From Faecalibacterium prausnitzii (GTDB lineage: Bacteria > Bacillota > Clostridia > Oscillospirales > Ruminococcaceae), in NCBI RefSeq assembly GCF_003287495.1, contig NZ_PRLE01000001.1, forward strand, positions 186,001 through 250,000: a stretch of DNA of 64,000 nt, given 5' to 3'. Position numbers and translations under genes: made by a program. Below the pieces are notes generated by a model. That model made no database searches and had not been told where the DNA came from. It saw only the letters and a program-made list of their open reading frames with translations. Of the stretch, positions 1 to 64,000 are shown piece by piece. Numbering within the stretch: the first letter of the stretch is position 1; every line of letters starts with the position of its first letter.

Positions 1-3000
1 TCTCCACGATGTCCCGCAGCACGCTCTCCCCGCCAATAGCCTCCATGATCTTCTCATACCGCTTCTTCTGGCTCTCGGTAAACCGCACCTCCGGCTTTGT
101 CACCACCTGGATGTCCTCACCCTTGTCAGCCAGATACGCTGCCTTAACGGCATCGTTCTGGGCTAGGCTCCCCGCCAGCTGCTTCGGGCTCTGGCTGGAG
201 GCCTCCATGTTCAGCGTGCCGGTCAGCACACTGCCCCGGGCAAAGGCCCCCTTGGCGGTCTGGCGGCTCAACTGTGCAAGCTCCGTGTTCAGCTTCATGG
301 CCTGGTCCGCATTCACCTTATACTCCACACTCGGTCTTGTCGGCGTCCAGGCATCTGAGCCATACACCCGGTTTGCACGGTTGGCCATAGGGTCAATACT
401 GTCCGGGCCAAACACCAGCGAGATGGGGCCATACTGGCTGTGTCCCTCCTGGGCTTTCACCACCGCAATGGAGGGCGAGGGCATCCCACCCAGATCCAGC
501 GCTTCCCGCAGGTTTTCCTCGGTCAGGTTGTGCACGGCAACCAGCTCTTTGGTCTCATTTACTTCCACCGGGCTGGCCAGCTGGAACCGGGTAGTTTTCT
601 TCACAGGTTCATCTGTCCGGGCGTTTTCCACGCTTACGCTCTTGACATTTCCATCGGAATAGCGTAAACTAGCAATGGAACCATACTTGGTTATGCGTAA
701 CGGCAATTGGAGCCCATTGACAGCTAACCAAGTATTGGTTCTATTTTTATTGGGGTCGATGTAAAGGATTTCATCACGGTTCAAAAGGCCCTGCACATTT
801 TTCTTTCCATAGGCGCTCGTCACCACAATGTTATCCATTTCCAGCCCGCCCCGGCTTGTCGGCAGCAGCTCCAGCGAAACATCCACAGGCTTCCCGGTCT
901 GGTCATAGACTTCGCCAAACATATAGATACGGCTGGCATAGTCCGCATTTCGGCTTGTGTCAGAATGGAGCACAACAATAGGGCTTTCCAGAACCTGCGG
1001 CACCTGTTTGATGATTTCTCTTGTCATAATAGAGTCATCAATTCCGGCCCGGAAGTTTTCTGCACTGTGTTTCTGCAAAATTTTCCGGATCTTGCCGCTG
1101 TCCCAGTAAATATTCTGGTCCTTTACGCCAATGCTTTGTAACACTTTTGATGTCGAGCCCACAAGGATTTGCTTTGACCATACTTTTGCATTTACATCCA
1201 GTTCATCAATGGCTTTTTCAAATCCCTTGTCAATTTCAAACCGCGTCCCCAGTTTTTCCGCCGCGTCCTCGGTCTTGAGGGCTGCGGCGTTTTTATTTTC
1301 GGCAGCTTTTGCAGCACGCAGGTTGTCCATGGCCTTTTCGGCATGGGCAAAGTATTCTTCCTGCAATGCCCGCTTCTCGGCTTCTGCCAGGCGCCGGGCC
1401 TTTCGTGCTGCGGTATTCTCCGGGTCAATGCGCAGCACTTCCTTGGCTTTGGAGATGATGTTTTCCAGCATGGTCTTCACCTGCTGCATCACCTTGTGGA
1501 TACTTCCGGCACGGCCTGCGTTCTTGTCCGCCTGCTCCCGCTGGAACTGAGCCCACCGCCGCACACTCTCCTCGCTGTCAAAGATGCCGCCCCAGGCATC
1601 CGCCACCAGCTCTTCCGCTGCCTGCTCATAGGTCAGGCTCTGGGCGGCATAATCGCCCATCTTGGCCCGGATCATCTCGTCTATGGTTTCATAGCCATTC
1701 TTCTGGGCCAGGTACAGCAGCGCATGGTCCTGCAAGGTCTTGGCACCCTCAGCGTCCAGTGCGTTATACCAGTGGTAGTCCTCGTGCAGCACGGTAGAAA
1801 AAACATCCTGCGCACTGTCGCCAAAGAAAATGCGGGCCGTCTCCGTGTCCACATAGGCCCGGACATTCGCATTCGGTGCCCCGTCCGGCCCATTCAGTAC
1901 GCTTTTCAGCACCGCATCAGTGCCCGTACCCTGGGCGTTCAGGCGGATGATCTGGCTGGCCACAGCATCTTCCGGGCGCAGGGTGCCGCGGTAGTAGGTC
2001 ACACCCTCGCCGCTGGTGCTCTGGGCTCCCAGGGCACCGCCCAGCTTCTTCATCTGCTGGGCCCGGGCTTCCTGCTCGCCTTTGCCGTAAAGGTAGGCCT
2101 GCTCCAGCACGTTCCGCCCGGTGCTCTTTTCCAGCACCATGTTCACATTCAGGCCCAGGGCATTCTCACTGCCCGCCAGCCGCAGCGCCTTGTCAAAGGT
2201 GTCCACGTCCTCCATCTGGCCCAAACGGTACATGCTGGAGGCTGCCGCTGCATAGGTGTCCGCGTTCAGCCCGCTGGGCATCTGCTTGCTCAGGTTCTCT
2301 GCTGCCTTTTCGCTCACCTGCCAGCTCCGCAGCTTCTGCTCCACCCGGTTCATCTTCTGGTTTTCCGTGGGCGCTTCCTGCAGCCCAATGGTCTCCCGCA
2401 GCTCTGTGTTCTCTTCCGTCGGCAGCAGGGCCCGCGCTTCTGCGCTTGCCGCAGCCTGGGCGGTCTGGTGCTGTTGCCCGTCCTGCCAAGGGCTCCCCTC
2501 AATAGGGGAGCTGTCAGCGCCAAGGCGCTGACTGAGAGGTTCTTCCCCACTCGCTGCCGTCTGGGTAGAACTTTCGTCAGCACCAAAGAGGTTCTTTTCC
2601 TCTCGCTGCTGGTCCGTCAAAGCAGTTTTATCCACACTTTCCCCGGCGTTCTCCACAGCCTGGTTCTGTGCCGCCTGCTGCTGTGCTGCAATGCTGCGCA
2701 GCATTCGCCGGGTGGCTGCTGCCGTTCCGGGCAGCTGCACCCCATAGGCCGCTTCAAAAGCCGCCCGGTTGGCTTCATTTCCCACCTCCGGGGTAAACAG
2801 CCCGATGGTCTTTCCCGTCAGGCTGTCGCTTGCCACCATCTGGGCAAACTGCCGCACCGCCGGATTATCACTCACTCTGCCCTCTGCCGCAGGGCCCACT
2901 ACTTCACGATTCATTGCACCCATAGCGGTCTGCTCAGAGTTGTCCGACATGCCAAGGGCGTCCTCCCTCTGTCGCTCCGCGACATCTCCCTCCGGCCAGA

Positions 3001-4786
3001 GGGAGTCTGTCCTGTCAGGGGAGGTGTCACCATCGGTGACGGAGAGGTTCTGCCGGGCCAGCGCTCTATCAGAGGATCCCGCAGCCTCCCCCGGCTCCAT
3101 CGTGCGCTCCAGCGCCTTGCGCTGCTGCCGGGCCGCCTGTTCCGCATTTGCCTGAGCAGCATAGTATTCCGCCTGCCCCACCAAACTGGAGTCGCCGCTG
3201 TTGTACTTGGCCAGCCCGGTGCCCACAGCACCGCCCAGCGCACCGGATGCACCGCCGGAAAGGCCGCTCTCCAATGCGTTCAGGAACGTCTCTTTGCTGA
3301 ACATCGTCTTGGCGGCTTCCTCGTCGCCCAGTGCAGCATCAATAGCCTGGTCTGCATAGGTTTCCACAAAGGCCTGCATAGCGTTGTCCATGCCGCCGGA
3401 AATAGCATTGGCCACCGCCGGGTAATTCTTGGCCAGGGCCCCGTCCCCGGCAAGCCCGCGCACCCAGTCCGCGATCTGCCCAGCCACCGTATCCTTGGCA
3501 TAGTCTGAGCCCATGGTCCGGGCTAGGTCTGCCGCACCCACGCTGTTGATGGCCCAGCCCGCTCCAAATTTAGCCAGGCCTCCGGCCAGTGCCTTGCCCG
3601 CACTCTGGCCGCTCTCCACGCTCTGGCCCATGGCCTCTGCGGCACCCTGTGCACTCAGCACGGGCAGCACCGCAGCCGGGTTCACGCCCGCCACAGCCAG
3701 GTTTTCTGCCGCGCTGGTGGCCACGCCCAACGCTGTCCGGCCCACCGGAGAAAGGCCGCTCTGTGCTGCTGCATTCAGCTGCTGGCCGCGGTGATAAAGC
3801 TGGTAGCCCAAACTCTTTCCCGGGTCCACGCTGTCCTGAGCTTCTGTCCCGGCAATGCGGGCTTTCATGCTGTCAATCTCTTCCCGCGTGAAGCCCTGCT
3901 GCAACAGGTCACCTGTGCTGTATTTCGGCTGGTATTCCATGTCGGTTTCCATCAGCCGCTCATACAGGTTTTTCTCTCGGGGGCTCTTGGCTACTTCCGC
4001 CTCCAGTGCTTTCCGGTTGGCCGCGCTCTGGGCAAGGTTCTTGCCCGCCTGCACCGCATATTCACCGGCCAGGAACGGCGCTGCTGCCACCGTATCTGCC
4101 ACACCGCCAATGGTGTTGGCCGTCCGCCGCACGCCACGCTTCCAGGCAGGAATGGCATCCAGCGCCGCATTCATCTGCCGGGCCGTGTCGATTTGTTCCT
4201 GCGTCCAGCCGCCCTTGGTGATGAGGTCTTTGTCCGTGTAGACCCCGTGGGTGTTGTCCACACGGCGCACTGCATCGGCCAGGTTCTTATTGTCGCCCGT
4301 GTCCAGCCACTGGTTGATGGCATCAAACTCATCCGTCTGGCTGTGCTGGTCGTTGTACTGTTTCTGCTTCTGGACCATGCTCCCATAGATGCTGCCTGTA
4401 CCCTCTGCCAAAGGCAGCAGGGCCCGCTCTTCTGCGTTCCCCACAGCCTGCGCGGTCTGGTGCTGTTGTCCGGCCTGCCAAGGGCTCCCCTGATAGGGGA
4501 GCTGGCGAGCGTCAGCGAGACTGAGAGGTTTTCCCCACTTTGCCGCCGGGCTCTGTCGGGCCATTGCCCCGCCTGTCCGGTAGCTGTCCAGGGCATCGGC
4601 ATACAGAGGCGTCTTCTCCTGTTTCGGCGTGGTCTCAACGGTGGCAACACCCGCTTTCGGCGTAGTCGCCGTCGGTGTCTTGGTGCGCATGGCCCGCACT
4701 TTCTCTGCCGTCCAGCCGTCACTCTCCGTTGCTTTTGCGGGGTTGCTCTCCCGCATTGCCTTAACCTTTTCTGCTGTCCATGCCAT
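1..4786 (-). CDS. Giant phage polyvalent protein with zincin and MuF-C-like domains (C-terminus cut by window edge)
   Basis: At least 1,595 codons are open without a stop, starting at the ATG directly after the stop of the upstream gene. Residues 3-50 carry two copies of a WTAEKVxAMR motif. Residues about 350-435 are Ala/Gly-rich and hydrophobic, as in virion proteins that enter membranes. HEDYH at 1001-1005 is an HExxH zincin signature, followed by an EEL.ADAW segment that could supply the third ligand. Residues about 1200-1380 (with VTSAYGK, YIDPNKNRT and LQLP motifs) resemble the phage MuF C-terminal domain, which is related to toxin-type nucleases. Residues about 1404-1490 (HNLTEENL, GGMPSPSIAV, YGPISLVF) form a module common in Firmicute polyvalent proteins. 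Three palindromic repeats are inserted in frame. The likely role is an ejected internal virion protein; the domain names are from memory. Confidence 0.85.
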   Translation of the reverse strand, partial: MAWTAEKVKAMRESNPAKATESDGWTAEKVRAMRTKTPTATTPKAGVATVETTPKQEKTPLYADALDSYRTGGAMARQSPAAKWGKPLSLADARQLPYQGSPWQAGQQHQTAQAVGNAEERALLPLAEGTGSIYGSMVQKQKQYNDQHSQTDEFDAINQWLDTGDNKNLADAVRRVDNTHGVYTDKDLITKGGWTQEQIDTARQMNAALDAIPAWKRGVRRTANTIGGVADTVAAAPFLAGEYAVQAGKNLAQSAANRKALEAEVAKSPREKNLYERLMETDMEYQPKYSTGDLLQQGFTREEIDSMKARIAGTEAQDSVDPGKSLGYQLYHRGQQLNAAAQSGLSPVGRTALGVATSAAENLAVAGVNPAAVLPVLSAQGAAEAMGQSVESGQSAGKALAGGLAKFGAGWAINSVGAADLARTMGSDYAKDTVAGQIADWVRGLAGDGALAKNYPAVANAISGGMDNAMQAFVETYADQAIDAALGDEEAAKTMFSKETFLNALESGLSGGASGALGGAVGTGLAKYNSGDSSLVGQAEYYAAQANAEQAARQQRKALERTMEPGEAAGSSDRALARQNLSVTDGDTSPDRTDSLWPEGDVAERQREDALGMSDNSEQTAMGAMNREVVGPAAEGRVSDNPAVRQFAQMVASDSLTGKTIGLFTPEVGNEANRAAFEAAYGVQLPGTAAATRRMLRSIAAQQQAAQNQAVENAGESVDKTALTDQQREEKNLFGADESSTQTAASGEEPLSQRLGADSSPIEGSPWQDGQQHQTAQAAASAEARALLPTEENTELRETIGLQEAPTENQKMNRVEQKLRSWQVSEKAAENLSKQMPSGLNADTYAAAASSMYRLGQMEDVDTFDKALRLAGSENALGLNVNMVLEKSTGRNVLEQAYLYGKGEQEARAQQMKKLGGALGAQSTSGEGVTYYRGTLRPEDAVASQIIRLNAQGTGTDAVLKSVLNGPDGAPNANVRAYVDTETARIFFGDSAQDVFSTVLHEDYHWYNALDAEGAKTLQDHALLYLAQKNGYETIDEMIRAKMGDYAAQSLTYEQAAEELVADAWGGIFDSEESVRRWAQFQREQADKNAGRAGSIHKVMQQVKTMLENIISKAKEVLRIDPENTAARKARRLAEAEKRALQEEYFAHAEKAMDNLRAAKAAENKNAAALKTEDAAEKLGTRFEIDKGFEKAIDELDVNAKVWSKQILVGSTSKVLQSIGVKDQNIYWDSGKIRKILQKHSAENFRAGIDDSIMTREIIKQVPQVLESPIVVLHSDTSRNADYASRIYMFGEVYDQTGKPVDVSLELLPTSRGGLEMDNIVVTSAYGKKNVQGLLNRDEILYIDPNKNRTNTWLAVNGLQLPLRITKYGSIASLRYSDGNVKSVSVENARTDEPVKKTTRFQLASPVEVNETKELVAVHNLTEENLREALDLGGMPSPSIAVVKAQEGHSQYGPISLVFGPDSIDPMANRANRVYGSDAWTPTRPSVEYKVNADQAMKLNTELAQLSRQTAKGAFARGSVLTGTLNMEASSQSPKQLAGSLAQNDAVKAAYLADKGEDIQVVTKPEVRFTESQKKRYEKIMEAIGGESVLRDIVE
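2421..2544 (-). repeat. Palindromic repeat element, in-frame copy inside polyvalent gene
   Basis: A copy of the prophage repeat is read through in the coding frame at about residues 748-789. It contains the ACTGAGAGG end, the CTCCCCTCAATAGGGGAG palindrome, the CTGCCAAGGG block and the GCAGGGCCCG end. The encoded segment (GSPWQDGQQHQTAQA) matches the one at residues 86-126 in the same frame, so the two insertions are homologous and equally phased. Confidence 0.85.
2926..3080 (-). repeat. Palindromic repeat element (long form), in-frame copy inside polyvalent gene
   Basis: A long-form copy has a CTCCCTCCGGCCAGAGGGAG palindrome between the GACGGAGAGG end and the TGCCAAGGGC block, at about residues 570-621. 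The frame stays open. The trailing peptide contains SDNSEQ, which recurs as TDNSEQ in the copy inside the scaffold gene. Confidence 0.85.
4410..4531 (-). repeat. Palindromic repeat element, in-frame copy near polyvalent N-terminus
   Basis: A full copy with CTCCCCTGATAGGGGAG as core lies at about residues 86-126. The translation GSPWQAGQQHQTAQA and the following RALLP are nearly repeated at residues 748-789. Both arms seen in intergenic copies (GACTGAGAGG and GCAGGGCCCG) are present. Confidence 0.88.
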
Positions 4787-6169
4787 TTAATTCACCCCCG
4801 CATTCTCCAGTGCCCGCGCGATCTCTGCATCCGAATAGCCATTCTGGTGCATGTTGTTCATGATGGCCCAGGCGCTATATCCTTTTTTGGCGTAATTTTT
4901 CGCCAGCATCGTGGCCAGATTATCCCGGTTGCTGTTCTTGGTGGTGGTCGTCGTACTCGGCAGCCCCCACTTGCTTCCCATGTTCAGGTTCGTCAAAGCG
5001 CCGGCACTTGGCGCGGTATAGGCACTCTTGCTTCCCGTTCCCTGCGGCAGCATCCCGGCCTCTTCCAAGATGCCGGCATAGATGGCCTTAGTGGGGTCAT
5101 CGTCGCTCAGCGCCTGGTACTTGCCCAGTGCTGTCAGCACCTGGCTGTTGGTCCAGCCACTCCCGCTCTTGCTGCTGCCAGACGTACTGCGGGAGCTGCC
5201 GCTACTCCGTCCAGAGCCACTGCTCTTCCCACTGGCCGAGAGGGATTTACTCAGCAGCTGCTTGTTCATGTACTCCTCAAAGGCCCGGTTTGCAACCGTG
5301 TCATAGCTGTCGATGCTGTCCTGCGGCATTCCCAGAATGTCCAGGTAGCTGTACGCGCCCGCCTGGTCTCCGCTGCCCATCAGGCTGGAGGCCGCAGCCA
5401 GTCCCGAGAGCTGATCTTTCCATGTGATCGGCGTCTGTCCGGTGTAGCTGTCCAGGATCGCCGGGTCTACTTTGTAGGCTTCCAGCACGGCCTTGGCTGC
5501 ATCGTCCGCGCCCTGCTGTTTCAGGCTCACCGCGTAGTTGATGGCCTGCGCCTGGGCCTGCTGCTGTTGGGCCGTATACCCTTTGTACCCGTCGTAGGCC
5601 GTCAGCGCCGCAGAGCCAATGTTCTTTACCCAGCCCCACAGGTTTTCCTTGTCGCTGGCGTATTCGTTCCGGGCCTGTTCGCTCTTGTTGGCCAGGTAAT
5701 TCCGCCAGCTCTGGAAATTCGCCAGGTTCGCCCCGTAGGCTGCCCGGTTCAGCCCCTCCGTGGTGGCCATCCCGCTCAGGGCATTCAGCAGGCTGTTCTG
5801 CTTGTCCTGGTATTCGGCCAGCGCCTGGCTGCGCAGGCTTGGCAGTGCGTTGTCAATGCCTGCCAGTGCCTGCCGCTGATTCTGGGCGGCCACACTGTCT
5901 GCGTAGCTGGAGCCATACCCGCCTGCCAGGTTGACCGCATTGGCCTTGGCATTGTCTGCGGCCGCCTGGGCGCTCTGGGTGGCCCACTGGCGGTACTGCT
6001 GGTAGGCGTCCGCCGCGGTGTTCCAGTCAAAGCCGCTGCCCACCTGGCCGGTCACGGCATCCATTGCCTCTTTGTTCTGGTTCACATAGTCCGCCGGGCT
6101 GTTGGCCGCCCACTGTCTCTCAGCGTCCTCTGCCGCGTTCATTCTCCGTTTGCTGCTTCCAATCGCCAT
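4787..6169 (-). CDS. Probable phage ejection (internal virion) protein, paralogue of the 200-aa neighbour
   Basis: The product is 460 aa, rich in Ala, Gln, Ser and Tyr, with a predicted helical N-terminal half. Residues about 45-160 resemble the upstream 200-aa protein: both have AAYQQY or DAYQQY, a GGYG segment, and Ala/Gln-rich helices with a Q-W pair. A Ser/Gly-rich linker (about 310-335) leads to a GWTNSQV segment and a Tyr/Asn-rich tail ending in YSDAEIARALENAG. The strong ribosome site AAGGAGGATG precedes the ATG. The stop touches the start of the polyvalent gene, so the two are co-translated or co-regulated. Its position after connector genes matches P22 gp7/gp20/gp16. No enzymatic motif is visible, and the ejection role is inferred from order and composition. 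Confidence 0.72.
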   Translation of the reverse strand: MAIGSSKRRMNAAEDAERQWAANSPADYVNQNKEAMDAVTGQVGSGFDWNTAADAYQQYRQWATQSAQAAADNAKANAVNLAGGYGSSYADSVAAQNQRQALAGIDNALPSLRSQALAEYQDKQNSLLNALSGMATTEGLNRAAYGANLANFQSWRNYLANKSEQARNEYASDKENLWGWVKNIGSAALTAYDGYKGYTAQQQQAQAQAINYAVSLKQQGADDAAKAVLEAYKVDPAILDSYTGQTPITWKDQLSGLAAASSLMGSGDQAGAYSYLDILGMPQDSIDSYDTVANRAFEEYMNKQLLSKSLSASGKSSGSGRSSGSSRSTSGSSKSGSGWTNSQVLTALGKYQALSDDDPTKAIYAGILEEAGMLPQGTGSKSAYTAPSAGALTNLNMGSKWGLPSTTTTTKNSNRDNLATMLAKNYAKKGYSAWAIMNNMHQNGYSDAEIARALENAGVN

Positions 6170-6183
6170 ATTTTACATCCTCC

Positions 6184-6786
6184 TTACAGTATCCACGGCA
6201 GCAGCATGGCTGCACCCGCCAGCACGCTGCCCCAGAATCCCCGCTTGCTCGATCGCTCCTGCTGGTAGGCATTCACAGCGCTGTTGTATTCGTTCTGCGC
6301 ATAGCTCAGGTCATTGTAGTACTTGTCCACGTTGGTCTGCCATTCCTGCCGCGCCAGCTCGTCCTGCTTCTGCAGCGTTCCCAGCTGGTTGCTCAGGTCG
6401 CTCTTCTTGGTGTTGTATTCGTTGTAGGCCTGGCTGTATAGGCTGTCCGCCACGCTTGCCAGCCCGTTCATGGTGTTCTGGTAGGCGGTCTGCCCGCTGC
6501 TGGTGCCCCAGCTGTTGCCGTAGCCGCCGCTGCGGGCCGCTGCCTGGGCCGTGGCGTCCTCGCTGGCCAGCTCCGCGCCCCGGGTGTAGCGGTTCTTGTA
6601 CTGCTGGTAGGCGGCATCTTTCGTGTAGTCGTAGCTGAAACCTTTCTGGTTCATATCATTCAGCTTGCTCTGTACCCCGTCGATCTGGTTTTTGTACTGG
6701 CTCTCATAGTCCCCCGGCTTATTTGCCTCCAGCTGATCCAGGTTGTACCGGGCCTGCTCCACCCGGCTGCTGTATCTATTCGCCAT
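6184..6786 (-). CDS. Probable phage ejection protein with C-terminal hydrophobic segment
   Basis: The product is 200 aa and mostly helical, rich in Tyr, Gln and Asn. It contains DAAYQQYKNRY, SGGYGNSWG and NTKKSDLSNQLG segments that align with the larger downstream protein, so the two are paralogues. The last 20 residues (GFWGSVLAGAAMLLPWIL) form one hydrophobic helix, which could insert in the host envelope. AAAGGAG sits six bases before the ATG. The gene is followed closely by its paralogue, a typical position for short-tailed phage internal virion proteins. The function is inferred from context only. Confidence 0.7.
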   Translation of the reverse strand: MANRYSSRVEQARYNLDQLEANKPGDYESQYKNQIDGVQSKLNDMNQKGFSYDYTKDAAYQQYKNRYTRGAELASEDATAQAAARSGGYGNSWGTSSGQTAYQNTMNGLASVADSLYSQAYNEYNTKKSDLSNQLGTLQKQDELARQEWQTNVDKYYNDLSYAQNEYNSAVNAYQQERSSKRGFWGSVLAGAAMLLPWIL

Positions 6787-6787
6787 T

Positions 6788-6988
6788 TTAATCTCCTTTC
6801 AACCCCATGGCCGTCAGCTTGTCCCGCATGGCATCCGAAAAATTACTCTCGTCCAGGTTCCGCAGCATGTACATGGTCTGATCCCGCAGCTGCATCAGGT
6901 AGTTGTTGATGGCCCGCCGGTCTTCCGGTGCCATGTTCTCGCTCAACTTCGGGAGACTGATCTCTCCCAGCCTTGTAATATCCGCCAT
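6788..6988 (-). CDS. Small phage protein, unknown function
   Basis: The product is 66 aa, starting MADITRLGEI. The chosen ATG has AAAGGA about nine bases upstream. Two ATG codons at 6994 and 6997 and a GTG further out are in frame but lie on or beyond that site. The protein is acidic and helical (DRRAINNYLMQLRDQ, DAMRDKLTAMGL). It may be a small structural or chaperone-like protein of the tail/ejection cluster. It has no recognisable domain, and its stop is one base from the next start. Confidence 0.65.
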   Translation of the reverse strand: MADITRLGEISLPKLSENMAPEDRRAINNYLMQLRDQTMYMLRNLDESNFSDAMRDKLTAMGLKGD

Positions 6989-7012
6989 ATCCATCATCCT
7001 TTCTGGCGTCAC

Positions 7013-7177
7013 ACCGCAGGGCCCACACTCCTGCGGCCGCTTATACCCAAGCGGTCTGGTTCCGTGGCCCTATCTGCCAAGGGCCATCCTCCCTCTGTCG
7101 CTTGCAGCGCCATCTCCCTCCGGCCGGAGGGAGTCTTTCCTGTTAGGGGAGCTGTCTGCGCAGCAGACTGAGAGGTT
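7013..7177 (-). repeat. Palindromic repeat element, intergenic, long form
   Basis: It fills the gap between the propeller-like tail gene and the 66-aa gene. Read on the coding strand, the tail-gene stop TAA runs straight into CCTCTCAGTC. Then come an AGCTCCCCT arm, the perfect CTCCCTCCGGCCGGAGGGAG palindrome, CCCTTGGCAG, ACCAGACCGC and GGGCCCTGCGG. The next gene's ribosome site follows. Confidence 0.92.
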
Positions 7178-9104
7178 ACGCTCCCGCCACCCGGTTGCCC
7201 CGGCTGGCCGCAAAAGTAAATGCAATGCTCCGCACCGCGATCTGCCCGGTGCCGGAAATACGCAGCCGCAGGGTGTCGTGCCGGGCAGGCACAAAGGGCA
7301 GATTCACCCGCACCCAGCGGTTCAGCACCGCCGCGTCTCCCAGCGTCTCCCAGGCCCCGCCGTCATAGCTGGCCTGTACCCGTACTACGCTGTAGGCCAG
7401 CGCGTCCACCCGCAGCGTCACCCGGCTCACATACTTGTCGTCCGGGCCCGTCAGCCCAATGTCTCCTGTCGTGGCCGTAAAGTCCACTTTTTTCTCCACC
7501 GCTGCCTGGGCCTCGTCGGTCTCCCGGTCGCTCTCCCGGTCCGGTTCCGCAGCCCACAGCGCCTCCCCGTCCCACAGGTAAAGCTGCTGCCGGGTGGAGC
7601 ACATTTCCCAGCCGGCCGTTTTCTGCCCGTCGCCGGTGTCCTCTTCATGCCACAGCTTCCGCTCCGTGTCGTACACTAGCAGCCGTGCCCGGGTCCCGGT
7701 GGCCTGCGGCACCCGGGTGTACAGGTAGTACCGCGCGTCCAGCGCTGCCCCTGCCGCATACCGTGCGTTCATCAGGCTCGTGCGGTCCAGCATAGTGGAA
7801 ACGTTCACCGGCAGGCTCCCGTCCCAGGCCATCACGCCCTCGCAGCTCAGGTAGTACAGCGTTTCGTTGATCACGCTCAGGCTCCGGCTTGCTCCCTTTG
7901 CCACGCCCCGGCACTGGGTGCTCACCACCTGATAGTCCGCCGGGCGGCTGCCATAGATTTTGTGGATCGTGTTCTCTTTAAAAAACAGCACATATCCCAT
8001 GCAGGTGGCCGCCCCGGTAAAGCCGCCCTCGCTGCCCACCGTCACCGCGTAGCTGTCGGAGGCTATGCCGTTGTAGCAGTACCAGTTGGTCGGGTCGCCC
8101 TGCTTGCAGCTGTAAATGATGTTCTCCTTGGAGTTGCAGCCCCATACCCGGTTTGCATTCTCGGTCACATATTCCAGTTCCGGCACCCGCCGCTGCGCTG
8201 CTGCGGCAGCCCCCTCAAAGGTCTTCGCCTCGCTGCCATCCAGGCTTGTCCACTTCGTCCTCTCCGCCGTGATGGCAAACGTCCCAAAGTAGGCCTTGCT
8301 CTCCTGCGCGGGCACACCTGTCACCACCACACTGTCCCCGTCCAGCTGCTCAATGTTCATCTCGCCGTTCACATTCCCGGCCAGGTACGTTTCCACCTTG
8401 TCCGGGATACCGCTCACGGTCATGGTGTCGCCTTTCTTAAACCCTGCGGCAGCCAGCCCCGGCATCGTCAGCCGTACATGATCCAGCTTGATCTCCACCC
8501 ACTTCTCCATCTTGGCGTCGTACTGTTCCAGCACGCTCACATAGGCCCAGGGGGTGGCCTCATCGTTCACTTTCAAAAACAGCAGCCCGTCTTTTGGTTC
8601 TTCCGGCTCCTTGGCCCCGTACTCTTCCACCTCGTAGGTCTTGCCGCCTGCGTCGCAGGGGCTCACCTCCACCGTCCCCTCGCCCTGGGCCCAGCTGGCT
8701 CCCAGGTCTTCCAGTTTTCCGGTCTTGGTGTCAAAGCTCTTGGCGTCCGGCCAGATGAGGATTTGGGTGCCCATCCCCACCATGATCTTTGCCGTGTCTG
8801 TCACCGCATCGGTCAGCTCAAAATAGGGGGTCCCGGCGCTGCCGTCCACGTCGTCCTGCACATAGGTCAGGGTGGTCCCGGTGCAGGTCAGCCGCCCGTT
8901 CAGGTGATACATTCCGTTGCAGTTGGCCAGTGCTCCCAGCTTCCGCCGGGGGTTCCGGGTCTGTAACGCCGGGTATCCCTGGCTGGAAAAATTCATCTCC
9001 TCGGTAAACTCCGCCTCCCCGCAGGCATAGCTCTCGTTCAGCCCGCCAAAGGCCGTCAGGATGCTCCGCCCGCTTTGTAAGCTGTACAGGCTTGGCAGGT
9101 TCAT
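7176..9104 (-). CDS. Phage tail hub / DNA-stabilisation protein, beta-propeller-like (P22 gp10-type position)
   Basis: The product is 642 aa. The ATG at 9104 follows GGAGG and lies one base past the stop of the upstream gene. A longer in-frame extension exists but overlaps that gene. The N terminus (SLQSGRSILTAFGGLNES) is followed by beta-rich repeats with periodic Trp/Tyr and motifs such as NRVWGCNSKENIIYSC, KENTIHKIYGS and RLLVYDTERKLWHEE, the look of a propeller. Similar proteins follow the portal/adaptor genes in P22-like phages and plug the portal channel. The C terminus (about 560-640) is a carbohydrate-binding-like beta domain. The phage tail assignment is good; the exact P22 gp10 equivalence is inferred. 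Confidence 0.72.
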   Translation of the reverse strand: MNLPSLYSLQSGRSILTAFGGLNESYACGEAEFTEEMNFSSQGYPALQTRNPRRKLGALANCNGMYHLNGRLTCTGTTLTYVQDDVDGSAGTPYFELTDAVTDTAKIMVGMGTQILIWPDAKSFDTKTGKLEDLGASWAQGEGTVEVSPCDAGGKTYEVEEYGAKEPEEPKDGLLFLKVNDEATPWAYVSVLEQYDAKMEKWVEIKLDHVRLTMPGLAAAGFKKGDTMTVSGIPDKVETYLAGNVNGEMNIEQLDGDSVVVTGVPAQESKAYFGTFAITAERTKWTSLDGSEAKTFEGAAAAAQRRVPELEYVTENANRVWGCNSKENIIYSCKQGDPTNWYCYNGIASDSYAVTVGSEGGFTGAATCMGYVLFFKENTIHKIYGSRPADYQVVSTQCRGVAKGASRSLSVINETLYYLSCEGVMAWDGSLPVNVSTMLDRTSLMNARYAAGAALDARYYLYTRVPQATGTRARLLVYDTERKLWHEEDTGDGQKTAGWEMCSTRQQLYLWDGEALWAAEPDRESDRETDEAQAAVEKKVDFTATTGDIGLTGPDDKYVSRVTLRVDALAYSVVRVQASYDGGAWETLGDAAVLNRWVRVNLPFVPARHDTLRLRISGTGQIAVRSIAFTFAASRGNRVAGA

Positions 9105-9105
9105 C

Positions 9106-9498
9106 TCAGTACCTCCATTTCGTTGCCATCTTGGGCAGGTAGTGCTGGCGGCACCACACCGCAAAGCCCTGCTGTGCCGTGTTCGCCAGCTGCATCTCGT
9201 TGGCATACCGCTCTGTCTCGCCCAGGGCTGCATCCATCTGGGCGCACAGGTAGTGCGGGTAATAGTCGTCATAGGGCTCCGGGGCCAGCAGCTGGGCGTC
9301 CTGCCGCAGCAGCTCCTGCTCCGGGTCGTACAGCACATCTGCCCCAACGTCGTCAAAGTCTGTGGTGTTGCTCCGGCTCACCACTGCCCGCCGCAGTGCC
9401 GCGTCACTCTGCCGCAGCCATAAAATTTTCAGCTCCCGGTCAAAGCTGTTGTTTGGCCGCAGCGCGTCCGCCGTCTCTATCGCCTTTCCTGCTGTCAT
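9106..9498 (-). CDS. Phage head-tail connector/adaptor protein (P22 gp4-like position)
   Basis: The product is 130 aa, helical and acidic (FDRELKILWLRQSDAALRR, YDDYYPHYLCAQMDAALGETERYANE). The length, the helix-rich composition and the position between the capsid region and the propeller protein fit the adaptor ring of short-tailed phages. GGGGAGG provides the ribosome site and is contributed by the repeat element just upstream. The stop is one base before the next start, so translation is probably coupled. No domain was recognised with certainty. Confidence 0.62.
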   Translation of the reverse strand: MTAGKAIETADALRPNNSFDRELKILWLRQSDAALRRAVVSRSNTTDFDDVGADVLYDPEQELLRQDAQLLAPEPYDDYYPHYLCAQMDAALGETERYANEMQLANTAQQGFAVWCRQHYLPKMATKWRY

Positions 9499-9503
9499 TT
9501 GAT

Positions 9504-9681
9504 AGCCTCCCCTCTGTAACAGGGCCCTCTCTTTTTCGTTTGCTTATATCCAGGCATTCCGGTGCCGCTGCCCGGCCTGCCAAGGGCCATCCTCCCTCTG
9601 TCGCTTGCAGCGCCATCTCCCTCCGGCCGGAGGGAGTCTTTCCTGCCAGGGGAGCTGGCACGCGCAGCGTGACTGAGAGGT
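9504..9681 (-). repeat. Palindromic repeat element, intergenic, long form
   Basis: On the coding strand it reads AACCTCTCAGTC, a CACGC/GCGTG stem, the CTCCCTCCGGCCGGAGGGAG palindrome and CCCTTGGCAGG. It ends GGGCCCTGTTACAGAGGGG, whose last bases form the Shine-Dalgarno of the connector gene. It is almost identical to the copy at 14.7-14.9 kb. Confidence 0.92.
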
Positions 9682-9699
9682 TCTTCCTTTTATGAAAAC

Positions 9700-9735
9700 A
9701 CCCCCGGCACAGCGTAGCGCCGCCGGGCCGGGGGT
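9700..9735 (-). terminator. Hairpin after the 77-aa capsid-cluster gene
   Basis: A nine-base-pair GC-rich stem (ACCCCCGGC with GCCGGGGGT) closes an 18-base loop and is followed on the minus strand by GTTTTC. It lies between the 77-aa gene stop and a repeat copy. It could be a partial terminator that lowers tail-gene transcription relative to capsid. Confidence 0.55.
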
Positions 9736-9746
9736 ATCTGGTCTTC

Positions 9747-9980
9747 TTACTGCTGGGCTGCCGCAGCCTCTGCCTCCAGCTGCGCCATTTTCTGCGCGGC
9801 CATCGTGTCCTGCATCTGGCTGTGCTCCAGCACCTCAGCCACCTCGGGCGGCACATCCACGTCCACACCGCGCTGGATCTTGTAGTTTACGCCGTTCACG
9901 CCCACAAACACATCATCCTTGTAGCGGCCGTTGTCCTTAAACAGGTGGATGCGCACCGTCTTCTTTTTTGCTTCTGCCAT
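9747..9980 (-). CDS. Small phage protein after the capsid gene, unknown function
   Basis: The product is 77 aa, starting MAEAKKKTVRIHLFKDNGRY. The core (VFVGVNGVNYKIQRGVDVDV) is a short beta-rich segment with VPPEVAEVLEHSQ after it, and the tail is Ala/Gln-rich. The ribosome site AGGAGGATATGAG is strong. It sits directly downstream of the capsid gene, where decoration or head-completion proteins are often encoded. The sequence alone does not decide its function. Confidence 0.62.
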   Translation of the reverse strand: MAEAKKKTVRIHLFKDNGRYKDDVFVGVNGVNYKIQRGVDVDVPPEVAEVLEHSQMQDTMAAQKMAQLEAEAAAAQQ

Positions 9981-9999
9981 ATCTCATATCCTCCTGACG

Positions 10000-10210
10000 T
10001 TTTACCGCAGGGCCCACGCTCCTGCGTTTTTCTTGTGCTCAAACGGTCTGGTGCCGTTGCCCGGCCTGCCAAAGGCCATCCTCCCTCTGTCGCTTGCAGC
10101 GCCATCTCCCTCCGGCCGGAGGGAGTCTTTCCTGTTAGGGGAGGTGTCGCCGCAGGCGACGGAGAGGTCCTGCCGTGCCATTGCTCTATCGTGGAAGCAG
10201 TGAGAGGTTT
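10000..10210 (-). repeat. Palindromic repeat element, intergenic, nested copy
   Basis: On the coding strand the capsid stop TGA is followed at once by AAACCTCTCAC. About 40 bases later comes a second GACCTCTCCGTCG start, then the CTCCCTCCGGCCGGAGGGAG palindrome and the GGGCCCTGCGG end. It looks like one element inserted in or joined to another. Confidence 0.9.
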
Positions 10211-11239
10211 TCAGTTTGCCGTCACGCTGCCGCTGAACTCGCCGCTCACGCTCTCAATGCGCACCATGTACTGCTCCACCAGGCGCTCAGCGGTCTGGGT
10301 TGCTTTCCAACCCACGGAGGCACGCTGGTTCAGCGGGTCATCACCATAGCCCAGCTGCTTCACGATGTGCTCAAGGCCGCCGCCCTCCAGCTCAGTGCGG
10401 CCGTAGGCGTGTGCCGCGATCACCAGGGTCGCAAACACGGCCAGGCCCGTCGGGCAGCCGTCGCCGGTCCATACCTTTGCCTCGCTGGACTCCACAAACC
10501 GGATGTTGCCGATCTTGCCGATCTCGCCCGTGTACATGGCCTCGGGGTCGGTGTACTTGTGCCAGTCCACCCACTTGGGGTCGTTCATCAGGTCATAGGC
10601 CACATAGGGATGCACAATGGCCACATAGCTGTCGCCAATGGGGTCGGCGTTCACGGCTTTCAGCATGGCTGCGGCACGCATGCACAGCTTTACGGTCAGC
10701 TGGCTGGTCTTGTCCAGGCCTGCACGGCTCACCACAGCGGTCTCCGCACCGTCCGCTGCCACCTTGGGTGCGTACAGCACATTGGTGCCGCCCACCAGAA
10801 TATCACGGGTCACGCTGTCCAGGGTGCGGCCCGCCTGGCTGGCCAGAATCTTGGTCGCCTGCAGCACGTTGTTGTCCAGCGCCGTGGTCTTCAGCACGTC
10901 GGTAATGGGCACCCAGCCGCCGTACTGGTGCACCTCTGCGGTGATGGTGCTCACTTTCAGGGCCTGGCCGTTGGGGGTCACGCCCTCGGTCAGGGGCGTG
11001 GTGGCCTTAGGCAGGCTGTCGTATTTTCGAAATTCAATGGTCTTGCCGCCATTGGCCGGGATGGGGTACGGGTCGCCAAACTGGTTGTGCACCAGTGCAG
11101 GCTCTGCCTGGTCCAGCAGCCGCTTCTCGTAGTAGGTCTTCATCTCGGCGGTCAGGCCGCTGCTGCCCGTGGTGTTCTGCAGCTGGGTGCTTGCATCCGC
11201 AAACAGCTGCAGGTCGAACATCATGTTCTTCATTTTCAT
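10211..11239 (-). CDS. Major capsid protein, N4gp56 family
   Basis: The product is 342 aa. The N terminus MKMKNMMFDLQLFADAST carries the Prp-type cleavage motif LQLFA at residues 10-14, so the mature subunit probably starts at Asp15. Downstream segments (GKTIEFRKYDSLP, LTEGVTPNGQ, QYGGWVPITD, ILASQAGRTLDSVTRDILVGGTNV) match the N4gp56 family of HK97-fold capsid proteins. The start has AGGAGG eight bases away. The protease-scaffold fusion is encoded just upstream with a 23-base gap, the usual assembly order. A repeat element follows the stop directly. Confidence 0.9.
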   Translation of the reverse strand: MKMKNMMFDLQLFADASTQLQNTTGSSGLTAEMKTYYEKRLLDQAEPALVHNQFGDPYPIPANGGKTIEFRKYDSLPKATTPLTEGVTPNGQALKVSTITAEVHQYGGWVPITDVLKTTALDNNVLQATKILASQAGRTLDSVTRDILVGGTNVLYAPKVAADGAETAVVSRAGLDKTSQLTVKLCMRAAAMLKAVNADPIGDSYVAIVHPYVAYDLMNDPKWVDWHKYTDPEAMYTGEIGKIGNIRFVESSEAKVWTGDGCPTGLAVFATLVIAAHAYGRTELEGGGLEHIVKQLGYGDDPLNQRASVGWKATQTAERLVEQYMVRIESVSGEFSGSVTAN

Positions 11240-11262
11240 TTTGTCATCCTCCTGTAAAAGAA

Positions 11263-12681
11263 TTAAAAAGTCACTACCTGGCCGCGCAGCGCTGCCCGTT
11301 CCAGCTGCTCCCGCTCTTTTCGGGTCAGAGCGTTCACGTCGGTGTGGGTCTGGGCCGCGCCGCCGGGGCGGGTGCCGTTTTCACCGGGCCGGGTGCCCCG
11401 CTGGCGGATGCGTTCGGTCACGCCGTCCTCCACCTGCTTGGCCGTCCGGCTCTCGTTCTGGGCCATGATCTGGTCAAAGTACACAGCCCGGTATGCGTTG
11501 GACATCGAGACACCCAGACGCATCAGATTTGCGATCTCCGGGTTTGCCAGCGTCTGCTCCAGGTCAAACTCCGGATACTGGGCTTTCAGCTGCTGGGCTT
11601 CCCGGTCCCACTCTGCATGGATACGGTCGATCTCCACCTGCCGCTGGGCCGCTTTCCGCTGGTCTTCCGCAAACTTTTCTGCGGCGGTCAGGCGTTTGTT
11701 CTCACTCTCCAGCTTGTCCATCTGCCGGGCGGTCGCTACGCTCACGCCCTTTTCCATGGCCAGCTTTTCAAAGTAGGCCTCGTCTTTCACCCGGCCGTTC
11801 TTCACGGCCTCGGTCAGCGCTTCCATGTCCTCCACGCCGTAGGCTTCGTGCAGCGCGTCCAGCAAGCCTCTCATCTGGGGGCTGTTTTCCAAAAGCTGTG
11901 CCGCCCGCTCCACCGCCTGCTGCATCAGCTCCTCGCTCTCGGCCTTGTATTCCCCCTGCATCAGCTCCCGGAACGCCTTTTTGTGCTCCTCCGGCGTCAT
12001 CTGGGCCTTTTCTTTGCCCTCGCTGCCGTCACCCTCACCCGCAGGGCCATCACTCTCACGCCCTGCAGAACTTTCCTCGTCCTGCTCAGAGTTGTCCGTC
12101 TTGCCAAGGGTTCCCCCTTTGGGGGAGCTGTTGCCGTCAGGCGACTGAGAGGGCAAGCCCGCTCCTCGGGAGCCCGTCCGTTTCAGCACCCCACTGCACC
12201 GGGCAAGCCGCTCCTCCGCCGGACTCATGGCCGGTTCCACAATGCCGCTGCCGCCCTCGGCTCCGGCATCTCCGGTGCCGCCAGCGCTTCCACCGTCGCC
12301 ACCGCCCTCTGCAAACAGCTGCAATTCCACCATTTTCTCCTGGCCATCCCTGCTCTTGTCCACAAAGTGCACATGATCCGGGTAGCGTTCCGCCAGCAGT
12401 GCCAGACCATTCTTGGCAAACTCCATGGCCGCCAGGTCGCTCTCGTGAATATCGCCCGTCAGCTTTACCGAGACACGGGGCCCCGTGGGCTCCCGGTAAG
12501 CGCAGCAGTCAGCCTCTTCACAGCCTGCCAACACATACACCAGTGTTTCCATCAGCATGGATGCCCCGGCACACACAATGTCCTGCCCGGCAGGGGCATA
12601 GCCTGCATGTCCGTACACTTCCAGCCGCCGCACCCGCGCCCCCGTGGGCAGGTCAAACTCCACATATTCCGCATAGATCAT
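11263..12681 (-). CDS. Prp-like cysteine protease fused to phage scaffold protein
   Basis: The product is 472 aa. Residues 1-115 match the ribosomal-processing cysteine protease family (Prp/YsxB): GHA with His25 and GQDIVCAGAS with Cys37 are the catalytic pair. At 120-124 is LQLFA, the motif that Prp cuts in ribosomal protein L27 and in some staphylococcal phage capsid and scaffold proteins. A Gly/Ala-rich linker and an in-frame repeat element (about 176-201) follow. Residues 230-472 are charged and helical (EEHKKAFRELMQGEYKAE, DKLESENKRLTAAEKF), as in scaffolds, and end in QTHTDVNALTRKEREQLERA. Its position between portal and capsid fits. Self-release at Ala124 is inferred. The ribosome site AGAGGAG precedes the ATG. 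Confidence 0.85.
   Translation of the reverse strand: MIYAEYVEFDLPTGARVRRLEVYGHAGYAPAGQDIVCAGASMLMETLVYVLAGCEEADCCAYREPTGPRVSVKLTGDIHESDLAAMEFAKNGLALLAERYPDHVHFVDKSRDGQEKMVELQLFAEGGGDGGSAGGTGDAGAEGGSGIVEPAMSPAEERLARCSGVLKRTGSRGAGLPSQSPDGNSSPKGGTLGKTDNSEQDEESSAGRESDGPAGEGDGSEGKEKAQMTPEEHKKAFRELMQGEYKAESEELMQQAVERAAQLLENSPQMRGLLDALHEAYGVEDMEALTEAVKNGRVKDEAYFEKLAMEKGVSVATARQMDKLESENKRLTAAEKFAEDQRKAAQRQVEIDRIHAEWDREAQQLKAQYPEFDLEQTLANPEIANLMRLGVSMSNAYRAVYFDQIMAQNESRTAKQVEDGVTERIRQRGTRPGENGTRPGGAAQTHTDVNALTRKEREQLERAALRGQVVTF
12079..12155 (-). repeat. Palindromic repeat element, in-frame copy inside scaffold gene
   Basis: A short-form copy (CCCTCTCAGTCGCC, AGCTCCCCCAAAGGGGGA, CCCTTGGCAAG) is read through in the linker between the protease and scaffold domains. 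The peptide TLGKTDNSEQ resembles ALGMSDNSEQ, encoded by the copy at 2926-3080. Confidence 0.85.
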
Positions 12682-12696
12682 TCGCTCTTGCTCCTC

Positions 12697-12820
12697 TCTG
12701 TCGCAGGGCCCACAGCCTCACGACATATCAAACTTCTTCCGTCCTGCTCAGAGTCTTCCGTCCTGCCAAGGGCTCCCCTGATAGGGGAGCTGGCAATGCG
12801 TAGCGTTGACTGAGAGGTTT
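12697..12820 (-). repeat. Palindromic repeat element, intergenic, short form
   Basis: On the coding strand it starts AAACCTCTCAGTC directly after the portal TGA stop. It contains AGCTCCCCTATCAGGGGAG and CCCTTGGCAGG and ends GGGCCCTGCGACAGAGAGG, which overlaps the ribosome site of the protease-scaffold gene. Confidence 0.92.
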
Positions 12821-14680
12821 TCATCGGTTCGGGTTGTTCACATTCATGGCTCTTCTGGCTGCCTGGGTGGCCATGCTGTTGTCCGCACTGCCCACTGCTC
12901 CGCCCAGGCTGTTGGTGGTCGTCTTCTCGTCGGTAGTCCCGCCGCTTCCGCCGCCTGTACTGCCTGCGGCCTGGGCAGCCGCTCCGGCCGCATCGCTCAT
13001 ATTCGTCCCGTTCTGCATGTCAATGATGGCACTCAGCTTCTGCAGCTGCTCCATGGCCTGCTGCAACTGCTGGTAGAGCGTGCCGTTCTGCTGCACCCGC
13101 TCCCGCACTTTCTCAATGCCCTCAAAGTCCATCATGTCCAGCACCGCCAGCGCTGCATCCGCGTTGGCCGGGGCAAAAAGCCCCATCTGGTAGCACTCCT
13201 TGGCCGTCTCGTTCTGGGAAAGGCGGCTGAACGTGCTCTTCTTCGCTGCACATACCGTAATGTCAAATACCGGCTCATGGGCACCTAGCTCCACGCCGCC
13301 CACCATCTGGGGCGGGGTTGGCCGCAGCATCTGGCCGGAAAACTCCACATACTCCGTCCCGCCGTTTACCCCCGTAATGCGGTAAATGCGGCCCTCGTCG
13401 TAAAACTGCCGCATCAGATCCAGGATCAGGTAGCACTCTTTCACAAAAGCCCGGTACGCGCTTTTCAGCATGTCCCGGCTCAGTTTGCTGCCCGCCTCCT
13501 GTAACGCTGCAATGGCGGAAGCCGCCGTCAGGCCGCTGGTGGTTCCGCCCTGGCTCACGTCCCGGTTGCCGCTGATTTCTTTCAGCTCCGCCACCCGGGC
13601 GTCCCGGTAGCTGATGCAGTTGCCCGAGAGCACCGGCGTCTGCAGTGGTTTAAAGCTCTCCTCGTTCACCCGGCCCACCGTGTGCACAATGTCCTTGGAA
13701 AGATCGGCCAGTTCCTCCTCGTTCACGCCTGCTGTGTCGCTCACAAGGTAGCGGCTCTTGGCTGCGATCTTGATGTTCTCATCCATGGCCGCGTTCATCT
13801 CGTCGATGCTGGTGGCCGTGTCTTTCATCACGTCAATGTACCCAAACCCCGCCGGACTGTCCTCTTCCACAAACAGCGGGTCAAACACAAAGGGGTATTT
13901 GCCGTGGTCGTAGAAGCCCCGCTCCGCGTACTCCGGGTCGTTCTCGCTGGCGTACAGCACCACGCCGTTGCAGAACTTGCAGTAATGCAGCACCGTGCGC
14001 CCCTCGCCAACGGCCTTTTTGTAGTACCAGTCCACCACCACGCTCTTGTCGCTGGTGTCAATGCTCTCATCGTGGATGTATTTGGAAGTGGTCAGGCTCC
14101 CGCCCGTGTGCCCCTCCAGCTTGGGCCACTGGGCTGCCAGCTGGTCGTTGTTCGCCAGCGCCAGGCTGAACAGGTTCGGGCTGTCCTGGATGTCGGTCAC
14201 ACCCGGTTCCCAGTACAGCATCAAAAGGTCCATGCTCTTGATGGCAATGTCCCCCACGCCGCCCCGCAGCGCCGGGTCCCAAAAGACCCCCTTGACACCG
14301 GTGCCCTGCTTGAGCTTGCGCCACCAGGTGTCACTGTAGACCTCCTCATAGTCCGCCTGTTCCAGCAAAACCGGGAAGATTTTGGAGAGCACCTTGGCTG
14401 TCTCCTCGTCGTCCCGCGCCCGGGGCAGGATGTTGGGCTCCGGGTAGTTGTCCATGGCGTCGGCGTGTTTGTTCGCAATGGAGTTGAACAGCCAGCCGGA
14501 AGCGGGCTTCGGCTTGCCCTCCATCATGTTGTTCTTGTAGCTGCGCCAGTGCTGCATCCGGAACCACTGTTCGTTCTCGATGATCCTCTGGTCCAGCGCC
14601 GCCTTTCCCACCTTGTATTTCTCCAAAAGCTGCTGCGCCTTGGCCACCTCATCGGTGCCAATGGCCTGCCGCTCCGTCAT
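12821..14680 (-). CDS. Phage portal protein, P22 type
   Basis: The product is 619 aa from the ATG with AGAGG five bases upstream. A TTG further out has no room for a ribosome site. The protein forms the dodecameric DNA channel at one capsid vertex. The length, the helical start (KAQQLLEKYKVGKAALDQRI), DPLFVEEDSPAGFGYIDVM and the Gln-rich barrel-like helix near 530-560 (NGTLYQQLQQAMEQL) fit the P22-type portal family. The last 60 residues are Gly/Thr/Asn-rich and low in complexity. The gene lies between the large terminase and the protease-scaffold, each joined by a repeat element. The assignment is from overall pattern and order. Confidence 0.85.
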   Translation of the reverse strand: MTERQAIGTDEVAKAQQLLEKYKVGKAALDQRIIENEQWFRMQHWRSYKNNMMEGKPKPASGWLFNSIANKHADAMDNYPEPNILPRARDDEETAKVLSKIFPVLLEQADYEEVYSDTWWRKLKQGTGVKGVFWDPALRGGVGDIAIKSMDLLMLYWEPGVTDIQDSPNLFSLALANNDQLAAQWPKLEGHTGGSLTTSKYIHDESIDTSDKSVVVDWYYKKAVGEGRTVLHYCKFCNGVVLYASENDPEYAERGFYDHGKYPFVFDPLFVEEDSPAGFGYIDVMKDTATSIDEMNAAMDENIKIAAKSRYLVSDTAGVNEEELADLSKDIVHTVGRVNEESFKPLQTPVLSGNCISYRDARVAELKEISGNRDVSQGGTTSGLTAASAIAALQEAGSKLSRDMLKSAYRAFVKECYLILDLMRQFYDEGRIYRITGVNGGTEYVEFSGQMLRPTPPQMVGGVELGAHEPVFDITVCAAKKSTFSRLSQNETAKECYQMGLFAPANADAALAVLDMMDFEGIEKVRERVQQNGTLYQQLQQAMEQLQKLSAIIDMQNGTNMSDAAGAAAQAAGSTGGGSGGTTDEKTTTNSLGGAVGSADNSMATQAARRAMNVNNPNR

Positions 14681-14712
14681 CAAAACCTCTTCAAATTCCA
14701 ATTTCAACCCTC

Positions 14713-14888
14713 CTGCCCTCTGTCGCAGGGCCTACGCTCTTACGACTGTTAGCACCCAAGCGGTCTGGTGCCGTGTTCCGGCCTGCCAAGGGCCATCCTC
14801 CCTCTGTCGCTTGCAGCGCCATCTCCCTCCGGCCGGAGGGAGTTTTTCCTGCCAGGGGAGCTGGCACGCGCAGCGTGACTGAGAGGTT
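14713..14888 (-). repeat. Palindromic repeat element, intergenic, long form
   Basis: The terminase stop TAA forms the first bases of the element (TAACCTCTCAGTC). Then come a CACGC/GCGTG stem, CTCCCTCCGGCCGGAGGGAG, CCCTTGGCAGG, ACCAGACCGCTTGGGT and GGCCCTGCGACAGAGGGC. An AGGAGGG lies next to the portal leader. Confidence 0.93.
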
Positions 14889-16320
14889 ACACTCTCATAA
14901 ACTTCGCCGGGCTCTGGTCCAGCGGGTCGTCCCGCAGCGGCTCCGGCTTTGCCGTCTTCCGTGGGCTGAGGGGGTTTTCCATCAGCACATAACGGCACTC
15001 GTCGTAAATGTGGTCTTCCTGGGTGGTGTCAATGTCTTCCACATTGCTCTCGCTGTATACCAGGTTCGGGATGGTCCGGATGAAATGCTTGCAGGTGTCA
15101 AACACCTGGAACATCGGCCGCCCGTCCTCCCCAAAGGCGAAACGGTAGTGGAACTGCATCTTGCCCGCAAGCCGGGTGTGGTCGCCGGGCATCCAGTGCA
15201 AAAAGTTGGGGCTTTTCTCCTGCATGTCCGCAATGCTCTCCCCGCGGCTCTCGTCAAAGATTGCCGGGTCCGCCACGCCCAGGATCACCCGTCCTTTCAG
15301 CATCGGGTCGTTCTGTTCCGCTTCCCGGATCCGCCGGGCCTGCTCCACCGGGTCAATGCGCAGGCCCTCGTTGGGTGTGCCCGTGCAGCCGTAGAGCTCC
15401 TTGATCCGGTACAGCCGCCCCTCTTCGTCGGCCGCATACCATCCAACGGAAAAGGGCTTCGAGAATCCAAAGTCGTACCCGCGCCATATCTTCCAGTGTG
15501 CCGGGATCCGGAACGGCCGGATCACATGGGTCCACCGCTGGTCGTCGTAGTGGGCCGGGTCGTTCCGCCATTCGGTGAACACCTGCCCACTAAAGCTGTC
15601 CCAGTTGCCGTATAGCAGCGCCTGCCTTTCCGCTTCCGGCAGGCTGGCCAGCGTCCCGATGTACCCCGGGTCGTTTTCCATCAGCGCCGGGTTGTCAAAT
15701 ACCGTTGACGGAATAAAAATGCGGGTCCGCCGCCGGGTGATCTCTTTTCCGTCCGGGGTCTTTACGTTCACCAGCTGCACCATCCGGGTGCCCGGTGGGG
15801 CCGGGCTGATGAACCGCGCCTTGACCCAGCCGTGGCCCACTCCGCCGGGGTTTGCCGTGGCCCGCATGTATACCCGGGTGCCCGGGCCGTTGGGGCGGTT
15901 GCGGCTCATCACATAGCTGTATTCGTCCCAGGTGAAATGGGTCAGCTCGTCCACCCCGATAAAATCAAAGGCTTTGCCCTGGTAGTTGTACTTGTCCTGT
16001 GCATGGTGCAGGCTGCCAAAATAGATTTTTGCCCCGCTGGGGAATGTCCAGCAGTGGGCGCTGCCGTTGTACCGCGCTTTCGGGAAAACAGGTTTGTAGT
16101 ACCGCATGGTCTTGTCAATGAGCTCAGAGAGTTGCGGGTAGGTCTTGCGCAGGATCAGTGCCCGGTAATGCGGGGTGTTTACCTGCCGCAGTGCCTCGAT
16201 CACCAGCGCGTCGCTCTTTCCGCCGCCCGCTGCCCCGCCGTATAACGCTTCGTCCTCGGTGCGGGACATAAAGACCAGCTGCCGCGGCTGTGGGCTCCAA
16301 ATGATCTGCCTGTTTTTCAT
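14887..16320 (-). CDS. terL: Terminase large subunit
   Basis: The product is 477 aa. It packages phage DNA into the procapsid using ATP and cuts the concatemer. The Walker A motif is GGAAGGGKSDA near the N terminus and the Walker B is FDFIGVDELTH. An ANPGG coupling-type motif follows. The nuclease domain begins with RGYDFGFSKPFSVGWY, whose Asp is the first metal ligand, with further acidic residues at GVADPAIFDE. The ATG at 16320 has AGGTGA five bases upstream; a GTG nine bases earlier is possible. It sits between terS and the portal gene. Confidence 0.95.
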   Translation of the reverse strand: MKNRQIIWSPQPRQLVFMSRTEDEALYGGAAGGGKSDALVIEALRQVNTPHYRALILRKTYPQLSELIDKTMRYYKPVFPKARYNGSAHCWTFPSGAKIYFGSLHHAQDKYNYQGKAFDFIGVDELTHFTWDEYSYVMSRNRPNGPGTRVYMRATANPGGVGHGWVKARFISPAPPGTRMVQLVNVKTPDGKEITRRRTRIFIPSTVFDNPALMENDPGYIGTLASLPEAERQALLYGNWDSFSGQVFTEWRNDPAHYDDQRWTHVIRPFRIPAHWKIWRGYDFGFSKPFSVGWYAADEEGRLYRIKELYGCTGTPNEGLRIDPVEQARRIREAEQNDPMLKGRVILGVADPAIFDESRGESIADMQEKSPNFLHWMPGDHTRLAGKMQFHYRFAFGEDGRPMFQVFDTCKHFIRTIPNLVYSESNVEDIDTTQEDHIYDECRYVLMENPLSPRKTAKPEPLRDDPLDQSPAKFMRV

Positions 16321-16332
16321 ATTGCTCACCTA

Positions 16333-16467
16333 CCCTCTGTCGCAAGGCCCGGCCTTTTTTGTCAGTTTGTAACCATGCTGTCTGGTGCTGTTGCCCGGCC
16401 TGCCAAGGGCTCCCCTATTAGGGGAGCTGGCGCGTCAGCGCCTGAGAGGTCCTGCCGGACCAGTGCT
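16333..16467 (-). repeat. Palindromic repeat element, intergenic, short form
   Basis: It begins 20 bases after the terS stop (GACCTCTCAGGCGC). It contains AGCTCCCCTAATAGGGGAG, CCCTTGGCAGGCCGG and ACCAGACAGC and ends GGGCCTTGCGACAGAGGGTAG, overlapping the ribosome site of the large terminase gene. Confidence 0.92.
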
Positions 16468-17169
16468 CTAAACTTCCACCACGATTTCCTTTTCGTCGGC
16501 ATCTTTTTCCGCCCCAATCTCCACCATCGGTGGGCTGTTTTTCTCGCCAAGGCCATTGTCCCCGGGCAGCATAGCTGCGGCCCGCTCGGCCACGGTCATC
16601 AGCACCTTGGTCATGTTGGCCGCGTCCTTGTCGGTCATGGTTCGCCCCTCGTACCGTTCCAGCTGCCGGGCCAGCAGCTTTTCCTCGTCGGGGTCCAGCT
16701 GGCGGTCATAGCTGCCCTGGCTGGCATATACCACCAGCCCCACCTCGGCTGCGTCCGCCAGGGCCTCGTCCTCGCTTTTCAGCAGGGTTCCAATGGAAAA
16801 ATCCCGGGCCCTGGCCGCCTCATCCAGCCTTGCGTGCAGCTTCTGGCTCACCTGTGCTGCCCGCCGGTTTTCTTCCACCCGGCTCTGCAGATAGCTCACC
16901 TGGGCCCGGGTGCCAAGGCTGGCCCGCAGTGCGATCTCCCGCGCCGCTGCCCGCCGCTCCTCGGCCCATGCGTCGCCCCGCTTGGCCTCTTCGGCTACCC
17001 AGGTGCGAATGGTGCTCTCCGGTACGCCGTACCGCCGCGCCACCGCACAGATGGAGTTTGTGGTCAGCATGGCCATTACCACCTCGGCCCGGAACTTGGG
17101 CGGGTACTTTCTGCCCCGCTGCCGTCCCTGCACCGTGTTTTTGCAGTACGCCCGTTTCTTCTCGGCCAT
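16468..17169 (-). CDS. terS: Terminase small subunit
   Basis: The product is 233 aa from the ATG with GGGGAGG upstream. An in-frame extension to 17316 reads through a repeat element and has no better start. The N-terminal helix-turn-helix (FRAEVVMAMLTTNSICAVARRYGVPESTIRTWVAEE) is the DNA-recognition domain typical of small terminases, which bind the packaging site and recruit TerL. The middle is charged and helical (RVEENRRAAQVSQKLHARLDEA), suited to ring formation. It is the first gene of the packaging-head cluster. A transposase-type HTH would look similar, but the place next to terL decides. Confidence 0.8.
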   Translation of the reverse strand: MAEKKRAYCKNTVQGRQRGRKYPPKFRAEVVMAMLTTNSICAVARRYGVPESTIRTWVAEEAKRGDAWAEERRAAAREIALRASLGTRAQVSYLQSRVEENRRAAQVSQKLHARLDEAARARDFSIGTLLKSEDEALADAAEVGLVVYASQGSYDRQLDPDEEKLLARQLERYEGRTMTDKDAANMTKVLMTVAERAAAMLPGDNGLGEKNSPPMVEIGAEKDADEKEIVVEV

Positions 17170-17177
17170 CGCCACAC

Positions 17178-17260
17178 CTCCCCTCTGTCGCAAGGCCCTC
17201 TCTTTTGCGTCTGCTTGCACCCATGCGGTCTGGTGCCGCAGGCGACTGAGAGGTTTTCTT
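17178..17260 (-). repeat. Palindromic repeat element, shortened intergenic copy
   Basis: AACCTCTCAGTCGCCTGCGG joins directly to GCACCAGACCGCATGGGTGC and ends GGGCCTTGCGACAGAGGGG. The central palindrome is missing. The end again supplies the GAGGGGAGG ribosome site of terS. Confidence 0.88.
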
Positions 17261-17365
17261 TCCCTCAGCCTATCACAAACCTCAGCGCAAAAATACTGCG
17301 TACTTTTTGGCAGCATAAAAAGGCCGGGTGCTCATTCATCCAGCCTCTATTCGCCGCAGCAAAAT
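17261..17365. promoter_or_regulatory. Gap before terS with A/T palindrome, possible late-gene control site
   Basis: The 105 bases between the ArpU/RinA-like gene and the packaging genes hold a palindrome at 17288-17309 (CAAAAATACT paired with AGTACTTTTTG, imperfect). The place, after a putative late regulator and before terS, suits a late promoter or a packaging site. A 24-codon ORF on the minus strand lacks a good ribosome site. No strong sigma-A promoter is obvious. Confidence 0.4.
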
Positions 17366-17653
17366 TTACAGCAGCCCACGCCGGGCAGCCGCAATGGCTA
17401 CAGTGCTCAACGCCTCCAGCTCCTTGCGGTAGTAGGTCGTCCGGCAGACGTACAACTCCGGGATCACCCGCTCCTCCGGCTGGTCTTCCAGATACCGCAG
17501 CCGCAAAAGCCTGGCACATACCGGGTCTGCCTGGTCGTAGTAGGCCAGCGTCTCCTCCACCACCTCGCGCCAGGCTTCTGGGGTCGCTTCGCAGGCCCCG
17601 CGGCCATACCGCCGCAGCGCCTTTCGTACCGTCTTCTTCTGCCCTCTGGTCAC
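17366..17653 (-). CDS. Probable phage late transcription regulator, ArpU/RinA or sigma-region-4 like
   Basis: The product is 95 aa and basic. The segment DPVCARLLRLRYLEDQPEE followed by VIPELYVCRTTYYRKELEAL has the shape of a sigma-region-4/ArpU-type helix-turn-helix: a leucine-rich helix, a short turn, then a Thr-Tyr-Tyr-Arg recognition helix. Genes of this type close the early region and activate packaging and head genes in Firmicute phages. It lies 19 bases after the Rep-like gene and about 200 bases before terS. The family name is from memory. Confidence 0.6.
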   Translation of the reverse strand: MTRGQKKTVRKALRRYGRGACEATPEAWREVVEETLAYYDQADPVCARLLRLRYLEDQPEERVIPELYVCRTTYYRKELEALSTVAIAAARRGLL

Positions 17654-17671
17654 CTGCTCACCTCCGGCTAT

Positions 17672-18553
17672 TTAACGTGCGCGTTTCTCGCGCAAAATTC
17701 TGGTATCCTGTCTGTCAGGTGCGAACTTTCGCACCATCACCACATAGCAGCGCAGATCATCGGCATCCCAGCCGTCTTTCGGCTCTGCCGGGCCCTCTGG
17801 CTCCGGCACCACACAGCGCACAAATTTCCACCCCGGGTATTTCTGCTCCCACCAATAGGCGCTGTCCCGGCACTCGGTGCAGCCCACGCGCAGCTGCTTG
17901 CGGCTCCATCGGGTATCGTTGGGCACCTGCTCCTCCGGCTGGATCAGGTTTCGGCTCTCGTACCAGCACAGGACGCTGTGCTTGCAAAAGTAGGTGATGA
18001 GATCATCCAGCCGGTTCTGCAGGTTCAGGCGGTCGGCGTTGGCCGTGCCCAGCGGCTCATAGCTTCCGTCCGGCTGCCGCAGCGCCCACTTGTCCTCCAG
18101 CATCTGCCGGAACTGGGCATTCTGCCGCATGGTCAGCCCAGCACACTCCACCAGAATGTGGTGGTGGAACCGCCCCGCCTTTCGCCCGCAGGCCGTCAGC
18201 CCCATGAACCGGATATCCGCCTTTTTCACGTCAAACGTCTTGCACGCGGCCAGCACCACCCGCCGCATCCAGTTGCGCAGATCTTTCTTGGCCTGCTCCC
18301 AGTCCTCCGGGAGATATCCGTCCTCGTAGGTCAGCGTCACGTTGAACCCCAGCACCGTAAAATTGGCATTGGCCTTTTGCACCCGGTAGCGCCGCGCGTG
18401 CTCCGCGTTCCGGCGGCGCTGGCGCTCTGTGCTGGGCCTGCCTTTCTTCCGGCGCTTGGCTGCGTGTTCCTCCGGGGTGATGGCATACAGGTCCACCTCC
18501 ATGTACTCTTTCCCGCATAGAGTCCGCTTCTCTCTGGTGTAGGTTCTTCGCAT
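17672..18553 (-). CDS. HUH-endonuclease Rep-like protein
   Basis: The product is 293 aa with a very basic N terminus. NVTLTYEDGYLPEDW at 71-85, GRFHHHILVE at 127-136 and ITYFCKH at 186-192 match the three motifs of rolling-circle Rep proteins: an LTY start, an HUH metal site with His130/His132, and a catalytic Tyr188 with a Lys three residues later. Two Cys pairs follow. Such proteins nick one strand at a hairpin and prime rolling-circle replication; similar ones occur in microviruses and plasmids. A long inverted repeat lies upstream at 18680-18745. GGAGGG precedes the ATG. A role in replication or in a side reaction such as transfer of a satellite is inferred. Confidence 0.65.
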   Translation of the reverse strand: MRRTYTREKRTLCGKEYMEVDLYAITPEEHAAKRRKKGRPSTERQRRRNAEHARRYRVQKANANFTVLGFNVTLTYEDGYLPEDWEQAKKDLRNWMRRVVLAACKTFDVKKADIRFMGLTACGRKAGRFHHHILVECAGLTMRQNAQFRQMLEDKWALRQPDGSYEPLGTANADRLNLQNRLDDLITYFCKHSVLCWYESRNLIQPEEQVPNDTRWSRKQLRVGCTECRDSAYWWEQKYPGWKFVRCVVPEPEGPAEPKDGWDADDLRCYVVMVRKFAPDRQDTRILREKRAR

Positions 18554-18679
18554 CCCGGTACCCTCCTGCTGGCGTGTCGTTGCTGGCGTTCTTTCTTTAT
18601 CCCGGTTCCCACCGTCATAGAAATAACGGGTATACTAGCTCCCCCAAGCGCCCGCCCGGACGCTTTTTATAAATAGGTA

Positions 18680-18745
18680 CTTATGAAATGTAACGGATAC
18701 GGTGGACGTATTCGGTCCATCGTATCCGTTGCCTTTCATAATAAG
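18680..18745. repeat. Long imperfect hairpin upstream of the Rep-like gene
   Basis: Bases 18681-18688 (TTATGAAA) pair with 18734-18741. Then 18692-18707 pair with 18715-18730 through a G-T wobble, leaving a seven-base loop GTATTCG. A three-by-three internal loop separates the two stems. No T-run follows on either strand, so a terminator is unlikely. A hairpin of this size beside an HUH Rep gene could be its nick site. Confidence 0.6.
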
Positions 18746-18746
18746 A

Positions 18747-19340
18747 TCACGGTTCTGCCGGCTTTCCCATGGCACTCCACTGCCCATAGGAGAGTTCCCG
18801 CTTGCCCTGCTTTTTGGCCTTTCGGTTGTAAACCAGCAGGTCATGCACGTCCCACTGTAAAGCCGTTGGGTGAGAAATTCCCCGCAGCGGCTCCGCTTTC
18901 CGGTGCACGGCAGCCTTTCGCTTTGGCTGCAATTCCCGCATCTCGCTCACCCGTGTCATCCGGGCCACCCCCAGTCTGTCGTTTACTCCGCCCTTGTTGT
19001 AGCAGGAGTAGATGCTGGTCTCGCTGCCAAACAGCCCGCTCTCCACCAGCTCCCAGGCCGTGCCGCGGCCCAGCAGCTTGTCCCGTGCATCATAGCAGCT
19101 GTAAATGTACATGCTCCGCAGCGCTTTCTGCGGCGTGGTCATTACAAAGGTCTTCACTACTTTTTCCCGCTCAATGCGGTATTTCCGGGGCTTCTTGCAC
19201 TCCCGGTTCTTGCGGTAGCTGGTCGATAGAACCCCCGCATCCCGGAACAGCCCCAGCCCCACCAGCTTTGCCGCGTCCCCTTTGGCCACCAGTGCCCCGC
19301 TCTTAGCATCGTAAATGCTGTAGATGTATCTGCACCCCAT
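18747..19340 (-). CDS. Phage early protein with duplicated Tyr-rich repeat, unknown function
   Basis: The product is 197 aa from the ATG at 19340 (AGGAGGG eight bases upstream); a TTG six bases earlier is an alternative. Residues about 4-42 (YIYSIYDAKSGALVAKGDAAKLV) and 77-115 (MYIYSCYDARDKLLGRGTA) are copies of one motif: YIYSxYDA, a Gly, a helix, GLF, then a Ser/Tyr-rich strand. This resembles small DNA-binding modules of NUMOD1 type. The C terminus (DVHDLLVYNRKAKKQGKREL) is basic. It sits two bases after the upstream gene. A DNA-binding role is a guess. Confidence 0.6.
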   Translation of the reverse strand: MGCRYIYSIYDAKSGALVAKGDAAKLVGLGLFRDAGVLSTSYRKNRECKKPRKYRIEREKVVKTFVMTTPQKALRSMYIYSCYDARDKLLGRGTAWELVESGLFGSETSIYSCYNKGGVNDRLGVARMTRVSEMRELQPKRKAAVHRKAEPLRGISHPTALQWDVHDLLVYNRKAKKQGKRELSYGQWSAMGKPAEP

Positions 19341-19342
19341 GG

Positions 19343-20092
19343 TCAAACCCTCCTGCGGAACGCTTCGCCCACGGCTGCGTCCCGCACGGCAGCCATTTTC
19401 CGGTCCATGGCAGAGGCGTCAAATACATTCAGCACCTTGGCGCAGCTCTTCCGGCCCGTCGCCGCCAGAGCTGCCCGCTTCAAAAATTCCACTTCCTGTG
19501 CATGGTAGTGTTGGCGCTGGGCGGCCAGCTCCTTGCTGTCCTCCACGTCCTCCACCACAATGTCGTCGGTTTTCAGGGCATCGCAGGCACATTTCCGCAT
19601 CCGCTCCATGGCCACGTCAATGCCATCTTCCTTGCCCCAGGTGTTCATCTGGTCGTAGTTGTGGCGCATCTCGTCATATAAGCGGTTCAAGCGGTCCGGG
19701 CCAAATCCCAGCACTTCCATGCAGGCCCTGGCGTGCAGCTGCCAGGCCATGGTCGCGGCCCGGTCCCCCACGATCTTGAGCTGCTGCTCCCTGCGGTTCC
19801 GTGCCGCCCGCAATGCAGGCACCCGGAATTCCCGCGGCACACTTTCCGGCAGTGCCTCTGCCCGCATCCGCCGGGCTTTTTCAGTAGAGGGCATCCCCCG
19901 CTCGTTGGGCTGCATCATAACGGCCATGCTTTGCTCGGCCAGCATCCGCTGGCGGTTGTTCACCCGGTTCAGCCGTTCCCGGCCAATGCCAAACAGCTCA
20001 TGCAGGGCAATGGTGATGCACCACCCCGTCAGCTCTGCCACACTGGTCCGGGTCACATCCAGCTCGTCTTCCAGGCTCATTTTCTTCTTCAT
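19343..20092 (-). CDS. Phage early protein with internal duplication, unknown function
   Basis: The product is 249 aa, helical and charged. Two regions resemble each other: LTGWCITIALHELFGIGRER with LNRVNNRQR near residues 20-50, and MAWQLHARACMEVLGFGPDR with LNRLYDEMR near 115-145. Each has a hydrophobic helix, a GxGxxR turn and an LNR helix. No enzyme motif is visible. GGAG precedes the ATG. It lies in the early operon with tight spacing on both sides, so it may take part in DNA metabolism or regulation. Confidence 0.6.
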   Translation of the reverse strand: MKKKMSLEDELDVTRTSVAELTGWCITIALHELFGIGRERLNRVNNRQRMLAEQSMAVMMQPNERGMPSTEKARRMRAEALPESVPREFRVPALRAARNRREQQLKIVGDRAATMAWQLHARACMEVLGFGPDRLNRLYDEMRHNYDQMNTWGKEDGIDVAMERMRKCACDALKTDDIVVEDVEDSKELAAQRQHYHAQEVEFLKRAALAATGRKSCAKVLNVFDASAMDRKMAAVRDAAVGEAFRRRV

Positions 20093-20102
20093 TTGCTTCT
20101 CC

Positions 20103-20285
20103 TTACCAACCGTAAAATGTCCGGCTCAGTTTTTCAAACTGCTCCAGCGTCACATTCTTGTCCCGGCTCGCCTGTACCATCAGGTCATGGGCAGGGGTCT
20201 CCAGGCGGTCCCGGGCCTTTTCCTGCTTCCAGTCCAGCTCTTTGATCCGCCGGTCAAGCTCGCTCTCGTACTCTTCAAACGTCAT
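20103..20285 (-). CDS. Small phage early protein, unknown function
   Basis: The product is 60 aa and nearly all helical (TFEEYESELDRRIKELDWKQEKARDRLE), with an aromatic tail ending TFYGW. Its start overlaps the end of the upstream gene by 11 bases, so translation is probably coupled. AGGAGG lies 12 bases before the ATG, a little far. No domain was recognised. Confidence 0.5.
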   Translation of the reverse strand: MTFEEYESELDRRIKELDWKQEKARDRLETPAHDLMVQASRDKNVTLEQFEKLSRTFYGW

Positions 20286-20520
20286 TCCGGTATCGTTCCT
20301 CCTCTCCCACCAGCCCCAGCAGCTGCGCCCGGCACCGGGTCAGGCGGCAGTACAGCAGGTTGATGCCGTCCATCCGCAGCTCGCCGGGCAGCTTGTCCAG
20401 CACCACCTTGCTCTCCAGCACCGCGTTCTGGATGTCCAGTCCCTTTTCCATCAGCTCGATCCACAGCTCCGTTTCCTCCGGGGTCATTCCCGTCCGGGCC
20501 TGATTTTTAGCTTCGTCCAT
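20275..20520 (-). CDS. Small phage early protein, unknown function
   Basis: The product is 81 aa and helical and acidic in its first half (TPEETELWIELMEKGLDIQ), with a basic Cys-containing second half (LLYCRLTRCRAQLLGL). The stop of the upstream membrane protein overlaps its ribosome site (TAGGAG). It is part of the tightly packed early operon. No known domain is visible. Confidence 0.55.
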   Translation of the reverse strand: MDEAKNQARTGMTPEETELWIELMEKGLDIQNAVLESKVVLDKLPGELRMDGINLLYCRLTRCRAQLLGLVGEEERYRNDV

Positions 20521-20529
20521 GTCGTTCTC

Positions 20530-20931
20530 CTACGCGTCTTTTTGATTGGTCCAGTAGTCCGGCTCCTCCATGCGGGCATGGCTGCGGTTGATCTTGCCGT
20601 ACCGCTGGCGCCGCCGGGCTGCTATTTTTCCTCTACTCTTGGCTCCCCTGATAGGGGAGCTCCGCAAGGCGCTGGCGTCAGCCAGACCAAAGCGGTGAGA
20701 GGTTTCATCCCAGCGGCAGTACAGATACAGCCCCAAGCCAAACAACCCGCAGAGCAGCAGCCCGCTCATGGCCGGGGCTCGGGCAGCTGCCTTGCCAATG
20801 TCCAGGCCCATCCAGTGCACCAGCATCCAGTTGGCCGCAGCTTCCAGTACATCCAGCAGCCAGCACCCGGCCGCTGCCCCTGCGATCATCCCGCCCAGCA
20901 CCGCCAGCCGCATTTTTGCCCGCTTTCTCAT
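20530..20931 (-). CDS. Small phage membrane protein carrying an in-frame repeat element
   Basis: The product is 133 aa from the ATG with AAAGGAG upstream. Two hydrophobic segments (MRLAVLGGMIAGAAAGCWLL and MSGLLLCGLFGLGLYLYC) with a short loop between them suggest two membrane helices. After them, residues about 76-101 are encoded by a copy of the palindromic repeat, then a basic tail follows. The repeat keeps the frame open and lies outside the membrane part. The function is unknown; the place in the early operon allows a role in exclusion or membrane-bound replication. Confidence 0.6.
   Translation of the reverse strand: MRKRAKMRLAVLGGMIAGAAAGCWLLDVLEAAANWMLVHWMGLDIGKAAARAPAMSGLLLCGLFGLGLYLYCRWDETSHRFGLADASALRSSPIRGAKSRGKIAARRRQRYGKINRSHARMEEPDYWTNQKDA
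20628..20707 (-). repeat. Palindromic repeat element, in-frame copy inside small membrane protein gene
   Basis: On the coding strand it reads AAACCTCTCACCGC, a CTGGCTGACGCCAG stem, GAGCTCCCCTATCAGGGGAG and CCAAGAGTAG. It encodes the peptide SSPIRGAKSRGK. A nearly identical copy lies upstream of the gene. Confidence 0.85.
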
Positions 20932-20936
20932 AATTA

Positions 20937-21017
20937 CTCCTTTACTCTTGGCTCCCCTGATGGGGGAGCTATCGAACCGCGCCGCCAAAGGCGGACGGTG
21001 AGATTGAGAGGTTTTCC
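20937..21017 (-). repeat. Palindromic repeat element, intergenic, short form
   Basis: It reads AAAACCTCTCAATC, a GTCCGCCTTTGGCGG-type stem, AGCTCCCCCATCAGGGGAG and CCAAGAGTAAAGGAG on the coding strand. The last bases are the ribosome site of the small membrane protein gene. It belongs to the same sub-type as the copy inside that gene. Confidence 0.88.
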
Positions 21018-21063
21018 TTGCGGTTCTCTCTTTCTTATGTTAAACTTGTGGTGATAGGCCGTC

Positions 21064-21360
21064 TCAACCTGTCACTCTAAGGCTCGTCCGTGTTCCAGCA
21101 CGGGCGGGCTTTTCTTTTTCCCTCCGGGTTTTGCGTGCATCTTTCTGCTCCGGCGGATGGTCCTCTAACTCTTTCTGCCATGCCAGTGCAGCATTCTTGT
21201 CAATGCGCCACAGCCGCGGCCCCTCCTTGTGGGCAGGCAGCTGGCCGCTGCGGCACATCTTCTGCACTGTCTTCTGGTCAATGCCCATCAGGGCGCTGTA
21301 CTCTTTTGGGGTCAGGAATGCCGGCAGCTGCCGTGCGTCCCAGATTTTAGCTTTCTTCAT
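21064..21360 (-). CDS. Helix-turn-helix excisionase-like protein
   Basis: The product is 98 aa. FLTPKEYSALMGIDQKTVQKMCRSGQLPAHK and LWRIDKNAALAW form the winged MerR/excisionase-type fold used by Xis proteins and plasmid/phage regulators. The C terminus is a basic unstructured tail. AGGAGG precedes the ATG. A phased AAGG array lies just upstream at 21435-21477, and a similar one follows the integrase at 25202-25225, which fits a DNA-bending excision factor. A general early regulator is the other option. Confidence 0.68.
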   Translation of the reverse strand: MKKAKIWDARQLPAFLTPKEYSALMGIDQKTVQKMCRSGQLPAHKEGPRLWRIDKNAALAWQKELEDHPPEQKDARKTRREKEKPARAGTRTSLRVTG

Positions 21361-21434
21361 GAGCGTCCTCCTGTTTTTGTCAGTATAGCGTTCTCCAAAA
21401 GTGTCTTCAACACGTCAATATTTGTCCGGTTGCG

Positions 21435-21477
21435 CCTTAATTTCCTTAAATTTCCCTTGTGTTCCCTTGCGTACCTT
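21435..21477. repeat. Phased CCTT/AAGG array, possible Xis/Int or regulator binding sites
   Basis: CCTT occurs at 21435, 21444, 21455, 21465 and 21474, that is every 9-11 bases on one DNA face. The flanking bases are alike (AAATTTCCCTT, TTAATTTCCTT). A matching set AAGGAAATTT/AAGGGTAATT/AAGG lies at 25202-25225. Confidence 0.5.
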
Positions 21478-21504
21478 TAATTTGCGGCTTTGTCCATCAA
21501 ACTT

Positions 21505-21741
21505 TCACAAATCCGCCTTTGAAGTGGGCAAGATTTGTTTCTCCCAAAACAGATAGTCCAGTGGGTGATAGCCAAGCGCTGCCTGCAAAGCCCGCATTTC
21601 TTTCAGCGTAAACTCTGCTTTTCCGTTCAGCTTCTGGCCAAGCTCCCGCTCCGGCATCCCGATCTCCTTTGCCATCTTCCGGATCGTCCACTTCTGAATC
21701 ACCATCTGGTGCCACAGGTTCGCAAACCTCTTTCGCGTCAT
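21505..21741 (-). CDS. Cro/C1-like helix-turn-helix protein
   Basis: The product is 78 aa. IRKMAKEIGMPERELGQKLNG is a helix-turn-helix, followed by FTLKEMRALQAALGYHPLDYLFWE, the usual helix and tail of DUF739-type phage regulators. It is paralogous in plan to the 69-aa protein two genes upstream. The ribosome site is AAGGAGGTG. It probably regulates early genes or immunity; its target is unknown. Confidence 0.68.
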   Translation of the reverse strand: MTRKRFANLWHQMVIQKWTIRKMAKEIGMPERELGQKLNGKAEFTLKEMRALQAALGYHPLDYLFWEKQILPTSKADL

Positions 21742-21753
21742 CTTCTCACCTCC

Positions 21754-21960
21754 TTACGTCCCCTGCTGCGGGTCGCCCAGAACCTGCCGTATGATTTCCC
21801 GCAGCTTTTCAGCTGTCTTTCTTTTGAACTCTGCTCGGTCTTTTTCCGGTATCACATCTGCGCCATACCAGCAGGCCAGCAGCCGCCGTACTTCACTTAA
21901 AACATCACAGTATTCTTTGTCCTTGAGCTTTTCCTGTATGAGCCTCTCTTTTTCCGTCAT
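21754..21960 (-). CDS. Small phage early protein, unknown function
   Basis: The product is 68 aa and helical and charged (MTEKERLIQEKLKDKEYCDV, AEFKRKTAEKLREIIRQVL) with a central LLACWYGADVIP. AAAGAGG precedes the ATG. It lies between two HTH regulators in the early operon. No family was recognised. Confidence 0.55.
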   Translation of the reverse strand: MTEKERLIQEKLKDKEYCDVLSEVRRLLACWYGADVIPEKDRAEFKRKTAEKLREIIRQVLGDPQQGT

Positions 21961-21979
21961 TTTTTCGCCTCTTTACGGG

Positions 21980-22189
21980 TTAAAGAGTTTGCGGTTCTGT
22001 GTGGTGAAAAAGGTACTCCATCCTTAATCCCGGAAAAAGAGTATTGCGCACCTTTTCAGCCTCCGGGTAAGTAAAATCGGTTTCGCCATTGACTTTGTTA
22101 CGCGCCGTCTTTTCCGAGCAGCCAATCGTCTGCATAATATCTTTGATAGTCAGACCGTTGCGTTGCATTTCAGCTTTCAAATTGTCCAT
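21980..22189 (-). CDS. Cro-like phage regulator, first gene of the early operon
   Basis: The product is 69 aa. GLTIKDIMQTIGCSEKTARNKVNG is a helix-turn-helix, followed by DFTYPEAEKVRNTLFPGLRMEYLF, again of DUF739 type. It is divergent from the repressor, transcribed from a TTGACT/TAAAAT promoter, and has AAAGGAG before its ATG. The position corresponds to Cro. It would bind the TTACC/GGTAA operator and favour the lytic state; that role is inferred. Confidence 0.75.
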   Translation of the reverse strand: MDNLKAEMQRNGLTIKDIMQTIGCSEKTARNKVNGETDFTYPEAEKVRNTLFPGLRMEYLFHHTEPQTL

Positions 22190-22218
22190 TTAATAATCTC
22201 CTTTCTTATATTTTTATT

Positions 22219-22234
22219 TTACCATAAACGGTAA
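22219..22234. promoter_or_regulatory. Operator palindrome of the lysis-lysogeny switch
   Basis: TTACCATAAACGGTAA has five-base inverted arms. Half sites GGTAA recur at 22263 and 22303, next to the two divergent promoters. It is the likely binding site of the repressor and/or the Cro-like protein. Confidence 0.65.
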
Positions 22235-22245
22235 TTTATATTTTG

Positions 22246-22274
22246 ATTTTACATCCACATTTGGTAAAAGTCAA
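22246..22274 (-). promoter_or_regulatory. Leftward early promoter
   Basis: TTGACT (22274-22269), 17 bases, TAAAAT (22251-22246) on the minus strand. The start of transcription lies beside the 22219-22234 palindrome, so a repressor bound there would block it. Confidence 0.8.
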
Positions 22275-22314
22275 CCCCGTATTGAATATTTTTATACAAT
22301 TCGGTAATTTATTA

Positions 22315-22343
22315 TTGACTCTGGATTTTTTCTCCTTTATAAT
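22315..22343 (+). promoter_or_regulatory. Rightward repressor promoter
   Basis: TTGACT (22315-22320), a spacer of exactly 17 bases, TATAAT (22338-22343). It drives the repressor, whose ATG is 33 bases downstream. Confidence 0.85.
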
Positions 22344-22375
22344 GAAACCAACACTTGAGAAAGGAGTATCTTACC

Positions 22376-22738
22376 ATGTGGCTTGATAATCTCAACAGGT
22401 TAAAAAAAAGCAGTGGTATGACAATTGAGCAGTTATCCATTGCATCTGGCGTTCCAAAAGGCACTTTAAATAAGCTTTTTGCAGGCCAAACAAAAGACCC
22501 TCAGTTGTCCACTGTCTCCGCTCTCGTTCATTGTATGGGCTATACACTTGATGATTTATCTGATACTACCGTAAGCGGTAAAACTCACCTTACCCCTCAG
22601 CAGTCTGCCCTCCTCTCCTCGTTCGATCAGCTCAATGATGAGGGTCAGGGCAAAGCAGTGGAGTATGTAGAAGACCTTGTTGCAACCGGACGCTATAAAA
22701 AATCTTGTGAGCCTGGCCTGGGCCAGAAAGAAGCATAA
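22376..22738 (+). CDS. Phage repressor, C1-like HTH, without peptidase domain
   Basis: The product is 120 aa from the ATG with AAAGGAG upstream; a TTG at 22355 would put the start on top of that site. LDNLNRLKKSSGMTIEQLSIASGVPKGTLNKLFAG is an HTH_3/XRE domain, followed by the usual helix (PQLSTVSALVHCMGYTLDDL). The C terminus is a short helical region (QQSALLSSFDQLNDEGQGKAVEY) often seen in repressors, but there is no S24/LexA protease domain. Induction therefore probably needs another factor. The base composition is more AT-rich than in the structural genes. Confidence 0.82.
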   Translation: MWLDNLNRLKKSSGMTIEQLSIASGVPKGTLNKLFAGQTKDPQLSTVSALVHCMGYTLDDLSDTTVSGKTHLTPQQSALLSSFDQLNDEGQGKAVEYVEDLVATGRYKKSCEPGLGQKEA

Positions 22739-22742
22739 AAAA

Positions 22743-22771
22743 TAACCGCTCTAGTACATCCAAAGCGGTTA
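22743..22771 (+). terminator. Hairpin between repressor and membrane protein genes
   Basis: TAACCGCT pairs with AGCGGTTA around a 13-base loop. Only a mixed TTGT follows, so it may be a weak terminator or an RNA processing/stability element. Confidence 0.4.
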
Positions 22772-22791
22772 AGTTGTATAAGGAGAAAACC

Positions 22792-23631
22792 ATGTCCAGT
22801 TCATCCTACCTCGGTCATGGTGCCAAATATTGGGCTGACCGATATTTTGAGTTACAAGCACAAACTCATCTCCCAGATGATTATAGTGCTATCGAATGGC
22901 GTGACAAATATTTAAATCTTGAAAAGAGTTTCTCTTTATATCAGTCTCAAATTGCTGATTTGCGCACTGAAGTAGCTAACCTGCGTGAAAAGAGTTTTTT
23001 AAAAGCTGAGCCTGACTTGTATAAAGGACATACCGCAGAGTACTGGTTTTCAGAAACCCAGAAAATTTATAAATTTTATAATCAAATTCTTAATGAGCTT
23101 GAACAGAAAAACGGCAAGTATGATGATCTTCTAGACCAGCTTAACAGCTTAGAGAATCAAATAGCTGCAGCAACTTACGAGGGCCATGATATTGTTTATT
23201 GGTATAACTGTGCCGAAAGAAATCGTATTGACGTCGATTCCCTACGGCCTGCTCTAAAAAGGCTTAACGATGCTTCCATTCTTGATGGTCATGATATAGA
23301 TTATTGGCACCAGCTCGCACTCACACATGCCCACGACATTTCTATTCTGAAAGAAGAAAACGATTCATTCCATAAAAGAAGCTATACTTCCCACAAAAAG
23401 AAAAATTTCAATTTTCATTTTCGCTCTATTCTAATTGTTTCTTCGCTGTTGCTTTCCTCTTTCTTCTTAGGATTATTTCTTGGTGAGGGTTATTTTGTTC
23501 CAAATTTCATTCCGAATTCTCCATATATCGAGGAGCTTAAAAAGCAGTCAAGTGAACCCATTATGTCATCCTCAAGCAATCATTGGACTGCAGACAAGGT
23601 TAAACGTATCCGCGAATCAATACCTAAATAG
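22792..23631 (+). CDS. Lysogeny-module membrane protein with four GHxxxYW repeats, unknown function
   Basis: The product is 279 aa from the ATG after AAGGAG; a TTG at 22774 is in frame but overlaps that site. Four copies of a short motif occur: GHGAKYW near residue 9, GHTAEYW near 79, GHDIVYW near 133 and GHDIDYW near 169, with helical spacers between. A basic stretch (SHKKKNFNFHF) precedes one membrane helix (ILIVSSLLLSSFFLGLFLG), so the repeats are probably cytoplasmic. The last residues WTADKVKRIRESIP match the WTAEKVKAMRESNP motif that opens the giant polyvalent protein. Its place between repressor and integrase, in AT-rich DNA, is that of prophage exclusion or defence genes. No known family was recognised. 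Confidence 0.7.
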   Translation: MSSSSYLGHGAKYWADRYFELQAQTHLPDDYSAIEWRDKYLNLEKSFSLYQSQIADLRTEVANLREKSFLKAEPDLYKGHTAEYWFSETQKIYKFYNQILNELEQKNGKYDDLLDQLNSLENQIAAATYEGHDIVYWYNCAERNRIDVDSLRPALKRLNDASILDGHDIDYWHQLALTHAHDISILKEENDSFHKRSYTSHKKKNFNFHFRSILIVSSLLLSSFFLGLFLGEGYFVPNFIPNSPYIEELKKQSSEPIMSSSSNHWTADKVKRIRESIPK

Positions 23632-23653
23632 TCTCTAAGTGTGTAAACCAAAA

Positions 23654-23681
23654 GGCTCCTGTGTATCGCTACACAAGAGCC
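23654..23681 (+). terminator. Terminator-like hairpin after the GHxxxYW gene
   Basis: GGCTCCTGTGTA pairs with TACACAAGAGCC (one mismatch) around TCGC. The following stretch is AT-rich without a clean T-run. Confidence 0.5.
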
Positions 23682-23773
23682 CCAATTCAAGATATTTATT
23701 TTAAAATTCAAGAAACACTAGCTGTGGCGTTGACTAAACCCGGGGCATTCGCGTATAATATCTATATGATACA

Positions 23774-23823
23774 GACCCCGCCGCGCCTCTCACCGAAGCG
23801 TACCATGGCGGGGTCGTTTTTTG
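23774..23823 (+). terminator. Intrinsic terminator of the rightward repressor operon
   Basis: GACCCCGCC (23774-23782) pairs with GGCGGGGTC (23807-23815), followed by GTTTTTTG. This is a strong rightward terminator between the membrane protein and the integrase unit. Confidence 0.85.
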
Positions 23824-23840
23824 TGTATGAACACAGAAAA

Positions 23841-23871
23841 CCCCGGCAGCCTGTACGATAAGCTGCCGGGG
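23841..23871 (-). terminator. Hairpin with leftward T-run
   Basis: CCCCGGCAGC pairs with GCTGCCGGGG around an 11-base loop. On the minus strand the stem is followed by TTTTCTGTG. It would block transcription coming leftward from the integrase side. Confidence 0.55.
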
Positions 23872-23916
23872 CCTCCGTGCGTAGTTGATACTTTGGTAGT
23901 CAAGGAGAAGCAAATC

Positions 23917-23973
23917 ATGGAAAACTCGCCTGCTGACACTGGTATTATACCATATCAGCTCGCCGCAGACTGA
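23917..23973 (+). CDS. 18-codon ORF upstream of the integrase
   Basis: ATG with AAGGAG nine bases upstream opens an 18-residue ORF (MENSPADTGIIPYQLAAD). Its TGA stop is joined to the AAAGGAG of the integrase (TGAAAGGAG), so translation of the two would be coupled. It could be a leader peptide setting integrase level; a coding role of its own is uncertain. Confidence 0.4.
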   Translation: MENSPADTGIIPYQLAAD

Positions 23974-23990
23974 AAGGAGCTGAAATTTTT

Positions 23991-25124
23991 ATGGCACGCA
24001 ATAAGAAAAACGCCGATGGTCGTTACCGTTACCGGGTCTATCTTGGCAAAAACGAAGACGGCAGCAAAAAATTCAAGTCGTTCTACGGCTCCACTGAGCG
24101 GGAAGCCAAGGCCGCTGCGGCTGCCTATCGTACCGCCATCGGGCAGGGCCTCGATCCAGAGCAGTCCAAGGCCACACTGGGCGATCTATACGCAAATCTC
24201 ATTGCTGTCAAAAAAGCTAAAGGCGTTAGCCAGAAAAGCCTTGACCGTTATGAAGATCAGTGCAACAACTGGGGCGAGTTGAAAGATAACCCCGCCGGGG
24301 AACTCAAGGCCGCCGACTTTCAGCGTGTTCTCAATACGCTGGCAGACTGGCATGATGGCAAGCCTCCCCTGTCTCACTATACGCTGTCCAATCTGCGCTC
24401 CAGTGCCAAGGCCGTCTATGATCTGGCCATTCCGGAAGTCGTTCTCTATAATCCGCTCATTAAGACTACAACGCCCGCAGGGGCCCCTCCAGAGCCCCGT
24501 GAGCCCATTTCAGAAGAGCAGCAGCGCTGGATTCGGGAAACGCCTCACGCTGCACAACGGGCCGCTATGCTTCTGCTTTACTCAGGTCTGCGCCGTGGGG
24601 AGGCCACCGCCCTCACCTGGGCCGACGTGGACCTCAAGGATGCTACCATCACAGTCAGCAAGGGCTATGACTTCCCGGATAAAAAATCCAAGAACCCCAA
24701 AACACCTGCGGGTGTCCGGGTGGTCAGCATCCCCAAAATTTTGGTAGACTACCTAAAGACCCAGAAAGATGGCTGCATGTATGTGCTGCACAGCTCCAAG
24801 GGTGAGCGCATGACAGAGCAGGGCTGGAAACGAATGTGGGAGAGCTACATGCGGGATCTGAACGTCAAGTACGGCTATGATGGCCAACAGAACAAGAATC
24901 GTCCCGGTGGTCTGCCCATGGCCATCGAGACATTCACCCCTCACCAGCTCCGCCACACGTTCTGCACCCTCATGTATTTTGCCGGTGTGGACGTCCTCAC
25001 TGCCCGCGACCAGATGGGCCACAAGGACATCAGCGTCACGCTGGGCATCTACACCGCCCTTGATAAAAAATTCAAGAAAAAGAAGATCAACCGCCTGGAC
25101 GCCTACCTCAAAAAGGCCACCTAA
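23991..25124 (+). CDS. int: Tyrosine recombinase integrase
   Basis: The product is 377 aa. It joins the phage attachment site to the chromosomal one by strand exchange through a phosphotyrosine. An N-terminal arm-binding domain (RYRYRVYLGKNEDGSKK with SFYGSTEREA) and a core-binding domain (TLGDLYANLIAVKK) precede the catalytic domain. That domain shows SGLRRGEATAL (Arg), HQLRHTF (His-x-x-Arg) and LGIYTALDK (Tyr nucleophile). The length is typical of Firmicute Tn916/phage-type integrases. The gene ends 189 bases from tRNA-Thr, pointing to that tRNA as attB. Repeated TTGAGCCACCT and AAGG motifs follow the stop and may be arm sites. Confidence 0.95.
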   Translation: MARNKKNADGRYRYRVYLGKNEDGSKKFKSFYGSTEREAKAAAAAYRTAIGQGLDPEQSKATLGDLYANLIAVKKAKGVSQKSLDRYEDQCNNWGELKDNPAGELKAADFQRVLNTLADWHDGKPPLSHYTLSNLRSSAKAVYDLAIPEVVLYNPLIKTTTPAGAPPEPREPISEEQQRWIRETPHAAQRAAMLLLYSGLRRGEATALTWADVDLKDATITVSKGYDFPDKKSKNPKTPAGVRVVSIPKILVDYLKTQKDGCMYVLHSSKGERMTEQGWKRMWESYMRDLNVKYGYDGQQNKNRPGGLPMAIETFTPHQLRHTFCTLMYFAGVDVLTARDQMGHKDISVTLGIYTALDKKFKKKKINRLDAYLKKAT

Positions 25125-25165
25125 AAATTTTTCAAGCTGTTCCCCAGCTTTTTTCTTTCGGCTTT

Positions 25166-25225
25166 TTGAGCCACCTGTTGAGCCACCTCTTGAAGATTTT
25201 TAAGGAAATTTAAGGGTAATTAAGG
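25166..25225. repeat. Possible integrase arm-site repeats at the right prophage end
   Basis: TTGAGCCACCT occurs at 25166-25176 and 25178-25188, a 12-base period. Then AAGG occurs at 25202, 25212 and 25222, a ten-base period with AAATT/TAATT between. Direct repeats beside the integrase and near the tRNA are where arm-type sites of attP end up after integration. The AAGG set resembles 21435-21477. Confidence 0.5.
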
Positions 25226-25263
25226 CTTAACTGTCCATTTCGCCGTCCTGTCCCTGATAAATA

Positions 25264-25306
25264 AAAATCCCCGAAAACTGGCTTCACAAACCAACTTTCA
25301 GGGATT
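25264..25306 (-). terminator. Terminator of tRNA-Thr
   Basis: AAATCCC pairs with GGGATTT, with GAAA...TTTC and CCAA/TTGG pairing inside. On the minus strand TTTTTATTT follows the stem, directly downstream of the tRNA. It may lie in phage-derived sequence if the crossover is in the tRNA. Confidence 0.65.
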
Positions 25307-25312
25307 TCTTTT

Positions 25313-25388
25313 TGGAGCTACTGATCCGATTCGAACGGACGACCTGCTCATTACGAGTGAGCTGCTCTACCGGCTGAGCCACAGTAGC
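25313..25388 (-). tRNA. tRNA-Thr(CGU), probable prophage attachment site
   Basis: The gene is 76 nt including an encoded CCA. The acceptor stem GCTACTG pairs with CAGTAGC. The anticodon stem GCTCA/TGAGC holds the loop CTCGTAA, giving anticodon CGU for ACG codons. The T-arm has GTTCGAATC. The integrase gene points at its 3' end, the classic arrangement for tRNA-integrating phages. The gene is intact, so the integrated phage end restores it. Confidence 0.95.
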
Positions 25389-25419
25389 ATCTTGAAGTGC
25401 TGCAACATGTGGTATTCTA

Positions 25420-26526
25420 TCATAAAAGCCGGGAGCTGTCAAGATTTCCGGGGGAAGTTTCTTGAAAATCCCGCTGCAGAAGCAGATTGGTCAGCTGGCA
25501 GACTGCAAAGCTGCAACCCACAAGAAGCAGCACAGCGCAATCCGGCGGAAGCCGCCGCATCAGGATGACCCGGGCAGGCAGCGTGCTGAACACTTCTGCC
25601 TCCTGTTCCGGCAAAAGCAGGGTGAAAATGGCCAGCGACAGCGGCAGATGCAGCGCCCGGGTGGTATACAGCGGCCGGAGGGTCATTTCGGGCGGGCAGA
25701 TCGTCCGCACCTGCATCAGGACAGAAAGCCCCTGTACACTCAATGCCGCACAGCAGAGGGTGCTGGCCCAATAGCCCGTGCGGGAAGCAAGATCGCACCC
25801 GGAACAGACTTCCAGAAGCATCGCGCAGGCCGTGCTCACGGCAGGCGGAAGCAGCGCTCCCGCTCCGGCAGCCAGCATCCGGAAGAAGAGCACAAAGCCG
25901 CAGAGTTTCAGGTAGGTCAGCGTGGACTGCGCCAGAATGCTATCCAGGCGCAGCCGCGGCATTTCCTGCTGTTTCGGGCGCGGCGATAGCCTTTTTTCGT
26001 TTCGGTTTGTCCTGCTCAGTCGGGAAAGCAGAGCCGCACAGAGGTAATTGGCCGTGATCTGTGCCAGAAACAGCAAAACGCCCACCTCTGTGCTGCCCAG
26101 CAGGGTCTGTCCCACCGTCAGGATGACAAAGGACGGTCCGGAACAGACGCAGGCCGGGAGAAGCCGGTCCGCTTCTTCCGGTGTCATCTGACCGGAGCGC
26201 ACCGCCTCGGCAGAAGCGTTAGCGGCAGGGGCAAAGCCGCCCAGAAATCCCACCAGCAGCACCCGGGCCGCGCAGGGAGCATCCACTCCCACCAGCCATG
26301 CCACCGGCCGAAATGGCAGGGCCAGCACATCCCCCAGAGGGCACTGGATGAGCAGTGCCGACACCACAAGAAACGGATACAGCGAGAGCAGCAGCGGACC
26401 GCTGCAGAGGGTCAATCCCTCCCGCAATGCCTGCGCGCAGGCTTCTGGTGCCGCAAACGGGAGTGCCCCGATCAGAACAGCCAGCATCAGGGATACCAGC
26501 CCGGAAAAGTTCTTGGTTTGATTCAT
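25420..26526 (-). CDS. ylbJ: YlbJ-like sporulation membrane protein (nucleoside-recognition/Gate family)
   Basis: The product is 368 aa from the ATG with GGAGGG upstream; another ATG at 26547 is in frame. It has about eight hydrophobic segments. The Gate-type core (ARVLLVGFLGGFAPAANASAEAVRSGQMTPEEADRLLPACVCSGPSFVILTVG) matches sporulation integral membrane protein YlbJ, which acts in the mother cell. It is divergent from yqfC, so two further sporulation-family genes share its promoter region. Several central helices lack charged residues, as expected. The likely host is described as non-sporing, so the gene may be a relic or have another role. Confidence 0.75.
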   Translation of the reverse strand: MNQTKNFSGLVSLMLAVLIGALPFAAPEACAQALREGLTLCSGPLLLSLYPFLVVSALLIQCPLGDVLALPFRPVAWLVGVDAPCAARVLLVGFLGGFAPAANASAEAVRSGQMTPEEADRLLPACVCSGPSFVILTVGQTLLGSTEVGVLLFLAQITANYLCAALLSRLSRTNRNEKRLSPRPKQQEMPRLRLDSILAQSTLTYLKLCGFVLFFRMLAAGAGALLPPAVSTACAMLLEVCSGCDLASRTGYWASTLCCAALSVQGLSVLMQVRTICPPEMTLRPLYTTRALHLPLSLAIFTLLLPEQEAEVFSTLPARVILMRRLPPDCAVLLLVGCSFAVCQLTNLLLQRDFQETSPGNLDSSRLL

Positions 26527-26598
26527 ACGCACACCCTCCGCTTCCATATATATGTAGCACCGGGTGCAGCTTTGCACAGCGGCAGGGAGGGAGCGGAT

Positions 26599-26898
26599 GT
26601 GGCCAGGAAGCGCAGACAGCACATCTCCCCTACCGGATGGTTCCAGCGGTTGTTCCGCCAGCCACCGGCCAATTTTTATGGCCGCACCTCCGTTTACCTC
26701 AGCGGAAGCATCTTAGAAATTGAACATTTCCGGCGCATCCGTTCTTACGACGAGGGAGAGCTCTGCCTGGAACTTGGCAAAGGGCTGCTGACCATTTACG
26801 GCAGTCAACTCAAAATTACAGCCCTTTCCACCCAGCGCATCACTCTGCGGGGTGAAATTCTCCGCACGGAATTTTCCCGGGATGCCACTTCCCGATAA
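26599..26898 (+). CDS. yqfC: YqfC sporulation-family protein
   Basis: The product is 99 aa from a GTG with GGGAGGGAG upstream; an upstream in-frame ATG lacks a ribosome site. VYLSGSILEIEHFRRIRSYDEGELCLELGKG and LTIYGSQLKITALSTQRITLRGEI match the YqfC family: a short beta-sandwich-like protein always encoded before yqfD. The N terminus is basic. In spore formers it is under the mother-cell sigma factor E. The pairing with yqfD supports the call. Confidence 0.82.
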   Translation: MARKRRQHISPTGWFQRLFRQPPANFYGRTSVYLSGSILEIEHFRRIRSYDEGELCLELGKGLLTIYGSQLKITALSTQRITLRGEILRTEFSRDATSR

Positions 26899-26922
26899 CA
26901 CCCACTGATAGGAGGCCGGGCC

Positions 26923-28086
26923 ATGGACCCTTTGCAGCTCTGGGCCGGTGTTCGCTTCGCGGCCCAAAACGGTAACACCGGTGGTTTGCTGACCGCCGCG
27001 GCACAGAATGGGCTCCATCTCTCTGCAATTACTGCCCAGCCCGGCGGGTTTTGTGCCCGGTGCGCCGCATGGCGTTACCCAGAGCTTTCCCGGCTGGCCC
27101 GCAGGTACCGGGTCCGGCTCCGCGTTCAGAAAAGGGACGGGCTGTTTTTCCGGCTGCGGCCTCTGCTGCGCCGCCGGGGGCTTTGGGCCGGGCTGTTTTT
27201 GTTTCTCCCTCTGTTGCTCTGGCTGCAAGGCGCGGTCTGGGCCACGGACTTCACCACCCTGACCCCCGGCCAGCGAGCCCGGGCAGAAGTCATCCTGCGC
27301 CAACAGGCTCTTTCCGCCGGGGAGTTCGTCTCCGAGGAAAAACTGACTGCCGGTGAATATGCCCTGCTGCAGAGCGGCGAGTTTTCGTGGGTAAGCCTGA
27401 ATTTTTCCAAAGGGCGGCTGATCGTGGAGGCCGCTGCCGCTAAGCCCGTGCCAGATATCGCATCCGGGACGCTCCATGGCATTACCGCCCGGGTGGCGGG
27501 TACTGTGCTGGAAACCAACCTCACCAGCGGCACCATGCTGGTGACTCCCGGGCAGGCCGTGGAAGCCGGACAGGGACTTATTGGAACGGCCCGCATGGAG
27601 CGGGATGGAACTTTGATCTTTCAGCCTGCGGCCGGTCGGGTGCTGGCCCAGTTTGAGTGGGAATTTTCCGAGACACTCCCCGCTACCGTGGCCGCGGACC
27701 AGCTCACCGGGAGCAAATCGCACCAGTACCAGCTCCACTTTGCCGGGAAGTCCCTTGCTCTTCCCCCATGGAGCTCCCACCAGGAAAACGCCCGCGCCAT
27801 CACCCGGCATCTCCATCCGGCATTTTGGGGGCTGGCACTCCCCTGCTCCGTGGAGGAAACGGTATTCTACCATACCCAAAACGAAACACTTTCCTACACG
27901 GGAGACCAGCTGCTCGCCTTAGCCCGGCTGCACAGCCGTCAGGTGCTATACGCTGCCTACCCGGACGAGGTTCTCCTCACCCGGAAAGAAGATTTTTCCG
28001 CAGAGGACGACCAGTTCCATTACCGGGTCTGCTACACCATAGCGGCCGACATTTGCCAGGAAAACACGAAAACGGCAGAGGACTGA
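26923..28086 (+). CDS. yqfD: YqfD sporulation-family membrane protein
   Basis: The product is 387 aa. The cytoplasmic N-terminal part contains a Cys-x-x-Cys (GFCARCAAWR) and a basic stretch (RRYRVRLRVQKRDG). A membrane helix (GLWAGLFLFLPLLLWLQG) follows, then an extracytoplasmic region with beta-rich repeats and GITARVAGTVLETNLTSGT. This matches YqfD of the SpoIVB-related group. AGGAGG precedes the ATG and the gene is 24 bases after yqfC, clearly an operon. The helix cluster of other YqfD proteins is kept, so the gene looks intact rather than decayed. Confidence 0.82.
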   Translation: MDPLQLWAGVRFAAQNGNTGGLLTAAAQNGLHLSAITAQPGGFCARCAAWRYPELSRLARRYRVRLRVQKRDGLFFRLRPLLRRRGLWAGLFLFLPLLLWLQGAVWATDFTTLTPGQRARAEVILRQQALSAGEFVSEEKLTAGEYALLQSGEFSWVSLNFSKGRLIVEAAAAKPVPDIASGTLHGITARVAGTVLETNLTSGTMLVTPGQAVEAGQGLIGTARMERDGTLIFQPAAGRVLAQFEWEFSETLPATVAADQLTGSKSHQYQLHFAGKSLALPPWSSHQENARAITRHLHPAFWGLALPCSVEETVFYHTQNETLSYTGDQLLALARLHSRQVLYAAYPDEVLLTRKEDFSAEDDQFHYRVCYTIAADICQENTKTAED

Positions 28087-28104
28087 AACTTCCTCTGCCG
28101 TTTT
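28069..28104. terminator. Bidirectional terminator between yqfD and hslO
   Basis: AAAACGGCAGAGGA pairs with TCCTCTGCCGTTTT around CTGAAACT. T-runs occur on both strands, serving the two convergent operons. The stem overlaps the yqfD stop. Confidence 0.85.
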
Positions 28105-28123
28105 CATCGATCTCATTGTTGTT

Positions 28124-29032
28124 TTAATTCTCTGCGTTCTCAGATGCAGGCGCTGCTTTCTCCACCGCCTTTTTGACCAGCTTGTTCAGGTCAAACTCAT
28201 ACTTGGTGTGGCAGAAGTGGCAGACTACCTTGCAGTGGGGATCCTCATCCCGGAGTTTTTCCAGTTCCTTGCGGCCCAGGCTGAGCAGCATCTGCTCGGT
28301 GCGCTCCCGGCTGCAATCACACTGGTACCGCACTTCCCGCTCATCCAACACGCTGGGGTTGAAACCCGCCATGGCGAGGTTCATCATGTCCTCCGGGGTC
28401 TTGCCCGCGTGGAGCATCTCAGTCACGGAGGGCATGGCGGCAATGTTCTGCTCCAGCTGGGTGATCTCGGCATCGGTGGCACCCGGCAGCAGTTGCAGCA
28501 GATAGCCGCCCGCGCAGGAGATGGACAGATCCTTATCTACCAGCACGCCCAGTGCACAGACGGTGGGCACCTGCTCACTGTAGGCGTAGTAGCTGGTGAT
28601 ATCCTCCGCGATCTCGCCCGAGACCAGCGGCACCTGGCCGACGGTGGGCTCTTTCTGCAGGCGGTTGTCCCGGATGACGGTGAGCACACCGTCCTTGCCG
28701 ACAGCCCCGCCCACATCCAGATGGCCATTGGCCTTGGCAGGCAGCTCCACCAGCGGGTGGTCGATGCAGCCCTTGACATTGCCGGTGCCATCCGTACAAG
28801 CAATGACGACGCCTGCCGGGCCGTTGCCAGAAACGCGCAGGGTGATGGTGTCCCGGTCATCCTTGAGCATGGAGCCCATCAGGCTGGCACCCGTCAGCAG
28901 GCGGCCCAGGGCAGCACTGCAGGTGGCGCTCGTGGTGTGAAGTTGTTCTGCTTTACAGACAATATCCGTCGAATCTACGCCACAAAAAACGATTCCGCCG
29001 TTTTCTGACAGGCCTCGGATCAGTTTTCCCAT
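28124..29032 (-). CDS. hslO: Hsp33 redox-regulated chaperone
   Basis: The product is 302 aa. It is a cytoplasmic holdase activated by oxidation of a four-cysteine zinc centre, here YQCDCS and VVCHFCH, both intact near residues 235-270. The N-terminal domain shows GVDSTDIVCKAEQLH, TLRVSGNGPAGVV, GHLDVGGAVGKDGVLTVIRD and LVSGEIAEDI, all typical. It is the last gene of the lon-engB-methyltransferase-hslO operon, three bases after the previous stop, which groups proteolysis and stress functions. Confidence 0.95.
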   Translation of the reverse strand: MGKLIRGLSENGGIVFCGVDSTDIVCKAEQLHTTSATCSAALGRLLTGASLMGSMLKDDRDTITLRVSGNGPAGVVIACTDGTGNVKGCIDHPLVELPAKANGHLDVGGAVGKDGVLTVIRDNRLQKEPTVGQVPLVSGEIAEDITSYYAYSEQVPTVCALGVLVDKDLSISCAGGYLLQLLPGATDAEITQLEQNIAAMPSVTEMLHAGKTPEDMMNLAMAGFNPSVLDEREVRYQCDCSRERTEQMLLSLGRKELEKLRDEDPHCKVVCHFCHTKYEFDLNKLVKKAVEKAAPASENAEN

Positions 29033-29035
29033 TTT

Positions 29036-29788
29036 TTAGTCTTCCTCCAATTGCGTATGCTGTTTGACCGCGCAGAAGAAATAGCGCTCGCTCTTCTCGG
29101 TCAGCGGGCCGAACGTTTCACCGTCGCAGACGCTCTCCAGCACAAAACCGTGCTTCTCCAGTGCCGTGCGGATGGTGTCCAGATCGTAGGTGTACTCACT
29201 GAACGCCTCATGGAAATGTTCTCCCGTCTCCCGGTAGTCGATATCCACGCTGATCTCCACCCGACGGTCGGCCGCGTTGTAGTGGTTTTTCCAGACACAG
29301 CAGGCGTCCTCCTCCTCAAAGGTGAACGTGTTCTCCCCCAGCACGTTTTTGTGCTTGTAGGGAGTGTTCATATCAAAGAGGAAGACGCCGCCTTTCTCCA
29401 TAAAGAAGCCCGCGTTGGCAATGGCCGTGTCGAGGTCCGGGATGTGATTGAACGTATCAAAGGTGGAGACCGCTCCCCGGATGGTACCGTACAGGTCCAG
29501 CTTGAGCAGGTCCTGCCGCAGGAGCAGCAGCTTGCCGGACAGACCCAGCTGTTCCGCCTTATCCCGGACAACGCAGAGCATCTCCTCGGACTGGTCAATG
29601 CCGATCATATCATACCCGGCCTGGGTCAGCATCAGGGTCAGCTCCCCCGTGCCGCAGCCAAGGTCAGCCAGAATGCCGTCCCGGATGCCGTGGGCGTTCA
29701 GCTCGTTCTGGATGTGCTCATACAGAGCGTCGTAGTCCGCCGCCCCGTTGAATTCATCGTAAAAGTATGCAAATTCGTTGTATGCCAT
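29036..29788 (-). CDS. Class I SAM-dependent methyltransferase
   Basis: The product is 250 aa from the ATG at 29788, one base past the engB stop. ILADLGCGTGELTLML is motif I for SAM binding, followed by MIGIDQSEEML (motif II), DLLKLDLYGT and STFDTFNHI. The second half (EISVDIDYRETGEHFHEAF, YDLDTIRTALEKHGF) is the substrate part of the SAM methyltransferases often annotated as YcgJ/Mtf-type. The substrate is unknown. It is co-transcribed with lon, engB and hslO. Confidence 0.85.
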   Translation of the reverse strand: MAYNEFAYFYDEFNGAADYDALYEHIQNELNAHGIRDGILADLGCGTGELTLMLTQAGYDMIGIDQSEEMLCVVRDKAEQLGLSGKLLLLRQDLLKLDLYGTIRGAVSTFDTFNHIPDLDTAIANAGFFMEKGGVFLFDMNTPYKHKNVLGENTFTFEEEDACCVWKNHYNAADRRVEISVDIDYRETGEHFHEAFSEYTYDLDTIRTALEKHGFVLESVCDGETFGPLTEKSERYFFCAVKQHTQLEED

Positions 29789-29789
29789 C

Positions 29790-30398
29790 TTATTCGGCGT
29801 CCTCGTCCGCAAACTCTGCCTCTATGGCTTTGTTGAGAATGGCCTGCAGCTCCGGGATGCCGTAGCCGTTTTCGCCGCTGGTCAGCACCACTTTCTGGCA
29901 GCCATAGGGGCGGCAGGTGTTCTCAAACTCCTCCAGCGTCTTGGTCAGCTGGCTCTTTTTGAGTTTATCCGCCTTGGTCAGCGCCACCACATAGGGGATC
30001 TGATGGTAGTGCAGGTACTTGAGCATCTGGAAATCATCGGCGCTGGGGGCATGGCGGCAATCCAGCAGCTGCACCAGCAGGGTGTGGTGGCGCTGGGCCT
30101 CAAAGTAGCTGTTGATGAGGTCATCCCATCGTTCACGGTCCGCATTGCTTACTTTGGCGTAGCCGTAGCCGGGCAGATCCACAAAATAGCAGCTGTCCAC
30201 CTCATAAAAGTTGATGGTAGCCGTTTTGCCCGGCGTGGCCGAAACGCGGGCCAGGTTTTTGCGGCTGCACAGCTTGTTGATGAGGCTGGATTTGCCCACG
30301 TTGGAGCGGCCGGAGAAACTGATCTCCGGGCGGTCACTGTCGGGCAGCTGGCTGGAAATACCATAGCTGGCCATAAAATCCGCTTTGTTGTAATTCAT
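29790..30398 (-). CDS. engB: Ribosome biogenesis GTPase EngB (YsxC/YihA)
   Basis: The product is 202 aa. It is an essential GTPase in 50S subunit assembly. G1 is SGRSNVGKSSLIN, G2 includes SATPGKTATINFY, G3 is DLPGYGYAKVS, G4 is ALTKADKLKKS and G5 is TSGENGYGI. The characteristic GYGYAK confirms EngB rather than Era or Der. It lies 18 bases after lon, the conserved lon-engB order of Firmicutes. Confidence 0.96.
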   Translation of the reverse strand: MNYNKADFMASYGISSQLPDSDRPEISFSGRSNVGKSSLINKLCSRKNLARVSATPGKTATINFYEVDSCYFVDLPGYGYAKVSNADRERWDDLINSYFEAQRHHTLLVQLLDCRHAPSADDFQMLKYLHYHQIPYVVALTKADKLKKSQLTKTLEEFENTCRPYGCQKVVLTSGENGYGIPELQAILNKAIEAEFADEDAE

Positions 30399-30416
30399 AA
30401 AAGCTTCCCTTTCCTC

Positions 30417-32867
30417 TCAGCAGACGGCACCGGTCTTGGGCTTTTCTGCAGTCTGGGACATGGCGGCGGCATCGGCAGCCTTCGTGCTCTTCTTGGTACG
30501 GGGGTGGGTGGCCGCCGCTTTCGGCTTGAGCAGCGCCGCGTTCAGCACCTGAGAAAGGTTGGACATGGGCAGGAACTCGAGGTTCTTCTTGACCTCATCG
30601 TCCACCTCATACAGGTCGGAGACGTTGTCCTTGGGGATGAGGACCGTCTTCATCCCCTCGCGGTAAGCGGCCATGCTCTTTTCCCGCAGGCCGCCGATGG
30701 GCAGCACATTGCCGTGGAGGGTGATCTCGCCCGTCATGGCCACATCGCCCCGCACCGGGATGCCGGACAGGCAGGAGATGAGGGCCGTGGTCAGGGTGAC
30801 ACCCGCCGAGGGGCCGTCCTTGGGCACAGCGCCCTCCGGGGCATGGATGTGCAGGTCGCACTTCTTGAGCCGTTCCGGGTCAATCCCATACTCTGCCGCA
30901 TGGACACGGGCATAGGTAATGGCCAGCTGAGCACTCTCTTTCATCACGTCGCCCAGAGAGCCCGTCACGGTGATCTTGCCGGAACCGTTGTCGATGACCT
31001 GCACCTCAATGGGCAGGGTCTCGCCGCCGATGCTGGTCCAGGCCAGGCCGTTGGCAATGCCGATGGCATTGGTTCGGTTGAGGAAGTCCGGCTTGACGAT
31101 GCGGGGTCCCAGCAGCTTTTCCAGCGTGGCACCGGTCACAGAGACCGTCTCCGCCTCGCCGGAAGCGATCTGGCGGGCACACTTGCGCAGGACACTGGTG
31201 ATGGTGCGCTCCAGGTTGCGGACACCCGCTTCCCGGGTATAGCCATCGATGATACCGTACAGGGCGCTCTGGGAGAACGTGACTTTGCCGCTCAGGCCAC
31301 AGGCCTCCAGCTGCTTGGGCACCAGATGTTTTTTCGCAATGTTGTATTTTTCCACCCGAGTATAGCTGGGCAGCTCGATGACGTCCATACGGTCGCGCAG
31401 CGGGCCGGGGATGGCGCTCAGGTCGTTGGCCGTGGTGATGAAGAGCACATGGCTCAGGTCAAACGGCATATCAATGAAATGATCGTTGAACGTGCTGTTC
31501 TGCTCCGGGTCCAGTGCCTCCAGCAGCGCGGCGGCCGGGTCACCCCGGAAATCGCCCGCCAGCTTGTCGATCTCATCCAGCAGCATCAGCGGGTTGGAGC
31601 TCTTGGCCGTGATCATAGCCGTGATGATCTTGCCCGGCATCGCGCCGATGTAGGTGCGCCGATGGCCGCGGATCTCAGCCTCATCCCGCACACCGCCCAG
31701 GCTCAGGCGGACATACTTGCGGTTCAGGCTCTCGGCAATGGAGCGGGCAATGCTGGTCTTGCCAACACCCGGAGGGCCGACGAGGCAGATGATCTGGCCC
31801 TTGACATCCGGGGCCAGCTTGCGGACAGCCAGCACTTCCAGAATGCGGTCCTTGACCTTTTTCAGGCCATAGTGGTCGCGGTCCAGGATGCGCTGTGCTT
31901 TGGCAATGTCGAGGTCATCCTCCGTGAACGTATTCCAGGGCAGGTCCAGGCAGGTATCCAGATAGGTACGGATGACCGTGCCCTCCTGGTTGCTGCTCTG
32001 CATCTTGGCCAGGCGGTCCACTTCTTTGAGGAGCTTCTTCTCCCGCTCCTCATCCAGGTGCAGGGCCGTGATCTTGCGGCGGTACTCCTCCGCCTCGGCG
32101 GTGGTGTCGTCGTCCTCGCCCAGCTCCTCGCTGATCATGTGCAGCTGCTCGTGCAGGTAGTAGTCGCGCTGGTTTTTGTCCATTGCTTCGTCCACTTTCT
32201 GGGCGATCTCTTTGTCGATCTCCAGCATCCGGCGCTCCCGGTGCATCTTTTCAATCAGCAGCTTCAGGCGGCCCAGCAGCGTGCCCTCGTCCAGAATGGC
32301 CTGTTTGTCCTCAAAACGGAACAACAGGTTGGCCGGGATGTACTCGGACAGGAAGACAGGATCCGTGCTGGTGGTGATGGTAAACACCACGTCCTTGCCG
32401 ATGTGCGGGTTGAGGGCCAGCAGCTCGTCAAAACTCTTTTTGACGTTGCGGACCAGCACATCCACTTCGGGCTGCTCCTCCGGCTTTGCCTGCTTGACCG
32501 GGGCGGAACGGACCGTGGACAGCAGGAAGCTGCCGTCCGTATCCAGCTGGGTCAGCTTTGCGCGGTATTTGCCCTCCACCAGGATGCGGACAAGGTCGTC
32601 CGACACCCGCATCACCTGCTTGATCTCGGCTACAACGCCGTAAGTGCACAGGTCGGCGGCATTGGGGTCTTCCACTTTCATCTCTTTCTGCGCAATGAGG
32701 AAGACATCGGAGTTATTGCTCACGGCCCATTCCACCGCCGCAATGCTCTTGTCGCGGCCCACCTCAAAGTGAAGCAGGTTGTTGGGGAAGACCACAAGCC
32801 CCCGCAGGGCAATGGCCGGAAGATGGAGGACATTGCGCTCCACCTTGACAGTTACTTTTTCAGACAT
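30417..32867 (-). CDS. lon: ATP-dependent protease Lon
   Basis: The product is 816 aa, full length for bacterial LonA. The N-terminal substrate domain ([23 protein letters not shown]) is followed by a coiled region. The AAA module has Walker [10 protein letters not shown], Walker B LMLLDEID and an [15 protein letters not shown] segment. The protease domain has the catalytic [10 protein letters not shown] Ser and its Lys about 43 residues later ([11 protein letters not shown]). The C-terminal tail is Lys/Ala-rich and longer than usual. A TTGCAA/TATAAT promoter lies 80 bases upstream. Lon degrades misfolded and regulatory proteins and heads this stress operon. Confidence 0.97.
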
Positions 32868-32904
32868 ATTGCAAAACCTCCCAACTGCCCGGGCAGATGC
32901 GCGT

Positions 32905-32977
32905 CATCGTGAGGGCAGTTTTCTTGTTGGGTAACACTTGTAGATCGTATTATAGCGGAAAGCGGCTCCGCTTGCAA
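32905..32977 (-). promoter_or_regulatory. lon operon promoter and leader hairpin
   Basis: TTGCAA (32977-32972), 17 bases, TATAAT (32954-32949). The leader contains ACTGCCC and a downstream GGGCAGT that can pair just before the GGGAGG ribosome site, which might modulate translation. No CtsR or CIRCE site was seen. Confidence 0.75.
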
Positions 32978-32988
32978 CCGGGGCGCGC

Positions 32989-33525
32989 TCAACCGCGCTT
33001 TTCGCGGGTGTTGTAGCCCAGGCGGCCCAGGGCGGGCAGCAGGGCCCGCAGGGTGATGGATGTGAGCGAGCCCATGATGAGGCCGAATACCAGCATGACG
33101 GGTGCGTAATAGAGCGACATGGCCGAGGAGAGGATGACACTGGCCCCCAGCAGCTGGCCGACATTATGGGCCAGCGCACCGCAGACCGAGAGGATGAACC
33201 AGGTGGGCTGCACCGGGAAATGGTAGTACAGCACCCACATCACCAGCAGCGAGAATAACCCGCCGCACAGGGAGAGGAAACCCGCCGTCCACCCGGAGAC
33301 CAGAAAGACGAACAGCGCCTTGAGCAGGTCCAGCACCAGTGCCTGCTTTCCTCCCATGAAAAACAGCGCATACATCACCACAATATTCGCCAGGCCCAGC
33401 TTCATGCCAGGCATCAGCCCGGGGATGACCAGCGTGCCCTCCACAAAAGAGAGGGCCATGGCCAGTGCAAACAGCAGGCCGGAAAGGGCGATCTCATGCG
33501 TTTTGCTGCCGCGTTTCGGGTTCAT
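32989..33525 (-). CDS. Gx transporter family protein (heptaprenyl diphosphate synthase component I-like)
   Basis: The product is 178 aa from the ATG with GGAGG upstream; upstream in-frame sequence overlaps the ABC-F gene and is not used. Five or six hydrophobic helices include ALSFVEGTLVIPGLMPGMKLGLANIVVMYAL, the Gx_transp (PF07456-type) signature, and SVCGALAHNVGQLLGASVIL. These proteins resemble ECF-type substrate-binding subunits, though often named after HepS. It directly follows the ABC-F gene with a 19-base gap. The substrate is unknown, possibly an isoprenoid precursor or vitamin. Confidence 0.8.
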   Translation of the reverse strand: MNPKRGSKTHEIALSGLLFALAMALSFVEGTLVIPGLMPGMKLGLANIVVMYALFFMGGKQALVLDLLKALFVFLVSGWTAGFLSLCGGLFSLLVMWVLYYHFPVQPTWFILSVCGALAHNVGQLLGASVILSSAMSLYYAPVMLVFGLIMGSLTSITLRALLPALGRLGYNTREKRG

Positions 33526-33544
33526 CGGCACATTCCTCCGTCCA

Positions 33545-35443
33545 TCATTCGTTCTCCCCTGCCTGCACCTGCTCGTACTGTTCCTGCTCTTCCATGGCAG
33601 CTTCCCAGGCGGCAAACAGCTCCTCCTGATGGAACCGCAGATCCGAGAGCTCGTCACTCTTTTCCCGAAGCAGCTGCGGGTCGTTGTACACCTCCGGGGA
33701 ATTGATCTCGTTGTCCAGCTCCACTTCCCGGGCACCGCAGGCCTCCATCTCGTCCTCGCAGGCCTTGATCTTGGCCCGCAGCTCGGCGCGGCGGCGGCGC
33801 TGTTCCTTGCCGTAGCCAAGCTTTGCGGGCTCCGAGGATTTTTCCGCGACCGGCGCGGGATCGGAGCGGCCCATCAGGGCATCATAACTCGGGTAGAGCG
33901 TCGCCTTGCCGTCTTCCAGATACAGGATCGGGCAGGCCAGGCTGTTCATCAGGTGGCGGTCATGCGTGACCATGAGCAGCGTGCCGGTGTAGGCCATCAG
34001 GGCCTCGGTCAGGTTCTCACGGGTGTAGATGTCCAAATGGTTGGTGGGCTCGTCCAGAAACAGCAGGTTCGGCCGCTCCAGCACGATCTCCGCAAAGCGC
34101 AGGCGGGCAAGCTCGCCGCCGGAAAGCGCCTCACAGGGCTTAAAGACCGTCTCCCCCCGGAAGCCCAGCTTTGCCAGATGGCTGCGGACTTCCAGCTCCG
34201 TCATCCGGGGGTACTTGTTCCAGATGACGTCAATGACACGGCCCGCGCCCAGACGGTTCTGCTGCTGGGCAAAGATGCTGGGCCGGGCACCAGTGCCCAG
34301 CCGCACCATGCCGCCGGAGGGACGGCGCTTGCCGTCCAGCACCTGCATCATGGTGGATTTGCCCGCACCGTTGGGACCCGCGATGATGAGCCGCTCTCCA
34401 CGGTGGACCGTGTAAGTAAACGGCTCCAGCAGTGTCCGCTCCCCGATCCGGATGGTCAGGTTTTTCATCAGCACCAGCTCATTCCAGGGCTCCACATCAT
34501 ATTCAAAGCGGAATTTGAGCTGGTTGGTCTCATCTTGGGGGGCCTCGGTAATTTCCAGCTTTTCCAGCTGTTTGCGGCGGCTCTGGGCCATTTTCGTGGT
34601 GGAAGCCCGAACGAGGTTGCGGTCCACATAATCCTGAAGCTTTTCAGCCAGTGCCACATCCGCATCGTGCTGCTTCTGGCGCAGGGCATCCGCCGCTTCT
34701 TTCTGGGGCAGGTAGGCCGAGAAGTTTCCCTTATAGGTCGTCATGGTCTGGAACGAAACTTCCCAGATCTTGGTACAGATGTGGTCCAGGAAATAGCGGT
34801 CATGGCTGACCACCAGCACCGCGCCGGAATAGCTCTTGAGGTAGTTTTCCAGCCATTCCATGGTGGCAAAATCCAGGTGGTTGGTGGGCTCGTCCAGAAT
34901 CAGGACATCCGGCTTTTCCAGCAGCAATTTTGCCAGCCGCAGGCGGGTCAGCTCGCCGCCCGACAGGACACCGACGTTCTTTTCCCAGGTATCCTGCGCA
35001 AAGCCCATGCCGGACAGTACCTTTTTGATGTTGACATCCATATTGTAGCCATCGGCTGCGTCAATGATGTTCTGCAGCGCATCGTGCTGCTCCAGCAGCG
35101 AGGTATCCTCGGGGCTGGCGGCCATCTTGCGCTCCAGGATCTGCATTTTTGCCATGGCGTCCAGCACATGGGCGAACGAAGAACGCATCTCGCCGTAGAT
35201 ATCCAGCGTGACATCGAGCTTTGCATTCTGTTCCAGGTAGCCAAGCGTCACACCGTGGGTCACGCTGAACTCGCCCTCATAATCCGTATATTCCCCGGTC
35301 AGGATCTTGAGCAGAGTGGTCTTGCCCGCGCCGTTCTGGCCCACAATGCCAATGCGGTCTTCCCGCTCGACACTGGCCGTCACATCGTGCAGGACGATCT
35401 TCTCGCCAAAGCTCTTGCCCAGTTTTTCCAGATGAATCAGCAT
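33545..35443 (-). CDS. ABC-F family ATPase
   Basis: The product is 632 aa with two ABC domains and no membrane segment. Domain 1 has Walker A GQNGAGKTT, signature LSGGELTRLRLAKLL and Walker B LILDEPTNHLD. Domain 2 has GPNGAGKST, LSGGELARLRFAEIV and LLFLDEPTNHLD. The linker between them is charged and arginine-rich (TTKMAQSRRKQLEKLE). The C terminus is a coiled coil (RRRRAELRAKIKACEDEMEA). Such proteins act on the ribosomal E site to rescue stalled or antibiotic-bound ribosomes. The subgroup (Uup/YdiF-like) is not certain. It forms an operon with the following transporter gene. Confidence 0.93.
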   Translation of the reverse strand: MLIHLEKLGKSFGEKIVLHDVTASVEREDRIGIVGQNGAGKTTLLKILTGEYTDYEGEFSVTHGVTLGYLEQNAKLDVTLDIYGEMRSSFAHVLDAMAKMQILERKMAASPEDTSLLEQHDALQNIIDAADGYNMDVNIKKVLSGMGFAQDTWEKNVGVLSGGELTRLRLAKLLLEKPDVLILDEPTNHLDFATMEWLENYLKSYSGAVLVVSHDRYFLDHICTKIWEVSFQTMTTYKGNFSAYLPQKEAADALRQKQHDADVALAEKLQDYVDRNLVRASTTKMAQSRRKQLEKLEITEAPQDETNQLKFRFEYDVEPWNELVLMKNLTIRIGERTLLEPFTYTVHRGERLIIAGPNGAGKSTMMQVLDGKRRPSGGMVRLGTGARPSIFAQQQNRLGAGRVIDVIWNKYPRMTELEVRSHLAKLGFRGETVFKPCEALSGGELARLRFAEIVLERPNLLFLDEPTNHLDIYTRENLTEALMAYTGTLLMVTHDRHLMNSLACPILYLEDGKATLYPSYDALMGRSDPAPVAEKSSEPAKLGYGKEQRRRRAELRAKIKACEDEMEACGAREVELDNEINSPEVYNDPQLLREKSDELSDLRFHQEELFAAWEAAMEEQEQYEQVQAGENE

Positions 35444-35464
35444 AGTTTTCTCAATTCCATTCTC

Positions 35465-36205
35465 TTACGGCTGGTGGCGGCGGTGCTTCTGGCCCAGATT
35501 GGCCAGCTCTTCCGGCTCCATCACCAGCGGGTACAGCTCTTCCAACGTTTCGATCTCATAGGTGGGGCAGACTTTGCCCGGGTTCTCGTTGTGGCTGGGG
35601 TTGAACCAGCAGGTATCCAGCCCGGCATTGATGCCGCCCTGGATATCACTGGAGAGGCTGTCGCCCACCATCAGCACATGTTCGCGGTTCTCCACGCCCA
35701 AAGAGCGGAGGGCCGCGTCAAAGATCTTGCGGTTGGGCTTCTCGCTGTCCAGCTTCTCGGAGACGAAAACGTCCTCCAGAAGCGGTGCAATGCCCGACTC
35801 CGCCACACGGCGGCTCTGCACCTTGTCAAAGCCGTTGGTCACAATGGCCAGCGTGGCCACCTCGGAAAGCTCGCTCAGCACTTCCAGCACATTGGGGCTC
35901 ATCAGGTCCGGATGGGTGGAAAGGCGCTCCAGATAATAGCGGTTCATCTCCACGCCGTTGCCGGCAGCGTTGACCGCTTTCAGAAAGCGGGTAAAGCGCT
36001 CACTCATCAGCTTTTCGCGGCGGATCTGGCCCTTTTCCAGCTGTTTCCAGAGCTCTTCGTTGATGGTGCGGTAGGTCTGCACCGTCTCGGCATCCGGCTC
36101 AATGCCGTAATTGACCAGTGTTTCCGCCAGAGCCTTGCTCTCGGCGGCGTCAAAGTTCAAAAGTGTATTGTCCGCGTCAAACAGGACGCAATAATATTTT
36201 GCCAT
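35465..36205 (-). CDS. HAD hydrolase, YjjG-like pyrimidine nucleotidase
   Basis: The product is 246 aa from the ATG with GAGGGG upstream. CVLFDADNTLLNFD is the catalytic motif I of the HAD fold (both Asp present). AIVTNGFDKVQSRR is motif II, DSEKPNRKIFDAAL contains the motif III Lys, and VLMVGDSLSSDIQGG is motif IV. The pattern DADNTLLNFD with the helical cap matches YjjG family noncanonical pyrimidine nucleotidases, which clear modified nucleotides. It lies 21 bases upstream of the ABC-F gene in the same direction. Confidence 0.88.
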   Translation of the reverse strand: MAKYYCVLFDADNTLLNFDAAESKALAETLVNYGIEPDAETVQTYRTINEELWKQLEKGQIRREKLMSERFTRFLKAVNAAGNGVEMNRYYLERLSTHPDLMSPNVLEVLSELSEVATLAIVTNGFDKVQSRRVAESGIAPLLEDVFVSEKLDSEKPNRKIFDAALRSLGVENREHVLMVGDSLSSDIQGGINAGLDTCWFNPSHNENPGKVCPTYEIETLEELYPLVMEPEELANLGQKHRRHQP

Positions 36206-36236
36206 TGTGTTCCCCTCTCTCATTGGATAACAGCGA

Positions 36237-36267
36237 GAAGCCAGCCCCGCCAAACAGAGCTGGCTTC
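36237..36267. terminator. Hairpin between HAD gene and small acidic gene
   Basis: GAAGCCAGC pairs with GCTGGCTTC around a 13-base loop. A T-rich stretch follows on the plus strand (ATTTTGTTTTT) but not on the minus strand, so its value for the leftward genes is doubtful. Confidence 0.4.
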
Positions 36268-36281
36268 CCGATATTTTGTTT

Positions 36282-36512
36282 TTATTCCTGGATCATTTCG
36301 TAGTCCTGCCCGTCGGTCTGCTCCGGTGTGTTTCCGGTGCAGCGGGCTGTGCCGCCGCAGGGCTCTGAGAAGCATTTCTGCATCTGCTCTTCGGTGGCAG
36401 CGTTTTCCACATTGATCCAGTCGGTCCCGTAGTAATCCACATCACCATCGGTGACATCTTCGGCCCCCGGGACACCACGCACCCGCATGGTTTCGGCTGC
36501 AGGCACTGCCAT
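36282..36512 (-). CDS. Small acidic protein, unknown function
   Basis: The product is 76 aa with a strong GAGGAGGA ribosome site. It is rich in Asp, Glu, Gly and Thr (GAEDVTDGDVDYYGTDWINVE) with two cysteines in a CFSEPCGGTARC segment. There is no signal peptide or membrane helix. It lies between the SGNH surface protein and the HAD gene, both leftward. No family was recognised; the good start and acidic composition argue that it is real. Confidence 0.6.
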   Translation of the reverse strand: MAVPAAETMRVRGVPGAEDVTDGDVDYYGTDWINVENAATEEQMQKCFSEPCGGTARCTGNTPEQTDGQDYEMIQE

Positions 36513-36571
36513 GGTGCATTCCTCCTCTCCGCCCAGCCTATGCGGCCCGGGGCGAAAAGGTTTCCACGCCG

Positions 36572-38452
36572 TTATTCAGCGGTGCTCTGTGCTTCTTTGC
36601 TGGCAGAAGCCTCTGTGTTGGAAGAAGCGCTGGGCGCCACATCATTTTCGGAAGAAGAAGTACTCTCACTTTTGGAAGAGCTGGAAGTTTCGCTCTTTGC
36701 CTCAGAGCTGGAAGCGGTTTCCGATTTGGACTCTGCCTTCGACTCACTGGCCGAAGTGCTGTGGCTCTCGTTGGTGGAAGCACTGGAGCTCTCCGCGTGG
36801 GACGAGCTGGCTGCCTCGCTGGTGCTGGAGGCGCTGGAAGACGAGCTGCCAGACGAAGCACTGGAGCTCGAACTGCTGGATGTACTCCCGGAGGAGCTCC
36901 CGGACTGGGAACCGGACTCCGAGGTGACGCCGCTGCCAATGGAGACCGCCAGGCTGTTGCTGTTGACGGTAGAGCCATTGTAGACGATGGCGGCGTGGAT
37001 CTTATAAGATGTGTTCAACATGGAGGCATCGACCTTGACGGTGATACTGGTCATACCGGCAGCCGCCTTGATCTCCGCGCCGTTGGCGTACCAGTGCAGG
37101 TTCTCCGCGCTGGCGTACTTGCCGTTCAGGCTTGCTTTAAAGGTATAGGCGCTGCCCAGCGTGGCGTGTCCCTCGCTGGTGATGCGGACAGACGCCGCGC
37201 CAAAGATGGCAGTGACATCCAGGTTCTGCTTGAAGTTGGTATCCGTGCGGGTCTTGCTGGTGACACCATCGCTCCACTTGACAAAGACATGGCCCTCGGC
37301 AGGGACAGCCGTCACGGTAATGGACTTGCCGGGGTCATTCACCTTATAGCTCACCGAGTTGTTGCCGGTGCTGTCCCCGGTGGTCAGGGTGCCGCCGCCG
37401 CTCTTTTCCACCTGGTAGCGGGCTTCAAACTTGGCCTCGGTGGAAGTGCTCTCGCTGCCGGAGGAGCTTGCGGACTCACTGGTGGATTCACTGACGGACT
37501 CGCTCACGCTGACTGCCTCCGAGCTGGGAGCCGCCACCGCAGAGCTGGGATTGGAGACATACTCCAGCGTGCGGGTGGGGATGTTATTGGTATCCGGACG
37601 GCGGTCCTCGGTCTGATAAGCATGGGTGCGCAGGTAAGTCAGCGCCGCTTTCAGGCCTGCACTCTTGAGGTGGATGTCACCGTCGGTGTAGTAATCCGGG
37701 TTCCCATAGCCGTTCTCGCCCTTGAGCGTCTCAGCCGTGTTGAGGAACTTGAGGCCCAGCTGCTCGCACATGTTCAGCAGTGCCATGTTGAAGTCGTCGA
37801 TCTTGGCCTGATCCATGTGGGGGTAGGAAGAATGATTCTCCGGGATGGGCGGCACGGTGTTGACAATGATGTCCGTATAAGGATAAGCCGCCTGAACGGC
37901 CTGCACCAGCGCGGTGTAGTTGCTGATGAAATCCTGCACCTCCATGCCGGTATCGTTGGTGCCAAAGGTCATCACCACGCGGCGGGGCTTCATCTTAGCC
38001 ACGGCCTGTGCAATGGTATAGTGGTTGTTATCGCCCTTAAAGGTCACGATGCCCTCGTTCAGGGCCACCTGCGTGCCGATGCCCTCCCGGGCGCAGAACT
38101 GCTGCAGGGAGATGAGGCCGTTGTTGTAGAGGCGGACCGTATTGGAATCGCCCAGGAAGAGGGTGCTGTCCTGATACTCGCTGCCTGCATCAGCCGTTTC
38201 GGTCAGCAGGGCGCTGGACGCGTTGTTGATTTGATAATGGCCTGCCAGGTCCCCGTCCGTCTTGGTCGGGTCTACAGACTGCGGCTCCGAGGCCGCAGGC
38301 TCATTGGCCGCGGGCGTTTTTCCCCGCTTGAGGAGCGCCGTGGTAATTCCTGCTGTCAGCAAGGCCGCCAGCACGCAGATCACGCAGACCAGAACCGCCT
38401 GCTTCTGCATCGGGGTCATGGAGCGTTTTTCCGGTTGTGTATTTCGACTCAT
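36572..38452 (-). CDS. Cell-surface SGNH/GDSL hydrolase with serine-rich C-terminal tail
   Basis: The product is 626 aa. An N-terminal membrane anchor (AVLVCVICVLAALLTAGITTALL) is followed by the hydrolase domain: block I LFLGDSNTVRL (Ser), block III MTFGTNDTG, and block V DGDIHLKSAG (Asp and His). Residues about 340-490 are beta-rich, with a bacterial repeat/Ig-like stretch (KSITVTAVPAEGHVFVKWSDG). The last 130 residues are almost only Ser, Ala, Glu, Thr, Gly and Lys, a mucin-like spacer that could be glycosylated or reach through the wall. There is no LPXTG. Such enzymes often remove acetyl groups from wall or host glycans; the substrate here is unknown. Confidence 0.85.
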   Translation of the reverse strand: MSRNTQPEKRSMTPMQKQAVLVCVICVLAALLTAGITTALLKRGKTPAANEPAASEPQSVDPTKTDGDLAGHYQINNASSALLTETADAGSEYQDSTLFLGDSNTVRLYNNGLISLQQFCAREGIGTQVALNEGIVTFKGDNNHYTIAQAVAKMKPRRVVMTFGTNDTGMEVQDFISNYTALVQAVQAAYPYTDIIVNTVPPIPENHSSYPHMDQAKIDDFNMALLNMCEQLGLKFLNTAETLKGENGYGNPDYYTDGDIHLKSAGLKAALTYLRTHAYQTEDRRPDTNNIPTRTLEYVSNPSSAVAAPSSEAVSVSESVSESTSESASSSGSESTSTEAKFEARYQVEKSGGGTLTTGDSTGNNSVSYKVNDPGKSITVTAVPAEGHVFVKWSDGVTSKTRTDTNFKQNLDVTAIFGAASVRITSEGHATLGSAYTFKASLNGKYASAENLHWYANGAEIKAAAGMTSITVKVDASMLNTSYKIHAAIVYNGSTVNSNSLAVSIGSGVTSESGSQSGSSSGSTSSSSSSSASSGSSSSSASSTSEAASSSHAESSSASTNESHSTSASESKAESKSETASSSEAKSETSSSSKSESTSSSENDVAPSASSNTEASASKEAQSTAE

Positions 38453-38478
38453 GTTCTTTCACCATTTCGCTTTCAAAC

Positions 38479-39132
38479 TTACTCGGCCATGTGCAGGATC
38501 TGGTCTGCCAGATCCGCGCAGTCCTTGGCCAGAATGACCGGGTGGAACGGCTCCAGCTCTTCCCGGCTGCCATAGCCGTACAAAGCACCTGCCGCATCCA
38601 GCCCGCAGTCCGCTGCACCGCGCATGTCATCGTTGCGGTCACCGACCATCAGCACCCGCTTGCCCTGCATCATGGGCTGGGCGAGCACATAACGGACAAC
38701 GGCGGTCTTGGTATCCCGGCTCTCGTCCATGGAAGCGCCGCCGATAAAATCAAAATACTCTGCCAGGCCCTGCTCTTCCAGAATGGGGGTCACGACCCGC
38801 GTCGGCTTGGACGTCGCCGTGCAGAGGACGAGCCCGGCCTCTTTCAGGCGGCGGAGCATCTCCGGCACGCCCGGGAAGACGGCACACTCGTGGCTGCCTT
38901 TTTCATGGTAGCTTGCACGGTAGCGCTCTGCCGCCTCTTCAATTTTTGCCTTGTCGCTGAAGTGCTCGCCAAAGCTCTTGCGGAGCGGCGGGCCCAGATA
39001 GCGGCGGAGGTTGACATTCGTGGTATCCACGCCCATGGTGTGGAAGACTTCTTTTAATGTATGGAGAATGCCAGGAGCGGAATCAATGAGCGTTCCGTCC
39101 ACGTCAAACAGGATGGCATTGTATTTCAGCAA
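38479..39132 (-). CDS. HAD hydrolase, phosphoglycolate phosphatase-like
   Basis: The product is 217 aa, starting at a TTG with AAGGGG eight bases upstream. ILFDVDGTLIDSAPGI is motif I, CTATSKPTRVV motif II with its Thr/Ser, and VLMVGDRNDDMRGA motif IV. The helical cap and length match phosphoglycolate phosphatase/PpaX-like enzymes. It is followed by the SGNH gene 26 bases on. A TTGCTG/TATACT promoter lies upstream. Confidence 0.88.
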   Translation of the reverse strand: MLKYNAILFDVDGTLIDSAPGILHTLKEVFHTMGVDTTNVNLRRYLGPPLRKSFGEHFSDKAKIEEAAERYRASYHEKGSHECAVFPGVPEMLRRLKEAGLVLCTATSKPTRVVTPILEEQGLAEYFDFIGGASMDESRDTKTAVVRYVLAQPMMQGKRVLMVGDRNDDMRGAADCGLDAAGALYGYGSREELEPFHPVILAKDCADLADQILHMAE

Positions 39133-39168
39133 GGTTTATTCCCCTTTCATTTGATATACACGCTATAT

Positions 39169-39197
39169 AGTATAACACAGATTTCGCTCCTCAGCAA
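39169..39197 (-). promoter_or_regulatory. Promoter of the HAD-SGNH genes
   Basis: TTGCTG (39197-39192), 17 bases, TATACT (39174-39169) on the minus strand, about 36 bases before the TTG start. Confidence 0.7.
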
Positions 39198-39270
39198 TTC
39201 CAACAAATCGTTTTTCTGAATTTTATACATTATTCTATGCATCTCTGCCCGGTGCGGCCTGCCGAAGCGC

Positions 39271-39313
39271 AAAAATGCCCGCCCGGGCCAGCAGGTCACG
39301 GACAGGCATTTTC
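39271..39313 (-). terminator. Terminator after the 112-aa gene
   Basis: AAAATGCCTGTCC pairs with GGGCGGGCATTTT with small mismatches. TTTTTG follows on the minus strand, just past the stop at 39321. Confidence 0.75.
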
Positions 39314-39320
39314 CATTCTT

Positions 39321-39659
39321 TTATTCCTGAGCGCTTGTGGCGGAACCGCTCTCCCCGGTAGAGGGATAATAGAGGTTGTTGGAGATGAATTCCAGCTTAT
39401 CCTTGAGCATCATTTCCAGGTTGGCCACAGCGTGCACCATATTGGTGGCCGAATCGTTGACTTCCAGCAGTTTGCAGAGGTCCAGCTCTTCCATGCCCAT
39501 GGCGGTCTTCATCTTCTGGCTCTCGGCGCAGAGGATGTGGCTGAGGGCGGATTCCTGCAGGGCGATGCTCTCCAGCAGGTCGATCACCGCCTGATCCAGC
39601 GAGACGCGGGGCAGCGCGGGACAATTGAGGGTGCCGGGGCAATCCGTGGTATTTGCCAT
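39321..39659 (-). CDS. Conserved small helical protein, spore-surface-associated family resemblance
   Basis: The product is 112 aa from the ATG after AAAGGAT (about 11 bases). An in-frame ATG twelve bases earlier sits on the ribosome site. DLLESIALQESALSHILCAESQKMKTAMG and VNDSATNMVHAVANLEMMLKDKLEFI resemble small proteins that in Clostridia accompany spore-coat or collagen-like surface proteins. The N terminus has two Cys (TDCPGTLNCP). The function is unknown. It could be another element of the remaining sporulation set. Confidence 0.55.
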   Translation of the reverse strand: MANTTDCPGTLNCPALPRVSLDQAVIDLLESIALQESALSHILCAESQKMKTAMGMEELDLCKLLEVNDSATNMVHAVANLEMMLKDKLEFISNNLYYPSTGESGSATSAQE

Positions 39660-39751
39660 AGAGGGGGTCATCCTTTCCGGTCTGAAATTGCGCACCTGTG
39701 CGCACCCCATTCTATGTGCCTGCCGCTCCCGGTGCCACCCGCGGCGCCATT

Positions 39752-40069
39752 TTACTGCGGGTTCTCCCCTGCGGCCCTGGCCTCTACTTTTTCAATGGTA
39801 TCCCGATAGCCGCCGGAACCATACTGGATGCAGCGGTTGATCCGGCTGATGGTGGCGGTGCTGATCTCCACGGCTTTGACGATCTGGTCATAGGTGCTGC
39901 CGCCCAGCAGGAGCTTTGCAGCTTCCAGCCGCTGGGCCATATCTGAGATTTCTTTGACCGTACAGAGGTCTTCAAAAAAGTTATAGCACTCTTCCCGCGT
40001 CTCCAGGCTGAGGATGGCATCAAAGAGCGCGTCGGTGGTTTTGTTTCTGCGGTTATTTTTTTCAGCCAT
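39752..40069 (-). CDS. yerC: YerC/YecD family TrpR-like regulator
   Basis: The product is 105 aa from the ATG with AAAGGAG upstream. EECYNFFEDLCTVKEISDMAQRLEAAKLLLGGSTYDQIVKAVEISTATISRINRCI is the TrpR-like helix-turn-helix of the YerC/YecD family. The recognition helix is ISTATISRINRCI. The ligand and targets are not known. Its own promoter (TTGACT/TAAAGT) carries an inverted repeat, which suggests autoregulation. Confidence 0.88.
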   Translation of the reverse strand: MAEKNNRRNKTTDALFDAILSLETREECYNFFEDLCTVKEISDMAQRLEAAKLLLGGSTYDQIVKAVEISTATISRINRCIQYGSGGYRDTIEKVEARAAGENPQ

Positions 40070-40119
40070 AGTGGGTCTCCTTTGCGGCACTGCTGATGTT
40101 CTTTTTTTGTTGCATTATC

Positions 40120-40151
40120 ACTTTAGCACTTGAAAGTGTAAAAGTCAAGTG
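40120..40151 (-). promoter_or_regulatory. yerC promoter with overlapping palindrome
   Basis: TTGACT (40148-40143), 17 bases, TAAAGT (40125-40120). CACTTGA at 40127 and TCAAGTG at 40145 form an inverted repeat across the -35 and spacer, a good place for a repressor. Confidence 0.7.
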
Positions 40152-40297
40152 TTCCACGCGAGATTCCCCCTATTCAGCTTTTTTCACCTTACAAAGGGCC
40201 AAGTTTTATTCATCTCACATCTGAAAGAAAATCGCCTAAAAATTCTTAATTGAAACTTTTCAAAAATGGCAGAGTCTCCTAACTTGCTCAAAATATA

Positions 40298-40326
40298 TTG
40301 ACAATTTATGAAAACGGGGCTAAAGT
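40298..40326 (+). promoter_or_regulatory. cstA promoter
   Basis: TTGACA (40298-40303), 17 bases, TAAAGT (40321-40326). The transcript would start near 40333 and carry the T-box leader. Confidence 0.75.
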
Positions 40327-40354
40327 ATACACAATCATTCGGCAAATGCAATGA

Positions 40355-40690
40355 ACAGGACATGACCCTTTGCACACCCGCTTTGAGAGAGTCGCCGGTC
40401 TGATGCGAGGCGACAGCGAAGCACAAAGGGCCCTCACCTGCGAGCAGCCTGCGCGAACAGAACGGTACAGCGCCGTTTCCAGTAGTACATGGCCGTGCAG
40501 CCTACGTTACAGGGCGGCGTATCGTTCCCGTTGTTGTGTGGGGAGCTGTACGTTCACAAGCGGCTGTTTTGCAAAACAGCAAACGAAGTGGTACCGCGGA
40601 GATCTCAGTGCAGATGCACTGTAGCAAGCCTTCGTCTTCGATGGATGGATGTTTCCTGCATTCCATCTTTTGGAGAGGGAGGCTTTTTTC
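40355..40690 (+). promoter_or_regulatory. T-box riboswitch (transcriptional attenuator) upstream of cstA, putative Ala specifier
   Basis: Stem I is closed by CCCTTTG (40366-40372) and CAAAGGG (40424-40430). It contains GAGAGAG and a GTCGCC/GGCGAC stem. The T-box core GAAGTGGTACCGCGG lies at 40585-40599. ACGAAG (40583-40588) can pair with CTTCGT (40630-40635) as the antiterminator. The same CTTCGT lies in a terminator stem (AGCCTTCGTCTTC with GGAGAGGGAGGCT) followed by TTTTTT at 40684-40689. GAAGCAC just before the stem I 3' strand suggests GCA (Ala) as specifier. TGGT in the bulge fits a tRNA ending ACCA. The T-box call is strong; the codon is tentative. Confidence 0.85.
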
Positions 40691-40786
40691 GACCCCCGCG
40701 CCGCCGTTCCGTCTGTGGTTTTGCAAGGCAGCTGCCGTGTCACGGACGCGTTGCCGTTTGAAAGAAAGGAAAGAGGTTCAAAAGAA

Positions 40787-42514
40787 ATGAATACGCTGGT
40801 CATCGTTTTGATTGCAGCGGTGTGTCTGTTGGGCGCTTACACGTTCTACGGCCGCTGGCTGGCAAACAAATGGGGCATCGACCCCAAAGCAAAGACCCCT
40901 GCTGTCGTCCATGAGGACGGCCGCGACTATGTTCCCACCAATGGCTGGACCGTGTTTGCACACCAGTTCAGCTCCATTGCAGGTGCAGGCCCTGTCACCG
41001 GTGCCATCCAGGCTGCCGCTTTCGGCTGGCTGCCCGTCCTGCTGTGGGTCCTGATCGGCGGCATCTTCTTTGGTGCTGTCACCGACTTCGGCGCTCTGTA
41101 CGCTTCCGTCAAGAATGATGGCAAGTCCATGGGTATGCTGATTGAGAAGTACATCGGCAAGACCGGCCGCAAGCTGTTCCTGCTGTTCTGCTGGCTGTTC
41201 TGCGGCATCGTTATTGCCGCTTTCGCAGACATGGTTGCCGGTACCTTTAATGCTTATGGTACCGATGGCGCTCTGTCCGCTGCTGCTCAGACTAACGGCG
41301 CTGCCGGCATGGTTTCCATCATGTTCATGGTCTTCGCCGTGATCTTTGGCCTGATCCAGAAGAAGTTCAACTTCTCCGGTTGGAAAGAAAGCGTTATCAG
41401 CATCGTCTTCATTGTGCTGTCTTTCGTCATCGGCGCAAATGTTCCCCTGGTCTTCGGCAAGGCAGCCTGGAGCTATATCACCTTTGTTTACATCTTCTTT
41501 GCAGCTGTCCTGCCCATGTGGCTGCTCAAGCAGCCCCGTGATCACATGACTACCTTTATGTTCGTGGCCATGATCGCCGGTGCCGTGGTCGGCCTGCTGG
41601 TCGCTCACCCCACCATGAACCTGCCTGTCTTCACTGGTTTTACCAACGAGAAGCTGGGCACCATGTTCCCCATCCTGTTCGTCACGGTTGCCTGCGGCGC
41701 TGTCTCCGGCTTCCACAGCCTGGTTTCTTCCGGTACTTCTTCCAAGACCGTTGAGAACGAGAAAGACATGCTCAAGGTTGGTTACGGTGCCATGATCCTG
41801 GAGAGCCTGCTGGCTGTTCTGGCCCTGTGCGTTGCCGGTGCCGCCGCTGCTGCCGATGGCACCCCTGCTGCCGGTACCCCGTTCCAGATCTTCTCTACTG
41901 GTGTTGCCGGTTTCTTTGAGATGTTCGGCGTTCCCGTGTATGCCGCTACTGTCTTTATGACCATGTGCGTTTCCGCTCTGGCACTGACCAGCTTGGATGC
42001 TGTGGCCCGTATCGGCCGCATGAGCTTCCAGGAACTGTTCAGTGTGGACGACATGGAGCATGCTGAGGGCTGGCGCAAGCTGTTCTGCAATGTCTATTTC
42101 TCCACCTTTATCACCCTGGCTTTCGGCTTCCTGCTGACCAAGATCGGCTATGCTAACATCTGGCCCCTGTTCGGTTCCGCCAACCAGCTGCTGAGCGCTC
42201 TGGTTCTGGCCACCCTGTGCGTGTTCCTGAAGGTCACCGGCCGCAGCAACAAGATGCTGTTCCCCCCGCTGATCATCATGCTCTGCGTCACCTTTACCGC
42301 TCTGGTGCAGCGCCTGATTGCAATGGTCAAGGCCATCAGCGCAGCCGCTTCTGTCTCCATCCCCGCTGGTGAGACCACTTGGGGTGCTGTGTTTATCGCA
42401 AACGGCCTGCAGCTGATCCTGGCCATCCTGCTGATCGTTCTGGGCCTGAACATCGTGTTCCACTCCCTGAACGCTTACAAGAAAGCGGAGAAGAACAGCG
42501 AAGCAAAGGTCTGA
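40787..42514 (+). CDS. cstA: CstA-family peptide/pyruvate transporter
   Basis: The product is 575 aa with about 15 hydrophobic segments. It starts at the ATG with AAAGAGG ten bases upstream; the long in-frame extension reads into the T-box leader. FYGRWLANKWGID, VPTNGWTVFAHQFSSIAGAGPVTGAIQAAAFGWLPVLLW and GALYASVKNDGKSMGMLIEKYIG are characteristic of the CstA/BtsT family, which takes up peptides or pyruvate. It is shorter than E. coli CstA (about 700 aa), as in other Firmicutes. Codon use is strongly biased, which suggests high expression. Control by the T-box means it responds to uncharged tRNA. Confidence 0.93.
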   Translation: MNTLVIVLIAAVCLLGAYTFYGRWLANKWGIDPKAKTPAVVHEDGRDYVPTNGWTVFAHQFSSIAGAGPVTGAIQAAAFGWLPVLLWVLIGGIFFGAVTDFGALYASVKNDGKSMGMLIEKYIGKTGRKLFLLFCWLFCGIVIAAFADMVAGTFNAYGTDGALSAAAQTNGAAGMVSIMFMVFAVIFGLIQKKFNFSGWKESVISIVFIVLSFVIGANVPLVFGKAAWSYITFVYIFFAAVLPMWLLKQPRDHMTTFMFVAMIAGAVVGLLVAHPTMNLPVFTGFTNEKLGTMFPILFVTVACGAVSGFHSLVSSGTSSKTVENEKDMLKVGYGAMILESLLAVLALCVAGAAAAADGTPAAGTPFQIFSTGVAGFFEMFGVPVYAATVFMTMCVSALALTSLDAVARIGRMSFQELFSVDDMEHAEGWRKLFCNVYFSTFITLAFGFLLTKIGYANIWPLFGSANQLLSALVLATLCVFLKVTGRSNKMLFPPLIIMLCVTFTALVQRLIAMVKAISAAASVSIPAGETTWGAVFIANGLQLILAILLIVLGLNIVFHSLNAYKKAEKNSEAKV

Positions 42515-42551
42515 TCTCTCAAATCGGAGCATCCCTTAACAGAATAGGCAA

Positions 42552-42592
42552 AATGCCGCTGACGGTTTTTATTCCGTCAGCGGCATTTTTAT
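42552..42592 (+). terminator. cstA terminator
   Basis: ATGCCGCTGACGG pairs with CCGTCAGCGGCAT around TTTTTATT, followed by TTTTATTTTA. This is a strong intrinsic terminator. Confidence 0.92.
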
Positions 42593-42700
42593 TTTATATG
42601 ATTTGTGTTTGTGGCGTTCTGCGGGCCGCTCCAAACACTTTTTCACCAGAGGAATTGTAACGGTACATAGCTGCATTTTGCCTTTGGGGCTCTTCCCGTG

Positions 42701-42741
42701 AAAAAGTATTTTAGAAACGACCGCAGTCGTTTCTAAAATAC
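42701..42741 (-). terminator. Terminator of the alpha/beta hydrolase gene
   Basis: A perfect 16-base-pair stem (42706-42721 with 42726-42741, loop CGCA) is followed on the minus strand by TTTTTCACG. It lies about 60 bases after the hydrolase stop. Between it and the cstA terminator nothing else was seen. Confidence 0.8.
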
Positions 42742-42801
42742 AGAAACTAAAGATAATGATACCTCTATTTATGCCCAGAGTGAAACGGAGGGCATTCTAA
42801 A

Positions 42802-43494
42802 TCAAAAATTCGTTTCTTCCCACGTTTGAAGGACCGCCATCTGCACCGGGGTGTGGAACCAGTGTTCCCCGCCCTCCATGATCGTCAGATGCGCCCCGCT
42901 TTCCTGACGGAAGCGCTCGATCAGGGTGCGGCTGGTCAGGGCATCGCTGTCACCATACAGCACCTGCGTGCGGCCATGCCAGTGCAGCGGATGTTCCCGC
43001 ACCCAGCACAGATACGGCCACGAGAGGGTCTCCCCAAGATCCGTGGGGATCTCCCCTGCCCGCTGCAGCTGTTCCTCGGTCACATGGGCATATTTCATCA
43101 TATTTGTGATGAGAGCTTCCATATCCACCACCGGAGAGGCCAGCAGGGCCTGTTCCGGCGCGTCTCCCTGCAGCGCCTGCATGGCAAGCCACGCGCCGAT
43201 GCTCACGCCATACAGCCGGATATGCGCCCACACCGGCTTCATGCGGGCATATACGGCTTCTATCTCCGGCACAGCCACCCACGGCAGTAGCTGCTCGGGG
43301 CTGTTTTTCCGTGCGCCATGCTCGGGCAGGTCGATGGCCAGCACCTGCCAGCCTGCTGCACAGGCTGTACCGGCAAAGCGCTCTGCCTCTTCCTTGCAGC
43401 CATTCTTGCCGTGGACATAGAGATAGACCCTGCGGCTCCGGCTGCCGTACAGGACAGCCGGGATGCCGGCAATGGTCATGGTCTGTTTTTTCAT
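42802..43494 (-). CDS. Alpha/beta hydrolase
   Basis: The product is 230 aa. VYLYVHGKNGCKEEAERFA forms the oxyanion region and YGVSIGAWLAMQAL the nucleophile elbow (G-x-S-x-G). YGDSDALTSRT supplies the acid and GGEHWFHTP the His. No signal peptide is present, so it is cytoplasmic. The compact fold without a lid resembles carboxylesterases/acyl hydrolases of unknown substrate. It is monocistronic with its own terminator. Confidence 0.88.
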   Translation of the reverse strand: MKKQTMTIAGIPAVLYGSRSRRVYLYVHGKNGCKEEAERFAGTACAAGWQVLAIDLPEHGARKNSPEQLLPWVAVPEIEAVYARMKPVWAHIRLYGVSIGAWLAMQALQGDAPEQALLASPVVDMEALITNMMKYAHVTEEQLQRAGEIPTDLGETLSWPYLCWVREHPLHWHGRTQVLYGDSDALTSRTLIERFRQESGAHLTIMEGGEHWFHTPVQMAVLQTWEETNF

Positions 43495-43625
43495 AAGGGA
43501 TTCTCCTTATCCGATCATGCTCTCCATTCGGAGAGACGTTTTGTTTACACTGCGCATTGCTTTTCGTCCTCCCTTCTTTCCGTTTTCTCTATGATAGCAC
43601 ATCCGCCCGCCAAACACAAACAAAA

Positions 43626-43668
43626 AAGGAGCCGCAGCGCCCTGTTACGGGTACTGCAGCTCCCAGAT
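43626..43668 (-). terminator. Terminator after tsf
   Basis: GGAGCTGCAGTACCC pairs with GGGCGCTGCGGCTCC (small mismatches) around GTAACA, followed by TTTTTTG on the minus strand. Confidence 0.88.
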
Positions 43669-43685
43669 TCAACCCAAAGGTTAAA

Positions 43686-44606
43686 TTACTTCACCATGCT
43701 TGCAACTTCAGCAGCGAAGTCGTCAGCGCGCTTCTCCAGGCCCTCGCCCTTCTGGAAACGAGCAAACTTGACGATCTTGATGTCGCCGCCCAGGTCCTTA
43801 GCGACCTTAGCGGTGTACTGAGCAACAGACAGGTCGCCGTCCTTGACGAACTCCTGATCGACCAGGCAGTTCTCCTTGAAGAACTTCTTGATCTTGCCCT
43901 CGATCATCTTCTGCTTCACAGCCTCGGGCTTGTTGGCGTTCTTCGGATCCTGAGACATCTGAACCAGCATGATCTCTTTCTCCTTGGCAACGACCTCAGC
44001 GGGGACAGAAGCCTCATCGACGTAGCTGGGGTTGGCAGCTGCGACCTGCATGGCAATGTCCTTGCCGTAAGCGACGAACTCGTCCTTTGCCTCGATGCCA
44101 TTGGTGGTCTCGAAGTTGACCAGGATGCCGTGGGTGCCGCCGCCGTGGACGTATGCAGAGCAGACGCCCTCGTAACGGGTGAAGCGGCGAACCTTGATGT
44201 TCTCCTTGATGACCAGGATCAGCTCTTTCAGAGCCTGATCGACGGTCTCATCGCCCATCTTGCAGTTCATCAGGGTCTCAACGTCAGCAGGGTTCTGCTC
44301 CATGATGACCTTGGTAGCCTTCTTGACGAAATCGACGAACTTGTCGTTCTTGGCGACGAAGTCGGTCTCAGCGTTGACCTCGATGACAACACCGACCTTG
44401 CACTCGGGGCAGTAATCAGCGTAGACCATGCCCTCAGCAGCAATGCGGCCAGCCTTCTTAGCGGCGGTAGCCAGACCACGCTCACGCAGGATCTCAATAG
44501 CCTTCTCGAAGTTGCCGTCAGCCTCAGTCAGAGCCTTCTTGCACTCCATCATGCCGCAGTCAGTCTGCTTGCGCAGCTCCATAACGTCCTTTGCAGAAAT
44601 AGCCAT
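43686..44606 (-). CDS. tsf: Translation elongation factor Ts
   Basis: The product is 306 aa. It is the nucleotide exchange factor for EF-Tu. The N-terminal UBA-like part (KDVMELRKQTDCGMMECKKALTEADGNFEKAIEILRERGLATAAKKAGRIAAEG) and the core with NAETDFVAKNDKF (the TDFV motif that contacts EF-Tu) are present. It follows rpsB by 55 bases, the universal rpsB-tsf order. Codon bias is strong. Confidence 0.98.
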   Translation of the reverse strand: MAISAKDVMELRKQTDCGMMECKKALTEADGNFEKAIEILRERGLATAAKKAGRIAAEGMVYADYCPECKVGVVIEVNAETDFVAKNDKFVDFVKKATKVIMEQNPADVETLMNCKMGDETVDQALKELILVIKENIKVRRFTRYEGVCSAYVHGGGTHGILVNFETTNGIEAKDEFVAYGKDIAMQVAAANPSYVDEASVPAEVVAKEKEIMLVQMSQDPKNANKPEAVKQKMIEGKIKKFFKENCLVDQEFVKDGDLSVAQYTAKVAKDLGGDIKIVKFARFQKGEGLEKRADDFAAEVASMVK

Positions 44607-44661
44607 TTTAGTATTCTCCCTTACACGTTATTCACAGGTTGTTTGCGGGATCTTTGGGAAA

Positions 44662-45384
44662 TCAGGCGTTTGCGGCGTCCTCAGCGGGAGCGGCCTCCTG
44701 GTTGCCCTGCTTGCCTTCCAGCGCAGCGTCAGCCATAGCGCCAGCGATCAGCTTGACAGCGCGGATTGCGTCGTCGTTGCCGGGGATGACGTAGTCGATC
44801 TCATCGGGGTTGCAGTTGGTATCAACGATAGCCACGATGGGGATGTTCAGCTTGCGGGCCTCAGCAACAGCAATGCGCTCCTTGTGGGGGTCAACGATGA
44901 ACATTGCCTTCGGCAGGGTCTTCATGTTCTTGACGCCGCCCAGGTACTTGTCCAGCTTCTCCATCTCGAGCTCGAGTTTCGCAACCTCTTTCTTGGGCAG
45001 CAGCTCAAAGGTGCCATTCTCTTTCATCTTTGCCAGCTGATCCATACGGTCGATGCGCTTACGGATGGTGCGGAAGTTGGTCAGCATACCACCCAGCCAG
45101 CGAGCATTGACATAGTGCATGCCGCAGCGCAGAGCCTCGTCACGGATGGACTCCTGAGCCTGCTTCTTGGTGCCGACGAACAGGATGTCGCCGCCCTCAG
45201 CTGCAACTTCCTTCACGTAGTTGTAAGCCTCATCCAGCTTCTTAACGGTCTTCTGCAGGTCGATGATATAGATGCCGTTGCGCTCGGTGAAGATATACTT
45301 CGCCATCTTGGGGTTCCAACGACGGGTCTGGTGACCGAAGTGCACACCTGCCTCGAGAAGCTGCTTCATAGAAACGACTGCCAT
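44662..45384 (-). CDS. rpsB: 30S ribosomal protein S2
   Basis: The product is 240 aa from the ATG with GGAGGTAA upstream; an in-frame extension to 45492 lacks conservation. [43 protein letters not shown] is the S2 signature, with [10 protein letters not shown] and [16 protein letters not shown] following. The C terminus is acidic and Ala-rich. It binds the 30S head-platform junction and is co-transcribed with tsf. Confidence 0.98.
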
Positions 45385-45517
45385 AGTAAAATTACCTCCA
45401 AAAATTTGTTTTGCCTCCGCACACCGTGATCCTGCCGCCGCATCGGACGGGGCCGGACTGCCCTCCACCCGCGATTGGGCACAAAAGGGCATAGTGATGC
45501 GTGTGTAATGCTAAGTA

Positions 45518-45546
45518 ATAGTAGCACAAAAGTGAAGAAGATTCAA
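45518..45546 (-). promoter_or_regulatory. rpsB-tsf promoter and 5' leader
   Basis: TTGAAT (45546-45541), 17 bases, TACTAT (45523-45518). The leader of about 125 bases to rpsB is GC-rich and could fold (GGCGGCAGGATC region) as an S2 autoregulatory site; no known motif could be confirmed. Confidence 0.6.
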
Positions 45547-45589
45547 GTGCTTTTCGCTCTTTTTTACAAAAAGACGCGTCAAAATTCTC

Positions 45590-47548
45590 TCATTTGTCCG
45601 TGCTGCTCTCCCCCAGCCCTGCCATATCCATCCGGTCCAGCGCGTAGCCTTTGCCAAACATGAGGTCATACTGGAGCATCCAGTGGTTCTGATTCCATTT
45701 TTGCTGCAGGGCGGTCATCGTATTCGTTGTACTGCCGTCCCGGTTCAGAATCGTGCCGCGGGTATTGCTGCGGCAGGCCACTTGCAATTGCCGGTTGAGA
45801 TACTGGAAATAGAGCGGCTGCTTCAGGCCGTAAATGTTCATCATCACCGGGGAGATATCGTAAGCGGCGATGGTGCCCAGATCCACCGGCTTGTCCGTGT
45901 AGTTCGACCACATCAGCAGGGTGGTCTGGTGGAGCTTTGGGTCCGCGCTGGAATCGCTGGCGTAGCCGCTCCTGGTAAAGACATCGTAGTTGGAGTCAAT
46001 GGGGTTGTAGTGGTCGCCCCAGAAGACCAGAATGACCGGCTCGTCCACCTGAGAGAAGTATTCCGTCAGCTTGCCCAGCATGGCGTCCGCATCCCGGATG
46101 CCCGTTGCAAAGTCCTCCAGCGCACCCACGGTGCTGGCCTTGAGGCCCGCCGGGTGTTCCAGCACTTTCACCCGCTCGTCGTCGGGGTAGTTGTCCTTAT
46201 TATAATTGGTGTGGTTCTGCATGGTAACGGCATGGAGGAAGACCGGCGCGTCCGAGCTTGCTTTCATGCTCTCATACTGCTGAATGATCTGGTCGGCCAT
46301 GGAGTCGTCCGTGACCAAGCCGCTGGTCCAGTAGTGCTTGCGCACCTTGTTGACGCCGTGCATTTTTTCCAGGCTGAGGAACGTATCCAGGCCCAGATTG
46401 GGGTAAGCCGTATCCCGGCTCCAGTATTTGGCCCAGAAGCAGTGCACTGCCGCCGTCTGGTAGCCCTGTGTCTTGAGGTAGTTGGGCAGAGCGAACATCG
46501 GTTTGGTTACATGCTGCTGGTAGGGCTTGCTGCCGTTGGGCAGGAACGAGACGGAGTAACCCGTCAGCGCCTCAAACTCCACATCGCAGGTACCGCCGCC
46601 AAAGCTGGGGCTGTAGGCCCGGCCATAGGCACTGGTCTGCTGCAGCCTGTGGAGGTTGGCGGAAACATCTGTGTCAAACTGGTAACCGTACTGCTCCAGC
46701 TCCGAGACATCCCAATAGGACTCGTCCATCACATAGAGGATGGTCGGCTTCTGCACGGCCTCGTCCGCCGGGGTGGTTGCCCCGTAGGACTCCGGGTAGA
46801 GCGGGCTGGTGGAGTACTTCTCCCCCGCCTCCACGTCATCCAGGATCTCGTTGACCGCCTCTTCCGAATATTCCTCGGGTTTATCAATTTCCAGATTGGT
46901 CAGGTTGGTCAGAAAGCTGGTGATGACGCCATAGTAGCGGTAATAACGATCCTGCATCCAGGCGTCCGGCAGGATGCCAAGGCTCTCCGTCACGGCGGAC
47001 TGCAAAAAGACGCAGAACACCAGCGCGCAGCCGGCGGCTGCGCTGGCGGCAAAGCCTGCCACCCGCTGAGGCCAGCCCAGCTTTGCCCGCTTCCGGTAGA
47101 GGAAGAACGAGCCCACCGTCAGCACCAGCACCACCACGATGGAAACGGTCATGCTGGTCTGGATATGGATGCCGGCCGCCGAGGCCACGCCAGCCGCCTC
47201 CGAGACCTGCATCAGGTCCCACGGCAGGAACGGTTCACCCCGCAGCTGGAGGGTGTAAAAATCGACCGCCGCGGGCACGCAGCCCAGAATGGCTGTGACC
47301 AGCGTGGCCAGCGGCGCAAACCGGGTCAGCCAGTCCACGGTCAGCCAGACCAGGAACAGCAGCGCCCAGGCCAGGGCGTAGGCTTCCCAGTGGGGCTCGA
47401 TGTACTGTGCAAAGGTATCCGCGTCCAGCGTGCCGCGTGCGATCCACTCCGTCAGCACCAGCACCACCAGCGCTGCCAGCGGCGGGAACACGAGCCGCGC
47501 CGCATAGAGCAGCAGCGGCGTACGCGTATCGTTTGATTGCTTGTTCAT
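45590..47548 (-). CDS. LTA synthase-family sulfatase (phosphoglycerol transferase-like)
   Basis: The product is 652 aa from the ATG with AAAGGA upstream. Five or six N-terminal membrane helices (about 10-215) lead to an extracellular sulfatase-fold domain. Metal and active-site positions are visible: VMDESYWDVSEL (Glu), SFGGGTCDVEFEALTGYS (Thr) and VFWGDHYNPI (Asp-His). These match lipoteichoic acid synthase/phosphoglycerol transferase enzymes that polymerise glycerol-phosphate on glycolipids. The exact product (LTA, another phospho-polymer or primase) is not determined. It is monocistronic. Confidence 0.88.
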   Translation of the reverse strand: MNKQSNDTRTPLLLYAARLVFPPLAALVVLVLTEWIARGTLDADTFAQYIEPHWEAYALAWALLFLVWLTVDWLTRFAPLATLVTAILGCVPAAVDFYTLQLRGEPFLPWDLMQVSEAAGVASAAGIHIQTSMTVSIVVVLVLTVGSFFLYRKRAKLGWPQRVAGFAASAAAGCALVFCVFLQSAVTESLGILPDAWMQDRYYRYYGVITSFLTNLTNLEIDKPEEYSEEAVNEILDDVEAGEKYSTSPLYPESYGATTPADEAVQKPTILYVMDESYWDVSELEQYGYQFDTDVSANLHRLQQTSAYGRAYSPSFGGGTCDVEFEALTGYSVSFLPNGSKPYQQHVTKPMFALPNYLKTQGYQTAAVHCFWAKYWSRDTAYPNLGLDTFLSLEKMHGVNKVRKHYWTSGLVTDDSMADQIIQQYESMKASSDAPVFLHAVTMQNHTNYNKDNYPDDERVKVLEHPAGLKASTVGALEDFATGIRDADAMLGKLTEYFSQVDEPVILVFWGDHYNPIDSNYDVFTRSGYASDSSADPKLHQTTLLMWSNYTDKPVDLGTIAAYDISPVMMNIYGLKQPLYFQYLNRQLQVACRSNTRGTILNRDGSTTNTMTALQQKWNQNHWMLQYDLMFGKGYALDRMDMAGLGESSTDK

Positions 47549-47708
47549 AAAGAAGTTTCCTTTCACTTCTCATTCATCTATTTTCCAGGGCCTCCGCCCT
47601 GTTTCTTTCCCGCGGGATGTGGCGACAAACCATGCCCGCAGTTCTTTATTATAGCGCGGTTTTGGCCAAAATCCAGCCCCTATTGGCCGGAAGATAGCTG
47701 AAAATCTT

Positions 47709-48011
47709 TCACCCTTTCAGCCAGCGGCGCAGCTTTGCGAAAAAGCCCGCCGGTTTTGCCGCTGTTTCCTCGGGCACCGGCAGCTCCGTGCGCACCAGAA
47801 TGGCATCCAGTCCGATCCGCTCGATCTCATGCCACGGGATGGTCAACGTTTCCTCCCGGCCCATAAGCCCGAACAGCCGGGGCTGTCCCAGCAGCTGCAG
47901 GCTGGTGATCTCCGCCGTCTGCGGGTCAAATTCCAGATCATCGGCTTTGCCCAGGCAGACACCGTTTTGCAGCTGGACGATCTCCTTGGTGCACAGATCC
48001 CGGAACGTCAT
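47709..48011 (-). CDS. ylmC: YlmC/YmxH family PRC-barrel protein
   Basis: The product is 100 aa from the ATG with GGGAGGTGAGG upstream; the long in-frame extension runs antisense to the HAD gene. LCTKEIVQLQNGVCLGKADDLEFDPQTAEITSLQLLGQPRLFG is the PRC-barrel of the YlmC/YmxH family, which is linked to sporulation in Firmicutes. The C terminus is basic (GFFAKLRRWLKG), possibly membrane-touching. It is divergent from a HAD gene. Confidence 0.82.
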   Translation of the reverse strand: MTFRDLCTKEIVQLQNGVCLGKADDLEFDPQTAEITSLQLLGQPRLFGLMGREETLTIPWHEIERIGLDAILVRTELPVPEETAAKPAGFFAKLRRWLKG

Positions 48012-48146
48012 CCCCTCACCTCCCTGTTCCCACCCTATGCCGCCGGAGCGGCGTTCATGCAAAAAGAGTGGAAAAAGCTGGGGCAGTTGTGCTATACTAG
48101 GCCCGGAATCACACCCAAAATGCAGACAAGATTTGAGGAAACCGGA

Positions 48147-48761
48147 ATGTATAAAAATATCATCTTTGATTTTGGCGGCGTCATGGTCGATTTTGACCCC
48201 AAGGAATACCTTGTGGACCGCTTTTGCAACGCCGAGACGGAAGAGCTGGTCAGCCAGCTGACCTTTGAGAGCGAGGAGTGGAAGCTGCTGGATGCCGGCC
48301 TGCTCTCCCGTTACGAGGCCAACCAGCGGATGCTGACCCGCGCCAAGGAGCACGATTGTGTATTTGAGGTGCAGGGCGTGCTGGACGACTGGATGCACAT
48401 TCTGCGCCCCCGCCGCAAAATGCAGGAGCTGGTGCAGAAGCTGAAAGCCCACGGCTACTGCGTCTACTACCTGAGCAACATCCCGGAGGATGTCCTGGCC
48501 CTGCTGATGGAGCGGGATTTTCAGGGCCTGTTTGACGGTGGTGTCGCCTCCTGTGAAGTCCACGTCAACAAGCCGGACCCCCGCATTTATCAGGCACTGC
48601 TGGACAAATACGGCCTCAAGGCCAGCGAGAGTGTTTTCATCGACGACCGCCAGGATAACGTGCAGGCCGCCTTTGAACTCGGCTTTGTCGGCATCCGGAT
48701 GAAAGACAGTGTCGGCACGCTGGTGCGCAGCCTGGCCACCTGCAACGTCGTGGTGCGGTAA
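48147..48761 (+). CDS. HAD hydrolase, YihX-like
   Basis: The product is 204 aa from the ATG with GAGGA seven bases upstream; an ATG nine codons earlier is in frame. IIFDFGGVMVDFDP is motif I (FDFGGV type), VYYLSNIPEDV motif II, HVNKPDPRIYQALL the Lys motif and VFIDDRQDNVQAAFELG motif IV. This fits the YihX/haloacid dehalogenase-like subgroup, which includes sugar-1-phosphate phosphatases. The stop TAA is followed by CCTCTCACCGC, as in the prophage repeats. Confidence 0.88.
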   Translation: MYKNIIFDFGGVMVDFDPKEYLVDRFCNAETEELVSQLTFESEEWKLLDAGLLSRYEANQRMLTRAKEHDCVFEVQGVLDDWMHILRPRRKMQELVQKLKAHGYCVYYLSNIPEDVLALLMERDFQGLFDGGVASCEVHVNKPDPRIYQALLDKYGLKASESVFIDDRQDNVQAAFELGFVGIRMKDSVGTLVRSLATCNVVVR

Positions 48762-48783
48762 CCTCTCACCGCTTCGTATCAGC
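48760..48783 (+). repeat. Possible fragment of the prophage repeat family after the HAD stop
   Basis: TAACCTCTCACCGCTTCGTA starts with the stop codon, as at the prophage copies, and resembles AAACCTCTCACCGCTTTGGT at 20.7 kb. Only the first end of the element is present. Confidence 0.4.
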
Positions 48784-48787
48784 AAAA

Positions 48788-48829
48788 TCCCCGCCGGGCC
48801 TTTGTGAGAAAGGCCCGGCGGGGATTTTT
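48788..48829 (+). terminator. Terminator of the HAD gene
   Basis: CCCCGCCGGGCCTTT pairs perfectly with AAAGGCCCGGCGGGG around GTGAG, followed by ATTTTTTG. Confidence 0.93.
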
Positions 48830-48842
48830 TGTGCGGGTGAAG

Positions 48843-49001
48843 TTACTTTTTCTCGTAGTTCTGGCAGTAGTGCGGGGTATCCACCTGCTGGCTGGAGCAG
48901 GTGCAGTGTTCCGTCACCTTGATCTGCGGCAGGTCACACTTGCAGGCTTCCACATTGTGGCGGCACTCGCAGACATCGCAGGTAACACCTGTGTTTTCCA
49001 T
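48843..49001 (-). CDS. DUF1540 small cysteine-rich protein
   Basis: The product is 52 aa. Cysteines lie in VTCDVCECRHN, ACKC, HCTC and HYCQNY, the DUF1540 pattern of a small metal-binding (zinc- or iron-like) protein common in Clostridia. AGAGAGGTG precedes the ATG. The role is unknown. It sits in a cluster of redox genes (flavodoxin, rubrerythrin). Confidence 0.82.
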   Translation of the reverse strand: MENTGVTCDVCECRHNVEACKCDLPQIKVTEHCTCSSQQVDTPHYCQNYEKK

Positions 49002-49138
49002 TGTTATCACCTCTCTTTGTGCCCTTAGGATACCCCGCTTTGGGAGAGATTATACACAATTTTTGCCCGCGGCAAAAACAGAGGGCCGGGAGTTTCTCCC
49101 AGCCCTCTGTAAAAAGCTTCTGTTTCAGGAGCAGCGGC

Positions 49139-49561
49139 TTACCATGCAGCCAGATCTGCACCCAGCTTGCGGCAGGCAGCCTGTGCGTCGTCATCGGGAG
49201 TCTCGTTGCAGATGAGGCCCTCCTCGCTGAACAGGACAGCGCCATCCTCCTTCGCACGCTCGCACCAGTCGCGCATCCACTGGCCATCGCCCCAGCCGTA
49301 AGAGCCGAACAGCGCGACTTTCTTGCCGTTCAGAGAGCCCTCCAGCCCTGCGAACATGGGCTCGAACTCGCTCTCCTCCAGCTGCTCAGCACCCATAGCG
49401 GGGCAGCCAAAGGCAACCACATCAAACTCACCCAGCTTTGCGGGGGTCATGTCCGCGCAGGGAACGATGGTGGCGGCGGCGCCTGCGCCCTCAGCGATGC
49501 AGTTTGCCATGGTCTCCGTGTTGCCGGTTGCGCTCCAGAATACGATTGCTACTTTGCTCAT
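49139..49561 (-). CDS. Flavodoxin
   Basis: The product is 140 aa. VFWSATGNTETMANCI is the phosphate-binding loop for FMN (T/S-x-T-G-N-T), AFGCPAMGAEQLEE the first flavin loop and GSYGWGDGQWMRDW the second. It is a short-chain flavodoxin that carries electrons in place of ferredoxin. Its promoter region contains two GTTAG-N6-CTAAC operators. The final residues LGADLAAW are typical. Confidence 0.95.
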   Translation of the reverse strand: MSKVAIVFWSATGNTETMANCIAEGAGAAATIVPCADMTPAKLGEFDVVAFGCPAMGAEQLEESEFEPMFAGLEGSLNGKKVALFGSYGWGDGQWMRDWCERAKEDGAVLFSEEGLICNETPDDDAQAACRKLGADLAAW

Positions 49562-49592
49562 AATGGTCAGCCTCTCTTTTTTGATGTATTTA

Positions 49593-49711
49593 GTTAGTAT
49601 TCTCTAACTTAAGCGTGGTTGAAAATGCGCCGCAAACATCTCACGACGCATTCTGTTTGGTTAGGTTTCTCTAACCACGGATAGGATACCACAGCCAATG
49701 GCCTCTGTCAA
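49593..49711 (-). promoter_or_regulatory. Flavodoxin promoter with twin GTTAG-N6-CTAAC operators
   Basis: TTGACA (49711-49706), 17 bases, TATCCT (49688-49683). Palindromes GTTAG-N6-CTAAC lie at 49660-49675 (just after the -10) and 49593-49608, 67 bases apart. Both have TTCT within the spacer. They do not match Fur or PerR consensus. Confidence 0.75.
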
Positions 49712-49740
49712 GGCATTTTTGCAAAATAGTTTGTGTTAAC

Positions 49741-50496
49741 TTACCGCAGCAAATAGAACCCAAAATTGAGCACTCCATACAGCACCGGCTGATGCAGCAG
49801 ATACACCACCAGCGAGTGCCTCCCCAGCCACCCCAGCGCTGGGCAGATGGAACGGCGCAGCGGCTCCATCCGCTCCCGCCCTACCAGGTGGTGCAGGAAG
49901 AAGCCTACCCAGAACAGAAACAGCCAGGGCACCAGCGGGAAGTAATCGGTGGAGAAGAACCCCTCCGGGTAAAACCCGAGGTAGGCGGTAAAGAGATTCT
50001 GGTATAAAAAACGCGGCAGCAGCACCCAGCCAGCGCCAAAACCGAGATACCCCAGCTGGGCATGGTAGGTCAGCCCGAACAGCGCAGCGCTGACCACAGC
50101 GCCCACGGCAGGCGGAATTTTACGCAGTGCCTTTTCCAGCAGCGCAGTGATCACCATGGCCGAGCCCAGCAGCGTGAGCACCCCAAACAGAACGACATCC
50201 TCCGGCATGAAAAGCACCGTCACCACCGTGACCAGTGCCCCGGCCCCAAAGACCAGTGCACCGCGCTTGTACGGGTGATGTCCCATGGGCAGGCAGAAAC
50301 CGGACAGCAGGATGAACACCCAGCAGATGCTCTGCTGCCACAGATGGCCGGGCATCCCGGTATACCATGGTAGCTGCACCCCAAAAAGGAAGACCACATC
50401 CCACAGGCCGTGGTAGCACATCATGCTGATGAGGTCGAGACCTCGCAGCTCATCCAGCAGGGCGTAACGGTTTGCAGATACTTTTGACGGATTCAT
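49741..50496 (-). CDS. DUF1624 / heparan-alpha-glucosaminide N-acetyltransferase-like membrane protein
   Basis: The product is 251 aa with six or seven membrane helices. YALLDELRGLDLISMMCYHGLWDVVFLFG at the N terminus carries the R-G-x-D/MxxxH pattern of DUF1624. The end LGWLGRHSLVVYLLHQPVLYG is the matching C-terminal signature (GRxSLxVYLxHQP). Members of this family are membrane acyltransferases or of unknown substrate. It has its own ribosome site and lies leftward between flavodoxin and rubrerythrin. Confidence 0.85.
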   Translation of the reverse strand: MNPSKVSANRYALLDELRGLDLISMMCYHGLWDVVFLFGVQLPWYTGMPGHLWQQSICWVFILLSGFCLPMGHHPYKRGALVFGAGALVTVVTVLFMPEDVVLFGVLTLLGSAMVITALLEKALRKIPPAVGAVVSAALFGLTYHAQLGYLGFGAGWVLLPRFLYQNLFTAYLGFYPEGFFSTDYFPLVPWLFLFWVGFFLHHLVGRERMEPLRRSICPALGWLGRHSLVVYLLHQPVLYGVLNFGFYLLR

Positions 50497-50568
50497 TTTC
50501 CCTCTCCCCTTTTCTTTCCATCGCCCTGCTATTGTATTCCCCCGCGCAAGATCTTGTCAAGAAACAAA

Positions 50569-50602
50569 AAGCTGCCGCGCAGCCAAAGCCACGCGGCAGC
50601 TT
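50569..50602 (-). terminator. Rubrerythrin terminator
   Basis: AAGCTGCCGCG pairs with CGCGGCAGCTT around a 12-base loop, and TTTTTG follows on the minus strand. Confidence 0.88.
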
Positions 50603-50622
50603 ATCAAATAACTGGGGAAAAA

Positions 50623-51174
50623 TCAGACCTCGGTGTTGAAGTAACGCTTCAGCAGGCCCTCGAAGCCGCGGCCATGGCGGGCCTCGTCCTTGGCCATCTC
50701 ATGCACGGTGTCGTGGATGGCATCCAGGTTCAGAGCCTTTGCTTTCTTGGCCAGATCCATCTTGCCGGCGCAGGCACCGCACTCGGCCTCAGCGCGCATC
50801 ATCAGGTTCTTCTTGGTGCTGTCAGTAACGACCTCGCCCAGCAGCTCTGCAAAACGGGATGCATGATCTGCCTCCTCGTAAGCATAGCGCTTGTAAGCCT
50901 CGGCGATCTCGGGGTAGCCCTCACGCTCTGCCACACGAGCCATGGCCAGGTACATGCCAACCTCGCTGCACTCGCCCTCAAAGTTTGCGCGCAGGCCATC
51001 CACGATCTCCTGAGGAACACCCTCAGCCTTGCCGATGCCGACCACATGCTCGGTCACATAGGTATTGCCAGTCTTCTCCACAAAAGCGGAAGCGGGAGCC
51101 TTGCAGACGGGGCACTGAGCGGGGATCTCGCCCTCAGCAATATAACCACAAACGGTGCAAACATATTTTTTCAT
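50623..51174 (-). CDS. Reverse rubrerythrin (NADH peroxidase type)
   Basis: The product is 183 aa. The rubredoxin-like iron site comes first ([24 protein letters not shown], Cys4). The di-iron four-helix part follows, with [36 protein letters not shown] and [14 protein letters not shown] supplying Glu/His ligands. The order rubredoxin then diiron is the reversed form found in anaerobes, which reduces hydrogen peroxide. The promoter TTGACT/TATAAT has a PerR/Fur-like palindrome just upstream, so peroxide or iron control is likely. Confidence 0.94.
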
Positions 51175-51268
51175 AAGAATAGACCTCCATCATTCTCAAT
51201 TTACGTTACAAAATTTTGTGAGAGCAGGAGCTCCGGTGTTGGTACTCACCGGCCCTCCTGATGGCTCT

Positions 51269-51320
51269 ATTATAGCGAATGATTCCTAGTTAGTCAAGGA
51301 TAATTTTGAGAATTATTCCT
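51269..51320 (-). promoter_or_regulatory. Rubrerythrin promoter with PerR/Fur-like box
   Basis: TTGACT (51297-51292), 17 bases, TATAAT (51274-51269). Upstream, GGATAATTTTGAGAATTATT (51298-51317) is an A/T-rich inverted repeat like PerR or Fur boxes. A site upstream of the -35 is unusual for simple repression. Confidence 0.68.
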
Positions 51321-51406
51321 ATTTGCAAAAATCTGGCAAGGTCACTAAAAACCTTGCCAGAAAGATGGGCACTTTGCCCGATACTCTATTTGAAGCGATC
51401 CGAAAC

Positions 51407-52768
51407 TCAGACCTGCAGGTTGGCGCTGGAGGGTGCGTCGGAGCCGTCGGCGGAGTCGAACTCATAGTCGTTGCCGGGCAGGATGGCGTTGAGCGCAATG
51501 CCCACGATGGCAGCAATGGCCAGGCCGGACAGGTTGATGGAAACGCCTGCAACGGCAAAGGTCAGGCCGCCCACCGAGTTGAAGCCCAGTGCCGAAACGA
51601 GGATGACGGCCGCAATGATGAGGTTGCGGCTGTTGGTGAAGTCCACCTGATTCTCCACCACGTTGCGGACACCAATGGCAGAGATCATGCCGTACAGCAC
51701 AAAGCTGATGCCGCCGATGATGCCGGTGGGGATGGTGTTGATGACGGCCTCAAACTTGGGGCTGAAGCTCAGGATGATGGCCAGCACGGCGGCGATGCGG
51801 ATGACGAGAGGATCGTAGATTTTGCTCAGTGCCAGAACGCCCGTGTTCTCGCCGTAGGTGGTGTTGGCCGGGCCGCCCAGCAGGCCAGCCAGAGCGGTTG
51901 CCAGACCGTCGCCCATCAGCGTCCGGTTCAGGCCGGGGTCATTGATATAGTTGTGGCCGACGGTGGCGCTGATGGCGGCGATATCGCCCACATGCTCCAT
52001 CATGGTAGCCAGTGCGATGGGGATGATGGTAAACAGCGCGCTGATAAACTCGGGGCTGCCGTCGATGGCAAACAGACCCATGGCAGACTGATGCAGCGGG
52101 ATGCCGAACCAGCTTGCCTCGGCAATGCGGGCAAAATCGACGGCACCCGTCACCAGCGCAACGGCATAGGACACCAGCACACCAATGAGGATGGGCAGAA
52201 TTTTGATCATGCCCTTGCCCCAGATGTTGCAGACAATGACCGTGCCCAGTGCCACAAAGGCCAGCAGCCAGTTGGCCTGGCAGTTGTTGATGGCCGAGGG
52301 AGCCAGGATCAGGCCGATGGCAATGATGATGGGGCCCGTGACCACCGGCGGGAAGAACCGCATAATGCGGCGGATGCCAAAGGTGGAGATGAGCAGGCTG
52401 ACGACCAGATAGAGCAGGCCGGAGAACGCCACGCCTGCGCAGGCATAAGGCAGCATCCGGGTGTTGGCCACGGTCAGGTTGCCGTCTGCATCCGCCAGCA
52501 TGGGTGCCACAATGGAGAAGCCGCCCAGATAGGCGAACGAAGAACCCAGGAACGCGGGCACTTTCTTTTTGGTGATGAAGTGGAACAGCAGAGTGCCCAG
52601 ACCTGCGCAGAGCAGAGTGGTGGAAACGCTCAGGCCCGTGAGCAGGGGCACCAGAACGGTGGCACCAAACATGGCAAACATGTGCTGGATGCCCAGAATC
52701 AGCATCCGGCCCGTGCCCAGCTGACGGGCATCATAAATGCCCTTGGAATAATCGATGTTTTGCTGCAT
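51407..52768 (-). CDS. uraA: Uracil permease, NCS2 family
   Basis: The product is 453 aa with about 14 membrane helices. QHMFAMFGATVLVPLLTGLS, VPAFLGSSFAYLGG, PPVVTGPIIIAIGLIL and MMEHVGDIAAISATVG (with the substrate Glu) are NCS2 motifs, and SSFAYLGG places it near UraA rather than xanthine carriers. It imports uracil with protons. AAAGGAGG precedes the ATG. The leader has a 21-codon ORF and an intrinsic terminator, so expression is attenuated. Confidence 0.93.
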   Translation of the reverse strand: MQQNIDYSKGIYDARQLGTGRMLILGIQHMFAMFGATVLVPLLTGLSVSTTLLCAGLGTLLFHFITKKKVPAFLGSSFAYLGGFSIVAPMLADADGNLTVANTRMLPYACAGVAFSGLLYLVVSLLISTFGIRRIMRFFPPVVTGPIIIAIGLILAPSAINNCQANWLLAFVALGTVIVCNIWGKGMIKILPILIGVLVSYAVALVTGAVDFARIAEASWFGIPLHQSAMGLFAIDGSPEFISALFTIIPIALATMMEHVGDIAAISATVGHNYINDPGLNRTLMGDGLATALAGLLGGPANTTYGENTGVLALSKIYDPLVIRIAAVLAIILSFSPKFEAVINTIPTGIIGGISFVLYGMISAIGVRNVVENQVDFTNSRNLIIAAVILVSALGFNSVGGLTFAVAGVSINLSGLAIAAIVGIALNAILPGNDYEFDSADGSDAPSSANLQV

Positions 52769-52798
52769 GGTTTTCCTCCTTTAAGAAACCCACCCCTG

Positions 52799-52834
52799 AA
52801 AAAAAGGCACCGCCGCGCAAAAGCGGCAATGCCT
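52799..52834 (-). terminator. Attenuator terminator in the uraA leader
   Basis: AGGCATTGCCGC pairs with GCGGCGGTGCCT around TTTTGC, followed by TTTTTTT on the minus strand, 30 bases before the uraA start. No PyrR-binding loop was recognised. Confidence 0.85.
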
Positions 52835-52840
52835 CTGAAA

Positions 52841-52906
52841 TCAGGATGAAATGTAAGATGGAACGGAAACAGCAGCACCCTTGCTTCGGAACATCGAATC
52901 TCGCAT
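52841..52906 (-). CDS. Leader peptide of uraA
   Basis: A 21-codon ORF (MRDSMFRSKGAAVSVPSYIS and one more Ser) with GGGGAG six bases before its ATG. Its stop lies seven bases before the attenuator stem. A ribosome at the end of the ORF would cover the stem base and allow read-through. It resembles the E. coli pyrBI/pyrL leader logic; the regulatory signal is inferred. Confidence 0.5.
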   Translation of the reverse strand: MRDSMFRSKGAAVSVPSYISS

Positions 52907-52938
52907 ACCGCTCTCCCCTTTCGTGTTTTACCTTGTAA

Positions 52939-52967
52939 AGTATACCAGAAACCCGCGGTTCCTGCAA
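52939..52967 (-). promoter_or_regulatory. uraA promoter
   Basis: TTGCAG (52967-52962), 17 bases, TATACT (52944-52939) on the minus strand; the transcript includes the leader ORF and attenuator. Confidence 0.72.
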
Positions 52968-52995
52968 CCGTTTTCCGTATTTTGTGCTCTGCATC

Positions 52996-53079
52996 TTGCA
53001 ATCAGGGCAGCCGCGCACTATAATGTTACCTATTATAGCAGTTTGCGTTTTTAACGCACAAGCAACATCCGCAAACTGC
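52996..53079 (+). promoter_or_regulatory. Promoter and leader hairpins of the cysteine desulfurase operon
   Basis: TTGCAA (52996-53001), 17 bases, TATAAT (53019-53024). In the leader GCAGTTTGCG (53038-53047) can pair with CGCAAACTGC (53070-53079). Alternatively TGCGTT pairs with AACGCA (53044-53058). The two structures exclude each other. No T-run follows. Confidence 0.6.
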
Positions 53080-53155
53080 ATCTCGCAAATATGCCGTTTT
53101 GATCGGCACTATTTATGAAAATTGCGATAAAACAGTTTATTGATAGAGGATTATT

Positions 53156-54283
53156 ATGATATATCTGGATTATTCCGCCAACACCCCGGCAGATGAGCGG
53201 GTGCTGGCGCGGTTTTGCGCGGTGGAGCGCCGCTGCCCTGGCAACGCGAACTCGCACCATCAGGCCGGGTTGGACGCCAAGGCCGAGATCGACCACGCCA
53301 CCCAGACCATTGCCCGGCTGCTGCGGGTACAGCCTGCCGAGATCATCTACACCTCCGGTGCCAGCGAGTCCAACAACTTTGCCCTCAAGGGGCTGGCCCG
53401 GCTCTCCCGCCATGTGGGCAAGCATATCATCTCTACCCCGCTGGAGCACTCGTCTGTCAGCGGCACCCTGACCGCTCTGCAGGAGCAGGGTTATGAGATC
53501 GACCTGGTAGACATCAAGCGGGATGGCACCATTGACCTGGACCATCTCAAAGAGCTGATTCGCCCGGACACCATTGTCGTGGCGGTCACGATGGTGGACA
53601 GTGAGCTGGGCGTGGTGCAGCCAGTGCAGGAGATTGCCGAGATCCTGAAAGAGTACCCTCACTGCCACCTGCATGTGGACGCCACCCAAGCCGTGGGCAA
53701 AATTCCGGTCTCGTTTGAGGGCGTGGACACCATGAGCCTGACAGCCCACAAATTCTATGGTCTCAACGGCATCGGCCTGCTGCTCAAACGGCGGAATCTG
53801 GCGCTGGAGCCTCTCATCCACGGCGGAGAGAGCACCACCATCTACCGCAGCGGCACCCCGACGGTGGCTCTGGCCTCCTCGCTGGCGCTGGCACTGGAGC
53901 TGGCCGTGGAGCAGCTGCCGGAGCACGCCGAGGCCGTCCAAAAGGCCAATGCATTCCTCCGCACCGAGCTGGCCAAGTATCCCAAAGTCCGCATCAACAG
54001 CCCGGAGAACGCCATCCCCCACATCCTGAACCTGAGCGTGCAGGACGTCAAGGGCACGGTCTTCCAGCGGGAGCTCAATGAAGAGGGCGTCTGCGTCTCG
54101 GTCAAATCCGCCTGCTCGTCAGACGGGCTCCCCTCCCGCGCGGTCTTTGCCGTCAGCCGGGACCGCCGCAACGCCCTGTCCTCCTGGCGGGTCAGCCTGA
54201 GCCATCGAACCACCGAAGAAGACCTGCGCGGCTTTCTGGCCGCCTTTGACCGCTGCTACCGCGGACTGATAGAAACCAAATAA
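53156..54283 (+). CDS. Cysteine desulfurase (NifS/IscS-like)
   Basis: The product is 375 aa. The PLP enzyme takes sulfur from cysteine. IYLDYSANTPADERV at the start, ASESNNFALKG, LEHSSVSGTL and HVDATQAVGKIPVS (PLP-binding Asp) are family motifs. TAHKFYGLNGIGLL holds the Schiff-base Lys and SVKSACSSDG the sulfur-carrying Cys. The last motif is of the NifS/group I type. Its downstream neighbour, 33 bases away, is a TtcA-like tRNA thiolase, so it probably supplies sulfur for tRNA modification. Confidence 0.94.
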   Translation: MIYLDYSANTPADERVLARFCAVERRCPGNANSHHQAGLDAKAEIDHATQTIARLLRVQPAEIIYTSGASESNNFALKGLARLSRHVGKHIISTPLEHSSVSGTLTALQEQGYEIDLVDIKRDGTIDLDHLKELIRPDTIVVAVTMVDSELGVVQPVQEIAEILKEYPHCHLHVDATQAVGKIPVSFEGVDTMSLTAHKFYGLNGIGLLLKRRNLALEPLIHGGESTTIYRSGTPTVALASSLALALELAVEQLPEHAEAVQKANAFLRTELAKYPKVRINSPENAIPHILNLSVQDVKGTVFQRELNEEGVCVSVKSACSSDGLPSRAVFAVSRDRRNALSSWRVSLSHRTTEEDLRGFLAAFDRCYRGLIETK

Positions 54284-54316
54284 AACAGCCCCAGAAAAAG
54301 AGAGGAATTTGTACCC

Positions 54317-55168
54317 ATGAAACGCGAACTGGAACCTTACCAGCTGATCGAACGAAGCATCATCAAAAAATACCGCAAAGAGCTCTGGACCCCGTTCATT
54401 GTCGCCGTCAAGCGCTATGAGCTCATCCAGGCAAATGATAAGATCGCCGTCTGCATCTCGGGCGGCAAGGACTCCATGCTGATGGCCAAGCTGATGCAGG
54501 AGCTGCAGAAGCACAGCGATGTCCCCTTTGAGCTGGTTTTCCTGGTAATGGACCCCGGCTACAACGAGATCAACCGCCAGAAGATCGAGTCCAACGCCGA
54601 GCTGCTCCACATTCCGGTGACCATCTTTGAGAGCAACATTTTCTCGGTGGCAAACAACACCGATAAAAACCCCTGCTACCTCTGCGCCCGGATGCGCCGG
54701 GGCCACCTGTACAGCAAGGCCAAGGAGCTGGGCTGCAATAAAATTGCGCTGGGCCACCACTTCAATGACGTGATCGAGACGACCGTCATGAGCATGTTCT
54801 ACGGTTCCCAGCTGCAGGCCATGCCCCCCATGCTCCACAGCACCAGTTTTCCCGGCATGACCCTGATCCGCCCGATGTACTGCATCCGGGAAGAAGATAT
54901 TCTAGCCTGGAAGCGCTACAATGACCTGGAATTCATCCAGTGCGCCTGCCGCTTTACCGAGAACTGCACCATGTGCGACAACGGTGGCGGCGGCTCCAAG
55001 CGGCAGGAGGTCAAGATCCTGCTCCGCCGCCTCAAGCGCGACAACCCCAACATTGAAAACAGCATCTTCCGCAGCATCCACGCCGTGGCGCTGGATACCA
55101 TGCCCGGCTACAAATCCGAGGGCGTGGAGCACAGCTTCCTGGAACGGTTCCATGCGATGGAACAATAA
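54317..55168 (+). CDS. TtcA-like tRNA 2-thiolation protein
   Basis: The product is 283 aa. CISGGKDSMLMAKL is the PP-loop ATP-pyrophosphatase motif. NPCYLCARMRRGHLY carries the Cys-x-x-Cys and ALGHHFNDVIETTVMSMF follows, both as in TtcA/TtuA enzymes that thiolate cytidine 32 or uridine 54 of tRNA. Additional Cys (CACRFTENCTMC) may bind an Fe-S cluster or zinc. Which nucleotide is modified cannot be decided here. It forms an operon with the cysteine desulfurase. Confidence 0.9.
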   Translation: MKRELEPYQLIERSIIKKYRKELWTPFIVAVKRYELIQANDKIAVCISGGKDSMLMAKLMQELQKHSDVPFELVFLVMDPGYNEINRQKIESNAELLHIPVTIFESNIFSVANNTDKNPCYLCARMRRGHLYSKAKELGCNKIALGHHFNDVIETTVMSMFYGSQLQAMPPMLHSTSFPGMTLIRPMYCIREEDILAWKRYNDLEFIQCACRFTENCTMCDNGGGGSKRQEVKILLRRLKRDNPNIENSIFRSIHAVALDTMPGYKSEGVEHSFLERFHAMEQ

Positions 55169-55182
55169 TCATGGCAATGAAA

Positions 55183-55216
55183 AATCCCCCTCAGCAATGC
55201 TGAGAGGGATTTTTTC
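55183..55216. terminator. Bidirectional terminator between the thiolase gene and tRNA-Leu
   Basis: CCCCCTCAGCA pairs with TGCTGAGAGGG. TTTTTTC follows on the plus strand and ATTTTTC on the minus strand, so it serves both transcripts. Confidence 0.88.
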
Positions 55217-55217
55217 A

Positions 55218-55301
55218 TGCCACCGGCGGGGCTTGAACCCGCACTCTGTTTCCAGAAAGGGATTTTAAGTCCCTCGTGTCTGCCAATTTCACCACAGTGG
55301 C
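55218..55301 (-). tRNA. tRNA-Leu(UAA)
   Basis: The gene is 84 nt without an encoded CCA. Acceptor GCCACTG pairs with CGGTGGC (one G-U). The anticodon stem GGGA/TCCC has loop CTTAAAA, giving UAA. The long variable arm (CTGGAAACAG) is typical of tRNA-Leu. GTTCAAGCC is the T-loop. Confidence 0.95.
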
Positions 55302-55372
55302 ACAGAAAAGAGCTGCCGATTTACGACAGCTCTTATAATACAATAGAAACCGTTCTTTGTCAAGAACTGCTC

Positions 55373-56890
55373 TTAGACTTTGCCGCCGTGCAGCTCCGCG
55401 TACATGCGGGAGCGACACTCCGCCACAGCCGGGGTCATGTTGACATAGTGCTTGTGGGGGCACTCGATGCGCAGCTCGGTTTCCCAGGTCTCCTCGGTGA
55501 GCTGCTGGGCAATGTAAGCTTTCTTCTCCGCGATGGAGGGCAGCTCAATGGCCAGCTCGCCGTTCAGGATATGGGGCACCAGCAGCTGTTTGACCCTGGT
55601 GGGGGTGATGGTGATGGTGCGCTCGATGGCATCCGGGTCCAGGTTGACCATCGTCACGGGCTTGCCGGCCTCAATGACCTCGCCATCCATGGCGATCAGG
55701 TCGCACTGTGCCTGGCCGTTCTCATCGTAGAGTCGCCAGGGCATCTTCTTGCCGGGGATGATGGCCTTACTGGCGGAATCAGAGCACTTCATCTTGGGCT
55801 GATAGCTGCCATCCGCCTGCTTGACGGCCACCAGCTTGTACACGCCGCCGAACACGGGGTCGGAAGCCGAGGTGATCAGGTTTTCGCCCACGCCGTAAGA
55901 ATCAAAGTGGGCGTGCTCATACAGCTCCATGTTGGCGATCTTTTTCTCATCCAGACCGTTGGAAGCTACCAGCTTGATATAGGGCTTGCCAGCTGCGTCC
56001 AGCGCCTTGCGCAGCCGCTTGGAGCCGCGGGCCAGGTCGCCGGAATCGATGCGGGCGCTCTTGACACGGCGGTTGGGGTCATTGGGATATTTCTCAATGA
56101 GGTAGTCGTCCAGCTTGATGAGGTTGGGCAGACCGCTCTCCATAATGTTGTAGGTATCCAGCAGCAGGCTGACAGAATCCGGGTAGGTATCCGCAAAAGC
56201 CTTGAACGCGTCAAACTCCGTCGGGAAGAACTCGATGAAGCTGTGTGCCACGGTGCCCACGGCCTTGACATCCGAACCATACTTCATCTCGGCCAGACAG
56301 TTGGCCGTGCCAATGCAGCCGCCCAGAACCGCCGCATAAGCGCCATCGTTGCCGGCGCTCTCGCCCTGTGCACGGCGGGTGCCGAATTCCATCACGCTGC
56401 GGGGGGTGTGAGTGTTCAGGCCCACCACGCGAGTGGCCTTGGTGGTGATGAGGCTGTGGAAGTTCATGGTCTGCAGCAGGTAAGTCTCAATGAGGATGGC
56501 ACCCACCAGGTCGCACTCAATGCGGACCATCTGGACATGGGGGTAGCAGACCGTGCCCTCCGGCAGGGCGTACATATCGCCTTTCCAGCGGTAGGTGCGC
56601 AGGTAATTGCAGAATTCCTCGCTCATACCCTTGGTGCGCAGCCACTGGATGTCCTGCTCATTGAAGTGATAGTTGAGCAGGAAGCGGGTCAGCTTGCGCT
56701 GGCCGGCGCTGATGGAATAGCCCATATTGTCCGGGTTCTTGCGGAAGAACATATCGAACACGAGGGTAGTATCCTTGAAGCCGTTCAAAAACAGGCAATT
56801 GGCCATCGTGAACTCATAAAAATCCACGACCATTGCGGGGTTATCATAATCTTCGTCCGGAATGTACGGAACAACTTTGATCTCTTCCAT
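55373..56890 (-). CDS. pncB: Nicotinate phosphoribosyltransferase
   Basis: The product is 505 aa. It converts nicotinate and PRPP to nicotinate mononucleotide for NAD salvage. VVDFYEFTMANCLFLNG, FRKNPDNMGYSISAG, TTKATRVVGLNTHTPRSVMEFGTRRAQG and RIDSGDLARGSKRLRKALDAAG (the PRPP-site region) match the long bacterial family. YLIEKYPN and NTYNIMESGLPN complete the fold. Its own promoter has a perfect palindrome at the transcript start (56997-57012). The gene is monocistronic. Confidence 0.93.
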   Translation of the reverse strand: MEEIKVVPYIPDEDYDNPAMVVDFYEFTMANCLFLNGFKDTTLVFDMFFRKNPDNMGYSISAGQRKLTRFLLNYHFNEQDIQWLRTKGMSEEFCNYLRTYRWKGDMYALPEGTVCYPHVQMVRIECDLVGAILIETYLLQTMNFHSLITTKATRVVGLNTHTPRSVMEFGTRRAQGESAGNDGAYAAVLGGCIGTANCLAEMKYGSDVKAVGTVAHSFIEFFPTEFDAFKAFADTYPDSVSLLLDTYNIMESGLPNLIKLDDYLIEKYPNDPNRRVKSARIDSGDLARGSKRLRKALDAAGKPYIKLVASNGLDEKKIANMELYEHAHFDSYGVGENLITSASDPVFGGVYKLVAVKQADGSYQPKMKCSDSASKAIIPGKKMPWRLYDENGQAQCDLIAMDGEVIEAGKPVTMVNLDPDAIERTITITPTRVKQLLVPHILNGELAIELPSIAEKKAYIAQQLTEETWETELRIECPHKHYVNMTPAVAECRSRMYAELHGGKV

Positions 56891-56996
56891 GGGGGTTTCC
56901 TCTCTTTTTTCTCCATCCGGCAGGATACCGCGCGGTCCTACCGCCTGAAAAACTTCCCGGGACGCCGCGCAGAGGGCTGGCCGGGCGTGTGATCTG

Positions 56997-57051
56997 CCCT
57001 GTCATGACAGGGTGTTGGTAACACTATAGCATGGTTTTTGGCCCGGTGCAA
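56997..57051 (-). promoter_or_regulatory. pncB promoter and palindromic operator
   Basis: TTGCAC (57051-57046), 17 bases, TATAGT (57028-57023). CCCTGTCATGACAGGG (56997-57012) is a perfect 16-base palindrome just downstream of the expected start, a position typical of NAD-pathway repressors. Which regulator binds is not known. Confidence 0.65.
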
Positions 57052-57116
57052 GGCCTTTTGTAAAAAAGGGACTGTGGTTCGGTAAAATCTTTTTGCTGTC
57101 ACAGCCAGAAGATACA

Positions 57117-57152
57117 AAAAAGCTGCCCGGCGGCAGTGTGCCGGGCAGCTTT
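57117..57152 (-). terminator. guaB terminator
   Basis: AGCTGCCCGGC pairs with GCCGGGCAGCT around GGCAGTGT, followed by TTTTTT on the minus strand, 18 bases after the guaB stop. Confidence 0.9.
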
Positions 57153-57169
57153 GCGTCTTTCAAATTTTA

Positions 57170-58684
57170 TCAGCCGTTGATGATGCTGGGGGTGGCGTTC
57201 TTCAGCATAACGTCATGGCTGCCGCCCTCCACGATGGAGGTGGAGGAAACGACGGTCAGCTTGGCTTTCTGCTGCAGCTCGGGGATGGAGAGGGCACCGC
57301 AGTTGCACATGGTGCTCTTGACCTTGTACAGGGTGGTCTGGACACCGTCAGCCAGCGGGCCGGCATACGGAACATAGCTGTCCACGCCCTCTTCAAAGCT
57401 CAGCTTGGTGGAGCCGCCCAGGTCATAGCGCTGCCAGTTGCGGGCACGGTTGGAACCCTCGCCCCAGTACTCTTTCATATACTGGCCGTTGATGCGGACC
57501 TTGTTCGTGGGGCTCTCGTCGAAACGGGCAAAGTAGCGGCCCAGCATGACGAAGTCCGCGCCCATAGCCAGAGCCAGGGTGATGTGATAATCGTGGACGA
57601 TGCCGCCATCGGAGCAGATGGGCACATAGATGCCGGTCTCCTTGAAGTACTCGTCACGGGCCTTGGCGACCTCGATGACAGCAGTGGCCTGGCCGCGGCC
57701 AATGCCCTTGGTCTCGCGGGTGATGCAGATGGAGCCGCCGCCAATGCCGATCTTGACAAAGTCCGCGCCGGCCTTGGCCAGGAAGCGGAAGCCCTCGGCG
57801 TCCACGACATTGCCTGCACCGACTTTCACGGTGTCGCCGTAGTGCTCACGGATCCAGCCGATGGTGCGGCTCTGCCACTCGGAGTAGCCCTCGGAGGAGT
57901 CGATGCAGAGGACGTCCACACCGGCCTCGACCAGTGCGGGCACGCGCTCGGCATAATCGCGGGTGTTGATGCCAGCGCCGACCACATAGCTCTTGTTGGC
58001 ATCCAGCAGCTCGTTGGCGTTCTTCTTGTGGGAATCGTAGTCCTTGCGGAAGACCATATACACCAGGTTGCCCTCAGCGTCCACCAGCGGCAGGGTGTTG
58101 ATCTTGTTATCCCAGATGATGTTGTTGCAGTCGTGCAGAGAGGTGTTCTCCGGAGCAGTGACCAGCTTCTCGATGGGGGTCATGAACGTGGTGACGGAGG
58201 CGTCATCGGGGGTGTGGTTGACGCGGTAATCACGAGAAGCCACAATGCCCAGCAGCTTGCCGTTGGGGGTGCCGTCGGCGGTGATGGCGATGGTGGAGTG
58301 GCCGGTGCGGGCTTTCAGCTCCAGCACGTCGTGCAGGGTGGCAGTGGGAGCCAGGTTGGAGTCGGAGACGACATAACCAGCCTTGTAGCTCTTGACGCGG
58401 CGGACCATGGCAGCCTCGTTCTCAATGCTCTGAGAGCCGTAAATAAACGAAACACCGCCCTGGCGTGCCAGTGCAATGGCCAGCTTATCGCCGGAGACAG
58501 ACTGCATGATGGCGCTGATCATGGGGATATTCATTTCCAGCGGGCACTTCTCCTCGCCCTTGCGGTACTTGACCAGCGGGGTCTTCAGGCTGACAGCCGT
58601 AGGAACGTTTTCTGCGGAGGAATAGCCCGGCACCAGCAGGTACTCGCCAAAGGTGCGGGAAGGTTCTTCATAAAAATAAGCCAT
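57170..58684 (-). CDS. guaB: IMP dehydrogenase
   Basis: The product is 504 aa. It oxidises IMP to XMP, the first step to GMP. The barrel begins with [28 protein letters not shown]. Two CBS domains follow (about 100-220, with [30 protein letters not shown]). [43 protein letters not shown] (catalytic Cys) and [11 protein letters not shown] follow. Full length for the bacterial enzyme. Two promoters may serve it: TTGCCG/TATAGA close by (58796-58774), and read-through from the small RNA unit. Confidence 0.95.
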
Positions 58685-58773
58685 ATTCTAAATCTCCTTT
58701 TTCTCTCATTGCAGCCCGTCAGGACAACAAATCCTTTTCACTTACAAAGCTTGTAACATGCTCAAAATGATTG

Positions 58774-58801
58774 TCTATATCATATCACAAAAGCCCGGCA
58801 A
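58774..58801 (-). promoter_or_regulatory. guaB promoter
   Basis: TTGCCG (58801-58796), 16 bases, TATAGA (58779-58774). A TTACAA-AGC-TTGTAA inverted repeat lies in the leader at 58742-58756. No purine riboswitch was seen. Confidence 0.6.
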
Positions 58802-58915
58802 ATACAAAACAAACTTTATAAAACCAAGCCAGAGAAAAACAGACATTTTGTATAGAGAATTTGCCGCAAAGTCACACTTTATTTTGGAAATGCTGGCCGA
58901 TCTCTTAAATTCAGG

Positions 58916-59107
58916 GTGCAAAAAAGCTCATCCCTGTTTCAGGATGAGCTTTTTTGCACACGAAGCGAGATACCGCCTGTGCGGTGCGGGGGACTGTCAG
59001 CTGTGAAGGAGAACAGCCGGAGGAGGAAGCGCCCGACACCCGGTATCTCTTTAAAAACAAGAAGAAAAAGATTTCATGAACCAGAAAGGCGTCGCATTCC
59101 TTTCTGT
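58916..59107 (-). ncRNA. Candidate small RNA with anti-Shine-Dalgarno loops
   Basis: On the minus strand a TTGCAA-17-TACAAT promoter (59142-59114) would start a transcript near 59107. It is about 190 nt long and ends at an 18-base-pair terminator (58916-58933 with 58942-58959) followed by T residues. Inside, GAGATACCG and CGGTATCTC (58967-58975, 59041-59049) close a domain. Its loops contain CTTCCTCCTCC (59029-59019) and TTCTCCTTC (59013-59005), complementary to GGAGG ribosome sites. Nearer the start, AGAAAGG pairs with CCTTTCT, with a 7-codon ORF between. It may be a trans-acting sRNA or a guaB leader. It was not identified as SRP or 6S RNA. Confidence 0.55.
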
Positions 59108-59113
59108 AACTAT

Positions 59114-59142
59114 ATTGTAACTCTTTGCGTCGGATTTTGCAA
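59114..59142 (-). promoter_or_regulatory. Promoter of the candidate small RNA
   Basis: TTGCAA (59142-59137), a 17-base spacer, TACAAT (59119-59114). It lies in an AT-rich gap after the thioesterase gene and reads leftward. Confidence 0.72.
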
Positions 59143-59199
59143 GAGCTTTTTGTAATTTTTCTGTAATTTCTTTTTTATTTTTTTGTAATCAGTCCCGGT

Positions 59200-59934
59200 T
59201 TATGCTTCCGGTGCCTCAAATTCCAGGTAGCACTCAAAAGCGGCGTGCTCTTCCCTGCGGCCCACCACATACCAGCCCTGCTCCACCGGGGCATAAAAGA
59301 CCGCCATCTTCTCCCCCATCGGCACCTCGCGGTGATACTTGATGGAGAAAAATTTCAGCTCCCGCGTCCGCCACACTTCCAGCGGGATGGCGTCGCAGGC
59401 AATGTCCAGATAGAGCGCGTTGTTGATGTGGCCGTTCAGATCGCACAGGGCGTAATGGGCTACCCACTCCCCCGCGGGCTGCAAGTCCTTGCTCTTGTGC
59501 ACCAGTTGAGGCAGCTCCTCGGGCAGTTCTTCGTTCTGGAAGCCCTCGGTCTCCCAGCCGGGGGCTCGCTGGATGCGCTCCGTGTCCGTATCCACCAGCA
59601 TCCAGCGGCAATCCACCAGCGCCAGACGGTTTCCCTCCGTGTCGTTCAGGATGGTCAGGCGCTTCATGGAACCTTTTTTGAACACCTCACAGGCCGTGGT
59701 CAGGGTGAATTTTTCCGCCCGCATGGGACGCCGGGTGATCTGCACTGCCGTTTTTGCCACCAGAAAGGCACTGTGATGCTCCGTGAAGAACTGGCGGTCC
59801 ATACCGTAAGCCCGGGCATGGTCGGCGGAGACCTGCTCCACATACCGCAGCAGGGCGCTGGGCTTGAGCTGGCGGCGGAAATCGCTGTCACCATCCAGCG
59901 CGGTCATCGTCTCTGAATATTCTCTGCGTTCCAT
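59200..59934 (-). CDS. Acyl-ACP thioesterase
   Basis: The product is 244 aa from the ATG with AAAGGA upstream; the longer frame overlaps the terminator region. LKPSALLRYVEQVSADHARAYG at the N terminus and ALCDLNGHINNALYLDIACDAI in the second hot-dog domain are the family motifs (N-x-H-x-N-N). It releases fatty acids from acyl carrier protein. Length and double hot-dog layout match the bacterial FatA/B-like family of gut Firmicutes. Chain-length preference cannot be read from sequence. Confidence 0.9.
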   Translation of the reverse strand: MERREYSETMTALDGDSDFRRQLKPSALLRYVEQVSADHARAYGMDRQFFTEHHSAFLVAKTAVQITRRPMRAEKFTLTTACEVFKKGSMKRLTILNDTEGNRLALVDCRWMLVDTDTERIQRAPGWETEGFQNEELPEELPQLVHKSKDLQPAGEWVAHYALCDLNGHINNALYLDIACDAIPLEVWRTRELKFFSIKYHREVPMGEKMAVFYAPVEQGWYVVGRREEHAAFECYLEFEAPEA

Positions 59935-59967
59935 TGGTTTTCCTTTCTCTTTGCAAAACCCGAAAAC

Positions 59968-59995
59968 AGGCTGCGCTTTTTGCAGCGCAGCCTGT
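59968..59995 (-). terminator. potABCD operon terminator
   Basis: ACAGGCTGCGCT pairs with AGCGCAGCCTGT around GCAAAA, with TTTTC following on the minus strand, after the potD stop at 60015. Confidence 0.85.
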
Positions 59996-60014
59996 AAAAA
60001 TAGGGGTCTTTGAA

Positions 60015-61256
60015 TCAGTACATGTTTCGGCTGCGGCGGCGGACCTTGCGCCAGATATTGAAGCAGGCCAGTGCCACCATCGCCGTGAGCAGCAGCAGGA
60101 ACAGATAGCCGCTGCCGCCCTCGTTGTAGCTCTTCATCTCGCTCCACTTGACGTCCAGCTCATTGTTGACTTCGTCGCTGAGGGCAGTGAAGACTTTCTC
60201 CTTGGCCTCGACCTCTTCCGGCGGGAACGCGATCTCGCTGTCCGCCAGATCTTCGTCCAGGATCTCGCGCACGGACTCCATAGGGGTAGTATACCCAATA
60301 TACTCCGCGTTTGCCTTGCCAATATCCGGTTCGCACATGAAGTTGATGAACATTTCAGCCGCTTCCTTGTGCTCGCTGGTCGCGGGGATGCACATGCTGT
60401 CCACGGAAAGCACGCTGCCCTCCTCCGGGAAGACCCAGGCCAGATCCGGGTTGTCGTCGATCATGGTGATGGCGTCGCCGGAATAATAGACACCGATGGC
60501 TGCCTCGCCGCCGATCATCTTATCAAAGATCTCGTCCATGACGTAGGCCTGCACCAGGGGCTTCTGAGCCTTGAGTTCTTCCACCACTTCATCCACTTCT
60601 TCGGTGGAGTCCGGGTTGATGCTCTTCCCTGCTTTGAACGCGGCAATGGCATAGGCATCGCGGCTATTGTTGAACATCAGGATATTGCCCGCATACTGGG
60701 GGTCCCACAGGTCGGCCCAGCTGGTGGGGGCTTTGTCCACCATGGTGGTGTTGTAGATGATGCCCGTGGTGCAGAGCATGTAGGGTACGGTGTAGGCGTT
60801 TTCCGGGTCGTAATCCGCGTTGCGGTACACCTCGTCGATATTCTGGAAATTGGGGATGTTGTCGTAATTAAGGGGCATCAGCATCCCCTCCGCGATCATC
60901 TTGGCCGCCATATAGTCCGAGGGCACGATGACGTCATAATTGGCTGCGCCGGATTTCAGCTTGGCATACATCGACTCGTTGGAATCGAACGTGGTGTAAT
61001 TGACTTTGATGCCCGTCAGCTTTTCAAAATCAGACACCACATCCTCGCTGTCGTCCGAGCCATTGGAGATATACTCACCCCAGTTGTAGACGTTCAGGGT
61101 CATGTTCTGGCCCTTGAAGCGGGTCCAGTCGTAATCATCGGAGACGGAAACGTCCTCTGTCACCTCAATGGAACCAGCAGCCATGGCCGGCGCCGCCATG
61201 CTGAGGGTCAGGGCAGCCGTCAGGGCCAGCACGCTCAGGCGTTTCAGCAGTTTCAT
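60015..61256 (-). CDS. potD: Spermidine/putrescine-binding protein PotD with C-terminal membrane anchor
   Basis: The product is 413 aa. A signal-like N terminus (LSVLALTAALTLSMAAPAMAAG) ends in Ala-x-Ala with no lipobox Cys. The mature part has the polyamine-binding fold: NVYNWGEYISNGSDDSEDVVSDFEKLTGIKVNY, TFDSNESMYAKLKSG, YDVIVPSDYMAAKMI, TVPYMLCTTGIIYN and WADLWDPQYAGN. At the end GYLFLLLLTAMVALACFNIW is a membrane helix followed by a basic tail (RKVRRRSRN), which would fix the protein to the cell. It is the last gene of potABCD, overlapping potC by four bases. Confidence 0.92.
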   Translation of the reverse strand: MKLLKRLSVLALTAALTLSMAAPAMAAGSIEVTEDVSVSDDYDWTRFKGQNMTLNVYNWGEYISNGSDDSEDVVSDFEKLTGIKVNYTTFDSNESMYAKLKSGAANYDVIVPSDYMAAKMIAEGMLMPLNYDNIPNFQNIDEVYRNADYDPENAYTVPYMLCTTGIIYNTTMVDKAPTSWADLWDPQYAGNILMFNNSRDAYAIAAFKAGKSINPDSTEEVDEVVEELKAQKPLVQAYVMDEIFDKMIGGEAAIGVYYSGDAITMIDDNPDLAWVFPEEGSVLSVDSMCIPATSEHKEAAEMFINFMCEPDIGKANAEYIGYTTPMESVREILDEDLADSEIAFPPEEVEAKEKVFTALSDEVNNELDVKWSEMKSYNEGGSGYLFLLLLTAMVALACFNIWRKVRRRSRNMY

Positions 61257-62101
61257 ACGGCGTCGCCCCCTCTCAGCGCTCTCTGATCCTTGCGATACTC
61301 ACGGCTCTCCATGGCGTTGGAGAGGAGGATGATGCCCAGGATGACCACAAACATGATGGTGGACAGCGCATAGATCTCCGGGCTGACCTTTTTACGGGTC
61401 ATGGAGTAGATGGCAATGGGCAGGGTCTCCACGGTGCCGCAGTTGAAGTAGGAGATCATGAAATCATCAATGGAATAGGTCAGGCAGATGAGGAACGCCG
61501 ACAGGATCGCCGGGCTGATCTCGGGCAGGATGACCTTGAAGAATGCCTGCTTTGGGTCGCAGCCCAGATCCAGCGCTGCCTCATACAGCCGGAGATCCAG
61601 CTGCTTGAGCTTGGGCGTCACGTTGAAGATGACGTACGGCACGTTGAACGCAATGTGCGCGATGAGCAGCGTGGGCAGACCCATGATGGTATCGGGCAGG
61701 AAGTCCACCCCTTCGGTAAAGCGCTGGTATGCCACAAACAGCAGCATGAGCGAGATGCCGGTGATGATCTCCGGGTTGACCACCGGGATATAGGTGATGT
61801 TCGTCACCACCAGGCGGCTTTTGCGGCCCATGGAGGCAATCCCCAGAGAGGCTGCCGTGCCCAGCACCGTGGCAATGACCGCCGAGATCAGGGCCACCTC
61901 AATGGACACCCAGAGGGCGTGCAGGATGGCGGAGTTATGGAACAGACTGGCGTACCATTTAAAGGTAAAGCCCGTAAACAGCGCGTAGCCCTTGCTCTGG
62001 TTGAAGCTGAACACGATCATATAGGCGATGGGCAGATACATGAAGCAGAAGAACAGGATGACGTAGGCGCGCTGCATCAGACGCAGATGTTTCGTTTTCA
62101 T
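61253..62101 (-). CDS. potC: Spermidine/putrescine ABC permease PotC
   Basis: The product is 282 aa with six membrane helices. EAALDLGCDPKQAFFKVILPEISPAILSAF is the EAA loop that contacts the ATPase. It is the second permease of the polyamine importer; the family pairs PotB and PotC. The start codon overlaps the potB stop (TGATG), and it overlaps potD by four bases, showing tight coupling. Confidence 0.94.
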   Translation of the reverse strand: MKTKHLRLMQRAYVILFFCFMYLPIAYMIVFSFNQSKGYALFTGFTFKWYASLFHNSAILHALWVSIEVALISAVIATVLGTAASLGIASMGRKSRLVVTNITYIPVVNPEIITGISLMLLFVAYQRFTEGVDFLPDTIMGLPTLLIAHIAFNVPYVIFNVTPKLKQLDLRLYEAALDLGCDPKQAFFKVILPEISPAILSAFLICLTYSIDDFMISYFNCGTVETLPIAIYSMTRKKVSPEIYALSTIMFVVILGIILLSNAMESREYRKDQRALRGGDAV

Positions 62102-62919
62102 CAGGACACACCCTCCATCTCATCCTCGTCAAAGCTCGAGGTAAAGCTCATGCAGAGCAGGACAATGATCATCAGCACCAGGCTCATGGCCGAGCCGACG
62201 TTGAGGTTGTAGCTGTTGCCCAGGAACTGCATCTCGATCAGGTCGCCGATGAGCAGGTTGGAGCCGCCGCCCAGCATCCGGCTGATGACGAATGTGGACA
62301 CCGCCGGGACAAACACCATGGTGATGCCCGTGCTGATGCCGGGCACGCTCATGGGGATGAGCACCCGCACAAGGGTCTTGGTGGTGGAAGCGCCCAGGTC
62401 CTGGGCCGCCTCCACCAGGCTCTGGTCGATCTTGGTCATGCTGGTATACAGCGGCAGGATCATATAGGGCACATAGTTGTACACCATGCCCAGCACCACC
62501 GCGCCGGAGGTATTCAGCATGGTATAGGGTCCCAGGCCAAACAGGCCCAGCACCGCGTTGACGGGGCCATTGACACTCAGCAGGCCCATCCAGGCATAGG
62601 TACGGAGCAGGAAGTTCATCCACATGGGCAGCATGACCAGCATCAACATGATGTGCTGCTTGTTCACCCGCAGGCGGGAGAGGAAGTAGCCCACCGGGAA
62701 CGCAATGACCAGGCAGATGACCGTAGCGATCAGCGCCAGCAGCAGGCTGCGGGCAAACACCGAGCTGTAGCCGCTGATGGACACCAGATTGTCCAGTGTA
62801 AAATGGCCCTCGCTGTCCGTCAGGGCGTAGTACCCCACGATGAACAGCGGCACCACGGTAAACAGTGTCATCCATACAAAGTACGGGTACGCCAGCTTTT
62901 TATCGTAAATCTTCATCAT
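62101..62919 (-). CDS. potB: Spermidine/putrescine ABC permease PotB
   Basis: The product is 272 aa from the ATG eight bases after the potA stop (GAGGGG upstream); the second ATG is also possible. Six membrane helices include YFVWMTLFTVVPLFIVGYYAL at the start. VEAAQDLGASTTKTLVRVLIPMSVPGI is the EAA motif. It forms the channel with PotC. An in-frame extension through potA is spurious. Confidence 0.94.
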   Translation of the reverse strand: MMKIYDKKLAYPYFVWMTLFTVVPLFIVGYYALTDSEGHFTLDNLVSISGYSSVFARSLLLALIATVICLVIAFPVGYFLSRLRVNKQHIMLMLVMLPMWMNFLLRTYAWMGLLSVNGPVNAVLGLFGLGPYTMLNTSGAVVLGMVYNYVPYMILPLYTSMTKIDQSLVEAAQDLGASTTKTLVRVLIPMSVPGISTGITMVFVPAVSTFVISRMLGGGSNLLIGDLIEMQFLGNSYNLNVGSAMSLVLMIIVLLCMSFTSSFDEDEMEGVS

Positions 62920-62926
62920 GGCCGCA

Positions 62927-63973
<1,047 letters not shown>

Positions 63974-64000
63974 AATTCCTTTATCCTCCTTAAACTCAGA

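Follow-up and report, generated by a model that had tools for sequence, protein, structure and literature searches.

Palindromic repeats of Faecalibacterium, probably mobile, lie between and in frame within the genes of a prophage

Rickettsia palindromic elements are short, are considered mobile and lie both between genes and in frame within genes (PMC10969869, PMC2229807). The repeats described here resemble them: they too are short and palindromic, and they occupy intergenic positions as well as, for 6 of 17 copies in one prophage, positions in frame within genes. They differ in coming from another genus, Faecalibacterium, and in that the prophage copies lie on one strand, four of them in a single open reading frame (ORF). 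Like bacterial MITEs (Correia, ERIC, RUP), the family is short and non-autonomous, has many copies on both strands that are mostly intergenic in the host, has inverted ends in its paired host form and is polymorphic in presence between close relatives. Unlike MITEs, it has a head with a hypervariable, covarying stem and a phage form that is one-ended and directional, and neither a parent insertion sequence (Y1 search; inspection by eye of 40 kb of one genome, G002) nor target duplication was seen. REP/BIME palindromes with RAYT are likewise high-copy and often arranged in inverted pairs, whereas the present units are longer, with a defined TIR-like end, and this genome has no RAYT/Y1. The accessible parts of the open-access literature yielded no earlier report of this palindrome family.

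Faecalibacterium ranks among the principal bacteria of the human gut. The window analyzed here, 64,000 nucleotides of a Faecalibacterium prausnitzii contig, carries genes of a prophage of about 38.5-38.6 kb. On the minus strand these include genes for the terminase large subunit (TerL; 14887..16329; phrog_979, phrog_2), the portal protein (12821..14707; phrog_156), a peptidase that is the scaffold by position (11263..12681; phrog_4478 peptidase, phrog_13908 unknown), the major head protein (10211..11239; phrog_1357) and an internal virion protein (7176..9356; phrog_511), together with the N-terminal part (1..4786) of a 3,620-amino-acid ORF that runs on into sequence L002 (to 13924). Two plus-strand ORFs (1343-3508 and 3791-6268) were set aside as antisense to this giant ORF and its neighbor. 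The tyrosine integrase gene lies on the plus strand (23991..25124), and the right attachment repeat, at least 54 nt long (25263..25316), adjoins tRNA-Thr (25313-25388) and is repeated at L002 6730. We found 17 copies of the palindromic repeat in the prophage, all on one strand; a first-pass annotation had reported seven, overlooking four further intergenic and six in-frame copies.

Those seven lie where that annotation placed them and share one orientation, on the minus strand, which is the late-gene strand; their CCTCTC starts are at window positions 17253, 16449, 14886, 12817, 10167, 9680 and 7175. The copy before the gene in the TerS position (17181..17255) has a 3' end, CGACAGAGGGGAGG, that is the ribosome site, and compared to sister contig L021 it is missing its hairpin part. 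Next come the copy between the TerS-position gene and TerL (16333..16451) and the copy between TerL and portal (14716..14888), which shares the AA of the TerL stop codon TAA and is missing from L021. The copy between the portal and peptidase/scaffold genes (12694..12819) is common to a second contig, L188. On the 3' side of the major head gene, a partial element head at 10207 precedes the main one (10003..10169); the copy between genes of 77 and 130 amino acids (9510..9682) ends in GAGGGGAGG at ribosome-site distance, and the last (7012..7177) directly follows the internal virion protein stop codon. The 12 phage copies measured span 75-173 nt and contain no transposase gene, and element ends of the family read AACCTCTCAGTC.

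At the tail, terminase, capsid and portal genes the stop codon had been said to run directly into the element. Four of the seven copies fit this: the gap to CCTCTC is 0 nt at the internal virion protein gene (7176) and TerL (14887) and 3 nt at portal (12821; TGA AAA CCTCTC), and at the major head gene (10211) 3 nt separate the stop from the partial head (TGA AAA CCTCTCACTGC) and 43 nt from the main head. For the remaining three, at 16.4, 9.7 and 17.2 kb, the stop lies 18, 66 and 112 nt away, respectively. By eye, the opposite end, GACAGAGGG, abuts or forms the ribosome site of five of the seven downstream genes (17.2, 16.3, 14.7, 12.7 and 9.5 kb), as proposed, and at 10.0 and 7.0 kb the ribosome site lies beyond the element. 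The string quoted for this end, GGGCCCTGCGACAGAGGG, has no exact occurrence in the genome, which holds variants only.

The additional intergenic copies are at window 21013 (20949..21013, minus strand) and at L002 8956, 9735 and 10411. The in-frame copies in the window, all on the minus strand, comprise one in the peptidase/scaffold gene (12036..12154), which is present in the related contig L022 and absent from L023, L024, L105 and L083; three in the 3,620-amino-acid ORF (4401..4530, 2880..3049, the latter in a different reading frame, and 2430..2541); and one of a second subfamily (CCTCTCACCGCTTTGG...) in a small protein gene (20637..20704, gene 20530-20931). The sixth, at L002 15516, splits a stretch that four distant homologues have uninterrupted. 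A search of viral contigs with the first 1,000 residues of the giant ORF found no relatives. We considered whether the element is open in all sense frames and rejected this, because five in-frame copies tested were as stop-rich as shuffles (16 stops versus 13.9); the seven intergenic copies had fewer stops than shuffles (16 versus 26.0; 1 of 500 shuffles as low). The description of the repeats as exchangeable spacers in the late mRNA is apt for the interchangeable inserts between late genes and incomplete for the copies within genes.

Every one of the seven copies can form a hairpin, as the first-pass annotation had stated, with fold z-scores of -1.9 to -3.7. Across copies the stem arms covary: the covariation score was 0.313 compared to 0.099 in shuffles (0 of 500 as high), and arm pairing was 0.840 compared to 0.606 with arms swapped between copies, 41 of 65 stems being fully paired. 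The pairing figures use a fixed register, which we prefer to a free best-register count (49 of 77 fully paired; 0.863 versus 0.564). No Rfam 15 covariance model matched over the elements at gathering threshold, nor at E<=1 within 6500-17800, and in that interval no minus-strand intrinsic terminator (GC-rich stem plus T-run) lies inside the seven copies; antisense terminator sites occur at the CTCCCTCCGGCCGGAGGGAG palindrome in four of them. The hairpin is also retained in host copies, whatever the gene orientation.

Close sister contigs (94-96% nucleotide identity) differ by whole copies, with individual copies lacking or gained. L021 carries an extra copy between the replication and activator-like genes that the window lacks, and a second unit is nested inside its TerS-TerL copy. 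In L188 an element precedes the major head gene, where the window has none. L021 and L188 were obtained from a single metagenome sample, and L188 may be chimeric beyond about position 2765. Among relatives, neighboring genes are separated by no more than 30 nt at TerL-portal in 27/40, at portal-scaffold in 30/36, at TerS-TerL in 5/6, between the internal virion protein gene and the next gene in 28/29, and between the head protein and 77-amino-acid genes in 22/33. With the genes abutting or overlapping in most relatives at these five of the seven junctions, copies there appear to have been gained rather than lost. The other two junctions are loose in relatives (0/6 at 17.2 kb and 1/32 at 9.7 kb), and for them we therefore draw no conclusion about a coupled ancestor.

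The repeat family is not a phage invention. The head hairpin pattern is present in 20 of 31 Faecalibacterium genomes, with no match to a reversed control pattern, and outside the genus in 3 of 243 sampled genomes of the bacterial family. Within this 2.68-Mb genome a covariance model found at least 135 heads, a lower bound because scoring covered 150 of the 1,831 candidates from a first look. The prophage holds 15 of these compared to 1.9 expected, about 8-fold enrichment (Poisson P 2.6e-9), although the true value may be lower, as 6 of the 23 sequences in the model came from the prophage; an nhmmer recount gave 15 heads in the prophage versus 8 in host stretches that total 360 kb and were picked regardless of matches. 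All 15 prophage heads lie on one strand, and host chromosome copies lie on both. The proposed tie to stop codons and ribosome sites on one strand breaks down for the in-frame copies and on the chromosome; among related phages, no single inverted copy was found. An apparent inverted single copy in contig L103 proved to be a paired, symmetric element like that in L022.

Within called genes we found 11 of 128 host heads, 4 of the 11 antisense. Roughly half of the host heads sampled (62/128) are paired, giving 31 pairs with inverted ends; these paired elements are 77-290 nt long and contain no transposase gene. AACC stands at both ends in 22 of the 31, and 29 have one A-type and one C-type end. 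In this genome, 12 of 46 sampled host heads and none of the 15 prophage heads are paired; the phage copies are one-ended, their tail GACAGAGGG being at best a degenerate second end. Host heads abut a stop codon in 15 of 55 cases, or 14 of 53 without duplicates, compared to 6.9, 9.2 or 14.9 expected according to the element length assumed; since significance varies with that length, we claim no preference for stop codons in the host.

Could the elements instead serve the phage, as hairpin spacers of its late mRNA by which the RNA stability, cleavage or translation of each cistron is set? The sense-strand position of every prophage copy, the folding and covariation of the arms, and the meeting of element ends with stop codons and ribosome sites would all fit. 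However, the occupied junctions are unconserved in relatives, close sisters lack single copies, more than a third of the prophage copies lie within genes, and host copies keep the hairpin in all gene orientations; its retention would be equally expected if it served mobility. We consider this explanation unlikely. A similarly low probability attaches to the suggestion that phages recombine at the elements when they exchange modules, and that the elements spread along with these modules. One gene flanked by two copies (16468-17172) has 88% identity to its L021 counterpart compared to 97-98% in its neighbors, and in L188 the beginning of the head gene is different along with the element. Yet most of the divergence within 16468-17172 falls in the 3' half, and sliding identity of the window against L021 or L188 has no sharp steps at the elements, which gives exchange at these points no clear support. 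The differences between filled and empty sites in L021 and the window nevertheless go beyond a clean insertion, and no target duplication was evident by eye among the 34 pairs listed; some copies could therefore have been moved by recombination.

Palindromic form, intergenic position, high copy number, hairpins and inverted pairs would also suit REP-like elements mobilized by a RAYT (Y1) transposase. That reading is very improbable: a search for Y1/RAYT (PF01797) found no match in this genome, whereas 5 of 14 control genomes matched, and across the genus PF01797 occurs in 11 of 31 genomes without tracking the repeats, being absent from repeat-rich G003, G013 and G028 (59, 56 and 47 pattern copies). 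Nor was an autonomous element between two heads seen by eye in one 40-kb stretch of G002.

We think it reasonably probable that the copies are Faecalibacterium-wide, short, non-autonomous hairpin elements, MITE-like in kind, that have repeatedly inserted into the prophage; our confidence in this reading is lowered by the small share of paired heads among those sampled in this host genome. Some trans-acting factor would move the elements, and insertions that break translation would be purged. A surviving 5' end AACC would turn a preceding T into TAA and so leave termination intact, and a surviving 3' end GACAGAGGGnAGG, being Shine-Dalgarno-like, would keep initiation intact in tightly packed genes; other survivors would be copies that stay in open frame within genes. 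The likely effects would be to separate formerly translationally coupled genes and to add a stable hairpin to the late mRNA. Phage copies at junctions do have a stop codon left or made at one end and a Shine-Dalgarno-like other end. More speculatively, and with low probability in our view, a mobile palindrome with a stop-creating end and a ribosome-binding end may insert between overlapping phage operon genes, break neither, convert coupled into separately initiated translation and so become the translational punctuation of the operon.

Single-copy differences between sister phages make it possible to test directly what one element does to a late operon. A genus-wide, mobile-looking palindrome that also seeds a phage, in frame within its structural and giant genes, would mean that a source of change in bacterium and phage alike has gone unnoticed.

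The prophage lies in the left part of the window (C8:186001-250000 on contig NZ_PRLE01000001.1, here C8) in a 2.68-Mb genome, with an integrase gene at 23991-25124 and tRNA-Thr at 25313-25388. At least 54 nt at window 25263 are repeated in direct orientation at L002:6730 (C8:172730; L002 is the adjoining stretch to the left), which implies a prophage length of about 38.5 kb. The closest named genomes carrying its terminase are Faecalibacterium, records of the window's own genome possibly being omitted. Its late genes lie on the minus strand in the order TerS position, TerL, portal, peptidase, major head protein, two small genes and internal virion protein. We read the minus-strand gene at 16468-17172 as TerS because of its position; its weak PHROG matches name transposase, DNA-binding and HNH families. 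By position, the peptidase gene is the scaffold gene. A giant minus-strand phage ORF of 3,620 aa runs from window 4786 to L002:13924, its L002 part (13924-20000) matching PHROGs 22978 and 28077, of unknown function there, and tail-fibre-like genes and a holin lie beyond it. Elsewhere in the window, 58943-59054 matches the IMPDH RNA motif above Rfam's cut-off.

We found 17 copies of a repeat in the prophage, all on the minus strand. By eye, its hairpin-forming head of about 58 nt reads AACCTCTC(A/C)GTC, a variable stem, CA(G/C)CTCCCC, a loop, GGGGAG and CCNTTGGCAG; in 13 of the 17 copies a tail follows that holds GGCC(C/T)TG and ends in GCGACAGAGGG or a variant. Some copies enclose a nested palindromic unit with CTCCCTCCGGCCGGAGGGAG. 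Seven intergenic copies (7.0, 9.5, 10.0, 12.7, 14.7, 16.3 and 17.2 kb) are present where the first-pass annotation had placed them, and four more lie at window 21013 and L002:8956, 9735 and 10411. At L002:8956 the frame of the upstream gene continues into the element, where a TGA within the stem ends it. The remaining six are in frame inside genes (window 12154, 4530, 3049, 2541 and 20704; L002:15516) and, by eye, use three different element reading frames. In four copies (7114, 9617, 10106 and 14823, plus strand) the CTCCCTCCGGCCGGAGGGAG palindrome has T-rich tails antisense; these antisense sites top the list of terminator-like sites, of which the region has 23 against 10.2 in shuffles.

The first-pass annotation had proposed a hairpin in each copy, with covariation as a check, and the stem arms do covary: in a 23-sequence alignment the score was 0.313 against 0.099 when shuffled, with 0 of 500 shuffles as high, and no slid register came near it. 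When the register is fixed, every arm position is paired in 41 of the 65 distinct stems, and mean arm pairing is 0.840 against 0.606 with arms swapped between equal-length copies. RNA fold z-scores ran from -1.9 to -3.7 for the seven intergenic copies and from -0.3 to -2.0 for the five in-frame copies tested.

The repeat is enriched in the prophage. A head model (6 of its 23 rows from the prophage; 150 of 1,831 candidates scored) gave at least 135 genome matches, with 15 in the prophage against 1.9 expected; it recovers 15 of the 17 prophage copies, 3049 and 17253 falling below threshold. Using nhmmer, we found 15 heads in the prophage against 8 in host stretches totalling 360 kb, and the exact head pattern had 22 genome matches, 8 of them in the prophage (reversed control, 0).

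A search of host and related genomes, also suggested at first pass, found the head pattern in 20 of 31 Faecalibacterium genomes; outside the genus, 3 of 243 sampled genomes of the taxonomic family have it. Of the 128 heads in host stretches from three genomes, 62 make up 31 pairs that face inward and are 77-290 nt long. Paired heads numbered 0/8 and 12/38 in two sets from this genome, one of them taken at hits, and 26/36 and 24/46 in two other Faecalibacterium genomes (G002 and G003), whose stretches were the first places listed and were not chosen at random. AACC stands at both ends of 22 pairs, at one end of 1 and at neither of 8. Since 29 of the 31 pairs combine an A-type end (CCTCTCA) with a C-type end (CCTCTCC), the paired element has polarity; both ends can be seen in, for example, host stretches L251, L257 and L284. 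Genes flank host heads in all orientations, both neighbours being on the head's own strand for 29 of 128, and 11 of the 128 heads lie inside called genes (7 sense, 4 antisense). The head-plus-tail form also occurs on host chromosomes (10909 of L290 in G003; 2995 of L236 in this genome). REPs are described in one study as palindromes moved by RAYT (PMC3733652). This genome has no Y1 transposase, and Y1 distribution in the genus does not track the repeats. Our searches of open-access literature turned up no account of this repeat family.

Comparison with sister phages, another first-pass proposal, revealed single copies absent or extra. The 4.6-kb contig L021 (TerL 98% identical to the window's in amino acids; 94% nucleotide identity over the aligned part) lacks the TerL-portal copy, and there its TGA stop overlaps the ribosome site GAGGTG. 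L021 has, between a replication gene and an activator-like gene, a copy that is absent from the window. Its counterpart of the window's shorter 17.2-kb copy is full, and its TerS-TerL copy encloses a nested unit. A second sister, L188 (96% nucleotide identity; 97-100% over the portal end and the peptidase gene's first two thirds), has two copies in common with the window and an extra one before the head gene, a gene that differs in its first codons as well. Beyond about 2765 in L188 a closely related head gene runs straight into the giant gene, a jump that may mean that the contig is chimeric or has lost a large segment.

We surveyed the same junctions in distant relatives, using 43 listed loci, some from the same strain or contig, and dropping those that lacked either gene, whose gap was above 900 or below -120 nt, or whose upstream alignment was cut. 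Gaps of at most 30 nt were found at 27/40 loci for TerL-portal, 30/36 for portal-scaffold, 28/29 for internal virion protein-next gene, 5/6 for TerS-TerL and 22/33 for head protein-77-aa gene, and were rare at the 9.7-kb (1/32) and 17.2-kb (0/6) junctions. In relatives that carry an element, it begins at the stop of the portal and scaffold genes in L026 and L022 and at that of TerL in L107 and L108. It begins 8-32 nt past the stop in L103 (TerL, scaffold and head genes), L188 (scaffold) and L022 (internal virion protein), and the L103 portal frame terminates within a paired element. No head match was found, at the threshold used, at 26 of 32 Faecalibacterium-like phage loci, a count that misses subfamilies, since L107 and L108 are among the 26 and carry related sequence.

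The in-frame L002 copy interrupts a stretch present insert-free in four homologues (20-26% identity). L022 also carries the peptidase-gene copy; L023, L024, L083 and L105 (same as L024) lack it. For the three window copies in the giant ORF, we found no homologue spanning them. In reviews, in-frame insertion is described for Rickettsia palindromic elements (RPE) and other MITEs (PMC10969869, PMC2229807), a likeness to the six in-frame copies here.

Polymorphism and family-wide spread lead us to infer that the repeat family is mobile. In intergenic copies, the AACC end turns a preceding T into a TAA stop; the window's TerL ends GTG TAA CC versus GTG TGA GG in L021. In five of the seven intergenic copies the GACAGAGGGnAGG end has the spacing of a ribosome site before the next start, in line with the first-pass claim for five genes that this end supplies or abuts that site; at the other two (10.0 and 7.0 kb) the site lies past the element. 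Between genes, a single orientation would survive because the AACC end makes a stop and the GACAGAGGGnAGG end gives ribosome-site spacing; inside genes, such filtering would leave only copies with open frames.
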